Assembly: GCA_013202285.1 (NCBI GenBank)
Contig: JABMRV010000166.1
Span: 1 to 41,763 of the forward strand
Reading direction: 5' to 3'
Length of the DNA stretch: 41,763 nt
Source of the DNA: a bacterium
GTDB lineage: Bacteria > Electryoneota > AABM5-125-24 > Hatepunaeales > Hatepunaeaceae
Every line of letters begins with the position of its first letter. Positions within the stretch are counted from its first letter, which is position 1. Position numbers and translations under genes: made by a program. The notes under the pieces were generated by a model. That model had not been told where the DNA came from. It saw only the letters and a program-made list of their open reading frames with translations, and searched no databases. Of this stretch, positions 1 through 41,763 are shown in pieces.

Positions 1-632
1 CCAGGCTTGTCTTTCTTGCCAATCCCAACAATCCTACCAGCACAATGATTTCGCACACCGAACTGAAGGAGTTTATGCGGCAGATACCTCCGGATGTTTA
101 TGTAGTCAGCGATGAAGCTTATGCTGAATATATAACCGCAGATGATTATCCCGACACGTTGGAGTTACAGAAGATCTATCCCAGTCTTCTTATTTTTAAA
201 ACTTTTTCAAAGATATACGGATTGGCGGGTCTCCGTATCGGTTACGCTGTTACTCACCCGGATGTTATAAAATCCCTGCTGCCGTACAAGATGCCGTTTT
301 CCGTCACCAATCTCGCAGCCATCGCCGCTTCAGCGGCGTTGGATGATACTGAATATATGGAGAAATGTGCGACAATTAACGCAGAGGAACGGGACTTTCT
401 CTATACGGAACTGAGCGGTATGGGATTCGATATAACCGTCCCGCACGGCAACTTTGTCTTTATTGATCTCAGTTCTGCTGAAGAGAGAGAGAAGGTAGAT
501 ACCCACCTGAGAAACAAGGGAATTTCAGTTCGACCGCTGGAACCGTTCGGTTCTGAAACAGCACTAAGAATAACTGTAGGACAGCCGGAAGAAAACCGGC
601 ATCTAATCAAAAGTCTAAAGCAGATGAAGTAG
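1..632 (+). CDS. hisC: Histidinol-phosphate aminotransferase, C-terminal part (5' end outside window)
   Basis: This is the end of a fold-type I PLP aminotransferase. The open frame runs in from the window edge (first whole codon at base 3), so the ATG at 45 is internal. It reads VFLANPNNPT just before that ATG, which is the conserved substrate/PLP segment of HisC. Further on, SDEAYAEY carries the PLP-contacting Asp/Tyr region, and TFSKIYGLAGLRIGY holds the Schiff-base lysine with the following arginine. The C-terminal small domain ends with the usual RPLEPFGSETALRITVG segment. The enzyme converts imidazole-acetol phosphate plus glutamate to histidinol phosphate in histidine synthesis. About the first 160 residues are missing. 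Another class of HisC-like aminotransferase cannot be ruled out from this fragment, but the motif set fits HisC best. No other his gene lies downstream. Confidence 0.88.
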   Translation, partial: RLVFLANPNNPTSTMISHTELKEFMRQIPPDVYVVSDEAYAEYITADDYPDTLELQKIYPSLLIFKTFSKIYGLAGLRIGYAVTHPDVIKSLLPYKMPFSVTNLAAIAASAALDDTEYMEKCATINAEERDFLYTELSGMGFDITVPHGNFVFIDLSSAEEREKVDTHLRNKGISVRPLEPFGSETALRITVGQPEENRHLIKSLKQMK

Positions 633-896
633 CCCGACTTCTCCGAAACCGTAGTAAAACCGAATCCGACCTCTGTTTATCAATCCCTGCAATATCATCG
701 ATGCGGTGCATTGAATCTCCAAGTGTTTTTTATAACTTAATGAGATTCGATGCAAAATATCTTGATTTCAAAGTATAGCTTTTATATTTTTCATAATGTA
801 AATTTTAAGTTCGATGGTATTGAACTAAATCGTCCTGCTGGAAGATACTATTGTATTGACGCTTCTTTTATTATGTAGCTAAATCCCTTATATTTA
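633..896. other. Intergenic region, AT-rich, with a stem-loop
   Basis: There is no supportable gene here. A long stem-loop is visible: GCATTGAATCTC at 708-719 pairs with GAGATTCGATGC at 742-753 (one G-U), with a 22-nt loop that contains a run of six T. It may be the end of the his transcript, but the T-run lies inside the loop, so it is not a classical terminator. TTGACG at 856-861 could be a -35 box for the following MerR gene, but no good -10 box stands at the right distance. Confidence 0.35.
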
Positions 897-920
897 ATTG
901 CATGCAATATATTGGGCAAT
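897..920. promoter_or_regulatory. Tandem palindromes upstream of MerR gene 1 (candidate operator)
   Basis: ATTGCATGCAAT at 897-908 is a perfect 12-bp palindrome. It is followed at 911-920 by ATTGGGCAAT, another ATTG...CAAT dyad, and the overlap CAATATATTG (905-914) is itself palindromic. The array ends 53 nt before the start of the MerR-type gene at 974. MerR proteins bind dyads between promoter elements, so autoregulation is a reasonable inference. No binding data are available from sequence. Confidence 0.35.
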
Positions 921-973
921 TTATCGTAGATTCAGCAGCGACTTGAAATGAACTATTTCAAAGAGGTTTTTCG

Positions 974-1471
974 ATGAAATCAAATTTGAGCAACTGGTTA
1001 AAAGAACACGCCCCAAATATTGGCATAATGATCAATGAACCTGTAATGTCAATTGGTGCGGCAACTCGAATAGTCGGGTTATCAGAATCGGCGCTGCGGA
1101 AATATGAAGCTGCTGGATTGATTATCTTTCATCGAACAAAAACAAGACGCCGGTTGGTTTCTCTTGAAGATATTGAACGGATTAAACTGATACGGAATCT
1201 CATTAAAAGCAAAGGGCTCAACCTTAAGGGAATATTGCGTCTCTGGACTCTTATACCCTGCTGGGAATTGAAAAAGTGTTCAGAGGGGGATCGCAAAGAC
1301 TGTCTGGCAACAACCGATTCACTCAGACCATGCTGGACCTTGCTGGAGAACAAGGGTTGCTTATCTGAGCCGGACTGCCGCAGCTGTGAAGTCTATCGCT
1401 ACGGAGCATATTGCACCGAAGACCTTAAATCGCTTATTCGGGGCACTTATGGAGATAATTCGATTGCTTAG
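974..1471 (+). CDS. MerR-type transcriptional regulator with C-terminal eight-cysteine domain (paralogue 1)
   Basis: The 165-residue protein has a MerR winged helix-turn-helix at about residues 24-92: MSIGAATRIVGLSESALRKYE is the HTH and RTKTRRRLVSLEDIERI is the wing. The rest is a compact cysteine domain with C96, C102, C110, C120, C129, C135, C138 and C147, including two CW pairs (C96-W97, C120-W121) and CxxC (135-138). The layout resembles small 'two-CW' cysteine motifs of anaerobes. It could hold zinc or an iron-sulfur cluster and act as a redox or metal sensor; that part is inference. It lacks the usual long dimerisation coiled coil of MerR. It lies 200 nt upstream of, and on the same strand as, the DsrMK-like pair at 1672-4205. 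A paralogue with identical cysteine numbering is at 36486-36986, next to the second DsrMK-like module. GAGG upstream of the ATG is a fair ribosome site. Confidence 0.85.
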   Translation: MKSNLSNWLKEHAPNIGIMINEPVMSIGAATRIVGLSESALRKYEAAGLIIFHRTKTRRRLVSLEDIERIKLIRNLIKSKGLNLKGILRLWTLIPCWELKKCSEGDRKDCLATTDSLRPCWTLLENKGCLSEPDCRSCEVYRYGAYCTEDLKSLIRGTYGDNSIA

Positions 1472-1529
1472 GATATCCCTGGGCATCCCGTGATTAACTA
1501 TTTAGTTTCTGTTGAAGAAATTCACATAT

Positions 1530-1555
1530 CGCTGGCAGACGCCCTTGTCTGCCAG
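1530..1555. repeat. Palindromic intergenic repeat, copy 1
   Basis: The arms CTGGCAGAC and GTCTGCCAG form a hairpin in the gap between the MerR gene and the cytochrome gene. A second copy with a single base difference over 26 nt lies at 41671-41696. A T-rich stretch follows about 10 nt downstream (1565-1570), so this copy might also weakly terminate the MerR transcript. At about 1577-1595 a second small hairpin (TCCTGA...TCGGGA) follows. The rest of 1472-1671 shows no gene. Confidence 0.6.
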
Positions 1556-1671
1556 TTAAGTCCTTGTTTTTCAGTCATCCTGACGCTTCGGGATACGGAA
1601 GGCAAATAACTATTTATTGCACTGATAAATAAGTCGTTACTTCTCGAGTTTACTTGTAAAAAGGATTGAAA

Positions 1672-2586
1672 ATGACGTTTTTACACTTCTCTGTTTACAT
1701 CACCACACTCGTCTTCATAATAACTGTAGTCGCGCGTGCCATAAGAATCGCCAGGATGCCTGTGCATCTGCGATGGGAACTTTATCCGGTTCCTCACGAA
1801 AAGGGGCGCGCTCACTATGGCGGTTCGATATTGGAAGAGGTTGACTGGTGGACAAAACCTCACCATAAGGATCATATTGGTGAGTTCATAGTTATGATTT
1901 CGGAAATTCTGCTTTTGAAAGGTGTCTGGGAGCATAACAGACGATTATGGTTCGGGACCTTTCCCCTTCACTTCGGTCTTTACCTGTTGATGGGCAATAT
2001 AGCGCTGCTGATTCTCTACGGAATACTACATATTTTCAACATTGATGTTGCTCAATTACTGACCTTGATCCGGGTAATTACCTGGGTAGGGTGTATTCTC
2101 GGAGCTGTCGGATCATTAATCATGCTGTACAAGCGATTTTTCGACTCCGATCTCAAAGAGTTCAGCACAATGAGTCACTATTTCAATCTTATCATCCTCG
2201 GAGCGATATTCATCAGCGGTATTATATGGGTGGTTTCCGACGAACAGATGGTTGCGAACCTTGCAAAAACATATACAGGATTGATTACGTTTTCAGCAAT
2301 TCCCAAGTTGCAAGCAGCAGGATGGTGGCATATAGGGTTGTCGCTCTTCTTCATTTTTTACCTGCCGTTCACTCACATGACTCACTTCTTCACCAAGTAC
2401 TTTACATATCATTCGGTTCGTTGGGAGGATGAATCCAATCTTCCGGGAGATCCTTTGCAGAAGAAACTTGATCCGCAGCTTAAACAGATAGTAACTTGGG
2501 CAGCACCCTATGTTGGAGCGGATGGCAAGAAAAATTGGGTGGATATCGTAACCAGTCCCGTACCAGAGATTGAGGAGAAGAAATAA
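1672..2586 (+). CDS. NarI/DsrM/HdrE-like membrane cytochrome b subunit
   Basis: This 304-residue integral membrane protein has about six hydrophobic segments: one N-terminal, then segments around the FPLHFGLYLL, LIRVITWVGC, FNLIILGAIF and WWHIGLSLFF stretches. Candidate haem b histidines lie in LHFGLY, WWHIGL and the THMTHFF tail, as in the gamma subunit of nitrate reductase and DsrM/HdrE. Such subunits pass electrons between the quinone pool and a cytoplasmic iron-sulfur partner; here that is the next gene, 2 nt away. A TTG at 1666 in frame could extend it by two codons, but AAAGG at 1660-1664 is better spaced for the ATG at 1672, so I chose that start. The soluble C-terminus (LPGDPLQKKLDPQ...) points to the cytoplasm. 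It is homologous in type, though clearly diverged, to the protein at 35156-35848. Confidence 0.87.
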   Translation: MTFLHFSVYITTLVFIITVVARAIRIARMPVHLRWELYPVPHEKGRAHYGGSILEEVDWWTKPHHKDHIGEFIVMISEILLLKGVWEHNRRLWFGTFPLHFGLYLLMGNIALLILYGILHIFNIDVAQLLTLIRVITWVGCILGAVGSLIMLYKRFFDSDLKEFSTMSHYFNLIILGAIFISGIIWVVSDEQMVANLAKTYTGLITFSAIPKLQAAGWWHIGLSLFFIFYLPFTHMTHFFTKYFTYHSVRWEDESNLPGDPLQKKLDPQLKQIVTWAAPYVGADGKKNWVDIVTSPVPEIEEKK

Positions 2587-2588
2587 CA

Positions 2589-4205
2589 ATGCCAGTAGCA
2601 ACAAAAACTAAGAAACTTACTTTCAAGGATTTCAGCAATCCATCTGAACAACTTGCTCATATAGATCCGGAAGATCTGTACCCATTGCCGCCTCCCTATG
2701 ATAAACTTGAGGACCAGCCCGGTTTCAAGCAGCTCACAGAAGAAGCACGATCGAAATTCGAAGCGTCTCTTGATGATACAATGGTCTTGAACATTCCCAA
2801 ACCGGAGTCAAAAGAAGAGGAAGAGCGATTAGTCAAACTATTCAGATCAGGTCTGGAAAAGCTGTTCACACGCGAAAATAACTGGACATTCCTTCAACCG
2901 ACTACGCTCTCAATGGAACACTGCGCACGCTGTCAAAGCTGCATTAAGGACTGTCCCATATACGAGGCGAGCGGTTATAACGAACTCTATCGTCCGACTT
3001 ACCGTGCAGAGATATTACGACGTCTCTATTTCAAATACATTAAGGGAGGTAACAGTTGGTGGAAGAAATTCAACAACGGGGATATCGAGTTAAACTGGAC
3101 ACTTATCTCAAGACTATGTGAACTCTCCTATCGCTGTACGCTCTGTCGTCGTTGTGCGCAAAGTTGTCCCATTGGCGTGGATAACGGTCAGTTAACCCGC
3201 GAGATAAGAAAACTATTCAGCGCTGAGATGGGTATAACAGCCAAGGATCTTCATGAGAAAGGATCAGTCCAGCAGCTAAAGATTGGTTCCAGCACCGGAA
3301 TGAATGATATCGTGGTAAAAGACAACTGCGATTTTATCGATGAGGACATGGAGGAACGTACTGGCATCAAAATTAAGACTATCTGGGATAAAGAAGGCGC
3401 TGATGTCCTGTTGATCCATAACGCCGGTGAGTTCCTTGCCTGGCCCGATAACCCGGGAGCATTCGCGCTTATTCTGCAGGAAATGGGGATTTCGTGGACA
3501 CTATCGAGTGATATCGCCGGATATGATGGTGTTAACTATGGTCTGTTCTATGATGACGTCCAGCTTGCACGCGTTGCAATGAAACACTATGAAATTGCCA
3601 AAAAGCTCAAAGTAAAAAAAATTCTGATGGGCGAATGCGGTCACTTAACGAAGGCGATGGGCGTTACTGGTGACAGACTCACTCAAGCTATACCACGCGA
3701 AAATGCGATGACATTTATTGAGAATGTGGTCTTCAGCGGGAAACTCAGTTTTGATCCTGAAAGGAATTACTTTCCTGTAACGCTGCATGATCCCTGCAAT
3801 ATGGTAAGAAGTATGGGTATAGTCGAACCGCAACGGCGAGTCCTGCGGTATATTGCTCCCAAATTCAGGGAGATGCATCCTCATGGTGTGAGAAATTATT
3901 GTTGCGGTGGTGGCAGCGGTTGGGCAATCATGTCCCAGAATAATTTCCTGGATTGGCGGATTCAAGTAAGCGGCAGAAAGAAGTTTGAACAGATACTGAA
4001 TGCCTTCTCCAACGTTGATCCAGGTCCGGAAACACCGAAGTACGTCTGTACTCCCTGTTCAAACTGTAAGGGTCAGATTCGCGATCTGTTTGATTATTAT
4101 GGAGCGAAAGAAAAATCCGGGCTTTACTATGCCGGACTGATCGAACTGGTCGTCAATGCGATGACCAATGTTAAAGAGAACTTTATTGATTTTGAAATGA
4201 TGTGA
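2589..4205 (+). CDS. DsrK/HdrD-like iron-sulfur protein (two 4Fe-4S sites plus CCG domain)
   Basis: The 538-residue cytoplasmic protein has two ferredoxin-type motifs, C112-x2-C115-x2-C118-x3-C122 and C183-x2-C186-x2-C189-x3-C193. A cysteine-rich (CCG) region of the HdrB/HdrD/DsrK type follows: GEC350GH, HDPC403N, NYC438C439GGG and C487TPC490SNC493. In HdrD and DsrK this region binds a special 4Fe-4S cluster that handles a disulfide or trisulfide substrate. It starts 2 nt after the cytochrome b gene, so the pair forms a membrane complex moving electrons between quinone and a thiol/disulfide or similar partner. The real substrate is unknown; no DsrC, DsrAB or HdrABC gene is in the window. An unusually long N-terminal stretch of about 105 residues precedes the first cluster motif. 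Unlike its paralogue at 33322-35055, it has no receiver domain. Confidence 0.88.
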   Translation: MPVATKTKKLTFKDFSNPSEQLAHIDPEDLYPLPPPYDKLEDQPGFKQLTEEARSKFEASLDDTMVLNIPKPESKEEEERLVKLFRSGLEKLFTRENNWTFLQPTTLSMEHCARCQSCIKDCPIYEASGYNELYRPTYRAEILRRLYFKYIKGGNSWWKKFNNGDIELNWTLISRLCELSYRCTLCRRCAQSCPIGVDNGQLTREIRKLFSAEMGITAKDLHEKGSVQQLKIGSSTGMNDIVVKDNCDFIDEDMEERTGIKIKTIWDKEGADVLLIHNAGEFLAWPDNPGAFALILQEMGISWTLSSDIAGYDGVNYGLFYDDVQLARVAMKHYEIAKKLKVKKILMGECGHLTKAMGVTGDRLTQAIPRENAMTFIENVVFSGKLSFDPERNYFPVTLHDPCNMVRSMGIVEPQRRVLRYIAPKFREMHPHGVRNYCCGGGSGWAIMSQNNFLDWRIQVSGRKKFEQILNAFSNVDPGPETPKYVCTPCSNCKGQIRDLFDYYGAKEKSGLYYAGLIELVVNAMTNVKENFIDFEMM

Positions 4206-4254
4206 TTGGTTTGCATGTTGGCACATGCTACCACAGAATTCACTGTTTTCGTTC

Positions 4255-4268
4255 CCGTCAGCTGACGG
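4255..4268. repeat. Perfect 14-bp palindrome
   Basis: CCGTCAGCTGACGG reads the same on both strands. It lies between the convergent DsrK-like and DUF2914 genes. A weaker hairpin, GCATGT...ACATGC, lies at 4213-4228. Function unknown; it may be part of the scattered palindromic repeats of this genome. Confidence 0.4.
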
Positions 4269-4298
4269 ATTGAAGACCTGACAGCAACAATAAAATAA

Positions 4299-4322
4299 AC
4301 CTGTCCAGCAAGCTGGACAGGT
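4299..4322 (-). terminator. Rho-independent terminator of the DUF2914 gene
   Basis: ACCTGTCCAGC and GCTGGACAGGT form a perfect 11-bp stem around AA. Read on the minus strand the stem is followed by TTTATTTTATT, the T-rich tail of an intrinsic terminator, about 65 nt past the stop codon at 4389. On the plus strand there is no T-run, so it acts chiefly on minus-strand transcripts. Confidence 0.75.
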
Positions 4323-4388
4323 CACTCATTGATAGTCCACCAGACGCCGGATTACCAACACGATTCAGCGAAGAACCTCAACTGAAAC

Positions 4389-4844
4389 CTATTTGACTGT
4401 AAACTCTCCATGTTGGAGTACAGCTCCGTCATCAGTCTGTACTACTACCTCCCATTTGCCGACCGCTTCCGGATACATGCTCTTGTAGCTCCAGATTCTC
4501 CAGCGCTTACTCTTTCCAACTTTCAGTTCGATGCTGCTCACGAGTTCACCTTCAAGATACCACAGGTGTTTGATAATCTTCTCTTCGAGGCTACTGTTCA
4601 TGTCAGTATGACAGTAAACTCGCTCAATCTCGTGGGAGAACTCATCGGCGGGTTTTACAGGCTCACGATCCTGCACATCCTGACAGAAGGTCATGGAGTT
4701 GACCGAAATATCCTTCAGTGTGGGCGGTTCGGTTGATTCAGGCGTTTCTTCTTCAGCCTGCGCCAGTATAGCAGGCGTGAAAGCTAAAAATAATAGAAAG
4801 ACTAACAGGATCAGACTCGACATTGAAGCATGTAAGTGATGCAT
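4389..4844 (-). CDS. Secreted DUF2914-family protein
   Basis: The 151-residue product has a Sec signal peptide (hydrophobic run at residues 9-23, likely cut near AILAQA). The mature part has the DUF2914 pattern: an early cysteine (C54, TFCQDV), VYCHT with C78, an HLWYLEG strand, the basic SKRWRIWSYKSMYPEAVGKW core, then a C-terminal beta strand. Members are small periplasmic or surface beta-rich proteins of unknown role. The two cysteines could form a disulfide. A very strong ribosome site, AGGAGG, stands before the ATG. It follows clpX by 60 nt on the same strand and ends in the terminator at 4299-4322, so it may be read through from the clp operon or have its own promoter. Confidence 0.8.
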   Translation of the reverse strand: MHHLHASMSSLILLVFLLFLAFTPAILAQAEEETPESTEPPTLKDISVNSMTFCQDVQDREPVKPADEFSHEIERVYCHTDMNSSLEEKIIKHLWYLEGELVSSIELKVGKSKRWRIWSYKSMYPEAVGKWEVVVQTDDGAVLQHGEFTVK

Positions 4845-4904
4845 GGTTTTACCTCCTGGAAATGTTGTTCAATACTCTGCTATTACTTAACTTACTCTTA
4901 AATA

Positions 4905-6182
4905 TTATGCTGTTTTACGTCTTGTTTTTTCGTGTATAATCACCGGCTCCTCATCGCCTGATATCACACCGGGCGTAATGATAACCTCCTCAACTCCACT
5001 CATGTCCGGCAGCTCAAACATGATATCCGTCATTACGTTTTCCATGATACTCCTGAGCGCCCGCGCTCCAGTATCGCGCTTCATTGACATATCGACAACT
5101 TTATCCAGAGCTTCTGCCTGGAACGAGAGCTTAACACCCTCCAGTTCGAACAGCTTGATATATTGCTTAGTCAAAGCATTCTTCGGTTTAAACAGTATCG
5201 ACAGCATTGCCTCACGCGAAAGTCGATCCAGCGGAGTTATCACCGGTAATCTTCCGATGAGTTCGGGAATAAGACCATAATGCAACAGGTCTTCAGGTTC
5301 CGTTTTCGATATGAGTTCGTAATACCCCATCCCACGTTTACCGCGCACCTCAGCGCCGAACCCCATGCCTTTCTTGCCGACACGTTTCTGGACGATGCTG
5401 TCGATTCCCTCGAAAGCTCCACCACAGATGAAGAGGATATTCTTGGTATCGATAGCCAACAGTTTCTGTTCGGGATGCTTGCGACCGCCTTCAGGCGGGA
5501 TGTTGGCGATTGTGCCTTCAAGAATCTTGAGCAGAGCTTGCTGAACTCCCTCGCCGGATACGTCGCGGGTGATCGAAGCCGATTGATCCCGACGCGCAGT
5601 CTTGTCTATCTCATCGATGTAGATAATGCCGATCTCAGCCTGAGTAATATCTCCCTCGGCGGCATGATAAAGACGCACCAGCACGTTTTCAACATCCTCA
5701 CCGACGTAACCGGCTTCAGTCAGAGTAGTAGCATCTGCAATAGCGAAAGGCACTTCGAGAAACCGCGCCAGGGTTTGTGCTATGAGAGTCTTCCCCGTGC
5801 CTGTAGGTCCTATCATCAGGATATTTGACTTCTCGATCTCCACATCGTCAGAGAGTGTTCTACTGGTGATCCGTTTGTAGTGATTATAGACTGCCACAGC
5901 GATCCTTCGCTTGGCATCGTCCTGACCAACTACATAATCGGATAGTTTCGCAAACAGTGCTTTCGGCTTGGGCATGCGATGCTTAAGTGCGGTGCGCTTC
6001 TGTGCTACTGCACGTCTGACTATCTGACCTGCGCCTGTCACACATACGTCACAGATCGCAACATCATTGCCCTTGACGAGAACCCTGGTCAGCTCAATCG
6101 GTCTGCCACAGAACGAACATTGCTCGGAAAGCGGATCAAACTCACCTTCATCTGGTTTGTTATCCGATTTATCCTCGCTCAC
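4905..6182 (-). CDS. clpX: ATP-dependent Clp protease ATP-binding subunit ClpX
   Basis: The 425-residue AAA+ unfoldase begins with its zinc-binding domain (C22, C25, C44, C47). Walker A is GPTGTGKT at about 125-132, the pore loop GYVGED is at about 159, and Walker B is IIYIDEID. The ClpP-docking IGF-type loop appears as MGFGA, and the sensor-2 arginine lies in RDTGARALR. It unfolds tagged substrates and feeds them to ClpP. The start is GTG at 6182, in the overlap GTGA with the clpP stop, so translation is coupled. Length is normal for the family. The order tig-clpP-clpX is the common bacterial arrangement. Confidence 0.97.
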
Positions 6183-6808
6183 TTCTTGCCTTTCTTCGCA
6201 CCTTTTCCACTCTTGGAGGAAGCATCGATACGTTTGCTTATAACCTTATCAATCAAACCATATTTCCTCGCCTCTTCAGGCGTCATAATGTTGTCACGAT
6301 CGGTATCTTTGGCGATCTTCTCAACTGACTGACCGGTGGCTTCTGCCAGTATTTTGTTCAATCGGTCACGTGTTTTGAGCAGCTCCCGGGCATGGATATC
6401 GATGTCCGAAGCCTGCCCCTGCATGCCTGCCATCGGCTGATGGATGACGATCTTCGAATTCGGCAGCGCCGATCTCTTGCCCTTGGTGCCGGCAGCAAGG
6501 AGTAAGGCGCCCATCGATGCCGCTGAACCGATGGCTATGGTGGCAATGTCCGGCTTGATGTAGCGCATCGTATCGTATATTGCCATTCCCGATGATACCG
6601 TTCCACCGGGAGAATTGATATAGATCGATATATCCTTATCGGGATCCTCGGCTTCGAGGAATATGAGCTGTGCTATTACCAGGCTGGCAACGTTATCGTC
6701 GATGCCGCCGGCAATAAAAATTATTCTTTCCTTGAGCAGACGTGAATATATATCGTAGGCTCTTTCGCCGCGACCGGTCTGCTCGATTACCATTGGTACG
6801 AGGTTCAT
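6179..6808 (-). CDS. clpP: ATP-dependent Clp protease proteolytic subunit ClpP
   Basis: The 209-residue serine protease has the catalytic triad S98 (GSAASMGA), H123 (VIHQPM) and an Asp in the DRDN segment (about 172). SIYINSPGG and the [12 protein letters not shown] segment are typical of ClpP. It forms the 14-mer degradation chamber that works with ClpX, encoded next with a 4-nt overlap. The C-terminus is a lysine-rich tail ([11 protein letters not shown]), somewhat longer than usual. It lies 53 nt downstream of tig. Confidence 0.97.
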
Positions 6809-6861
6809 TCGTTTGCTCCGTTTATTCTTTCTTGAAAATAACTGTTAGGAAAACAGCCCTT

Positions 6862-8217
6862 TCAGGCCTCGGCTTCAACCTTTGATCTGGTCAACCGTAT
6901 AAATTCATCAAGGCTCATCGTCCGCTTCTCAATCTCGGCGTTCTTCGCCAGGAAATCGATGACGCGTCTTTCAAGCATGCTTTTCCTTATGCGGTCTATT
7001 CCGCCCTGGGATTCGAGCTTTTTGCGCACTTCATCCAGTGCCTCACCCTTCTGCTCGGCTATGTGTTTAAGCTCGTCCTCGATTTCGCTGTCTGTCACCT
7101 CAATGTTTTCAACTTTTGCTGTCTCATCCCTGAGCATAACCCAGCGAAGGTCATTTTCGGCGGTGTTGAAATGCTGATCGATTAAATCCTGTTTTTTGTC
7201 GCCCTCAAGGTTCATGTTTTCAGCAATCTCCTCAAGGGTTGTTGTAACAACTGATTTTGATATTGGAAAGGGATTATCCTCGATCAGACGGTCGATTAGT
7301 CCGTTCTCAAGCTCGCGGTGTCTATAAGACTCAACGTAGGACATAATCCTGTACTTTATCAATTCACGCAGTTTATCGACCGATTCCAGACTCTCATTCA
7401 CAAGTTTTGCAAAATCATCATCGATCTCAGGTAGTTCCGATACTTCAACCTTGATTGCTTCAACCGACAGATGCTGCTCGTTCGTAGCACCCCGCGAATC
7501 TTCAGACTGCCCGGGAGTAATAATAGCCGATGGTATCGGAGCCTGTGATAGAGCGCCAGCTTCAGGTATAACGCGTATGACTCGCTTTTCGCCTGCCTTG
7601 ATTCCAACCAGTTGTTCGTCACCGCTGATGCCCAATTCATCCGATCCAAGTTCAAAAACCTTCTCTTCAACCGGACGACCTATCAATGGCAGACCGGATG
7701 GATCGACCTCCTGAAATTTCACTGTTAATCGAGCCTCGGCAGGTGCAGGATCGTCTATCGAGATCAGTGTGGCATGCTGCTGTCTGATGTGCTCGAGTTC
7801 ATTATCCACATCGGCATCGGAAACTTCAGCATCGTTTATAACTATCCGTAATTCTTTGTATTTTTGAAGCTTCACTTCCGGTTTAAGAGGAAACTGAACC
7901 TTGAAACGTAACGGCTTGCCTTCGCCGTACTCGATCATGTCTATTTCCATGCGACCTGCAGGTTCGAGTTTCTCCTGCTCAAGAGCTTTTATCAGATGTT
8001 CGCGAGCCAGCTCTTCAGCCTTTTGTGAGAACAGTTCGCGTCCCCACCGTTTGCGAATCAGGTCTAATGGAACATGACCCGGACGAAAACCGGGAATACT
8101 TGCTTCACTGCGAAACTTCTTTATCGCCTCTGTAAAAACGTCACCGGTTTCTTCAACAGAAACTTCTATCTCGATAGTGGCATCACGCTCAGGTGATATT
8201 TCCTTTTTAATCTTCAA
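6862..8217 (-). CDS. tig: Trigger factor
   Basis: The 451-residue ribosome-associated chaperone has an N-terminal ribosome-binding domain (residues 1-115) with the signature loop GFRPGHVP at 43-50. Phe44 and Arg45 are kept, but the lysine usually found at 48 is His. The central FKBP-type segment (about 155-260) is degenerate and contains an extra stretch rich in Ala, Pro, Ser and Thr (around SQAPIPSAIITPG), so prolyl isomerase activity is doubtful. The C-terminal arm domain (about 265-451) is rich in charged helices and ends in EAEA. It is the first gene of the tig-clpP-clpX block. The promoter must lie in the 142-nt AT-rich gap upstream, but I see no convincing boxes there. Confidence 0.93.
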   Translation of the reverse strand: MKIKKEISPERDATIEIEVSVEETGDVFTEAIKKFRSEASIPGFRPGHVPLDLIRKRWGRELFSQKAEELAREHLIKALEQEKLEPAGRMEIDMIEYGEGKPLRFKVQFPLKPEVKLQKYKELRIVINDAEVSDADVDNELEHIRQQHATLISIDDPAPAEARLTVKFQEVDPSGLPLIGRPVEEKVFELGSDELGISGDEQLVGIKAGEKRVIRVIPEAGALSQAPIPSAIITPGQSEDSRGATNEQHLSVEAIKVEVSELPEIDDDFAKLVNESLESVDKLRELIKYRIMSYVESYRHRELENGLIDRLIEDNPFPISKSVVTTTLEEIAENMNLEGDKKQDLIDQHFNTAENDLRWVMLRDETAKVENIEVTDSEIEDELKHIAEQKGEALDEVRKKLESQGGIDRIRKSMLERRVIDFLAKNAEIEKRTMSLDEFIRLTRSKVEAEA

Positions 8218-8359
8218 TATAGTTCCATATAAGAATTATTCTTCCATTCGTTAAGTTCCCAGAGATGAATACTATCTCTTTTTGGATATATAACACCGAA
8301 TAAGAATCTAAACTACTAATTTACGATTATATATTCGTTAAATCAACTCTGCTTCAGTT

Positions 8360-10594
8360 TCACTTCTCTCCGATCTTCGTATTTCTCCAGGCAACCGGAC
8401 TATCACCATAAACCGTCCATACATCCTTATCGATATTATTATCTCCGTCAAAGAGCAGATAGCTGTATTTACCGTAATGAGGCACTTTTCGCAGACTGCC
8501 GGTCAGATCTGCTTCAGGCAGTGTCAGACTGTACACGATGCTCTTCTCTTCATTATTTGGATGCTGGAGAATCATGGTAGCGTTCAGTTTCCCGCCACGG
8601 TATTCCTTCTGTCTGTAAATAATTCCTGCGGGTGCGGGGTCCTCTTCGATCCAGCGTTTAGCGCGATATGGCAGGAACTGAAGCCTGGTCGGATCTGGTG
8701 GGAACTTCTGCATGGCGCTGTTGATGTCCGGATCGCCAAACAACCACAACGATTGATTCAGCATTTCTTCAGTCAGTTCCAGATCGGTCATAACACGCTG
8801 ACCATGGGATTTAAGATTATCGGCAATCTGTCTGAAGGTTGCCGCATACATCCCCTTCGAAGGAACCACCAGTATCCCTTCTGAGTCACCGAAGAATTTT
8901 GCCAACGTCAGAGGCACTTCCGCCGGATATACCCTGCGAAACAGATCAAAGTCAGGGTCTAACTGTATCGTCAATATTTCCCCTGAACCGGATAACTGAA
9001 TGCCCTGCCGTTTTTCGCTTATGAATGCCTTGTATTCCACCTGACCCGTATTCGACAAGGCTCTGATCGGTAACAGGTATTGTACGGGAGAGTCGCTCGC
9101 ATATTTTGTCGTCACTTCAAAGTTCGCTTTCCATCTGCCGCGTTCAGCCCGGATGTCCACATTTTCTATAGCCAGATCGAGCGCGCCGGTGTTATATATC
9201 CACTGGTTGAAGAACCAGTCAAGCTTTTGACCCAATCGCCTTTCAAATTCTTCTCGCCAGACTTCCCAACCGACAGGCTGCCATTGATACTCACTATAAA
9301 CCTCGCTGACAACCTGCCAGAAGATAGTTTCGTCGTACTGGTTCAGTATCTTTCGCAGCATGTGAAAAATCATCATCACCTTGCCGTACCCGATAGCTCG
9401 ATCCGCAGGAGTAGCTCTTGCGATGAATTCTACCACTGGATAATCATTCTCCGGAGTAACATAATCGGTGAATTTACTCAGAATGTCCATCCGGTAATCC
9501 CTGGCGGCAGTGCTGTCAGCATCCTCTTTGTATTTATAATCGGCGTAATAAACTGTCAATCCTTCACACCAGTTGCCCTCCCGATAATCCACAAACAGCG
9601 AGTTGCCGAACCAGTTATGGACGATTTCATGTCCAAGTGAAATCTCCTTAAACCTTATCTCCGGGCGACTGAGCACCATGCTTCCAATCAGGGTCCATCC
9701 GGGCATACCGTAACCCGTAGCGAGGAAGTTGTCAACCACGGCGAATTTTGTAAATGGGTAAGGTGCAATAAGTTGGCTGTACATATCGAGAAAACTGCGG
9801 CAGGAAGAATGGTAACCTTCTGCTAAATCAGCCTGTTCCGGAAGAAAATACGTGATAATTTCCACGCCGTCAAATTCACTCTTCTCCACTATCCATGGTG
9901 CAGCACTCATCGATATTCCATCAGAAACAACTTCTGATCGGTGAACCACCTCGATCCATCCGTCACCTTGTTTTACAGTGCCGGGTTGTCCATCGGTTAC
10001 ACAATTCCAACCGTCAGGGAGTCGCGTTTTCACTTCAAAAGTTGACAATACATCCGGCAGCGTTGGATACCAGTAGGAACCGGAGGAGAGAAATATCCCC
10101 TCCGGTCCGATTGTACCGTCAACTTCAAAGGCAATCTTTTCTCTCGAGAACTTGATTTCACTCGGTTGAACATAAAGAGAACCTGAAAATGCAATTTCCA
10201 AAATCAGTGGCTTTGCTTTCAATGCTTTCTTGGGTATCTCTGCCGTCCAGAGAATGGCATTCGAGGCGTCCCATTTATTAAAGATGCCGTACCTGGGGGA
10301 GATATCATCAGGTCTGATCGTCTCACTTTTTCTGAATATTAAAGGAACACTCCCTACAGTAGTCTCCTGGACCTGGAACTCCTTGTTGAGTAGGAAACCT
10401 GCGACTCCTATCCCCTTGCTGAATAACTTTACCGGAGGCAGTGTCAACTCGGCAGTTCCTTCAATACTGTGCTCATCCACATCGAAAATGAGCGATAGCC
10501 TGTGATGTTCTATAGGCCATCGAACGGTGGGTTTGTTCTTACAGAATGCCGATACCGCAATCAAAAGTATCAAAAATGGAATTAATTTTTTCAC
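8360..10594 (-). CDS. M1-type zinc metallopeptidase (secreted or membrane-anchored)
   Basis: The 744-residue gluzincin has the zinc site HEIVH (H322, E323, H326) and a third ligand, E344, in NWCEGL. The spacing from H326 to E344 is one residue shorter than the classical x18. The GxMEN-like exopeptidase loop appears as GYGMPGW at about 294-300, with the usual Asn missing. An N-terminal signal peptide is present (hydrophobic residues 4-16). The residue before Cys18 is Phe, so lipidation is unlikely. The C-terminal 250 residues (a beta domain, then a second domain with GDPDINSAM and AGIIYRQKEYRGGK) do not match the ERAP-like helical domain. The substrate is unknown and a role in peptide use outside the cytoplasm is inferred. 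It lies alone, 142 nt upstream of tig, on the same strand. Confidence 0.85.
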   Translation of the reverse strand: MKKLIPFLILLIAVSAFCKNKPTVRWPIEHHRLSLIFDVDEHSIEGTAELTLPPVKLFSKGIGVAGFLLNKEFQVQETTVGSVPLIFRKSETIRPDDISPRYGIFNKWDASNAILWTAEIPKKALKAKPLILEIAFSGSLYVQPSEIKFSREKIAFEVDGTIGPEGIFLSSGSYWYPTLPDVLSTFEVKTRLPDGWNCVTDGQPGTVKQGDGWIEVVHRSEVVSDGISMSAAPWIVEKSEFDGVEIITYFLPEQADLAEGYHSSCRSFLDMYSQLIAPYPFTKFAVVDNFLATGYGMPGWTLIGSMVLSRPEIRFKEISLGHEIVHNWFGNSLFVDYREGNWCEGLTVYYADYKYKEDADSTAARDYRMDILSKFTDYVTPENDYPVVEFIARATPADRAIGYGKVMMIFHMLRKILNQYDETIFWQVVSEVYSEYQWQPVGWEVWREEFERRLGQKLDWFFNQWIYNTGALDLAIENVDIRAERGRWKANFEVTTKYASDSPVQYLLPIRALSNTGQVEYKAFISEKRQGIQLSGSGEILTIQLDPDFDLFRRVYPAEVPLTLAKFFGDSEGILVVPSKGMYAATFRQIADNLKSHGQRVMTDLELTEEMLNQSLWLFGDPDINSAMQKFPPDPTRLQFLPYRAKRWIEEDPAPAGIIYRQKEYRGGKLNATMILQHPNNEEKSIVYSLTLPEADLTGSLRKVPHYGKYSYLLFDGDNNIDKDVWTVYGDSPVAWRNTKIGEK

Positions 10595-10834
10595 TCTGGA
10601 CTCCGAGCTGATTGATTTTTTCTTTATGGTAAAAGGTTATTTATCGTTTTTCAAGCGTATCCCGGTTTTTTCAACAGACTAATGAATAAAAATCGTTGAA
10701 GCCTTCCGTCAAGTATCATTACCACTATAACAACGGTTCTGTTGATATTAAAACTGTTATTAAACAGTGCAATCAACAATTATAGCGCTGGTGTCTCACC
10801 TGCTGCCGTCGGAATGATGACACTACAAGCATGC

Positions 10835-10850
10835 CCCAGCGAAAGCTGGG
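10835..10850. repeat. GAAA-loop palindrome (REP-like)
   Basis: CCCAGC, loop GAAA, GCTGGG, embedded in ATGC...GATC. The same plan (GC-rich arms around GAAA, preceded by CATG) is seen at 41592-41611. Such hairpins belong to the dispersed REP-like repeats common in many bacteria. It has no gene of its own. Confidence 0.5.
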
Positions 10851-11034
10851 ATCGAACGGTCAATCCTGTGACTCGAAAGACCTTGCACAAGTTAACAGGA
10901 TACTTGATATTTTTCATTATAAATACAGCCTTTATAATTAAACTTCATCTTTAATCTTCGATTACAAGGGTGTTGTAAGCATGTAAAATCTGCCAATCTA
11001 TATGATTTTTTTTACCCTGATCTCCCTTTTTTTG

Positions 11035-11062
11035 TTGCATTCTGTTCAGGAAATTTTATATT
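11035..11062 (+). promoter_or_regulatory. Candidate sigma-70-like promoter for the giant gene
   Basis: TTGCAT at 11035-11040 and TATATT at 11057-11062 are separated by 16 nt, in an AT-rich stretch 220 nt upstream of the start codon. The -10 box is 5/6 to the common consensus and the -35 box 3/6. Weak support; a lineage-specific promoter may be used instead. Confidence 0.3.
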
Positions 11063-11144
11063 GTGCGCTTATAGTACAGTTAAACTGCACTACGAACAAC
11101 TCTGCACTACTTCCCGCAATTTCACTTCACGAAACCTGTACAGA

Positions 11145-11166
11145 AGTCACCCCTCTGCGGGTGACT
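11145..11166. repeat. Hairpin in the leader of the giant gene
   Basis: AGTCACCC and GGGTGACT form a perfect 8-bp stem around CTCTGC. No T-run follows, so it is not a simple terminator. It would lie inside the 5' leader if transcription starts near 11070. Confidence 0.4.
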
Positions 11167-11284
11167 GACTTGAGAACCTTTAACCTTGAACGGGAGATTT
11201 TACTTGCATCATTCCTCTTTGAACAGCTCCCTTGGTAAATCGTAATAATTTATTTCTGTTAAATAAAGAGTTCTGGAGAACGGT

Positions 11285-14200
11285 ATGAAACGTTTCAATA
11301 TCTGTTTTGGTTTGCTCGTAACTTGTTTGATCTTAACGAGCAGTGCTGTTCAGGCACAACATTTTGAGCCTGCCAACGATGAAGGACCATCTCATTCCCT
11401 CATCATACAATCTGCAACCATTGACGACCAGGAATTGGGCAATAACGATGAAATTGGTGTCTTCACACCTGACGGTGTATGCGCCGGGTCGGTTGTTATC
11501 GCTGACGATCCACCTCACGGTCTCGCTGCTTACGGAGACGATCCCGGCACACCCGATGATGTGGAAGGCTTCCTCGAAGGTGAAGAATTTTCCTTCAAAC
11601 TGTGGGATGGACAGGATGAAGTTGAAGCTCACTTCGAGTTTGTAGGCGAGACCCAAACCTGGGAACAGGATGTGGTTACCTCTATCGCACGCATCTTCTT
11701 TTACAACGATCCGATACCTGTCATCGGGCTCGACACCTTCGAGCACGACTTCGGTTTGATGGGCGTTGATCATACTGCTGAATGGATCCTGACAATAACC
11801 AACATCGGTTTCGGCGAGTTGACTATAAGCGATGTTTACCCCAGCAACCAGGTTTTCGATACGGATTTTGAGAACGAGATTATTCTGCAACCGGCAGAGA
11901 GTCATGACCTGCTGGTAACCTTCACTCCATCATCTGAAGATAATTTTGCGGGTACCCTGACTATTGAGAACGATGATCCCGATAATGACCAGATAATGGT
12001 TAATCTCACCGGTTCCGGTACAAATGTGATCGAACCGCTCATGGCGCTCTCACACCAAACTCTGGATTTCGAGGAGTGGCCCACCGAACTGATTAGAACG
12101 CTGGTATTGACCATTTCAAATGCTGGTACCGGTGATCTGACAATCGATAATATTGTTGTTGAGGGGAATCTTTTCGACACAGATTGGGACGGTAACGACA
12201 TCGTAATAACACCTCAACAAAGCCATGACCTCAGTGTGACATTCGCTCCGGAAGCGGTAGAACTGTATGAGGGTTCGTTGACCATCTCTTCGGATGATCC
12301 CGGTGGCGAAGCAATCGTCGATCTGGTGGGCATCGGTATCGACCCCCAGACTCATTTTCGTTATGTTGAGACGGATCTCGATCACAGTTTACTTATTGTC
12401 AATTCGACCTTGAATGGTGAGCCGCTTGAACCGGGCGATGAGATTGGCGTCAAGACTGAAGATGGCGTATGTGCCGGTGGCGATGTGGTTGAAGAACGTG
12501 GTGAACAGATTGGATTTGGCGCCTTTGGAAGATCGGGTAACATCGATGGATTCACTGCGGGCGAAGAGATATCCTTCTTCATCTGGGATATGTCCTCAGA
12601 TATTGAAGTCGAGGCAACTCCGGATATCCATGTTGGTAGTATTGAATGGGTTGACAGGGGCTTAGCGATCCTCGACCTTGAAGCTGAAACCCCGTTTGCA
12701 CCGTATATTACTGTTTCTCCAGAAGTTCTCGATTTCGGTCAGATAGGTTCGGGTTACGAAGGATATGAATACCTGCAAATCAGGAATATCGGCACAGACT
12801 ACCTGAGGGTGACGAATATCGTATCAGATGATCCCGATCATTTCGATCCTTACTTCAGGGTGGGTTTCATCGTTCGACCGGGAGGATCGCGGTGGGTTCG
12901 TGTAACATTCACTCCCGATGATATCACGACATTCGATGCTCAGTTGACTATCTATTCAAATACTCCCGGCAATGAAGAAATGACCGTAGATGTCACCGGG
13001 GAGGGTATCGACCCACCCGCGATGATCGATGTAAACGCAACCGAATACGACTTTGGCGAAGTATTAGTGGATGAAGTCGCGACGTGGGATCTCATCATCA
13101 CCAATATTGGCGGTGAGGACCTCACCATACAGGCTGTTCAGTCCGACAACAATGTTTTTACTCACGATTACTCGGATGGTGAAACTGTACTCCAGCCAGA
13201 CGAGAGCCTCACGGTGGAAGTTACATTTGCACCTGTCGCTTACATCAATTACATGGGGACTCTGACGATATTTAACGATGACCCCGATCAGGAAGACCAG
13301 GAACTCGGGATCAACCTGTCCGGCAGCGGTCTTCTTCTACCCGACATAACCGTTGACCCGTTAATCCTCTCCTTCAGAAATATCGAAATCAACACTTCTG
13401 CATCAAGAGACGTAACCATCACCAACGATGGTGACGCTAATCTGTGGATATACGACATCAGCGTAACTGGAGAGTATCTCACTGTTGATTTCGATGGTGA
13501 ATTCTTCCTTGCACCGGGTGAGGAGCATATCTTCCAGGCTCATTTCAATCCCACTGAACTCGGCGATTGGGAAGGTAGGATAACCATCGAATCAAACGAC
13601 GAGAATGAAGGACCTGTCAATATTCTGGTTATACTCGAGTGTATCTTCATCAATTATCCTCCTGAGGTAGTCGAGCCAATAGACAATCAGGTACTGCAGG
13701 AGGATTTCGATGGGGTCAGGGTCGCTGATCTTCTTCAGATCTTTGCAGACGAAAACGATGATGAACTGTTCTTCACTGTGGAGGACAACCAAGAACAGTT
13801 TACAACCGAAATACAGGAAGGACACTATGTCTATATGGAAGCCGATCAAGACTGGTTCGGCGTCGTAACTGTTACCGTTACCGCCGACGATCAATTCGGC
13901 GGGAGAGATCTCGGACCGGTCAGGTCGCTTCGAACTGTTGGCAACCAAGGGATATTCCCCGGTCGTGACACGCCGACTTCACATGAATTTGATGTCGAGG
14001 TTCAGGCGGTGAACGATTCTCCAGTCTGGACGGAATTCCCCGAAGATTTTATCGAGGATGAGCCTGCACTGATTGAATTTAACATGGCTGGAACTGATGT
14101 TGAAGGCGATGATCTGTCGATTGTTTATGCATCAGAGACCATTCCTGATGCCGCCCAATTCAACGATAACGGAGACGGAACAGCGAGCTTCTACTGGCAA

Positions 14201-17200
14201 ACAACCTTCTTCGATGCTGGAGATTACACCGCAACATTCACTCTCTCGGACTACGAATACGATGTCGAGGCAGTGCTGAACATCTCTATTGCGGACATCA
14301 ATCAACCCCCGGAATGGGTGGACTTTATCGATAGCGTCGATGGGTTCGAAGGTGAAGAACTGACGATAGATCTCGTGGGTTTCGATCTCGATGAGAATGA
14401 CCTGACCATCGTTTACAGTTCAGATGATCTGCCTGAAGCCGTTGAGTTCACCGATCACGGTGACGGCACCGGAACATTCGTCTGGACGCCGACCTACGAT
14501 GAGGAGGGCGACTATACAGCCATATTCACCCTCTCCGACATCGAATTCGATGTGGTTGGTGAAATCGCCATTTCAATTGCTAATGTCAACCGGGCTCCGG
14601 TATGGGATGACATTCCGACGGAAACAATTAACATTGATGAGGAAGATGTAGTTGATTTCACCATGGTAGCTTCCGACCCCGACGGGCAAGACCTCACAAT
14701 CTCATACAACCCGAACGGCACTCCGGATGCCGCCCAGTTTAACGACAACGGTGATGGTACCGCAACCTTTTACTGGGAAACCACGCTCGATGACGCGGGT
14801 AACTACATACCCATATTCACTGTTACCGACGGCGACTTGGAGGTTGAGGCTGAGGTTGTAATCATGGTAGGTGAAACCAACCAGCCTCCGGTGTGGGAGA
14901 ATATTCCGGAAACCGCTGAGGGCAACGAGAACACAACTATTGAATTCACAATGGAAGCCTCCGATCAGGATGAAGATGAACTTGAAATCGTTTACACTTC
15001 CGGCGATCTTCCCGATGGCGTTAATTTCACCGATCACGGCAACAACACAGCCACATTCAGCTGGGATGCCGGCTATGACGATGCCGGCGAATACACCGCT
15101 ACCTTTACATTACTGGACGGTTTTTGGGAGGTTTCCCATGATGTAGCCATAACCGTAAACAACATCAACCGCCCCCCTGTCTGGGATAGCATCCCCGGAG
15201 ACTACACCGTTGATGAAGCCGCCCTGATCGAATTCACGGTAGTAGGCAGTGATCCGGATGTTGAGGACGAGGTGACCATCACATACGACCCTGACGGTCT
15301 GCCCGAAGGAGTGGAATTTACCGATCAAGGTGACGGCACAGCGACATTCTACTGGCAAACCTGGTATGAAGATGCCGGTCAATATGTTATTAACTTCACC
15401 ATATCGGACGGTGTGGAAAATGTCGTCAGCAACGATGTAATAATTATTGTCAACAATGTAAACGCACCTCCATACTTTATCGATCCGATAGAAGAATACT
15501 ATGCAAGCGAACAGGAACTGATTGAAATCGGTTTTGAGGCTGCCGATTACGACGGAGATGACATCACTCTCACATTTACAAGAGGCAGTCTGCCTGACGA
15601 TGTTCACTTCACCGACCACGGAAATGGCACCGGAATTCTGGTGTGGCAGACGGATCACGATGATGCAGGGAGATACAACTGCCAAATCCGTGCCTCTGAC
15701 GACGGCGGACATTCTATAACTCATCTCGATATCATCGTTTCCGATGTCAACATGGCACCGACATGGGAGTACGCGCCGGCAATAATAACCATCGAGGAGA
15801 CCGAGTTTTTCGACTTGACCGTCATCGGTGAAGACCTCGACGGTGACGATCTTACCATCGAATATGAATCTGACGATATACCCGAAGAAGCTGAATTCAC
15901 CGATCATGGAGACGGCACCGCTACACTCACCTGGCAAACAGGTTACGAAGATGCCGGTGTGTACCAGGCAACCTTCACCATCTCCGATGGTGAAATTTCT
16001 GTCCCGACTATCGTCAGGATCACTGTGAATAACCTCAACCGTGTACCAGTCTGGGACGTGATTCCCGAGGACGTTGTAGCCGATGAGGATGACCTGGTGG
16101 AATTTGTCATGAGCGGTCATGATCCTGATGGGTCCGATCTTACCATAACTTTCAGTTCCCATAATCTACCCTTAGACGTGTCGTTCACCGATTTCGGTAA
16201 CGGAAGAGGTGAATTCTCCTGGCAAACCTCTTTTGACGATGCAGGTGACTACACCGCCACCTTTACGCTCTCCGATGGCGAGGACATGGTTGATATCGAT
16301 GTGGATATCACTATCGGTAACATCAACCATGAACCTGAATGGGTGGATATACCCCCCGCCGTTCATGCCCCTAATGAAGGTGATCTGATCTTGTTCGATG
16401 TATTCGGCGAGGACGTCGATGATGATGAACTAATAATCACTTACCGTTCAGACGATCTGCCCGGAGGCGAGGACTTCACCGATCATGGAGACGGCAGCGG
16501 AACATTCGAATGGCAGACAGGCGGAGGTCACACAGGAATATACTTTGTAACCTTCATTCTATCGGACGACGAGTTCGATATCGAGGAGGTCGTCATCATC
16601 ACCGTGGGCGACGTCAACCGTCCACCTGAATTCACAAGGATCCCCGGCTCGATCCAGATTGGCGAGAATTCGCTGCTCGAATTCAGCATCGAAGCGATGG
16701 ATCCCGACGACGACAACCTCACCATCGATTTCACTTCAGATGATCTTCCCGAAGAGGCTCAGTTCACCGACCATGGCGATGGAACTGGTGATTTCTCCTG
16801 GCAGCCCACGTATGATGAAGCCGGTCTGTATCTTGCCGTATTTACACTCTCAGACGGTATTTACAATATTGTCGGGGAAGTTCAGATACGGGTAAACGAT
16901 GTGAACCAGGCTCCTGAGTGGACTCAAGTCCCGCGCACTTTCGCAGGTGATGAGACTACAATTATCACCTTCGATGTCAGCGGAATTGACGCTGACGACG
17001 ATTATTTGACTATTACTTTCGATTCCGAGGATCCCGCTCTGCGGGATGCTGCAGAGTTCACCGATAACCGCGACGGAACCGGTAGGTTTAGATGGGTAAC
17101 CACCTACGATGATGCTGGAATATATTACGCTACATTTAGATTATCCGACGGTGTTTATACCGTGTCTGAGGTGACGACCATCCGGGTCAACAACGTAAAC

Positions 17201-20200
17201 CGCGAACCGGTGTGGGATATTTATCCCGATTATATGACCATCGATGAAGGCGTTCTAATAAACTTCCTGGTGCGTGCCATCGACCCGGACGGTACCGAGG
17301 ATCTGGAACTCAGTTACACACATGTCGGAATACCCGATGTTGCCAGATTTACGGATCACGGCAACGGCTACGGTATTTTCACCTGGCAGACTAACTACGA
17401 TGATGAAGGTCGCTACTGGGCTCGATTCGCAGTCACCGACGGCGAACTCGAAGCTACGGTATCGGTCAGAATCGACGTCGAATATCTCAATCGTGAACCG
17501 TACTGGGTGGGAGTCCCCGATCCAATCGAGGGTATCGAGGGCCTCGAGGATGAGGTGATTACCTTCAACGTTGCCGGTGATGATCCCGATGACGATGCAG
17601 ATCTCAGTATCTCATATTATTCGGATGATCTGCCTGATGATGTTGACTTCACTGACAACCGCGACGGTACAGGAACATTTAACTGGATGCCCGACTTTGA
17701 CGACTCTGGCGAATATCTGGCGATATTCACACTTTCCGACGACGAGGCAGAGGTTACAACCGAAGTACCCATCACGATAACCCATGTCAACCGTGCGCCT
17801 GAATGGGACGATCCTCCACGACTTATTCAGATCAATGAAGGCGAAGAACTTCAGTTGACAGTCGCCGGTATAGACCCGGATGGCGATGAACTCAGTGTGG
17901 CTTATCGCGGCGGAGATATATCACGTCTTGAAACCGAATTCGCCGATCACGGAGATGGCAGCGGTACTCTCACCTGGCATCCTGATTTCGATCAATCCGG
18001 AGAATATGCAGCCAACTTTGAACTCTCAGACGGTCGTTTTCGAGTCGAACTCACAGTGACGATCATCGTCAACCATGTTAACCGTCCACCAGAATTCGTT
18101 GAAATTCCCGAAAGGGCTGAAGCCGATGAAGGTCAATGGGTTGCGTTCTCTCTCGAAGTATTCGATCCCGATGACGACGATATCAGTGTCATAATGGAAT
18201 CTGAAAACCTGCCTGTCGATGTCTCATTCAGCTTCAACCCGGAGAACGGCACCGGGACTTTCACCTGGCAGACAGATTACGAGGACGAGGGTGATTATGT
18301 CGCCACATTCACAGTTTCCGACGGTCCTGTATCCATATCCGAGGATGTTTCAATCACTGTTAATCATGTGAATGTAGCGCCATTCTGGACTAATGTTCCT
18401 GATGTTGTGGAAGGTGATGAGCTTGTTCAGATCCAATTCCTCGTCCAGGGTGGTGACATTGATGACGATGACTTGACGGTCGAATACAGCTCCGATGATA
18501 TCGGGGACGATGCTACTTTCAGGGATTTCGGTAACGGTGCAGGAAGATTTACCTGGCGTCCGGGCTTTGACGACCAGGGTGATCACCACGCAACCTTTAC
18601 GCTCTCAGATGGCGAATTTAGCATTGTAACCGAAGTCCTTATCATCATAGAAAATGTGAACCGTGAACCCGTATGGGATGAAATTCCCATTGAAATCTTT
18701 GCCGATGAGAATGATTGGATAGAGTTTGATATGTCCGGCAGCGATCCGGACGGTGATGATCTCATTATCCGTCTTGTTCCGGGTGATCTTCCGAATATCG
18801 CCCACCTGACAGATAACGGTGACGGTACTGCCAGCTTCGAATGGCAAACTGGCTACAACGATGCAGGTACGCACACGGCAACCTTTATCCTTTCCGATGG
18901 AGTAACCGATGTTGCTGGAACAACCACGATAATCATCGATAACGTCAACCGTCCGCCGCGGTGGATATCCGTGCCTGTGTTTGATGACCGTTTCGATGAG
19001 GGTGACCTTGTGAGTTTCCTCATTAGGGGTTATGATCCCGACGGCGATGACCTGACGCTTGAGTACAGCAGCAATGATTTGCCTGAAGAGGTTGAATTTG
19101 TGGTCGAAAGCCCCGGTCTGGGCTCTTTCTCCTGGCAGACGACCAACGAGGACTGGGGACTGTATTACGCTGATTTCACCCTCTCTGATGGCGTGGAAAC
19201 CATCGAAGCACCTGTTCAAATCGCCGTCGGTGATGTGAATCGTCCACCGCAATTAGAAGATGTTCCCGGTGCTATCTCGGTCGATGAGGGAAACAGGATC
19301 AGTTTCACAATCTACGGCACCGATCCCGACTATGATCGGTTAACCTTAACATATAGTTCAGATGATCTGCCTGAGAATGTGGAATTCTCAACTCGCTTCA
19401 TCGAAGGGCGTCTCGAAGGCACATTCTTATGGGAGACCGGATTTGGCGATGCAGGTGAATACAGCGCCTTATTCACACTCTCTGATGAGGAGATTGAAAT
19501 CGAAGCTCAGGTTGACATCACGGTTGAAAGTGTCAATCATAGTCCCTACTGGGTTGTAATGCCAGATGTTGTTGATGCAGTTGAGGCTGAGTTCTTCAGC
19601 TTCGGTATCGCAGGTGAAGACCCCGACGGAGATGACCTGACTATAACCTTCACATCCGATAATCTTCCCGAAGATGCCACTGTCTCCGACCGGGGAGACG
19701 GAACAGGACAGTTCCTCTGGATCACGACTTACGATGACGCCGGATCATACAGTGTCTCTATAACCCTTTCAGATGGTGAACTGAGCGTTACCGAAGATGT
19801 GGTTATCAATGTTACTAACGCCAACCGTCCACCGATCTGGACGGTAGTTGTTGAGGAAATCCGCAGCGAAGAAGACGAGATTATCGTCTTCGATCTCGCT
19901 GGCACCGATCCTGACGGTGACAGGCTTGCAATACATTATGAAAGGAATAACATTCCGGATGAAGCACGTTTCGTCGATAATCTCGACGGGTCAGGCGTAT
20001 TCCGGTGGCGTCCTAACTACCTGGATGCCGGTGTGTATTCAGCGCTCTTCACCCTCTCCGATGGAGATTTAGGTGTCGAACTAGAGACTTCTATCATTGT
20101 TGAAGATGTAAACCGTCCACCGATCTGGACCGACTATCCGGCAGTTGAGTATGATATTATCGCTCGTGTCGATGAAGAAACCTCCATCAGCATCACAGCC

Positions 20201-23200
20201 ATCGATCCGGATGGGGACGCAATCGAATACGATTACCGCTTCCTTGACGAGGAGATCGGAGATACGGATTTCGAGGTGGTGGACGGATCGGCAGTTCTGA
20301 CAGTAGTTCCGAACAGGTTTGAATTCGACTCTTATCCGATTCGTTTCACCGCATCTGACGGGGAGCAGTCTGCGAGACTCGAATTCAACATCTTCGTATT
20401 CGGTGGACATTTCCTCGCTGAAGAGGAAACAGGACGCATGCATTCAGTGAGAATCGACTGGATCGATCACTATCTCAATGATCCGGATGAATTCGACGAA
20501 TTGGCTGCCATTACGCCCGCTGGAACCATTGCCGGTTTAATTACATTCGGTGAGGAAGATCCACCCTGGTCGATGACGATATGGGGCGATGATCCCGCCA
20601 CTCATCTCATCGATGGTTACAGAACCGATGAACCGTTCAGATTCCTCTTCTGGGATCACGACCTCGGCGTTGAAAACGGTGTGCGTACTGAAGTCGTCGG
20701 AGGTGATCCCGTCTGGCGTCACGATGGTTTCTCTGTGCTCAGGATGTTGATTGCACCTGAAGTAAGCGCCACTGTTGCTAATGTTGATTTCGGTCTTGTT
20801 CGCATCGAACGTTCATCCGATAGAGAAATAACCTTTACTTCAACCGGTCAGGCTCCGGTCACAGGACTGCAACTTAACCTTGAAGGTATCGGCTTCGAAC
20901 TCGATGATGACGGTCCTGTCGATCTCGATCAGGGGGAGGAATGGACGGTAACAATTACGTTCTCGCCGGGTGAAGCGATTGACTATGCTGCGATGCTTCA
21001 TGTAACATCCGACTATACCCAGCTTGATATGGAGATTACCGGCACAGGCGTCCGGATGAGGAACTTCGAGTACGAGATCACCTCCTTGTACCATCAGATT
21101 GATATTCTTTCAATCGATGTCGGCAGGGAGATCGGCATCTTCACTCCAGTCGGTATGTGCGCCGGAGCTGTGAATATAGCTGGTGATGCACCCTGGGAAC
21201 TCTATGCCTGGGGCGATGATCCTGAGACATTACCGGTCGAAGGCTTCCGCACGGGAGACGCCTTTACGTTCAAGATTTGGGATGGCAACGAAGAACTTGA
21301 CGCCATGCCTATTTACCATGATGGTATTCATACATGGGCAGCAGGGGCTCTGACGGTTGTCTCACTTGTCACTGCTGAACATCACTTTAACTGGATAACC
21401 ACCAGACCGCAGCATAACATTGAGATTGACTCATTGGATTATTTCGGCGGCGGGCTTTCCGCAGGTGACGAGATTGCGGTCGTCAATCCGCGTGCAGTGG
21501 TTTCCGGTGGTATTTACAGGCATCTCGCACCATGGCGCTTCGTCATCTATGGTGATAATCCCAACACGGATTACATCACAGAGGGTTTCCATGAGAACGA
21601 ACATATCTATTTCCGCATCTGGAAGCACGACGAAGAACGTGAATACCTCGCCCGTCCGACTTGGCGCGACGGCGACCCTCAGACATTCCAAGACGGAGAG
21701 ACGAGCCATGTCTATCTGACAGTGGTCAGGGATAATGTCGCTCCGATATTCGATCCGATGGAGAGCCTGGTCGGTCAGGAAGGGCAATTACTCGAATTCA
21801 GTATCAATGCTTCAGACTTCAATGATGACGCAATCAGCCTTGCACTCGTCGGTGTTGACCTACCCGAAAACGTGATATTCACCGATGCCGGTGATGGTAG
21901 CGGGACTGTTTCCTGGGAACCTGGACCGATGGACGCCGGAGCACATGTTGCTCAGTTCACGGCATTCGACGGCTGGGTATTCCGAGAGGATGAGGTTAGT
22001 ATTCGCATCATAAACATCAACCATCCACCCGAATTCACTGAAGCACTCGCGGATCAGGAAGTTGATGAGAACGAGCCGCTTTCGATGTTCATTGATGCTT
22101 TCGATCAGGACGGAGATGATCTCACTTACACAGTTGAACTCGCTGAGGGTATGGAAGGAGCATACATCGACGGTTCACTCTTCCGCTGGACGCCGAATTA
22201 CGATCAGGCTGGATTCTATGAGGACATCATCTTCAGGATTGTTGATAACGGTCAACCACCTGCTGCTATTACTGACACCATCCAAATTACCGTCAACGAT
22301 GTCAACCGCGGTCCGGTCTGGCGTGAAATAAATCCGATCACAGAGGATGAGGGCGCGCTTGTCAACTTTACCGTCTTCGCTACAGATCCTGACGGTCAGG
22401 ATCTGGAGTTGACCGCCGGTGATCTGCCTGAAAACGCAGAATTCATCGATAACGGCGACAACTCCGGGACGTTTAACTGGGAAACCGGTTTTGACGCGAG
22501 AGGACGTTATCAGCCTTACTTCGATGCTTCAGATGGCGAACTGAGTGCGCGACTGCCGGTCTTAATAACCATCCGTGAAACAAACCGCCGACCCATATTT
22601 GAAGCGATTGAAGATCAACAGGTGGAAATCAACGAGACTCTGGAATTGAGCATCAATGCTACCGATCCCGATGAGGGTGATCAGGTTGAACTTGTCATCA
22701 CAGTTTCCAACCTCCCGCCAAGCGCCCACTTTACTGATTACGGTAATGGCGTAGCGCGCCTGGTCTGGAGACCGAGCTTTGAAGACCGAGGTATCTATCC
22801 CAACGTCGGTTTCGAAGTATCTGATCCCTCTGGTCTCAGCGATCATGCAACTGTTGTCTTTACTGCGGGTTATGTGGATGACGTCGGTCCTGTAATTGCA
22901 GATCTTTATCCCGGAAATGACTTGGTGCTGCGTATCAGTGAGCTGACCGTTACCGCGATGATAACAGACAACTTCAGCGGTGTGGATGAGATTGAATTCA
23001 TGTTCGACGATGAAGCCATCGATAACTTCCTGTTCGACGAAGAATCCGGAGAATTTTCCTGGGATACTGAGGCTCTCTCGGAAGGAAATCACAGTTACTC
23101 GATTCGAGCCACTGACGTCGTTGGCAACTCAACCATCGTCGCAGTCGCCTTCGAGATTAACAGTAGTGCAGGTGAAATCAATCTCGAACCGCTTGATCGG

Positions 23201-26200
23201 TTTACCAATTACGACCGAATCAATGTGAGTGGTACATCTGACCGGTTCTTAACGATTCACTTGTTCCGCAACGGTGAAGAAATTGTTTCCACAGAAGCGG
23301 ATCGACGCGGACGCTTCCTCTTTGAAAACGTTCAATTGGTTAACCGTGCAAACTGGCTTGTACTAAGGGGCTATGAACTGATAAACAATGAGCAGGTTGC
23401 GGCTCTTGAAGACTCGTTAATGATCTACCTCGATATCGAAGCACCCGAGATCAACGTGCTCGGTCCGGCGAGATTCATCAATGATCTGACTCCTCAGATT
23501 GCAGTCAGAATCGCCGATGTCGATGCTGGAAACGCTGTCGGGATCGATGAAGAAACCGGCGCATATCTGGCGCTCGACCGCGTCAACATCCCGATTGATG
23601 ACGGTGATAACGGCGGCTACCAGTTCTTCAACAATCTGCTTACATACGACATCCCTGAGGATCTGATCGAGGGACATCATTCATTCAGCGTCATGGCAGT
23701 TGACAGGCTGGGTAATGCACCAAACGACCCGTTTGATGTACCGTTCTTCGTTGACAGTTATCCTCCGGAGGTGTTGCACAGGTACTTCGACAATGAACTG
23801 GATACAATCAACAGCAGTACGCCCGAGATCAACATAGCGGTTGTTGATCCACTGCCGTCGAGTGGGATTGTAGGTGATGATATTATTCTGTTGGTCGATG
23901 GCGAACCGCGTGCATTTGTCTGGAACGAGGCTGACGGTTCCGTCTATTTCGATTTCGAGGATAACGAATTCGACAGACTGGACGCTGGGCTGCATCGAAT
24001 CGAACTCGACCTGTTTGATAATGCAGGTAACCGTACCGTTGCCACAGGAGAGTTCTTCATCGGACTGACAATCGACGGCGATCCCCCTGATTACACCAAC
24101 CTGAAGCCGCCTGATGGCAGTGTAGCCGGTCTGGGCGGTGGTGGATACGATATGCAGCCATACCGTCTCCCGGCTGATACAGTTTCTGCCGTAATCAGTG
24201 ATATCGACGCTGGTGTTGACTGGGAAACAGTCGAGATGCGTATTAACGGTGAACTGGTCGATGGCGGCGACATGATCTTCCAGATTCCACCCGGACGAGT
24301 TTCAGTACCGATGTACAATCGGGCGCCGGGTGATCACCAGGGCGATGATGAAATGCCCGGACTGGAAGAAGGTCTGAACGAAATAAACATCTTCTCTGCT
24401 GACGAAGAAGGCAATGAAGATGAAGTTACATGGGTGTTCTTCTTTGATGCCACCGCGCCTGACGGAGTCGAACTGCAACCACTCGATGACGATATAGTGA
24501 ACACTGTCGCCATTGAAGTAGTTGTCAACACGGGCGGGGATTCACCCGATTACCCGGATGGATATGAGAACATCGCTTCCGTTCGCATCTATCGCAACAA
24601 CGAAGTGACAGTTGAGCAGATTGTTGAATACAACACCCAAGACATAACCATCACCGGAATCCTGCTGGTTGAAGGCGATAATACTCTTGAAGCCACCCTC
24701 ATCGACGGTGGCGGAAACGAATCAGCGCGCAGTGAAGCCGTGTCTGTGTTCCTCGACATGACTGATCCGAACATCGTCAGCTTCCAGGCTGAAGGCGGTC
24801 GTCTCCTCGCCACGGATACACCGACATTCGTTGCCATACTTGCCGATGACGGTTCCGGTGTCGATCCGGATAACATCGTCCTGACCGTCGATGGCGATGC
24901 TGTTGAGGGTCAGTTCGATAACGGTACTTTCACCGCTCAGGTTCAGGATGCCCTTGAAGAGGGTAATTATACGGCTTCATTGACTGTCATTGATATGGCT
25001 GGGAATGAGAGCAGCGAAGATTTCGACTTCAACATCGATCTTTCTCTCGTCCAAACACCGATATTCGAACTGCATCAATATACAAGTGTCAACCGGGTGT
25101 ATCTGACAGGTGAAGGTCAGGTCGGAACTGATGTATTCATCTACCTTGACGACGAGGAAATCGGCAGTTTCTTCCTTGAAAATGAAGCTGTATTCGAATT
25201 CAGCCGCACCATAGTCGATCTGCCGGATGAGTCATCGATCACCCTCAAAGCAATTAACGACAGGGATGCTGAAAGCGGGGTCAGTGATCCACAGATGCTG
25301 TATATCGATCAGGATCCTCCTGAGTTCGTTTCACTGTCACCCGACCGGAATGAGAGAGTAAACGCTGCTGAACTGGAGAGCATCGACGTCGAGATCGTTG
25401 ACGAACTCGCCGGAATCGATCCTGAGGGATATATCTTTACAATGAACGGTGAGGATCTTCTCTTCAATGTAACAGGCGACGGACAGCTTACGGCGGATGT
25501 CAGCGACGTTGATTTCGGCGATAATGAAGCCGTATCCATGATGGTCAGCGCTCGCGACATGACGCTCACGCCTAACACCGGACAGGTTAACTGGCAATTC
25601 ATTACCCTGATAAACGACGCTCCGGTGGTGGATATTCCGGATGCGGAATTCCTGGAAGACGGTTCGCTGACAATCAACCTGAACGAATGGATCAGCGATC
25701 CTGACAATTCAATCGATGAGCTGGACATTTCAGGTGAGATCACCGAGGGAGCGGAAAATGCAGAGATGAACATCAACGAACAGAACATGCTGCAGATTTC
25801 CGCCGACGAGAACTGGAATGGAAACCTTACCGTTGAAATAACAGTCGTAGATCCCGACGAGCTCTCAACAACCGACGAGATCGCCATTACAGTTGCACCA
25901 GTCAACGATTCACCGGTGTTAGATCCTCTTGATATAGCCGTAACCATTGCCGATGAGCTGTTTGAACTCCAGGTCAATGCCAGCGATGTTGATGAAGGCG
26001 ATGATCTGACTTTCAGTGACAACAGTGACGATTTCGACATTGGTGTAGATGATGGAATGATCTCCTTCATACCGACGCGTGATATGCTCGGTCGCAATAC
26101 CATTGTTATCACGGTCACAGATGAAGCTGGCGCAGCCGACGATGAAACGCTTATCCTGATCGTTAACCGCGGTATAAATCCACCCGAACTGGTGCAGCCG

Positions 26201-28786
26201 ATGGTGGATGTTGAGATCGAAGAGGATGACGACGAAGTCTTAGTCGCCAACCTGTACAATCATTTCATGGATCCGGACGAAGATGTGCTCATTTTCGACG
26301 CCGTACCTGCAGAAGACTGGTTGTTCATCAGGATCACCAATGCGGATCTCTTCATCCAGCCTGCAGAGGATGCATTCGGTGATGCCATTGAAGTGGTCGT
26401 TTCAGCCACCGACGGCTTTGATACGGTCACGGATACTTTCCTGGTAAACGTCGCAGCAGTCAACGATCCGCCTCGTCAGCGCGTCGCCATTCCTCTTGAG
26501 ATCATTCTCTACGAGGATCCGGGTTTGCAGACAATCGCCGATCTCGATACCGTCTTCATTGATGTTGACAATCAGGAAGACCTGACCTATCGAACCACAG
26601 GCGGCGACGATCTCCAAGTCAATATCGACGATGAGCATGTCCTCACCTTCGATCCGGTTGAGAATTGGTTCGGTGTGCAGACATTCTCGCTGTGGGTTGG
26701 TGATGTCGTTGAAAACATCGGACCGGTGCGTCATTCTGATGATTACAGCACGTCATTCAACAACGAATGGTACGGACAGTCATCGACGCCGAGACGCGAT
26801 GAGGAGACCTCAATCGACATATTAGTCGAGATTCTTCAGGTTAACGATACGCCGATTGTATTCGCTCCTATTGAAGATCAGCAGTTCTTTGAAGACCAGG
26901 GACCCTGGCTCGTAGCCGATCTCGATGATGTCTTCCTCGAGCTTGAAGGTGAAATTATGAGCTATACCGCTCAGGCTGCCGAACCGCTCACTTATTTCAT
27001 CGATAATGATAACGTTCTGTTCCTGGATGCACCTCTGGACTTCTTTGCCGACAGCTTGCAGGTTACAGTCACGGCGGAAGACCCGCATGGTGATTCTGTT
27101 TCCGACGACTTCCTCGTCGATGTGATCTATACCAGCGATCCCCCAGTTGTAATTCAGCCGATCGACGACCGCACCTACGACGAAGACAGTTGGCCCTGGG
27201 AGATCATCGATCTGGACGATGTGTTCTACGATGCGGATCGTGATACGCTCCAGTATGACGTGACTGTTGCTGAACCGATCATTTTCGAGATCGACGATGA
27301 CAACATGCTGATCCTCACCGCTCCGGACGACTACCAGGCGGCTGATATCGAAGTTATCGTTACAGCGGATGACGGTCATGGCGGAAATCGTACAACCTCG
27401 TTCCGCACTGTGAGATCACTGAGATCCACCAATCGTACTTCCGTTGGTCCTGTTCGTCAGATGCGGTCGACCCATACCGGATGGACAACCTCACCGATGG
27501 ACGATCCCAGGCGAGACCCCATTATCGATGAGCCGTTCACTCTTACTATTCTGGCGGTCAACGATGCACCGGTATGGACTGAAATACCCGACTCTCTATT
27601 ACATAACGAGGAAGAGGTAGTTGAGTTCATTGTTGCAGCCGGAGATATTGATCTCGATAACGAAGGAGATGTTCTCACCCTGACGCTGGAGAATGACGAC
27701 GGCACGCTTGAACGCGGTGCTGAGTTCATCGTTAACGGCGGCATTGACGGAATGTTCACCTGGCTGACGGATTTCGAGGATGCCGGCGATTATCACCTCG
27801 TATTCAAGGTCGAAGACCTGGCTGGCACAGCGATTACTCACACGGTGTTCATCTCGGTCGGGAACGTAAACCGCCCACCGGCTGTCATAGCCGGTATTGC
27901 TGACCAGGAGTTCGATGAGGACTCAGGTCCCTGGGAAATTGCCGATCTGGACGATGTCTTCTCCGATCCGGATGCGGATGCACTCGAATTCAGTATCAGC
28001 GCTCCTGAGCCGCTTGTAGTCGTTGTTGACGACGAACATCTGCTCTCGATCAGCGTACCTGACAACTACAATGCAACAGGCTTGTCGATACTGATAACAA
28101 CCTCCGACGGTGCTGCCGTTGCCACAGATACATTCATGGTTGACATCAACTTCGTCAACGATCTACCGACAGCCTTCTCGCTGGTCTCTCCATACGACCG
28201 TCAGGTGCTCACCAACGAATGGGCTATGTTCAAATGGACGGAATCGGTCGATGTGGTTGAAGATTCAACGATAAGCTATGCGCTTGTTCTGACATTTAAC
28301 GACACGACGACACTCTGGTTCAGAGATCTTCAAGAGACTGAACTGCTCGTTGCCAGAACCATAATGCTGGTAGATTCAGCCGATACCAATTACGTTGAAT
28401 GGATGGTCTATGCATTTGACGGAGTCGATTCGTTAGCAAGTACGGAAACGTTTGACTTGATCGTAGCGCCCATCGGCGAGGATGCGGAAGAGGAGGTCAT
28501 AGTGCCGACAGAACTGACACTCGGACCTGCATATCCGAACCCGTTCAACGATATTATTACCATCGAATTTGATCTGCCGTGGGATGGTATGCTTGAAATA
28601 AGCATCTTTGACATCGAAGGTCGTAAAGTTAAAACGCTGTACAATGACGACCTGAATATAGGTTCACATCACACTTACTGGGATGGGCTGGATGCAGGAG
28701 GTGAGAGAGCTTCATCGGGAATCTACTTCTGCCACCTGAGCACGCATTCGAGCACGAGGATAATTCAGATAATCCTTATCAGGTAA
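11285..28786 (+). CDS. Giant multidomain surface protein with T9SS-type C-terminal sorting domain
   Basis: This is a single uninterrupted 5,833-codon frame. After a Sec signal peptide (residues 1-25, ending VQAQ) come a GDEIGVFTPDG-type module and two choice-of-anchor-D/ASPM-SPD-2-Hydin-like domains. A second GDE module, three more anchor-D domains and a cadherin-like domain follow. Next are 22 tandem Ig/cadherin-like repeats (14012-20407), a third GDE module, another anchor-D domain and GDE modules four and five. Four more repeats (about 21736-22884), an Ig-like block (22885-25605), cadherin-like repeats with DWFG and DLDDVF motifs (25608-28150) and a fibronectin-like domain complete the stalk. 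The last 88 residues (YPNPFN, FDIEGRKV, SGIYF, ending in basic RIIQIILIR) are a T9SS/FlgD-like sorting domain. The composition is strongly acidic with many DPDGDDLT loops that could bind calcium. Probable roles, by inference, are adhesion, surface layer or cell contact. GGAG precedes the ATG, and two terminators follow. Confidence 0.93.
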   Translation: MKRFNICFGLLVTCLILTSSAVQAQHFEPANDEGPSHSLIIQSATIDDQELGNNDEIGVFTPDGVCAGSVVIADDPPHGLAAYGDDPGTPDDVEGFLEGEEFSFKLWDGQDEVEAHFEFVGETQTWEQDVVTSIARIFFYNDPIPVIGLDTFEHDFGLMGVDHTAEWILTITNIGFGELTISDVYPSNQVFDTDFENEIILQPAESHDLLVTFTPSSEDNFAGTLTIENDDPDNDQIMVNLTGSGTNVIEPLMALSHQTLDFEEWPTELIRTLVLTISNAGTGDLTIDNIVVEGNLFDTDWDGNDIVITPQQSHDLSVTFAPEAVELYEGSLTISSDDPGGEAIVDLVGIGIDPQTHFRYVETDLDHSLLIVNSTLNGEPLEPGDEIGVKTEDGVCAGGDVVEERGEQIGFGAFGRSGNIDGFTAGEEISFFIWDMSSDIEVEATPDIHVGSIEWVDRGLAILDLEAETPFAPYITVSPEVLDFGQIGSGYEGYEYLQIRNIGTDYLRVTNIVSDDPDHFDPYFRVGFIVRPGGSRWVRVTFTPDDITTFDAQLTIYSNTPGNEEMTVDVTGEGIDPPAMIDVNATEYDFGEVLVDEVATWDLIITNIGGEDLTIQAVQSDNNVFTHDYSDGETVLQPDESLTVEVTFAPVAYINYMGTLTIFNDDPDQEDQELGINLSGSGLLLPDITVDPLILSFRNIEINTSASRDVTITNDGDANLWIYDISVTGEYLTVDFDGEFFLAPGEEHIFQAHFNPTELGDWEGRITIESNDENEGPVNILVILECIFINYPPEVVEPIDNQVLQEDFDGVRVADLLQIFADENDDELFFTVEDNQEQFTTEIQEGHYVYMEADQDWFGVVTVTVTADDQFGGRDLGPVRSLRTVGNQGIFPGRDTPTSHEFDVEVQAVNDSPVWTEFPEDFIEDEPALIEFNMAGTDVEGDDLSIVYASETIPDAAQFNDNGDGTASFYWQTTFFDAGDYTATFTLSDYEYDVEAVLNISIADINQPPEWVDFIDSVDGFEGEELTIDLVGFDLDENDLTIVYSSDDLPEAVEFTDHGDGTGTFVWTPTYDEEGDYTAIFTLSDIEFDVVGEIAISIANVNRAPVWDDIPTETINIDEEDVVDFTMVASDPDGQDLTISYNPNGTPDAAQFNDNGDGTATFYWETTLDDAGNYIPIFTVTDGDLEVEAEVVIMVGETNQPPVWENIPETAEGNENTTIEFTMEASDQDEDELEIVYTSGDLPDGVNFTDHGNNTATFSWDAGYDDAGEYTATFTLLDGFWEVSHDVAITVNNINRPPVWDSIPGDYTVDEAALIEFTVVGSDPDVEDEVTITYDPDGLPEGVEFTDQGDGTATFYWQTWYEDAGQYVINFTISDGVENVVSNDVIIIVNNVNAPPYFIDPIEEYYASEQELIEIGFEAADYDGDDITLTFTRGSLPDDVHFTDHGNGTGILVWQTDHDDAGRYNCQIRASDDGGHSITHLDIIVSDVNMAPTWEYAPAIITIEETEFFDLTVIGEDLDGDDLTIEYESDDIPEEAEFTDHGDGTATLTWQTGYEDAGVYQATFTISDGEISVPTIVRITVNNLNRVPVWDVIPEDVVADEDDLVEFVMSGHDPDGSDLTITFSSHNLPLDVSFTDFGNGRGEFSWQTSFDDAGDYTATFTLSDGEDMVDIDVDITIGNINHEPEWVDIPPAVHAPNEGDLILFDVFGEDVDDDELIITYRSDDLPGGEDFTDHGDGSGTFEWQTGGGHTGIYFVTFILSDDEFDIEEVVIITVGDVNRPPEFTRIPGSIQIGENSLLEFSIEAMDPDDDNLTIDFTSDDLPEEAQFTDHGDGTGDFSWQPTYDEAGLYLAVFTLSDGIYNIVGEVQIRVNDVNQAPEWTQVPRTFAGDETTIITFDVSGIDADDDYLTITFDSEDPALRDAAEFTDNRDGTGRFRWVTTYDDAGIYYATFRLSDGVYTVSEVTTIRVNNVNREPVWDIYPDYMTIDEGVLINFLVRAIDPDGTEDLELSYTHVGIPDVARFTDHGNGYGIFTWQTNYDDEGRYWARFAVTDGELEATVSVRIDVEYLNREPYWVGVPDPIEGIEGLEDEVITFNVAGDDPDDDADLSISYYSDDLPDDVDFTDNRDGTGTFNWMPDFDDSGEYLAIFTLSDDEAEVTTEVPITITHVNRAPEWDDPPRLIQINEGEELQLTVAGIDPDGDELSVAYRGGDISRLETEFADHGDGSGTLTWHPDFDQSGEYAANFELSDGRFRVELTVTIIVNHVNRPPEFVEIPERAEADEGQWVAFSLEVFDPDDDDISVIMESENLPVDVSFSFNPENGTGTFTWQTDYEDEGDYVATFTVSDGPVSISEDVSITVNHVNVAPFWTNVPDVVEGDELVQIQFLVQGGDIDDDDLTVEYSSDDIGDDATFRDFGNGAGRFTWRPGFDDQGDHHATFTLSDGEFSIVTEVLIIIENVNREPVWDEIPIEIFADENDWIEFDMSGSDPDGDDLIIRLVPGDLPNIAHLTDNGDGTASFEWQTGYNDAGTHTATFILSDGVTDVAGTTTIIIDNVNRPPRWISVPVFDDRFDEGDLVSFLIRGYDPDGDDLTLEYSSNDLPEEVEFVVESPGLGSFSWQTTNEDWGLYYADFTLSDGVETIEAPVQIAVGDVNRPPQLEDVPGAISVDEGNRISFTIYGTDPDYDRLTLTYSSDDLPENVEFSTRFIEGRLEGTFLWETGFGDAGEYSALFTLSDEEIEIEAQVDITVESVNHSPYWVVMPDVVDAVEAEFFSFGIAGEDPDGDDLTITFTSDNLPEDATVSDRGDGTGQFLWITTYDDAGSYSVSITLSDGELSVTEDVVINVTNANRPPIWTVVVEEIRSEEDEIIVFDLAGTDPDGDRLAIHYERNNIPDEARFVDNLDGSGVFRWRPNYLDAGVYSALFTLSDGDLGVELETSIIVEDVNRPPIWTDYPAVEYDIIARVDEETSISITAIDPDGDAIEYDYRFLDEEIGDTDFEVVDGSAVLTVVPNRFEFDSYPIRFTASDGEQSARLEFNIFVFGGHFLAEEETGRMHSVRIDWIDHYLNDPDEFDELAAITPAGTIAGLITFGEEDPPWSMTIWGDDPATHLIDGYRTDEPFRFLFWDHDLGVENGVRTEVVGGDPVWRHDGFSVLRMLIAPEVSATVANVDFGLVRIERSSDREITFTSTGQAPVTGLQLNLEGIGFELDDDGPVDLDQGEEWTVTITFSPGEAIDYAAMLHVTSDYTQLDMEITGTGVRMRNFEYEITSLYHQIDILSIDVGREIGIFTPVGMCAGAVNIAGDAPWELYAWGDDPETLPVEGFRTGDAFTFKIWDGNEELDAMPIYHDGIHTWAAGALTVVSLVTAEHHFNWITTRPQHNIEIDSLDYFGGGLSAGDEIAVVNPRAVVSGGIYRHLAPWRFVIYGDNPNTDYITEGFHENEHIYFRIWKHDEEREYLARPTWRDGDPQTFQDGETSHVYLTVVRDNVAPIFDPMESLVGQEGQLLEFSINASDFNDDAISLALVGVDLPENVIFTDAGDGSGTVSWEPGPMDAGAHVAQFTAFDGWVFREDEVSIRIININHPPEFTEALADQEVDENEPLSMFIDAFDQDGDDLTYTVELAEGMEGAYIDGSLFRWTPNYDQAGFYEDIIFRIVDNGQPPAAITDTIQITVNDVNRGPVWREINPITEDEGALVNFTVFATDPDGQDLELTAGDLPENAEFIDNGDNSGTFNWETGFDARGRYQPYFDASDGELSARLPVLITIRETNRRPIFEAIEDQQVEINETLELSINATDPDEGDQVELVITVSNLPPSAHFTDYGNGVARLVWRPSFEDRGIYPNVGFEVSDPSGLSDHATVVFTAGYVDDVGPVIADLYPGNDLVLRISELTVTAMITDNFSGVDEIEFMFDDEAIDNFLFDEESGEFSWDTEALSEGNHSYSIRATDVVGNSTIVAVAFEINSSAGEINLEPLDRFTNYDRINVSGTSDRFLTIHLFRNGEEIVSTEADRRGRFLFENVQLVNRANWLVLRGYELINNEQVAALEDSLMIYLDIEAPEINVLGPARFINDLTPQIAVRIADVDAGNAVGIDEETGAYLALDRVNIPIDDGDNGGYQFFNNLLTYDIPEDLIEGHHSFSVMAVDRLGNAPNDPFDVPFFVDSYPPEVLHRYFDNELDTINSSTPEINIAVVDPLPSSGIVGDDIILLVDGEPRAFVWNEADGSVYFDFEDNEFDRLDAGLHRIELDLFDNAGNRTVATGEFFIGLTIDGDPPDYTNLKPPDGSVAGLGGGGYDMQPYRLPADTVSAVISDIDAGVDWETVEMRINGELVDGGDMIFQIPPGRVSVPMYNRAPGDHQGDDEMPGLEEGLNEINIFSADEEGNEDEVTWVFFFDATAPDGVELQPLDDDIVNTVAIEVVVNTGGDSPDYPDGYENIASVRIYRNNEVTVEQIVEYNTQDITITGILLVEGDNTLEATLIDGGGNESARSEAVSVFLDMTDPNIVSFQAEGGRLLATDTPTFVAILADDGSGVDPDNIVLTVDGDAVEGQFDNGTFTAQVQDALEEGNYTASLTVIDMAGNESSEDFDFNIDLSLVQTPIFELHQYTSVNRVYLTGEGQVGTDVFIYLDDEEIGSFFLENEAVFEFSRTIVDLPDESSITLKAINDRDAESGVSDPQMLYIDQDPPEFVSLSPDRNERVNAAELESIDVEIVDELAGIDPEGYIFTMNGEDLLFNVTGDGQLTADVSDVDFGDNEAVSMMVSARDMTLTPNTGQVNWQFITLINDAPVVDIPDAEFLEDGSLTINLNEWISDPDNSIDELDISGEITEGAENAEMNINEQNMLQISADENWNGNLTVEITVVDPDELSTTDEIAITVAPVNDSPVLDPLDIAVTIADELFELQVNASDVDEGDDLTFSDNSDDFDIGVDDGMISFIPTRDMLGRNTIVITVTDEAGAADDETLILIVNRGINPPELVQPMVDVEIEEDDDEVLVANLYNHFMDPDEDVLIFDAVPAEDWLFIRITNADLFIQPAEDAFGDAIEVVVSATDGFDTVTDTFLVNVAAVNDPPRQRVAIPLEIILYEDPGLQTIADLDTVFIDVDNQEDLTYRTTGGDDLQVNIDDEHVLTFDPVENWFGVQTFSLWVGDVVENIGPVRHSDDYSTSFNNEWYGQSSTPRRDEETSIDILVEILQVNDTPIVFAPIEDQQFFEDQGPWLVADLDDVFLELEGEIMSYTAQAAEPLTYFIDNDNVLFLDAPLDFFADSLQVTVTAEDPHGDSVSDDFLVDVIYTSDPPVVIQPIDDRTYDEDSWPWEIIDLDDVFYDADRDTLQYDVTVAEPIIFEIDDDNMLILTAPDDYQAADIEVIVTADDGHGGNRTTSFRTVRSLRSTNRTSVGPVRQMRSTHTGWTTSPMDDPRRDPIIDEPFTLTILAVNDAPVWTEIPDSLLHNEEEVVEFIVAAGDIDLDNEGDVLTLTLENDDGTLERGAEFIVNGGIDGMFTWLTDFEDAGDYHLVFKVEDLAGTAITHTVFISVGNVNRPPAVIAGIADQEFDEDSGPWEIADLDDVFSDPDADALEFSISAPEPLVVVVDDEHLLSISVPDNYNATGLSILITTSDGAAVATDTFMVDINFVNDLPTAFSLVSPYDRQVLTNEWAMFKWTESVDVVEDSTISYALVLTFNDTTTLWFRDLQETELLVARTIMLVDSADTNYVEWMVYAFDGVDSLASTETFDLIVAPIGEDAEEEVIVPTELTLGPAYPNPFNDIITIEFDLPWDGMLEISIFDIEGRKVKTLYNDDLNIGSHHTYWDGLDAGGERASSGIYFCHLSTHSSTRIIQIILIR
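14012..20407 (+). repeat. 22 tandem Ig/cadherin-like (He_PIG type) protein repeats
   Basis: Within the giant gene, 22 units of about 97 residues follow each other without spacers. Each begins N-R/Q-P-P-x-W and contains DPDGDDLTI in its first half. FTDHGDGTGTF then W-Q-T, then YDDAGxYxATFTLSDG follow, and the unit ends with an alternating Val/Ile strand and D/N-V-N. The last unit (from about 20116) is divergent. The units differ at many positions, so the array is old or under selection for diversity and not freshly amplified. Four related units lie at 21736-22884 and one at about 27556-27868. Confidence 0.88.
28500..28786 (+). other. C-terminal secretion/sorting domain of the giant protein
   Basis: A short acidic linker is followed by LGPAYPNPFNDIITIEF, an IFDIEGRKVKTL strand, HHTYWDGLDAGG, SSGIYFCHL and a basic hydrophobic end. 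This is the pattern of T9SS type A sorting domains and the related FlgD-Ig-like fold in FCB bacteria. It predicts that the protein is moved across the outer membrane by a type IX system, with genes that must lie elsewhere. Confidence 0.85.
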
Positions 28787-28811
28787 CGGGAAAGTCCAAT
28801 CGTTTAACAAG

Positions 28812-28850
28812 GAACCGGCTCCCGACTTAATCGGGATGCCGGTTCTTTTA
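28812..28850 (+). terminator. Rho-independent terminator of the giant gene
   Basis: GAACCGGC (28812-28819) pairs with GCCGGTTC (28838-28845), and inside it CCCGA pairs with TCGGG. TTTTATA follows at once. It stands 25 nt after the stop codon. Confidence 0.85.
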
Positions 28851-28876
28851 TATGTACACCCAAGGAATAAACACTA

Positions 28877-28909
28877 AAAAAGGTGACGTTCAAACAACGT
28901 CACCTTTTT
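28877..28909. terminator. Bidirectional terminator between convergent genes
   Basis: A perfect 14-bp stem (AAAAAGGTGACGTT with AACGTCACCTTTTT) has a 5-nt loop, and an A-run and T-run on the two sides. It can end transcripts from both directions: the giant gene on the plus strand and the anti-sigma gene (ends 28931) on the minus strand. Confidence 0.85.
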
Positions 28910-28930
28910 ATCTATAACTTTTAATGTCTG

Positions 28931-29494
28931 TCAATCTCTGTTGACAACTCCGAGGGCAACAGCGCTGCCGAGGATGATGATGGAAGCTATAGTCAGATTG
29001 ATAATTAGTACTTGTTCCATACTGGTCGATGTAGTAATCTGACTGGTTACCGTCCTGAGAAAACCGTCAAACTGTCCCCCAGCGCTTGATACTGGATTAC
29101 TTATAAGGTCATTGAAATAGAGAAGAACACCGGCAGCCTTCAGGACAAGAAAATGAGTAGTCTTAAACGCTGTTTTCATTAACGGGTTATAATAATGCAT
29201 AAGCAACAGTATCACCGCAGGAACACCGATTATCCAGCTCCATCTCAGTAACGGATAGCGCAGGGGTTTTATTGCGGGAGCTATATCAAGTTCAGCCATC
29301 AGGGCAGCTTCGAAGTCGGCAGACGGTGACGGCAGTTCTGCTGGAACAATAACTCCATACAAAACGTCTTCAAACTCTGCAGAGACCTTGCAGTCAGAAC
29401 AACCATCCAGATGGTCAGAAAGCTCCTTCCTCTCGCTCCTCGTGAGAGGTTGGTTTCTTTCCATCAGTTCAAGTGCTGTTTTACAATCGATCAT
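28931..29494 (-). CDS. Anti-sigma factor with zinc-finger (ZAS/zf-HC2) domain
   Basis: The 187-residue protein has an N-terminal zinc anti-sigma motif: C4, then H28-x3-C32-x2-C35 (HLDGCSDC). Three hydrophobic segments follow (about 84-101, 112-128 and 163-184), so it is membrane-bound with the sigma-binding domain in the cytoplasm. Its ATG overlaps the TGA of the sigma-factor gene (ATGA at 29491-29494), which couples translation and is typical of ECF/anti-sigma pairs. Between the second and third segments lies a region of about 35 residues that could face the periplasm and sense the signal. The signal is unknown. Confidence 0.85.
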   Translation of the reverse strand: MIDCKTALELMERNQPLTRSERKELSDHLDGCSDCKVSAEFEDVLYGVIVPAELPSPSADFEAALMAELDIAPAIKPLRYPLLRWSWIIGVPAVILLLMHYYNPLMKTAFKTTHFLVLKAAGVLLYFNDLISNPVSSAGGQFDGFLRTVTSQITTSTSMEQVLIINLTIASIIILGSAVALGVVNRD

Positions 29495-30099
29495 TGAAGC
29501 TTTCCCTTATTGTTCGGATTGATTTCTCTGTCGGTTCCCAACTCCATAATGGCAGCTTTCTTCAATCCAGCCTTTGCACGGTGCAGCGTTGCCTTGACAC
29601 CCCCCATCGGTCTGCTGGTGACGGCAGCGATCTCTTCGTAAGTCATCTCCTGCATGTAATACATGGTCAGTATCATTTTATGTGCTTCAGGAATTCTCTC
29701 AAACAGCGTTTGCAGGAACTGCCTGTTCTCTGCGTTCTTGAAGCTTAAATCCTCTGCAGAACCGTGATATGAACCCAACTGCATCTCCTCGTCGTCTGTT
29801 TCATCATAACTCATCATATCTTTTGTGCGTCCCTTTTTATCAAGGTGTGATGCGCATACGTTCCATGCTATTCGATATATCCACGTTGTAAGACTGCTGT
29901 CACCGCGAAATCGATCCAGTCCTTTCCATGCTCGGATGAAAATATCCTGAGCCAGATCCTCCGCATCCTCGCGCCTGGATGCAGCTCGAAGACAGAAGGT
30001 ATAAACTCGATCCCGGTATTCATCCATCAAATGCCTGAAGGCTCGTTGAGGATTTTGCCGGTAGTCACTGAGAAACTCGTTTTGGTTGAAATCGCCCAT
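29491..30099 (-). CDS. ECF-type RNA polymerase sigma factor
   Basis: The 202-residue protein has region 2 at about 18-85 (EDAEDLAQDIFIRAWKGLDRF, then the -10 recognition helix with TWIYRIAWN) and region 4 at about 130-185 (a helix-turn-helix with MTYEEIAAV and GGVKATLHRAKAGLKK). Regions 1 and 3 are absent, as in ECF sigma factors. The linker between them is acidic. It is co-translated with its membrane anti-sigma partner. A possible autoregulatory promoter is at 30129-30158. Targets are unknown; the adjacent giant surface-protein gene is a tempting candidate, but I found no matching promoter in front of it. Confidence 0.93.
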   Translation of the reverse strand: MGDFNQNEFLSDYRQNPQRAFRHLMDEYRDRVYTFCLRAASRREDAEDLAQDIFIRAWKGLDRFRGDSSLTTWIYRIAWNVCASHLDKKGRTKDMMSYDETDDEEMQLGSYHGSAEDLSFKNAENRQFLQTLFERIPEAHKMILTMYYMQEMTYEEIAAVTSRPMGGVKATLHRAKAGLKKAAIMELGTDREINPNNKGKLQ

Positions 30100-30128
30100 T
30101 CAGATTCATAATCGATCAATTCCATATA

Positions 30129-30158
30129 TTAGACCTGTTGTTTCACCGGAATGTTACA
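30129..30158 (-). promoter_or_regulatory. Candidate ECF autoregulatory promoter
   Basis: Read on the minus strand, TGTAAC (30153-30158) and GTCTAA (30129-30134) are separated by 18 nt, and the -10 element is about 30 nt before the sigma-factor ATG. AAC-containing -35 and GTC-containing -10 boxes are the general plan of ECF promoters. The match is by eye only. The rest of 30100-30359 contains one small hairpin (30265-30280) and no gene. Confidence 0.4.
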
Positions 30159-30359
30159 TCATGGAGTTCAATCGGTCAATTAAAGAGTGGATTTTTAATC
30201 TGCTTCTGAAAATTAGGGCAATTATAGTTCAATTACAAGCGAATCTTCTCTTGTATAGAGGTGGTCAACCAGACGGTTGATTTCTCTGTTTGCTGAAATG
30301 ACTCTTTGGAGTGGAGTGATGTTAATCTGAGGAGGGGTTAGTAATTGGTTGATCGTAGT

Positions 30360-31355
30360 TTAATTAAGATCATATAGTTTGATACTACCGTTTTGTCCCG
30401 CGGCGGCTATCATGCCGTCGCTACTGATGGAAACTGAGAATACTACATCTTCAATTTGTAATGGTAATTTCAGTTCAATCCCTTTTTTTACATCCCATAA
30501 TTTAATACCGCAGTGACAGCCGCTAACCAGCATTGAACCATCAGGGCTGAAATGAACCGAGTAAACCCAGTCTGTATGCCTGGTTAAGGTTGCGGTTTCC
30601 GTTCCACTCTCAATATTCCATATCTTGATCTCGCCTGAACTCCCGCTCGCCAGCAAATCACCGTCCGGACTGAAAGAAAGCGAAGTTACAGGTTTCGAAT
30701 GTCCAATCAGTGTCCTGATTTCTCTTCCTGAAGATACTTCCCACAGCTTGATAGTGCTGTCGAAACTACCGCTGGCTATATAAACGCCATCGGGACTGAA
30801 GGTAACGGCGCGAACATCACCAGTGTGTTCTCGCCGTACCCAGATGAGGTGACCGGTCGCCAGCTCCCGCAGGATGACAGATACATAACCACTATAGGCA
30901 AGGAATTGACCGTCCGGACTGAACGCGATGGACAGGATGGAGCCCAGACCGCTTTCTTTAAGCTGAAAGATCAAACCCCCACTCGCGATATCCCAGAGCT
31001 TGATTTCGCCGGTGTCCGGTTCGAGGAAACTCCCGCTGGCGACGAAACTGCTGTTGGGGCTTATTGCCACCGAACTGATCTGGTTCGAATGTCCTTCAAG
31101 TGATAGAAATTGTTTATCCGGAATATTCCAGAGTTTGATAGTATGATCCTGTCCGCCACTCGCCAGCATTGTACCATCATTATTGAACGTTAAGGAGTAA
31201 ATGTCACCGGTGTGTCCGATGAGGGTTTCCAATTCAGTCATTTTAGCAACAGGATTACCCTTGTTCCAGGAGGAGCATCCCGTGTTATTATTGCATCCCG
31301 ACAGAGTTGCAAATAGAAGAAGTGTGCTTAACATCATCAAATTTAAATATTTCAT
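30360..31355 (-). CDS. WD40-repeat lipoprotein (single seven-blade propeller)
   Basis: The 331-residue protein has a lipoprotein signal peptide with lipobox LSGC (lipidated C21). Seven WD40 units then fill the rest; most have GH near the start, FSPDG in the middle and an IKLW type end. Blades three, six and seven are least regular. Seven blades make one closed beta-propeller, a protein-docking platform, probably on the periplasmic face of a membrane. It starts 45 nt after the receiver gene on the same strand and ends the cluster that contains the kinase and the DsrK-like fusion. It could be a sensor or scaffold for that system (inference). Confidence 0.86.
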   Translation of the reverse strand: MKYLNLMMLSTLLLFATLSGCNNNTGCSSWNKGNPVAKMTELETLIGHTGDIYSLTFNNDGTMLASGGQDHTIKLWNIPDKQFLSLEGHSNQISSVAISPNSSFVASGSFLEPDTGEIKLWDIASGGLIFQLKESGLGSILSIAFSPDGQFLAYSGYVSVILRELATGHLIWVRREHTGDVRAVTFSPDGVYIASGSFDSTIKLWEVSSGREIRTLIGHSKPVTSLSFSPDGDLLASGSSGEIKIWNIESGTETATLTRHTDWVYSVHFSPDGSMLVSGCHCGIKLWDVKKGIELKLPLQIEDVVFSVSISSDGMIAAAGQNGSIKLYDLN

Positions 31356-31400
31356 TTTATAAATCCCCTCCTTGAAGAGTTAAGACGGTCATTGGGACAG

Positions 31401-31781
31401 TTAACTCGTTAACTTTTTTACCAGATTGAGAAGTTCATCTTCGTCTATTGGTTTGGAAAGGTAGCCTTCCGGTGCGGGAACTTGTTTTCGTGATGAGATG
31501 AAGTTCTTGAAATCATCGGAAATCCCTGTTATGATAATTATCGGAATGGATTTCCACTTGTCGTTTTCACGTAGAGTCCTGTAGAACTTGACACCGGACA
31601 TTTCAGGCATGGTTATATCGAGAGTAACGAGATCGGGCAGCATCAGATTCATCTTGGCAATACCTTCATCACCGTTTTCAGCAGTGATAGTGTTGTAGCC
31701 GTTATCTTCGAGAAGACTTACAAAATAGGTCAGGGTATCCGGTTCGTCGTCAATTATCAGAATTGTCTTTTGGTCGTCCAT
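31401..31781 (-). CDS. Stand-alone CheY-like receiver protein
   Basis: The 126-residue receiver has the acidic pair D11-D12, phospho-acceptor D55 (LDITMPEMSG) and K110 (YLSKPID). There is no output domain. It shares a less common stretch before the lysine, PxPEGYLxKPxDED, with the receiver fused to the DsrK-like protein at 33322-35055. The two receivers are therefore close paralogues and could be substrates of the same kinase, encoded 25 nt upstream. It may act as a phosphate sink, a competitor or a carrier to another protein. Confidence 0.92.
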   Translation of the reverse strand: MDDQKTILIIDDEPDTLTYFVSLLEDNGYNTITAENGDEGIAKMNLMLPDLVTLDITMPEMSGVKFYRTLRENDKWKSIPIIIITGISDDFKNFISSRKQVPAPEGYLSKPIDEDELLNLVKKLTS

Positions 31782-31806
31782 GATGCGTATTCCTTTATTT
31801 TAATAG

Positions 31807-33234
31807 TTATTTAGGATCGATTGATTCCAAGGCAACACTTCTACGGGGAATCGTTACAGTAAACTTGCTTCCCTTACCGGCTTCAGAATCGATTTGAATC
31901 GATCCCCCATGCGAGTTGGCGATCTTATTGGCGATGAATAATCCCAGTCCGGTTCCCTCATGACCTTTTGAAGAGAAGAACAGACTGAACGCTTTCTCTT
32001 TTGTTTCCTGTTCCATGCCGATGCCGTTGTCCTCGACCTCGAACAGGATTTCATCAGGATTGCTTTTCAAGCGAAAACAGACTTGGTGATGATCTTTCTT
32101 ACGGTCAACCCTGCATGCATCGAGTGAGTTTTCAAGAAGGTTTATCAATAGCGATCTTATCGCCTTGGCATCAACATCGAACTTCCCTGAGTCTTCCTGC
32201 AATTCGGTTTTAAGATCGATATTGAGTTCTGTGGCTTTCGTTTCAACTACTTTTATAACTTCATCTGCGAGATCCAATATGGAAACATGCTCCCAGTTCA
32301 TCTCCCGATCCTTGGCGTAATAAAGAATATCGAGTACCATGCTGCGGATGCGGTTGATATTGCGCATGACTATTTCCCAGCCTTTTTCAAGGCGGTCACG
32401 GTTGTCATTCTGCAAACCTTTGTTCACCAAGTAGATACCACCGTTCAAGCCGTTCAGCAGTCCCTTGATGCCATGAGAGATTGAACCGATAAGCAATCCG
32501 ATCGAGGCGAGCTGATCCTGCAGTTCGCGAATCTGAGTGATATCCGAGGTCATTTCGATGACATTTATTATTTTTCCCGTGGCGTCTCTGATGGGGGCAG
32601 TGTGGACGAGAACGTTCATTGTCTTACCCTGGAGTGATGTGACCATCTCCTCGTGAAAATGCACTTCACCATCGGCAAAGGTCTGTCGAACCGTGCATGG
32701 ATAACATTCTTCAGTTCGATGCTTGTAAGCTTCGAAGCATTTGCGACCAAGTGAGTTTCCAAAGGCTTCAAGGTGGAGTCGATTAGCGTGGACAATATTC
32801 AGATCGGCATCCTGAATCGATATGAAACAGGGAACTTCCTCAAAGAGCATCTTGTAGCGGTTCTGGCTTTCACGAAACTGTTTCTGCAGGGCTTTAATCT
32901 CGGTGATGTCCGTTGACATCTCCATCACCGCGATTATTTCACCATCTTTATTCCGAATCGGAGTGGTATATACGATGACTGAGACGTCGGTTCCATCGAG
33001 GCATCTGACCTGTTCTTCGCTTGAATGTTGCTGACCGTCACGAAAGGTTTTTTCAACAGTGCAAACCTCGCACTTCTCTGAGCGACCCTTATACACCTGG
33101 TAGCAGTATCTTCCCTTATAATCCCCGAAATCTTCTATGAACCTTCTATTTGCCGTAATGACGCGCAGATTACGATCCTGTACCGTGAGGTAGCATGGCA
33201 TTTCATCGAAGTAATCTCTATAAGGTAAATCCAT
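31807..33234 (-). CDS. Soluble sensor histidine kinase with two cysteine-bearing PAS domains
   Basis: The 475-residue kinase has PAS1 (about 8-115) with C44, C55 and C58, and PAS2 (about 128-238) with C166, C177 and C180. Both share the pattern C-(F/Y)-x2-Y-x6-C-x2-C-T-V-x2-TFxDG. The kinase core follows: H254 in SISHGIKGLL, N box LLINLLENSLDA (about 362-373), DNGIGM (402-407) and GTGLGL (427-432). No membrane segment is seen, so it senses a cytoplasmic signal. Three-cysteine PAS domains are known from anaerobes and suit a metal, iron-sulfur or thiol redox signal, but the ligand is not shown here. It lies between the receiver-fused DsrK-like gene and the stand-alone receiver gene, both likely partners. 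Confidence 0.92.
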   Translation of the reverse strand: MDLPYRDYFDEMPCYLTVQDRNLRVITANRRFIEDFGDYKGRYCYQVYKGRSEKCEVCTVEKTFRDGQQHSSEEQVRCLDGTDVSVIVYTTPIRNKDGEIIAVMEMSTDITEIKALQKQFRESQNRYKMLFEEVPCFISIQDADLNIVHANRLHLEAFGNSLGRKCFEAYKHRTEECYPCTVRQTFADGEVHFHEEMVTSLQGKTMNVLVHTAPIRDATGKIINVIEMTSDITQIRELQDQLASIGLLIGSISHGIKGLLNGLNGGIYLVNKGLQNDNRDRLEKGWEIVMRNINRIRSMVLDILYYAKDREMNWEHVSILDLADEVIKVVETKATELNIDLKTELQEDSGKFDVDAKAIRSLLINLLENSLDACRVDRKKDHHQVCFRLKSNPDEILFEVEDNGIGMEQETKEKAFSLFFSSKGHEGTGLGLFIANKIANSHGGSIQIDSEAGKGSKFTVTIPRRSVALESIDPK

Positions 33235-33321
33235 AATTCGATACTTACATTATACAAAGACTATAGTAGAAGCGCAAATTTGTTATTTTGTTCGTTCATA
33301 TCGTCCGGAACCGAAACTGCT

Positions 33322-35055
33322 TTATGCGAGTTCGAGGATTTTTCGGACGTTCAGCATTAAGGTGTCTTCATCCACCGGTTTATCGAGATAACCTTCCGGT
33401 GGAGTAACTGGGCGGTCATAGATAAGTCTCCGCAATTCCGGTCTCCCCGTGATGATACACACCTTAATACCAGCGGTCGCCGGGTTGTTGCGCAACTCTT
33501 CAAAAACCTTGCCTCCATCCTTGCCCGGCATATTGAGATCTAAAGTCATCAGGTCGGGTTTCTCCTTGAGAGCAAGTTCAACTGCAGTATCTCCATCGAG
33601 TGCTTCGAGTACTTCTGCTCCGTTGTCTTCAAGAACCGAGCTGAAAAACGTAAGGATATCCGGTTCATCATCAACGACGAGAATTTTATATCCCTTCAGG
33701 ACGGGTTCTTTCACTACTTCTTCAACCGCCGGTACTTCGACGATCACCTTCTTCTCAGGGATAATCAATGCGTTAGCTACCAGGTTCACGAGCTGGGACA
33801 CTTCCATTCCGAGCTTGTAATGCCTGATTACATCGGTCAAACCGTCCACGCAGTTATGACAGGATGTAACAACGATTTCAGCGCCTGTTGCTGTTAACTG
33901 ATCGGCTTTAACTTTTGCGGATTTGAGACGATTCGGCGTGTATTCCGACATCGACATTGCGCCGCCTCCGCCTGTGCAGCAGTAGTTCTCCGCACGATTG
34001 GGATACATTTCACGCCAATCCGTTACAACGAGTTCCAGAAGTTCACGTGGTTCTTCAAACAATCCGCAGCTACGGGCGTTATTGCAGGAATCGTGGAATG
34101 TTACCGGCGTGGTGTTTCTCGTTTTATCGACCTTTATTCTGCCTTCCCTGATGTACCTGAGCATGGTAATAACAGAGCTTTCCATCTCAAAATCTATATC
34201 CATACCAGCCCAGTTCGGTCCTTCGCAGCGTGTCGAACGGTAACCGTGACCGCATTCGGAGATCACTAATTTCCTGCCTTTAAGTTCACTAACCTTTTCA
34301 TACAATCGACGTGCAACAGCGCCTCCAAGCGCATCATCACCGGAGAACAGACCGAAATTCGTCATGTCCCAACCTTCGCTCGGCATAGTCCAGTTTTCAC
34401 CGGCATTATGAAAGATCTTGGCGGCATCGGCGATGGTGCGGGGATCGTACTTAACTTCTCGCGGATTGATTGAATAGACGACTTCACAGTTCATCTTATC
34501 TATAGGAATAATGGCTGTATCGTCCTCTAATTCCAACTGCAGTTCATCTGACATCCATTCCAGTGTATCGATATAATCTTCTTTGAGGACTCCCATCTGA
34601 TTGCCGATTTCCCACTGATCCTTGCTGACCACCGCAACACCTTCAGGCATAATACCGACCGAAACGAGCAGACCGCGTGTCATGCGGTTGTAAGTGGCGA
34701 AATCAACCCCCATCGGACAGTTTATGGAACAACGCCTGCAGTTAGTGCACTTCCCGAAGACGATATCCTTCAATTCCTCAAGTTCTTCATCGGTAAATAT
34801 ACTCTTCCCACCTACCCACCATGGGAATATCCTTCCCGTCCAGTCGAAATGACGTTTAAAAATCTTACGAAGTCTATCAGCTTTATAGGCTGGAGCGTAT
34901 GTGGGATCATCGGGATTAGCGAGGACATAGTGGCATGCTTCAGTACACATTCCGCAATGTACGCACGCCACCAGTGAACCGACCATCTGGCGATTTAGTT
35001 TCTGACCGAGACGTTCAAGAAATTTCTCTGCTTTGTAGGATCTATGTTTACTCAA
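33322..35055 (-). CDS. DsrK/HdrD-like iron-sulfur protein fused to a C-terminal receiver domain
   Basis: The 577-residue fusion has a first 4Fe-4S motif, C31/C34/C37/C41 (last Cys followed by His, not Pro), and a second, C103/C106/C109/C113 followed by Pro. The cysteine-rich catalytic part has SEC268GH, HDSC324N, NYC359C360TGGG and C399HNC402. A Val/Glu/Pro-rich linker (about 435-453) leads to a full receiver domain at 455-577 with D462-D463, phospho-acceptor D506 (TLDLNMPGKDG) and K559 (GYLDKP). The first part matches subunit K of DsrMKJOP and HdrD, and would exchange electrons with the membrane cytochrome b upstream. The receiver suggests that phosphorylation by the adjacent kinase controls catalysis or assembly. 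The start is TTG at 35055, overlapping the stop of a 35-codon ORF, with GGGG upstream. Fusion across an assembly join is unlikely because the frame is continuous and the linker is natural-looking. Confidence 0.88.
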   Translation of the reverse strand: MSKHRSYKAEKFLERLGQKLNRQMVGSLVACVHCGMCTEACHYVLANPDDPTYAPAYKADRLRKIFKRHFDWTGRIFPWWVGGKSIFTDEELEELKDIVFGKCTNCRRCSINCPMGVDFATYNRMTRGLLVSVGIMPEGVAVVSKDQWEIGNQMGVLKEDYIDTLEWMSDELQLELEDDTAIIPIDKMNCEVVYSINPREVKYDPRTIADAAKIFHNAGENWTMPSEGWDMTNFGLFSGDDALGGAVARRLYEKVSELKGRKLVISECGHGYRSTRCEGPNWAGMDIDFEMESSVITMLRYIREGRIKVDKTRNTTPVTFHDSCNNARSCGLFEEPRELLELVVTDWREMYPNRAENYCCTGGGGAMSMSEYTPNRLKSAKVKADQLTATGAEIVVTSCHNCVDGLTDVIRHYKLGMEVSQLVNLVANALIIPEKKVIVEVPAVEEVVKEPVLKGYKILVVDDEPDILTFFSSVLEDNGAEVLEALDGDTAVELALKEKPDLMTLDLNMPGKDGGKVFEELRNNPATAGIKVCIITGRPELRRLIYDRPVTPPEGYLDKPVDEDTLMLNVRKILELA

Positions 35056-35159
35056 TGATTTTCCCCGTTGTCGAACTCCTCATACCGTAATTTAAGCTCG
35101 GAAACGATGACATTCTTGTCGGCGGTACAGAGGAGTATGTTGTACTTTGAATTTATCAA
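35052..35159 (-). CDS. Small 35-residue ORF nested between the cytochrome b and DsrK-like genes
   Basis: On the minus strand a TTG codon (35159-35157) overlaps the TGA stop of the cytochrome gene. The frame runs 35 codons and its own TGA overlaps the TTG start of the DsrK-like fusion (TTGA in both junctions). The predicted peptide begins INSKYNILLCTADKNVI and ends DNGENH; it is charged and has one cysteine. It looks like strand 1 and helix 1 of a receiver domain but lacks the acidic pair, so it may be a relic or a true small subunit. Perfect stop-start overlaps at both ends argue for translation; the lack of a clear ribosome site and the double TTG usage argue against. I do not recognise a family. 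Confidence 0.45.
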   Translation of the reverse strand: MINSKYNILLCTADKNVIVSELKLRYEEFDNGENH

Positions 35160-35848
35160 TTTTGCTGTTTTTCAGGTTGATTGCTATGTTTCATAGGGTA
35201 AATTCCTCTATATCCCATGGTCTTTCCGAAATAATATCTGGTGAATGGGTAATACAAATAGTGTGAAATTTTGCTGAAGGGGACGTAAATCAGGAAGAAT
35301 GCAGTCAGAATGAAATAGATCAACAGGATTGTTTCACCCTTCTCATGCTGATTGGGGACGGATAGAAATGCGAAGAAAAACCAGACGGTTAGAAGAATCA
35401 GTGAGAAGTAATCGTCTGGTGTGCTGATGGAACGCATGACAGGTTTGGATATCCGCCTGACAATCCGCATTATTGCTATGATGAAAGCCGCCCCGATTAC
35501 CACTTGGAATAGAAGAACTATTCCTTTATTATTAAGGATATTACCGAGATAAGGTATGATGACTGACAATGCTATTGCGGCTGTCACCCCCATGTGAAAA
35601 ACCCCAAACTGAAACCACATCAGGATGTGTTTTTGCGTGCTTTCCATTGACCAGGGCATAAAAATGTTTGCCCAGGAGTAGATGATTCCCTTTTTTGGTG
35701 TAGTGCCGATGACACCGGTTGGGGCTTGTCTTTCACGACCTGCCTTGAACCTCATCAGCCATATTATGCGTATCGTGTAAACGGATGCCATTATAATCAG
35801 GGCGATCTCTTGAAGTCTATGTTCAGCGAAATGCAGTAATTCGCTCAT
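35156..35848 (-). CDS. NarI/DsrM-like membrane cytochrome b subunit (second copy)
   Basis: The 230-residue membrane protein has about five hydrophobic segments: an N-terminal one near ALIIMASVYTIRIIWL, then those around FGVFHMGVTAAIAL, LLFQVVIGAAFIIAI, LILLTVWFFFAFL and TILLIYFILTAFFLIYV. Candidate haem b ligands are His residues in LLHFAEHR, QKHILMWFQFGVFHMG and FSKISHYLYYPF. The C-terminal FTRYYFGKTMGYRG end is basic and cytoplasmic. It is shorter than the cytochrome at 1672-2586. It is encoded just before the small ORF and the DsrK-like fusion, which would be its electron partner. This order (membrane subunit, then iron-sulfur subunit) matches that of the first module. Confidence 0.85.
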   Translation of the reverse strand: MSELLHFAEHRLQEIALIIMASVYTIRIIWLMRFKAGRERQAPTGVIGTTPKKGIIYSWANIFMPWSMESTQKHILMWFQFGVFHMGVTAAIALSVIIPYLGNILNNKGIVLLFQVVIGAAFIIAIMRIVRRISKPVMRSISTPDDYFSLILLTVWFFFAFLSVPNQHEKGETILLIYFILTAFFLIYVPFSKISHYLYYPFTRYYFGKTMGYRGIYPMKHSNQPEKQQN

Positions 35849-35877
35849 TGTGTTCCTTCCGTTTGTTGTTTAGTAAA

Positions 35878-36408
35878 CTATGCCAGAGACTGTAGAGCTT
35901 CCAGGAACGGTGTGTACTCCCTGGTGTCCAGTGGGCAGACAACGATCTCTTCAAGGTTAGTCTCTCCTTCGAGATATTCCTTGATACTCTGCAACATGAT
36001 ATCAGCGCACATCGGCAGGGGGGTTCCGTAGAAACCGGCTCCCATCGGCGGAAAAGCAAGTTTTTTGATTCCCTTTTCTTCCGCCTTTTTCAGGCTGTTC
36101 ATCATGGTTGTCTTCAGTTTAGTTTTGGTGTCTTCTTCCTGAAATTTGGGTCCGACAGCATGAACTATATAATCAGCCTTCATCTCTCCGGCTTTGGAGA
36201 CATAAACATCTCCGATATTCAGCTCCTCGACCTTCTCCAGTTCCTCCTTGATAGATGGTCCGCCGCGCATCGAGATAGAGTTACCAAAACCCGATCCAAG
36301 TACAAGATCAGACGTGGCGTAATAGACAAATGCTTCAATATCCAAGTCGGTTATATCTCCTTTTACTAATCGGATGATACTGTGATTGATATGTTTACTG
36401 TCAGACAT
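35878..36408 (-). CDS. Macro-domain protein (ADP-ribose-type binding fold)
   Basis: The 176-residue single macro domain has the nucleotide-binding start VKGDITDLDIEAFVYYAT, the diphosphate loop SGFGNSISMRGGPSI, the YIVHAVGPKF strand and the second loop FPPMGAGFYGTPL. The classical NAAN tetrad after the second strand is YYAT here, so the catalytic asparagine of ADP-ribosyl hydrolases is absent. Binding of ADP-ribose, O-acetyl-ADP-ribose or another nucleotide is still plausible; hydrolysis is doubtful. It lies between the MerR regulator (78 nt upstream) and the cytochrome gene (29 nt downstream) and is probably in their operon. It could link NAD-derived metabolites to the redox complex (inference). 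Confidence 0.85.
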   Translation of the reverse strand: MSDSKHINHSIIRLVKGDITDLDIEAFVYYATSDLVLGSGFGNSISMRGGPSIKEELEKVEELNIGDVYVSKAGEMKADYIVHAVGPKFQEEDTKTKLKTTMMNSLKKAEEKGIKKLAFPPMGAGFYGTPLPMCADIMLQSIKEYLEGETNLEEIVVCPLDTREYTPFLEALQSLA

Positions 36409-36485
36409 TTAGGTTAAACTCCCTGTTTCAGAGGTTGTAGATGGTTCTTTTTATAAATTCCAGAAATAGCTTTATCTCTGAGTTC

Positions 36486-36986
36486 TTATTGGCTTTTTCC
36501 CCTGGTACGGAATGTATCGTGCAACAGCGGTTTGAGATCTTCGGTACAATAAATGCTGAATCGATAAACTACGCATTTACTACAACTTGGAATAACTGCG
36601 CATCCTTTATGTTGATGTAATACCCAGCAGGGTCTTTCGGAACTCACAGTCGCCGGGCAGTTTTGACGATGATCCGGAAAACACTCCTTCAGCTCCCAGC
36701 ACGGTATTAGTGCCCAGATACGCAGGATACCTTCTATATTCAGACCTTTGGTTTTAACCAGATACTGTATCTTGCGAATTCGTTCAATATCTTCAAATGA
36801 GACCATACGACGGTTTGTCTTAGTACGGTAGAAGACAATCAATCCGGCTGCCTCGTACTTCCGAAGAGCAGACTCGGAGAGCTTGGTGATTCGCGCTGCT
36901 TCTCCTATATACATCACCGGATCGTCGGTATCAACACTTAAGATCGGAGAGTGTTCCTGAAACCAGTCACTTATGTAGCTGTTCAA
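36486..36986 (-). CDS. MerR-type transcriptional regulator with C-terminal eight-cysteine domain (paralogue 2)
   Basis: The 166-residue protein aligns without a gap to the regulator at 974-1471 through the DNA-binding domain (YIGEAARITKLSESALRKYE, wing RTKTNRRMVSFEDIERI) and the cysteine domain. C96, C102, C110, C120, C129, C135, C138 and C147 stand at the same eight residue numbers. The two proteins are most similar in residues 38-100. The cysteine set could bind zinc or an iron-sulfur cluster. It is the first gene of the minus-strand cluster ending at 30360 and is preceded by a 13-bp inverted repeat at 37009-37039. Its position next to a DsrMK-like module repeats that of paralogue 1. Confidence 0.86.
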   Translation of the reverse strand: MNSYISDWFQEHSPILSVDTDDPVMYIGEAARITKLSESALRKYEAAGLIVFYRTKTNRRMVSFEDIERIRKIQYLVKTKGLNIEGILRIWALIPCWELKECFPDHRQNCPATVSSERPCWVLHQHKGCAVIPSCSKCVVYRFSIYCTEDLKPLLHDTFRTRGKSQ

Positions 36987-37008
36987 TATGTCAACGCCTT
37001 TATATATT

Positions 37009-37039
37009 TTGAATTTTGAATTATTTATTCAATATTCAA
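37009..37039. promoter_or_regulatory. Inverted repeat upstream of MerR gene 2 (candidate operator)
   Basis: TTGAATTTTGAAT (37009-37021) and ATTCAATATTCAA (37027-37039) are inverted repeats with 12 of 13 matches, separated by 5 nt. The site lies 23 to 53 nt before the MerR ATG on the minus strand, the usual place for autoregulation. It is very AT-rich, so chance cannot be excluded. The CAATAT core also occurs upstream of MerR gene 1. Confidence 0.4.
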
Positions 37040-37142
37040 CATCCACATCAGCCTACACTATTTATGCTAAGAAAGTTACACTTTAAAGTCAAGCATAAAA
37101 ACTGCAAAATGACTCATGACGCTATTTTTTTTGCCATGTTTA

Positions 37143-37171
37143 TTGTAATTACACAAATGAGTTGCTAAATT
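37143..37171 (+). promoter_or_regulatory. Candidate promoter of the corrinoid operon
   Basis: TTGTAA (37143-37148) and TAAATT (37166-37171) are 17 nt apart, each 4/6 to the sigma-70 boxes, in an AT-rich stretch. They end 50 nt before the structured leader at 37221. The support is weak. Confidence 0.28.
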
Positions 37172-37220
37172 ATAAATTAACAATCTATCAGGATTCAATT
37201 TGAAAGCGTATCTACTAACA

Positions 37221-37295
37221 TCCACTTGAGGACGTGACAGAGACCAGTGTAGCTGGTCTTGCCGGGAAAAGGTGATCCCGAAGTCGTCAGGTGGG
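37221..37295 (+). ncRNA. Predicted three-way-junction leader RNA upstream of the corrinoid operon
   Basis: An outer stem pairs 37221-37233 (TCCACTTGAGGAC) with 37283-37295 (GTCGTCAGGTGGG); it has 12 pairs with one mismatch and two G-U pairs. Inside are two hairpins, AGACCAG/CTGGTCT (37241-37259, loop TGTAG) and CGGGA/TCCCG (37263-37280, loop AAAGGTGA). This closes a three-way junction. I do not recognise a cobalamin, SAM, SAH, TPP or THF riboswitch consensus. It lies 200 nt upstream of the SAM methyltransferase gene, where a riboswitch or attenuator could act. Structure is by eye only. The orientation is assumed from the downstream operon. Confidence 0.4.
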
Positions 37296-37327
37296 ATAGT
37301 ACTCATTCTCGCCTGATTCCGACTTCA

Positions 37328-37424
37328 TCCGCCAGCAGGCGGACTTCTCGCTATATCTATTCGTCTTCACTATCACCTCCTTCCCGTGAATCGTCCTCGT
37401 ATCGTAATCCGCCAATCGGCGGAT
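37328..37424. repeat. Two related GC-rich hairpins
   Basis: TCCGCC-AGCA-GGCGGA at 37328-37343 and ATCCGCC-AATC-GGCGGAT at 37407-37424 share arms and differ in loop, with about 60 nt between them. They look like copies of a small dispersed palindromic repeat. They lie in the leader region of the corrinoid operon and no gene is seen from 36987 to 37497. Confidence 0.5.
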
Positions 37425-37497
37425 ACAATCAGATTCAAGGGTACAGGGATTATACAAACTATAACCCCTGTGTAATCTACAATTTAAGGGAGGATCC

Positions 37498-38295
37498 ATG
37501 AAAAAACTGGACATCCATCTGTCAGAGGTTCAGGCTGTCTATGACGGCGCTGAAGGAGTGCTCTGGGAACTCATCATGGGCGAACAGATCCATGTGGGCG
37601 GTTTCAAATCAAGTATGGAGCTTGCCACCAGAGCAGGTATCAAGGAAGGCATGCACGGCATTGATCTGTGCTCGGCGCTGGGCGCGGGTTGCCGCTTCCT
37701 TGCCAAGAATTTCAATGTAACCATGGTCGGTTATGACGGAACAACCACCATGATTGAGAAAGCCAAAGCTCGGACTACAGAGGAGGGCTTGGGCGAGATG
37801 ATCGAAAACCGGATGGGAGATGTGACGTCGATTTCATTCGGCGACGGCGTCTTCGACTTTGTATGGGGTGAAGATGCCTGGTGTTATGTTGACGACAAGG
37901 CGAAACTGATATCGGAGGCAGTGCGGGTACTCAAACCCGGCGGGATACTCGCCTTTACCGACTGGATCGAAGGTCCCAATTCTCTCTCCGATGAGGAAGC
38001 CGAACGAATCTGTACTTTTATGAAGTTTCCTTACTTGCAGAACCGTTCGGGGTACGAGGAACTTATCAGATCTCACGGACTGACCATCACTGAGAGCACG
38101 GATCTGACTGAGGAGTTCGCGGGATATGTCGATTTTTACATCAAGATGCTGACCGACCAGCTTACTTTTGATGCACTCAAAATTATCGGCGACAATATGG
38201 AGCTTTTCCAGGCAATGGGTGGTGAAATGGCATTCATGGCAGAGAAAGCTCACGAAGGTAAAATGGGGCGCGGTCGCTTCATCGCCAGGAAGTAG
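37498..38295 (+). CDS. SAM-dependent methyltransferase, sarcosine/dimethylglycine N-methyltransferase-like
   Basis: The 265-residue class I methyltransferase has SAM motif I as GIDLCSALGAG (54-64), D80 for the ribose, GDV (107-109) for the adenine, VWGEDAWCY (122-130) and LKPGGILAFTDW (145-156). The N-terminal VYDG...GEQIHVGGF segment and the GEDA motif match sarcosine/dimethylglycine and related N-methyltransferases that lead to glycine betaine. The usual DIGAGYG is DLCSALGAG here, with an unusual Cys at 58. A strong ribosome site, GGGAGG, precedes the ATG. It is the first gene of an operon with a corrinoid protein, a UroD-type methyltransferase and a corrinoid activator. It may therefore act on a methylamine-type compound or on a corrinoid methyl group (inference). 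Substrate unknown. Confidence 0.82.
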   Translation: MKKLDIHLSEVQAVYDGAEGVLWELIMGEQIHVGGFKSSMELATRAGIKEGMHGIDLCSALGAGCRFLAKNFNVTMVGYDGTTTMIEKAKARTTEEGLGEMIENRMGDVTSISFGDGVFDFVWGEDAWCYVDDKAKLISEAVRVLKPGGILAFTDWIEGPNSLSDEEAERICTFMKFPYLQNRSGYEELIRSHGLTITESTDLTEEFAGYVDFYIKMLTDQLTFDALKIIGDNMELFQAMGGEMAFMAEKAHEGKMGRGRFIARK

Positions 38296-38316
38296 AGACG
38301 AATAAATCGGACAGCG

Positions 38317-38352
38317 GCAGGAGGAGGCAGCTCAGGCTCAGCCTTCTCCTGC
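38317..38352 (+). repeat. Intercistronic stem-loop
   Basis: GCAGGAGGAGGC (38317-38328) pairs with GCCTTCTCCTGC (38341-38352) with one G-U, and the loop AGCTCAGGCTCA has its own small AGC/GCT stem. No T-run follows. It may moderate transcription between the methyltransferase and the corrinoid protein or protect the mRNA. Confidence 0.5.
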
Positions 38353-38367
38353 TGGGTTCGGAGATAA

Positions 38368-38395
38368 GGGATGAGGGATGAGGGATGAGGGCTGA
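38368..38395 (+). repeat. Tandem heptamer GGGATGA overlapping the ribosome-site region
   Basis: Three perfect copies of GGGATGA (38368-38388) plus one variant, GGGCTGA (38389-38395), end 3 nt before the TTG start of the corrinoid protein gene. Each copy has a GGATGAGG-like ribosome-site element. Copy-number change would move or multiply ribosome sites. Confidence 0.7.
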
Positions 38396-38398
38396 AAA

Positions 38399-39043
38399 TT
38401 GAAAGAGATTTACGAGCAGTTGGCTTCCGCCGTTCTGGAGATGAAGAGCGGCGAGGTCGAACGCCTTGCGCATCTTGCTCTCAAGGAAGGTTATCCTCCC
38501 GAAGAGGCAATCGAGCAGGGTCTGGCAGCCGGTATGAACGAAGTAGGTAAGTTATTTGCTTCTAAGGTGTATTTCGTGCCTGAAGTCCTTGTATGTGCCA
38601 AGGCGATGTATGCCGGCTTTGACATTCTGAAAGAGAAGGTTGTCTCAGGATCTCTCAGTAGAAAGGGGAGCATCGTTATCGGTGTCGTCGATGGCGATTT
38701 TCACGACATCGGCAAGAACATCGTGAAGCTGATGCTCGAAGCAGCGGGATTCAGAATTGTTGACTTGGGTAAGAATGTTACTCACGACCGGTTCTGTGAA
38801 GCCGTGGCAGCGGAAAAACCGGATATTGTGGCGATGTCAACATTGATGTCAACGACGATGGACAGTATGTCGGATACTGTTGCTTCGCTGAAAGGACGAT
38901 TTCCCGAGTTGAAACTGATGGTTGGAGGCGCTCCGGTGGACGATAGTTTCTCCAGGTCGATCGGCGCACATTTCTACGGTGAGGATGCCCGGCGAGCGGT
39001 CGAAGGCGCTCATGATCTTATGGGAATACCCTTTGAAGGATAA
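38399..39043 (+). CDS. Corrinoid (B12)-binding methyl-carrier protein
   Basis: The 214-residue protein has an N-terminal four-helix cap (1-88, MNEVGKLFASKVYFVPEVL) and a Rossmann B12 domain with the DxHxxG motif as D100-F-H102-D-I-G105. H102 is the lower axial cobalt ligand. STL (147-149) and MVGGAPV (175-180) complete the corrinoid pocket, as in MtaC/MttC/MtbC. It carries a methyl group between a substrate methyltransferase and a second methyltransferase. The start is TTG at 38399, directly after the GGGATGA repeats. It overlaps the next frame if that gene begins at 39012. Confidence 0.94.
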   Translation: MKEIYEQLASAVLEMKSGEVERLAHLALKEGYPPEEAIEQGLAAGMNEVGKLFASKVYFVPEVLVCAKAMYAGFDILKEKVVSGSLSRKGSIVIGVVDGDFHDIGKNIVKLMLEAAGFRIVDLGKNVTHDRFCEAVAAEKPDIVAMSTLMSTTMDSMSDTVASLKGRFPELKLMVGGAPVDDSFSRSIGAHFYGEDARRAVEGAHDLMGIPFEG

Positions 39044-40031
39044 GGTTTTCCACAGGATGTTTCCCCAGTTTCAGGATCGCGGTTATGCCCGCGGACCCAT
39101 GATCGCAGCCGATCATCTGTCTTTCCTGCTTCGGAAACCTCTTGACGAGGTTTGTCGGGACGGAAAACTGTTGGCGGAAGGTCTTCTGTATACGCGAAGA
39201 CTTTATGGATCGGATTTGGTCATTGTCTTTTCGGATATAAATCTTGAAGCCGAAGCGCTTGGGGTAAAATTAGAATACTCTCCTGACAGAAATCCCCATA
39301 TTATTGAGCAACTGCTGCCTCGGGATGTTAAAGTAATCGACATGCCGACTGGAGGCAGTATCCCCGAACTTTTCAATGCTGCAGCGATCTGCCGCAAAGA
39401 GCTGGATAGTGGAATTCCTGTCTTTTTTTCCATGAAGGACCCGTTTAGTTTGGCTGCGCTGGCGATAGGGACGGAAGCCTTTCTGATAGCGCTGCTTGAG
39501 GAACCGCGGATGGCAATGGATCTGCTTGAAGTCTGTTGTGAGAACCAACAGCGGCTAATCGATGCTGTTTGCTCAGAAGGTTATATCCCGTTGGTGGGTT
39601 CGCCTATTGCTTCCGGCAGCGTTATCGGACCGGCATTTTTTCAAGAATTTGCCGAACCGGCGATCAGGCGGGTTCTGGATCGTGCGGAGGAAGCGGATTC
39701 GTTTCGCTGCATGCATATCTGCGGCGAAGTAAGCGTACTGATCGAACAGATATATTCATTGAAACTCGATCTTCTAAGTTTTGAGGAGTGGCACGCTCCG
39801 ATGTGGGGGCTCCTTCAGGATACGATACCGATGGGTTATTTATCAACTTATTTATTCGTGAAAGGTGATGAAGAAACCATCGAGAGAGCGACAATGGAGT
39901 GCATGGCGAATCTGCCGAAACCGTTCATACTATCAAGTGGCTGCGATATTCCGGCGAATGCCGATCCGGAACTTGTGGTGCGAATGATGAACGTGAGTCT
40001 GGTTCGAAGTAAAAAAAATCTATCCAATTAG
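39012..40031 (+). CDS. UroD/MtaA-type cobalamin methyltransferase
   Basis: The protein belongs to the uroporphyrinogen-decarboxylase fold family and is about 340 residues from the ATG at 39012. The zinc site is H235-x-C237 (MHICGEV) and C311 (SSGCDIP), typical of MtaA, MtbA and the O-demethylase MtvB type and not of true heme UroD. GSPIASGSVIGPAFFQEFAEPAIRR is a family signature region. The N-terminus is short against the usual MtaA start. The ATG at 39057 is an alternative, just after the corrinoid stop at 39041-39043, while 39012 has GAAGG upstream. It probably moves a methyl group to or from the corrinoid protein, most likely from a zinc-activated thiol or other substrate. No MttB- or MtrH-type partner is in the window. 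Confidence 0.86.
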   Translation: MILWEYPLKDKVFHRMFPQFQDRGYARGPMIAADHLSFLLRKPLDEVCRDGKLLAEGLLYTRRLYGSDLVIVFSDINLEAEALGVKLEYSPDRNPHIIEQLLPRDVKVIDMPTGGSIPELFNAAAICRKELDSGIPVFFSMKDPFSLAALAIGTEAFLIALLEEPRMAMDLLEVCCENQQRLIDAVCSEGYIPLVGSPIASGSVIGPAFFQEFAEPAIRRVLDRAEEADSFRCMHICGEVSVLIEQIYSLKLDLLSFEEWHAPMWGLLQDTIPMGYLSTYLFVKGDEETIERATMECMANLPKPFILSSGCDIPANADPELVVRMMNVSLVRSKKNLSN

Positions 40032-40036
40032 ACTTT

Positions 40037-41620
40037 ATGCCCGAATATAAAATCACAATCGAAACGGATGGCAGTATAATCACCTCACCCGGTGAGGAGA
40101 CCATCAAGGAAGCCCTCGAACGGGAGGGCTATTATTTTCCCAATAACTGTGGCGGTAAGGGGAAGTGTCTCGGCTGTCGGGTGAAATTTATTTCTCATCC
40201 ACCTGAAATGACGGAGTTGGAACAAAAACTTCTTGATCCACACAGCGCTGAGAGGATGGCATGCCAACACAGGCTGACGAGTGATATTCAGATCAGTGTT
40301 CAGGGATACGAGGCTTGGGACAATCTCAAAGCGTTATCCGATTTCAGGATTGAATGCGGAGGAACAGGCTACGGAATAGCGGTCGATCTTGGCACGACAC
40401 TGGTTGCTGTTTACCTTGCAGATTTACGTAATGGTAGTGTTATTGCCCAGAAATCCTTCGTAAATCCACAGCTTCCATTCGGCAGTGATGTCATGTCGCG
40501 GCTCGAATCGATGAGGGATGTTGAAAAACGCCGTAGAATGGTCGATCTGATCCGAAAGCGAGTTGGCAGTGTAATTCTATCTGCGCTGAGAGATAGCAAT
40601 ATTGATGTGAATGATGTGAACAGTCTGTTTCTGGCGGGAAACAGCGTTATGACTCAGATCTGGCTGGGATATGAAGATACCGGACTATCAAGAGTACCCT
40701 TTACAAGCATACTTGAAGGACGAGGTTCAATCGCTTTCGAACCGGCGCTGGTTGGACTACCGGATAGCTGCCGCTGCCGGATCGTTCCGGTTCTAAGGGG
40801 ATTCATCGGCGGAGATACCACTGCGGCAATCCTCGCCACCGATCTTGACGTATCGATTCCGGGCTCAGATAATCATCGAGAAACAGGGAACAGACTCCTG
40901 ATCGATCTCGGTACTAACGGCGAGATCGTCTTGTCGGCAAATGGGCGGTTGAGGGCGGCATCCACCGCTGCTGGTCCTGCATTCGAGGGAGTGGGAATGC
41001 TTGCCGGAATGCCTGCCATAACCGGTGCAATTGAAGGATTTACGGAAACCGGAGAACCCAGAGTTATTGGCGGTGTGAAACCGCTCGGTTTATGCGGTTC
41101 GGGATATATCTCAGCGATCTCGCTCCTGCTGCGAGAGGGAATAATATCATCGTCGGGACTGATGAAGGAGGACAGGGAAGGGGAGAGGCGCTGGTCGTTC
41201 GGATCTGAGGCGAATCTTCCGCCTTTCATTGTACAGGATGATGTTCGCAGATTCCAGCTTGCCAAAGGCGCTGTTGCCGCAGGAGTGGAAATCCTCTGCC
41301 TGGAAGCCGGAATCGTTTCAGATGATCTGGATGAGATTATATTGACGGGATCATTCGGCAGTCGGATCGATCTGCAGGCTGCGAGAGACATCGGATTAAT
41401 TCCCGATACAAACCTTGACAGAGTCTCACTGATTGAAAATGCTGCCGGACGCGGCGCTCTGCTCTGCCTGAGCGAAGACAGCATGATAGAGAGAGCCGAA
41501 GAGCTTCAACGGACAGTTGATGTTATCAATCTCGGCGAAAGAGATGATTTCCAGGACAGGTTTGTCGAGAACATGACCTTGGGACGTTGTCATGCCCGTG
41601 AAAACGGGCATCCAGATTAA
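40037..41620 (+). CDS. RACo-type reductive activator of corrinoid protein
   Basis: The 527-residue protein has an N-terminal 2Fe-2S ferredoxin domain (C38, C44, C47, C76; spacing C-x5-C-x2-C). An ASKHA-type ATPase part follows (GYGIAVDLGTTLVAVYL, GGDTTAAI, LLIDLGTNGEIV, ENAAGRGALL). Such activators use ATP to drive Co(II) to Co(I) reduction when the corrinoid protein is inactivated. It begins 6 nt after the UroD-type gene. The natural end seems to be around FQDRFVENMTLG; the last 11 residues (RCHARENGHPD) and the stop codon come from a palindromic repeat at 41592-41611. The gene closes the operon. Confidence 0.93.
   Translation: MPEYKITIETDGSIITSPGEETIKEALEREGYYFPNNCGGKGKCLGCRVKFISHPPEMTELEQKLLDPHSAERMACQHRLTSDIQISVQGYEAWDNLKALSDFRIECGGTGYGIAVDLGTTLVAVYLADLRNGSVIAQKSFVNPQLPFGSDVMSRLESMRDVEKRRRMVDLIRKRVGSVILSALRDSNIDVNDVNSLFLAGNSVMTQIWLGYEDTGLSRVPFTSILEGRGSIAFEPALVGLPDSCRCRIVPVLRGFIGGDTTAAILATDLDVSIPGSDNHRETGNRLLIDLGTNGEIVLSANGRLRAASTAAGPAFEGVGMLAGMPAITGAIEGFTETGEPRVIGGVKPLGLCGSGYISAISLLLREGIISSSGLMKEDREGERRWSFGSEANLPPFIVQDDVRRFQLAKGAVAAGVEILCLEAGIVSDDLDEIILTGSFGSRIDLQAARDIGLIPDTNLDRVSLIENAAGRGALLCLSEDSMIERAEELQRTVDVINLGERDDFQDRFVENMTLGRCHARENGHPD
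41592..41611. repeat. GAAA-loop palindrome inside the RACo 3' end
   Basis: ATGCCCGT and ACGGGCAT pair around GAAA. It is of the REP-like class seen at 10835-10850. The reading frame of the corrinoid activator runs through it and stops 7 nt later. Confidence 0.75.
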
Positions 41621-41763
41621 ACTTTTATTCTGGGTTCCCGCTTTTCATGTGTTCGAGAATACCAAATTCCCGCTGGCAGACGCCCTCGTCTGCCAGATGT
41701 AGCCCGGGCCCTTGTGGTCCGGGATTTCTCGTTGAGGTGGATCTTGGATTGCAAGAGTACGGG
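41621..41763. other. Intergenic end of window
   Basis: No gene is seen. It holds repeat copy 2 at 41671-41696 and, right after, a CCCGG...CCGGG dyad (41703-41723). These look like adjacent scraps of dispersed repeats. The next gene starts outside. Confidence 0.5.
41671..41696. repeat. Palindromic intergenic repeat, copy 2
   Basis: CTGGCAGACG, loop CCCT, CGTCTGCCAG form a perfect 10-bp stem (41673-41696). It matches copy 1 at 1530-1555 with one base different over 26 nt, forty kilobases away. In both cases it lies between genes. Confidence 0.7.

Follow-up and report, generated by a model that had tools for sequence, protein, structure and literature searches.

Can a respiratory iron-sulfur enzyme carry its own two-component receiver, and what might such a receiver control? 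The question is raised by a gene in the window, the 41,763-nucleotide stretch of DNA analysed here (contig JABMRV010000166.1 of assembly GCA_013202285.1, from a bacterium of the phylum Electryoneota). A preliminary description had proposed that a redox subunit with CCG cysteines is joined in one frame to a receiver at 33322-35055. These coordinates are correct, and the gene lies on the minus strand: a single frame of 577 codons runs from a TTG start at 35055 to a stop at 33322, with an ATG at the same start position in a same-phylum relative (83% identity).

Domain architecture of the fusion protein

Based on Pfam, NCBIfam, a family alignment and AlphaFold2, the 577-residue protein can be divided into three parts: a reductase core with two 4Fe-4S sites and a CCG region (residues ~1-435), a flexible linker (~436-455) and a receiver (residues 456-577; 33325-33690, minus strand). 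The matches to Fer4_8 (residues 29-117, 42.7 bits), CCG (318-402, 41.9 bits) and Response_reg (458-570) each exceed the gathering score, and chance is excluded for the CCG and Response_reg matches. The 4Fe-4S motifs are C31-C34-C37-C41 and C103-C106-C109-C113, and the catalytic CCG motif is C324-x34-C359C360-x38-C399xxC402. The Fer4_8 and CCG cysteines are invariant in the family alignment and, with the Pfam scores, place the protein in the CCG/4Fe-4S dicluster superfamily; the first half of the CCG region retains C268 and C277 only. The receiver is a member of PF00072 by score (65.8 bits, cut-off 30.2) and by its residues, namely an acidic pocket (D462, D463), a phospho-accepting aspartate (D506), the T/S position (T536), an aromatic (Y556) and a lysine (K559). 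The 4Fe-4S and CCG cysteines, D462/D463, D506 and K559 had all been named beforehand, and each is found where it was placed.

AlphaFold2 gives the fusion a mean pLDDT of 92.7 and a pTM of 0.73 with 94 sequences (pLDDT 64 with an alignment of 15 sequences; the prediction is of a single chain). Residues 439-448 of the linker fall below a pLDDT of 50 between two well-folded parts, and the linker sequence varies among homologues. Since the linker is both variable and predicted to be disordered, a fixed contact between the domains is not predicted. A fold search matched the reductase core to EtfD (9ojn), which is the best solved-structure neighbour of the fusion, and to HdrB-like subunits, and matched the receiver to DivK, RR468 and many other receivers; a sequence-profile search was in agreement.

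The enzyme had been described as DsrK/HdrD-like. The reading as a CCG-domain protein stands, whereas membership in DsrK, TmcB, HmcF or HdrD was rejected. The fusion scores 244 bits against the DsrK model (NF045796, cut-off 400), 308 bits against TmcB (NF045724, cut-off 735; it also forms a separate clade in the enzyme tree) and 332 bits against HmcF (NF045711, cut-off 750). HdrD/HdrB-type proteins require two complete CCG motifs, and the fusion has one (318-402). Because it falls below every NCBIfam cut-off and has one complete CCG motif, we treat the fusion as a separate sister family.

Distribution and conservation of the fusion

When 84,980 species genomes were scanned with an alignment built from 15 fusions, 143 relatives were confirmed. 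The best 80 of the 143 match both domains, nearly all at full length (~residues 1-577, 64-83% identity, few being cut by contig ends). As labelled, these 80 come from at least 15 phyla (Zixibacteria, Acidobacteriota, Myxococcota, Thermodesulfobacteriota, Planctomycetota, Calditrichota, Gemmatimonadota, Electryoneota, LCP-89, Ignavibacteriota, Bacteroidota, Pseudomonadota, Hydrogenedentota, Poribacteria and Elusimicrobiota) and from unclassified bins; single phylum labels may be wrong because the records are metagenome bins. Restriction of the fusion to one phylum was rejected on this spread. The family is present in 16 of 39 genomes of its own phylum, and the match extends through the receiver in 15 of the 16 carriers (one being cut N-terminally by a contig end). 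The exception, genome G006 (L134), has a deletion that removes the receiver and all but the last residues of the kinase, which now follow the CCG core in frame. This deletion (L134 5821-7182; also L053) is either a natural loss or an assembly error, and an apparent receiver loss at L138 is due to two Ns at an assembly gap.

The preliminary description had allowed for a frame break near 33693. No such break is borne out: the frame continues across this junction in same-phylum homologues (77-83% identity) and in nearly all of the best 80 of the 143 loci, and a frame-break artefact was rejected. By their labels, nearly all of these 80 records are metagenome-assembled genomes. Even so, the assemblies, made independently in dozens of studies, concur, and three of the records (L096, L118 and L122) are at chromosome level. 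They already refute an origin of the fusion in faulty assembly or annotation, to which we give practically no weight.

The residues expected of a working receiver are nearly universal in the alignment of the best 80 of the 143 relatives: D462 in 79/80, D463 in 80/80, D506 in 79/79, T/S536 in 79/79, Y/F556 in 78/78 and K559 in 78/78. In closely related pairs with measurable dS, the dN/dS of the fused receiver is 0.03-0.15, a ratio that places it under purifying selection. The parts of the fusion are of known kinds, and the attachment of a receiver to a respiratory subunit of the CCG class is a new variant; no description of such a fusion was found in the open-access literature searched.

A conserved cassette around the fusion

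The fusion lies within a cassette whose order on the minus strand is macro-domain protein, TmcC/HmcE-like membrane protein, fusion, two-PAS histidine kinase and free receiver. Counted over the loci with sufficiently long contigs among the best 80 of the 143, 76/76 have the macro gene, 79/79 the TmcC-like gene, 72/75 the kinase and 56/69 the free receiver. The joint conservation of kinase, receiver and membrane subunit speaks for a membrane electron-transfer module that is linked to signalling.

The membrane subunit (35156-35848, minus, 230 aa) scores 42 bits against TmcC and 38 bits against HmcE, both below cut-off, and has two invariant histidines, H85 and H196, as candidate heme-b ligands that would suffice for one heme b. 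The macro-domain protein (35878-36408, minus, 176 aa; Pfam Macro, 82.7 bits) lacks, in the consensus, the NAAN and GGGVDGAIHRAAG motifs usual in catalytic macro domains and is therefore probably a binder and not a hydrolase.

The kinase at 31807-33234 and the second receiver that had been noted beside the fusion are both genuine by Pfam. The kinase (minus, 475 aa) contains two PAS domains, H254 within SHGIK (present in 71/71 homologues) and HATPase_c (82 bits), as expected of a two-component kinase. Each PAS domain carries a C-x10-C-x2-C motif, and C44/C55/C58, C166/C177/C180 and H254 are invariant in ~71-73 homologues; the cysteine motif is also retained in kinases beside unfused relatives. 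These cysteine-bearing PAS domains suggest a redox or metal sensor, and Pfam called no membrane or extracellular sensor domain in the kinase. The free single-domain receiver (31401-31781, minus, 126 aa) is of the DVU0259/DivK type with D11, D12, D55 and K110. Neither cassette receiver has a DNA-binding output in Pfam or NCBIfam, so the signal of the cassette must act on proteins, and the tethered receiver would be the one best placed to act on its own enzyme. In L100 (9765-10157) and L109 (5423-5695), an extra free receiver directly follows the fusion in place of the kinase; L100 has a divergent kinase and two receivers nearby.

Also adjoining the cassette, here and in several relatives, is a MerR-type (HspR-like) regulator (36486-36986, minus; MerR_1, 49 bits), which is a possible regulator of the cassette. 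Its Cys-rich tail (CWELKECF...CPA...CW...C...C..C) may bind metal or an Fe-S cluster. Elsewhere in the window, on the plus strand, 11285-28786 encodes a 5833-aa repetitive protein with cadherin-like repeats and, by eye, a C-terminal FlgD-like or sorting-type end, and 38399-41620 encodes in a row a corrinoid protein, a methyltransferase-like protein and an AcsV-like corrinoid activation protein. This row is preceded by a methyltransferase gene at 37498-38295.

Association with dissimilatory sulfur metabolism

Gene position is stronger evidence for a dsr link of the fusion than co-occurrence. In Syntrophaceae UBA6112 (L086), for instance, the genes run dsrA-dsrB-dsrD-dsrN-dsrC-macro-TmcC-fusion-kinase-receiver and continue as dsrM2-dsrK2-dsrM-dsrK-dsrJ, the true dsrK (743 bits) being a separate gene of the same cluster. 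L093 and L102 share this layout, L107 shows the dsrAB-N-C and dsrM2K2 parts of it, and in the Zixibacteria loci L070 and L138 dsrAB-dsrN-dsrC lies directly upstream of the cassette. The cassette in Syntrophaceae and Zixibacteria is thus found directly after dsrAB...dsrC and usually before dsrMK(J). Overall, dsr genes or their homologues flank 23 of the best 80 of the 143 loci. Cluster membership is seen in related genomes; the dsrA of the window genome lies on a different contig (C225).

Co-occurrence points the same way, in tests that ignore phylogeny. DsrA is found in 40 of 46 carriers from many phyla (dsrA went undetected in the other 6), versus 20 of 199 Acidobacteriota background genomes, and in 8 of 9 Acidobacteriota carriers (Fisher p 3e-7). 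Within the phylum of the window, DsrA occurs in 14/16 genomes with the fusion versus 5/23 without it (p 7e-5), and DsrC in 15/16 versus 6/23. DsrD, a candidate marker of the reductive direction, is found in only 8 of 62 carriers. Judged by this genomic context, the fusion cassette belongs to dissimilatory sulfur metabolism, a link that goes beyond the preliminary description. In sulfate reducers, DsrMK is described as the membrane module for DsrC-trisulfide reduction, and paralogues dsrM2K2 are already known from the vicinity of dsrAB (PMC6018796).

Several other genes of this kind were observed. The window itself encodes, at 974-4205 (plus strand), a MerR protein, a NarI-like membrane protein and a DsrK-like CCG protein (307 bits to DsrK, cut-off 400), a set that resembles dsrM2K2; in L096 and L074 a MerR-NarI-DsrK2 set of the same type immediately adjoins the fusion cassette. 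Another contig of the same genome (L054 on C197, ~3958-7310) carries a DsrC-like gene, a TmcB-like CCG protein and a 229-aa tandem double-DsrC protein, and similar double-DsrC genes are present in many relatives.

Unfused relatives and the origin of the fusion

Two kinds of unfused relatives were found. Type B comprises three Desulfobacterota loci (45-49% identity) with the order TmcC - CCG - kinase as in the cassette and a TPR protein upstream in 2/2 loci tested. Two of the three (L181 and L182) have a separate receiver gene directly after the CCG gene, and this receiver is the one most similar to the fused receiver. Type C comprises seven loci (64% identity) with the order TmcC - CCG - universal-stress-like - HEAT, in which the fused receiver is absent and, where the contig extends, a free receiver and a one-PAS kinase come next. 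Since type C enzymes work without a fused receiver, the receiver is dispensable for the chemistry.

A neighbouring receiver gene was the likely source of the fused domain. The enzyme tree has type C branching between the early fused G077 (57%) and the main clade of fusions. In the receiver tree, G077 and the main fused receivers form one clade (support 99), the diverged L135 excepted, and type C receivers group with free receivers. The simplest reading of these trees is one fusion followed by loss of the receiver in type C; two fusions would be a less simple alternative. Unfused arrangements also persist beside fused ones: the contig of the DsrK-like paralogue in the window genome (L055) carries an unfused kinase and two receivers. 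G077 has, on the contig of its early-branching fusion (L184, 1467-6135, minus), a second TmcC-CCG-receiver-kinase set with an unfused receiver.

A model for control of electron flow, and its alternatives

The reading to which we give somewhat better than even odds is that the cassette encodes a DsrMK/TmcBC-like module linking quinone to a thiol, probably that of DsrC, in which a redox-sensing kinase switches the cytoplasmic subunit. The fusion would be the cytoplasmic subunit of a two-subunit membrane redox module, with the receiver covalently attached. The TmcC-like subunit would connect the quinone pool with the two 4Fe-4S clusters and the CCG non-cubane site, so that electrons are exchanged among them. 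The CCG site would act on a cytoplasmic thiol or disulfide, for which the DsrC trisulfide or a DsrC-like protein is the likeliest candidate. The cysteine-bearing PAS domains would let the kinase sense the redox or metal state, and the kinase would phosphorylate D506 of the tethered receiver. The phosphorylated receiver may then dock on, or release, the CCG core or a partner, raising or lowering electron flow, with the free receiver serving as a second target or phosphate sink. Phosphotransfer, the effect on electron flow, the electron partner and the sensed signal are each inferred.

The signal could also run in reverse, the redox complex being the sensor, so that the electron or ligand state of the CCG enzyme alters its tethered receiver or recruits the kinase, and the free receiver takes the output to other places in the cell. 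A kinase with no called membrane or extracellular sensor would then be tethered to the complex through the receiver, and the presence of a free receiver after the kinase in 56 of 69 assembled loci (best 80 of 143), and its retention in unfused relatives, fit such an output. We nevertheless regard this direction as unlikely because accepting phosphate and delivering the output is the normal role of a receiver, the kinase has Cys-PAS sensor domains of its own, and the free receiver is missing from 13 of the 69 loci, whereas the fused one is kept in nearly all of them.

The flexible, variable linker and the existence of type C enzymes would equally suit a receiver that leaves electron transfer unaltered and serves instead as a phosphate sink, or for docking or assembly, keeping kinase and free receiver close to the membrane complex; the near-universal phosphorylation and switch residues (T/S536, Y/F556) argue instead for phosphorylation-dependent switching and make this improbable. 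Fusion might also merely ensure co-expression, with the receiver targeting other proteins and its attachment incidental. Ordered neighbouring genes can fuse through loss of a stop codon, and unfused relatives with the same order exist. Yet the fused form persists across at least 15 labelled phyla with one main receiver clade (support 99), only one clear clade-level loss is seen, and enzyme and receiver are both under purifying selection, so that we hold incidental attachment to be very improbable.

Switching of the enzyme through its receiver would have wider implications. To our knowledge, control of sulfate and sulfite respiration has mostly been studied at the level of transcription. The cassette suggests that, in DsrAB-bearing organisms of many uncultured phyla, an electron-transfer step is under direct post-translational control, and that bacteria with the fusion may adjust respiration by signalling to the enzyme, beyond switching genes. 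More tentatively, with chances that we put a little short of even, the receiver in a dissimilatory-sulfur enzyme may represent a new class of two-component output that gates quinone-DsrC flow through a Cys-PAS kinase, with the macro protein as a nucleotide-sensing component. Since the receiver is physically part of the enzyme, its target is directly testable, and this offers a way to learn what the kinases and receivers that neighbour Tmc/Hmc genes do in classical sulfate reducers.

Comparison with known systems

Like DsrMK(JOP), the module pairs a heme-b-type membrane subunit with a cytoplasmic 4Fe-4S/CCG subunit, and in some genomes its cassette sits in dsr clusters beside dsrC and dsrMK. 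It differs from DsrK in carrying a receiver, and genuine dsrMK and dsrM2K2 occur separately in the same L086 cluster. Both cassette subunits have their top NCBIfam scores in the Tmc/Hmc systems (TmcB/TmcC, HmcF/HmcE), but both stay below cut-off, the fusion has ~35% identity to TmcB, the cassette is without a cytochrome c subunit, and the receiver is fused instead of separate. In Desulfococcus multivorans, the neighbours of the Tmc/Hmc genes include kinases, response regulators and a universal stress protein, an arrangement shared with D. vulgaris (PMC5109826).

In fold, the CCG reductase core is closest to EtfD of M. smegmatis (PDB 9ojn, E 1.1e-17), which we take to be a CCG ETF:quinone oxidoreductase, and to HdrD/HdrB. 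However, the aligned region is 20% identical to EtfD, the membrane part (TmcC-like) is encoded by a gene of its own, and the fusion has the additional receiver and only one complete CCG motif. The fused and free receivers both have DVU0259/DivK single-domain receivers as their top NCBIfam match, scoring 77.6 and 103.5 bits, respectively, below the cut-off of 160 for NF045717; unlike these, the fused receiver is covalently attached to an enzyme. Response regulators with enzymatic outputs, such as PleD and CheB, likewise join a complete receiver to a catalytic domain. In the fusion, by contrast, the receiver is C-terminal and its partner is a respiratory electron-transfer subunit, not a signalling enzyme.

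Follow-up and report, generated by a model that had tools for sequence, protein, structure and literature searches.

The four genes at the end of the analysed window, which is one whole contig of 41,763 nt (C149), make up the 5′ half of an operon of eight genes with the order MT-CP-UroD-RACo-HA-HB-UroD2-activase; the break between this contig and the one carrying the second half (C180) is bridged by synteny. The first gene encodes a member of a widespread, very conserved and undescribed methyltransferase family (MT). Based on co-occurrence and adjacency, MT forms one functional unit with an HGD-D reductase, HB, usually together with a further HGD-D reductase, HA, and an ATP-dependent activase. 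Judging from its gene neighbours, this unit most likely works in the acquisition or salvage of selenium, and less likely of sulfur.

The four genes, all on one strand, were confirmed by open reading frames and Pfam matches. MT (37498..38295, + strand, 265 aa) is a class I SAM methyltransferase (Methyltransf_11, 2e-17), and is followed by CP (38399..39043, +, 214 aa), an MtbC/MtgC-like corrinoid protein with a DFHDIG cobalamin motif and matches to B12-binding (8.8e-27) and B12-binding_2 (4.2e-22). UroD (about 39033..40031, +) is a corrinoid methyltransferase of the MtaA/CmuA superfamily (URO-D, 1.9e-44) with an uncertain start: the listed TTG at 38922 overlaps CP, and 39012 or 39033 is likelier. 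Numbered from the TTG at 38922, its zinc-site residues are H265-x-C267 and C341. RACo (40037..41620, +, 527 aa), an ATP-dependent reductive activator of corrinoid proteins, has all the domains of RACo-type activases, namely an N-terminal 2Fe-2S domain (Fer2) with 2Fe-2S-type cysteines, a middle domain (Raco_middle) and a C-terminal domain (RACo_C_ter, 2.6e-60).

The contig ends 143 b past RACo. A 27-b palindrome-like repeat at 41670..41696, whose reverse complement also stands at the head of C180, probably interrupted the assembly; the two contigs have no sequence overlap. The gene order on C180 (locus L107) is that found in six relatives: HA (117-1202), an HGD-D (2-hydroxyacyl-CoA dehydratase/double-cubane type) reductase gene, is followed by HB (1199-2596), UroD2 (about 2598-3626) and the activase (about 3646-4479). 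UroD2 carries the same His-x-Cys...Cys arrangement as UroD. The known pair of an activase and a double-cubane cluster protein (DCCP; 6eno, 7yyl) resembles the window's system in two ways: the activase matched TIGR00241 at 230.8 bits, and HA aligned with DCCP over its full length and at all five DCCP cysteines, although only three are invariant across 62 HA sequences. The window's system differs from DCCP in having two unlike subunits, both below the equivalog cut-off of 350 bits for model NF040772 (107.7 bits for HA and 59.6 bits for HB), and HB retains three of the cysteines.

The view of the locus as an unusual hybrid operon is borne out, as is the absence of MttB/MtgB- and MtrH-type genes, the usual partners, from the four-gene set. 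Corrinoid-dependent O- and N-demethylases of acetogens share CP, RACo and a UroD-type methyltransferase with the window operon; in contrast, neither the operon nor the genome has an MtrH-type second methyltransferase. A genome-wide search for MtrH/AcsE with PF00809, in a genome that is 91.9% complete, returned only dihydropteroate synthase and MetH.

MT itself was compared across 81 family sequences, in which 68 of 265 positions were conserved at 95% or more. Cys58 was kept in 80 of the 81 sequences and Cys129 in all of them, within the motifs D-L-C58-S-A-x-G-A-G-C65 and W-G-E-D126-A-W-C129-Y. Cys65 is specific to the window's clade (11/11 clade sequences, 0/70 others). MT shares its fold and SAM site with sarcosine/dimethylglycine and phosphoethanolamine methyltransferases (2o57, 3uj6, 5wp5), from which it differs by the conserved Cys58 and Cys129, at an identity of about 20-26%. 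The comparison with 2o57 gave a Z score of 30.4 over 252 residues at 22% identity, a shared fold that shows no function. Hence the preliminary description of MT as SDMT-like holds for the fold and for a distant sequence similarity, but not for membership: the score for the SDMT model NF041675, 57.8 bits, is far below its cut-off of 550, and MT as an SDMT or betaine-pathway enzyme was rejected for want of model support and of partners.

These results bear on the earlier proposal that the operon demethylates an unusual methylated amine or betaine, with MT acting as an SDMT-like amine methyltransferase. The fold, a weak similarity in sequence to SDMT and to phosphoethanolamine methyltransferase, and the MtbC/MtgC-like character of CP would agree with it, as would the alignment of the catalytic Tyr19 and Asp128 of PfPMT with Tyr15 and Asp126 of MT. 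However, the catalytic His132 of PfPMT is replaced by Tyr130, the set is without MttB/MtgB and the genome without MtrH/AcsE, both UroDs are of the His-Cys-Cys type, and the family's neighbours are selenium rather than betaine genes. We therefore consider an amine or betaine role very improbable.

The flanks of MT, compared at 80 loci, point to a different partner. HGD-D/activase genes adjoined MT at 64 of the 80, and among 81 rows HB was near MT in 61, the activase in 53 and a double-cubane reductase in 53, compared with 7 for CP and 6 for RACo. Close MTs and HB were confined to the same 10 of 147 genomes (HB in 10/10 versus 0/137), and by genome were never found apart, even when on different contigs. 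MT distances tracked those of HA, HB, the activase and DCCP (Spearman 0.59-0.80; best shuffle 0.15-0.23). At 16 of the 80 loci MT had no HGD-D genes in the examined flank, some of these in genomes without SelA, and two members of the clade (L032, L034) have MT and HB at separate places, neither of them next to HA or a corrinoid gene. Within the literature collection searched, no paper was listed that describes MT beside HGD-D/activase genes.

Conservation of MT with the corrinoid genes thus held inside the window's own clade and not in the family at large. The physical order MT-CP was present in seven loci, all within the clade, and most MT loci had no corrinoid genes. Of the 147 genomes, 8 gave UROD matches at E<1e-60; seven of these carry MT (Fisher 3.7e-9), and the eighth (G003) holds a decayed copy. 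In most MT genomes of the window's phylum, CP/UroD are found where other phyla have a true double-cubane reductase: none of 11 genomes from this phylum had a DCCP above the cut-off, as against 4 of 4 others tested, and the gene at other loci exceeded the NF040772 threshold (e.g., 426 bits at L058).

The earlier suggestion that MT moves a methyl group between SAM and the corrinoid protein can be weighed on the same data. The MT-CP order and the clade-only Cys65 speak for it; on the other side, most MT loci lack an adjacent corrinoid gene while their conserved residues are unchanged, and reductive activation is already supplied by RACo. Since the family-wide partner of MT is HB and not the corrinoid genes, direct SAM-to-corrinoid exchange is unlikely.

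An ATP-driven iron-sulfur reductase as the partner of MT, often among selenium genes, argues for methylated selenium (or sulfur) rather than amines. In the examined flank, selA, selB or selD was present at 28 of 80 MT loci from several phyla, and tRNA-Sec at 8 of the 19 MT loci scanned; a SelD fused to a CMD/AhpD domain was also observed. Of 36 genomes that hold the module, 35 have SelA, compared with 9 of the 13 that have MT by itself (p 0.014). In a Planctomycetota sample, where SelA is common anyway (136/199), the difference was not significant (10/11 MT genomes versus 126/188 others, p 0.18), and genome-wide SelA co-occurrence was accordingly dropped as proof of a selenium role. No selenium gene adjoins the operon in the window; the same genome has SelA and a SelD with an in-frame UGA, both on other contigs. 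The idea that a selenoprotein within the module accounts for the sel genes was rejected, because no internal in-frame TGA (Sec codon) was found in the conserved parts of MT, HA, HB, the activase or DCCP; the TGA stops found in module genes sit at alignment ends or in poorly matched stretches.

The two UroDs give a further indication. Kountz and Balskus (PMC10418091) interpret His-x-Cys...Cys UroDs as S/Se-specific, connect type 1 mlp clusters with the metabolism of methyl-selenides and with a double-cubane protein, and report methylation of selenide by ClMlp2. Likewise, a UroD/corrinoid locus of M. maripaludis is up by 5.6-7.8 log2 under selenium starvation (PMC11097638). Type 1 mlp clusters (PMC10418091) and the Methanococcus SdmABC dimethylselenide system share with the window operon a corrinoid protein, more than one His-Cys-Cys UroD and an ATP-dependent activase, together with the lack of an MtrH partner and an association with selenium genes and double-cubane proteins; they differ in that the operon studied here starts with a dedicated SAM methyltransferase and ends with an HA/HB/activase reductase. 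The window operon resembles type 1 mlp clusters, whose UroDs belong to the Mlp2 and Mlp3 subclusters, in gene content and in the His-Cys-Cys site: it has a corrinoid protein with a Ram/RACE activase, more than one His-Cys-Cys UroD and no H4folate methylase.

The same module could instead handle sulfur, in methylthio or methionine salvage with the methyl group passed to a thiol, to which we assign a minor but appreciable likelihood. The His-Cys-Cys sites fit sulfur as well as selenium, Kountz and Balskus (PMC10418091) attribute salvage of methyl-sulfur compounds or of methionine to about 10% of type 1 mlp clusters, SelA is absent from 5 of 49 MT genomes, and the ABC genes that precede MT at three loci belong to the taurine/sulfonate/nitrate group. 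Against this, selA/selB/selD and tRNA-Sec lie next to MT far more often than expected. Furthermore, a Pfam screen of 104 neighbour proteins chosen from 302 matched 98 families, and among the 25 of these 98 that were listed none belonged to methionine salvage; the commonest (DUF3034, ABC permease, AP_endonuc_2) had only 4 members each among the matches listed.

The neighbour data also bear on an organometal role, in which MT would methylate or bind a soft metal(loid) (arsenic, mercury or similar) and the reductase or corrinoid branch would demethylate it. Cys58 and Cys129 could bind a soft element, and MT matched ArsM-type NCBIfam models weakly (at most 49.5 bits), but by our reading Cys129 is not at the position of an ArsM cysteine. 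ABC genes related to SaoA/SaoP, which NCBIfam names after the SAO organometal system, lie upstream of MT in three loci, although not at the window locus, and their best scores, in relatives (245.1 of 360 and 156.2 of 295), were below cut-off, as was every ArsM match. The 25 of 98 neighbour families listed include none for arsenic or mercury, and we regard this role as improbable.

We therefore favour, tentatively, selenium (less likely sulfur) salvage from organic or methylated compounds by the eight-gene operon and its MT-HB unit, with substrate and direction of methyl transfer predicted by homology. MT with SAM would methylate the chalcogen in a putative Cys58/Cys129 pocket to give a methyl-selenide or methyl-selenonium; the activase and HA/HB could then deliver ATP-driven low-potential electrons that split the C-Se (C-S) bond. 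In the window's clade, CP, the two His-Cys-Cys UroDs and RACo may then pass whatever methyl is left on selenium to cobalt and from there to a thiol, releasing selenide for SelD; elsewhere, the place of this corrinoid branch is taken by a true double-cubane reductase. On the best reading, the double-cubane reductase gave way in the window's clade to a corrinoid demethylation branch resembling Mlp/Sdm, and this exchange is a clue that both branches may do the same job. To our knowledge, the cellular role of double-cubane reductases and the way in which anaerobes secure sulfide-free selenide for making selenophosphate are both open questions; the pairing of MT with an HGD-D reductase, often within selA-selB-selD loci, offers a concrete gene set for both. 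More speculatively, and as a long shot, MT may be a selenium-specific SAM methyltransferase that tags selenium apart from excess sulfide, the tag being removed next to SelD by the double-cubane pathway in most phyla and by the corrinoid/UroD pathway in the window's clade; if true, a methyl-handle system for selenium discrimination would be common to many uncultured anaerobe phyla.

Upstream of MT, a divergent gene (36486..36986, − strand) encodes a MerR/HspR-like protein with a Cys-rich C-terminus, a possible regulator of the operon. Promoter-like and terminator-like sites in the region gave no signal (10 versus 6.3 expected, and 4 versus 5.1 expected, respectively). A GGATGAG-type short tandem repeat occupies positions 38372..38393 between MT and CP, and a similar run was found at the end of C180.

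All four open reading frames of the preliminary description, which encode a SAM methyltransferase (MT), a corrinoid protein (CP), a UroD-type methyltransferase (UroD) and a corrinoid activator (RACo), were confirmed in place with the expected domains. Residue checks located the DxHxxG cobalamin motif in CP, H265-x-C267 and C341 in UroD, and 2Fe-2S-type cysteines in RACo. CP and UroD overlap slightly and a gap of 5 bases separates UroD from RACo, while the MT-CP spacer measures 103 bases and contains a GGATGAG repeat. The window, which is all of contig C149, ends 143 bases past RACo, and the operon is truncated by this contig end. When HB of a relative, one of two reductase genes (HA and HB) of the 2-hydroxyacyl-CoA dehydratase/double-cubane type (HGD-D), was used as query, it matched contig C180 (4818 bases). 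This contig carries HA (117-1202), HB (1199-2596), a second UroD gene, UroD2 (about 2598 to 3626), and an activase gene (about 3646-4479). C149 and C180 do not overlap, and a 27-base palindrome-like repeat is common to both at the break; its copies lie at 41670-41696 of the window and in the first 60 bases of C180 (locus L107). The order MT-(EamA)-CP-UroD-(RACo)-HA-HB-UroD2-activase was found in six relatives (L026, L027, L028, L029, L030 and L053), with RACo absent in L029 and L030 and EamA absent in L027 and the window. Five of the 81 loci (the window plus L026, L027, L028 and L053) keep the strict four-gene order, a check proposed earlier. In L026, UroD and RACo form a single 850-aa ORF (2513-5062), possibly a natural fusion.

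In genome G003, what survives is the final 23 MT residues, EamA, a fragment of CP, a shortened UroD and, at the contig end, the beginning of RACo. Because these remnants are all that is kept, and the TmcC-like and macro-domain genes known from the window adjoin them here too, the locus is a decayed operon copy (L116 4098-5842, G003:C47). It occupies the syntenic site, and the surviving 23 MT residues are 100% identical. In the divergent neighbor of this copy, an arsenate-reductase-like domain is fused with a sigma-54 activator.

MT forms a separate family. From a scan of one genome per species across 84,980 species, 212 relatives were found and 80 were kept; among 81 sequences, 68 of the 265 MT positions showed at least 95% conservation. 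Cys58, located in the SAM-binding motif, was present in 80/81 sequences, in a region where most family members have three consecutive cysteines, and Cys129, after strand 4, was present in 81/81. The predicted structure was of good quality (pLDDT 94.9) and matched phosphoethanolamine and sarcosine/dimethylglycine methyltransferases and RebM/AtmM. In the alignment with PfPMT, Tyr15 and Asp126 of MT correspond to Tyr19 and Asp128, whereas His132 is replaced by Tyr130, the first motif glycine by Cys58, and a leucine by Cys129. Corrinoid-type MTs grouped in one supported clade (97) of 11 rows, 4 of them without CP in the flank examined. Cys65 was confined to the MT clade of the window (11/11, versus 0/70 remaining sequences). 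Lone MTs of the same clade adjoin a cob(I)alamin adenosyltransferase-like gene in L032 (478-1203) and L157 (9932-10546).

HGD-D or activase genes were present in the examined flank of 64 of the 80 MT relatives; over 81 rows the counts were 61 for HB, 61 for an HA-type gene, 53 for the activase, 53 for a double-cubane cluster protein (DCCP), 7 for CP and 6 for RACo. Sixteen loci had no HGD-D gene in the flank, several of them at contig ends. MT pairwise distances correlated with the corresponding distances for HA, HB, activase and DCCP. Among the 147 genomes around the window, MT was detected at E<1e-20 in 14, comprising ten close matches (E no higher than 1.7e-110) and four weaker ones (1.5e-46 at best), and HB at E<1e-30 was found in exactly the 10 close-MT genomes (Fisher 1e-15, kinship not corrected). 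The two genes lie on separate contigs in G012, G017, G021 and G024, as well as, via the break, in the window's genome (G000); only in G021 and G024 are both inside contigs without other module genes. UROD at E<1e-60 was found in 8 of the 147 genomes, 7 with MT, the eighth being G003. Our verdict is that the wider unit is an MT-HB module, consisting of MT with HB, usually together with HA and an ATP-dependent activase, and that the corrinoid genes accompany it in one clade. The four genes stand as first observed, and it is their interpretation, as a set that might serve SAM-corrinoid methyl exchange or act on an unusual methylated amine, that changes. No description of the MT-HB module was found in the literature searched.

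A true DCCP, above the NF040772 cut-off, was present in 4/4 module genomes outside the window's phylum, which were hand-picked examples, and in 0/11 genomes within it (10 with MT, plus G003), a distribution that we read as replacement of DCCP in this phylum. Five DCCP cysteines align with the window's HA. Three cysteines are invariant across 62 HA sequences, and in HB, Cys150 and Cys179 are conserved in 62/62 and Cys410 in 58/62. Because of this alignment and these conserved cysteines, HA and HB resemble the two subunits of an HgdAB/BcrBC/DCCP-type reductase served by an ATP-driven activase. On another contig of the window's genome (L106 and L137, G000:C31), BzdO (719.8 bits) has an HGD-D gene as neighbor, so an ATP-dependent benzoyl-CoA reductase is probably present in the organism.

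A selenium role is probable for the wider module. The genes selA, selB or selD lay in the examined flank of 28 of 80 loci; the examined stretch averages 15.8 kb, for which we estimate about one or two sel loci to be expected. These loci were labeled Planctomycetota, Lentisphaerae, Fibrobacteres, Myxococcota, Armatimonadetes, Opitutia, Actinomycetes and unnamed phyla. A scan of 19 loci for tRNA-Sec gave hits in 8. SelD of 19 loci formed one cluster of mostly long proteins, with a C-terminal CMD/AhpD domain in the one representative scanned; SelD with this domain and a Cys-rich N-terminal extension was seen next to the module in L044, L076 and other loci. A divergent SelA adjoins MT in two close relatives (L025 and L029). 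In a survey of 49 of the 80 MT genomes, SelA exceeded the cut-off in 42 and gave any match in 44, namely 35/36 with the module versus 9/13 without it (p 0.014). Counting against a selenium role, across 199 Planctomycetota genomes SelA occurred in 136, MT in 11 and both in 10, an association that was not significant. Within the phylum of the window, 7/10 MT genomes versus 1/29 others carried a second SelA (p 6e-5, kinship not corrected). The seven are G012, G013, G017, G018, G021, G024 and G030; in G017, one SelA copy adjoins MT. The window's genome encodes SelA on C219 and SelD, with an in-frame UGA at the active site, on C11.

According to Kountz and Balskus (PMC10418091), type 1 mlp clusters comprise a corrinoid protein, two or three His-Cys-Cys UroD methyltransferases and Ram/RACE, lack an H4folate methylase, and are linked to DCCP and selABCD; ClMlp2 transfers the methyl group of methylcobalamin to selenide. 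Strong induction of a similar UroD locus by selenium starvation is reported in M. maripaludis (PMC11097638), and Lin et al. (PMC5322559) list HGD-D and activase genes among selenium-gene associates. The corrinoid half of the window's operon is common to the type 1 mlp clusters and the M. maripaludis UroD locus; its new half relative to those systems is MT with HA/HB/activase. Gene content, co-inheritance and residues are the parts shown here; for substrate, direction and order, we infer a mechanism in which MT would methylate a chalcogen and HA/HB would cleave a carbon-chalcogen bond using ATP-driven electrons. Methyl groups would be removed by either DCCP or the corrinoid/UroD branch, and having two UroDs would suit the removal of two methyl groups. 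The final methyl acceptor would be a thiol, because MtrH/AcsE, the search for which had been suggested in the preliminary description, is absent from the window's genome.

Elsewhere in the window, a single 5833-aa ORF on the plus strand (11285-28786), with Ig-like, cadherin-like and HYDIN/ASH-type repeats and a Por_Secre_tail C-terminus, reads as a giant secreted or surface protein. On the minus strand (33322-35055), an HmcF/TmcB-like Fe-S/CCG protein is fused to a response-regulator receiver domain and adjoins a PAS histidine kinase and a TmcC-like membrane subunit (31807-33234, 35156-35848); the fusion reads as a redox complex subunit that may itself be phosphorylated.
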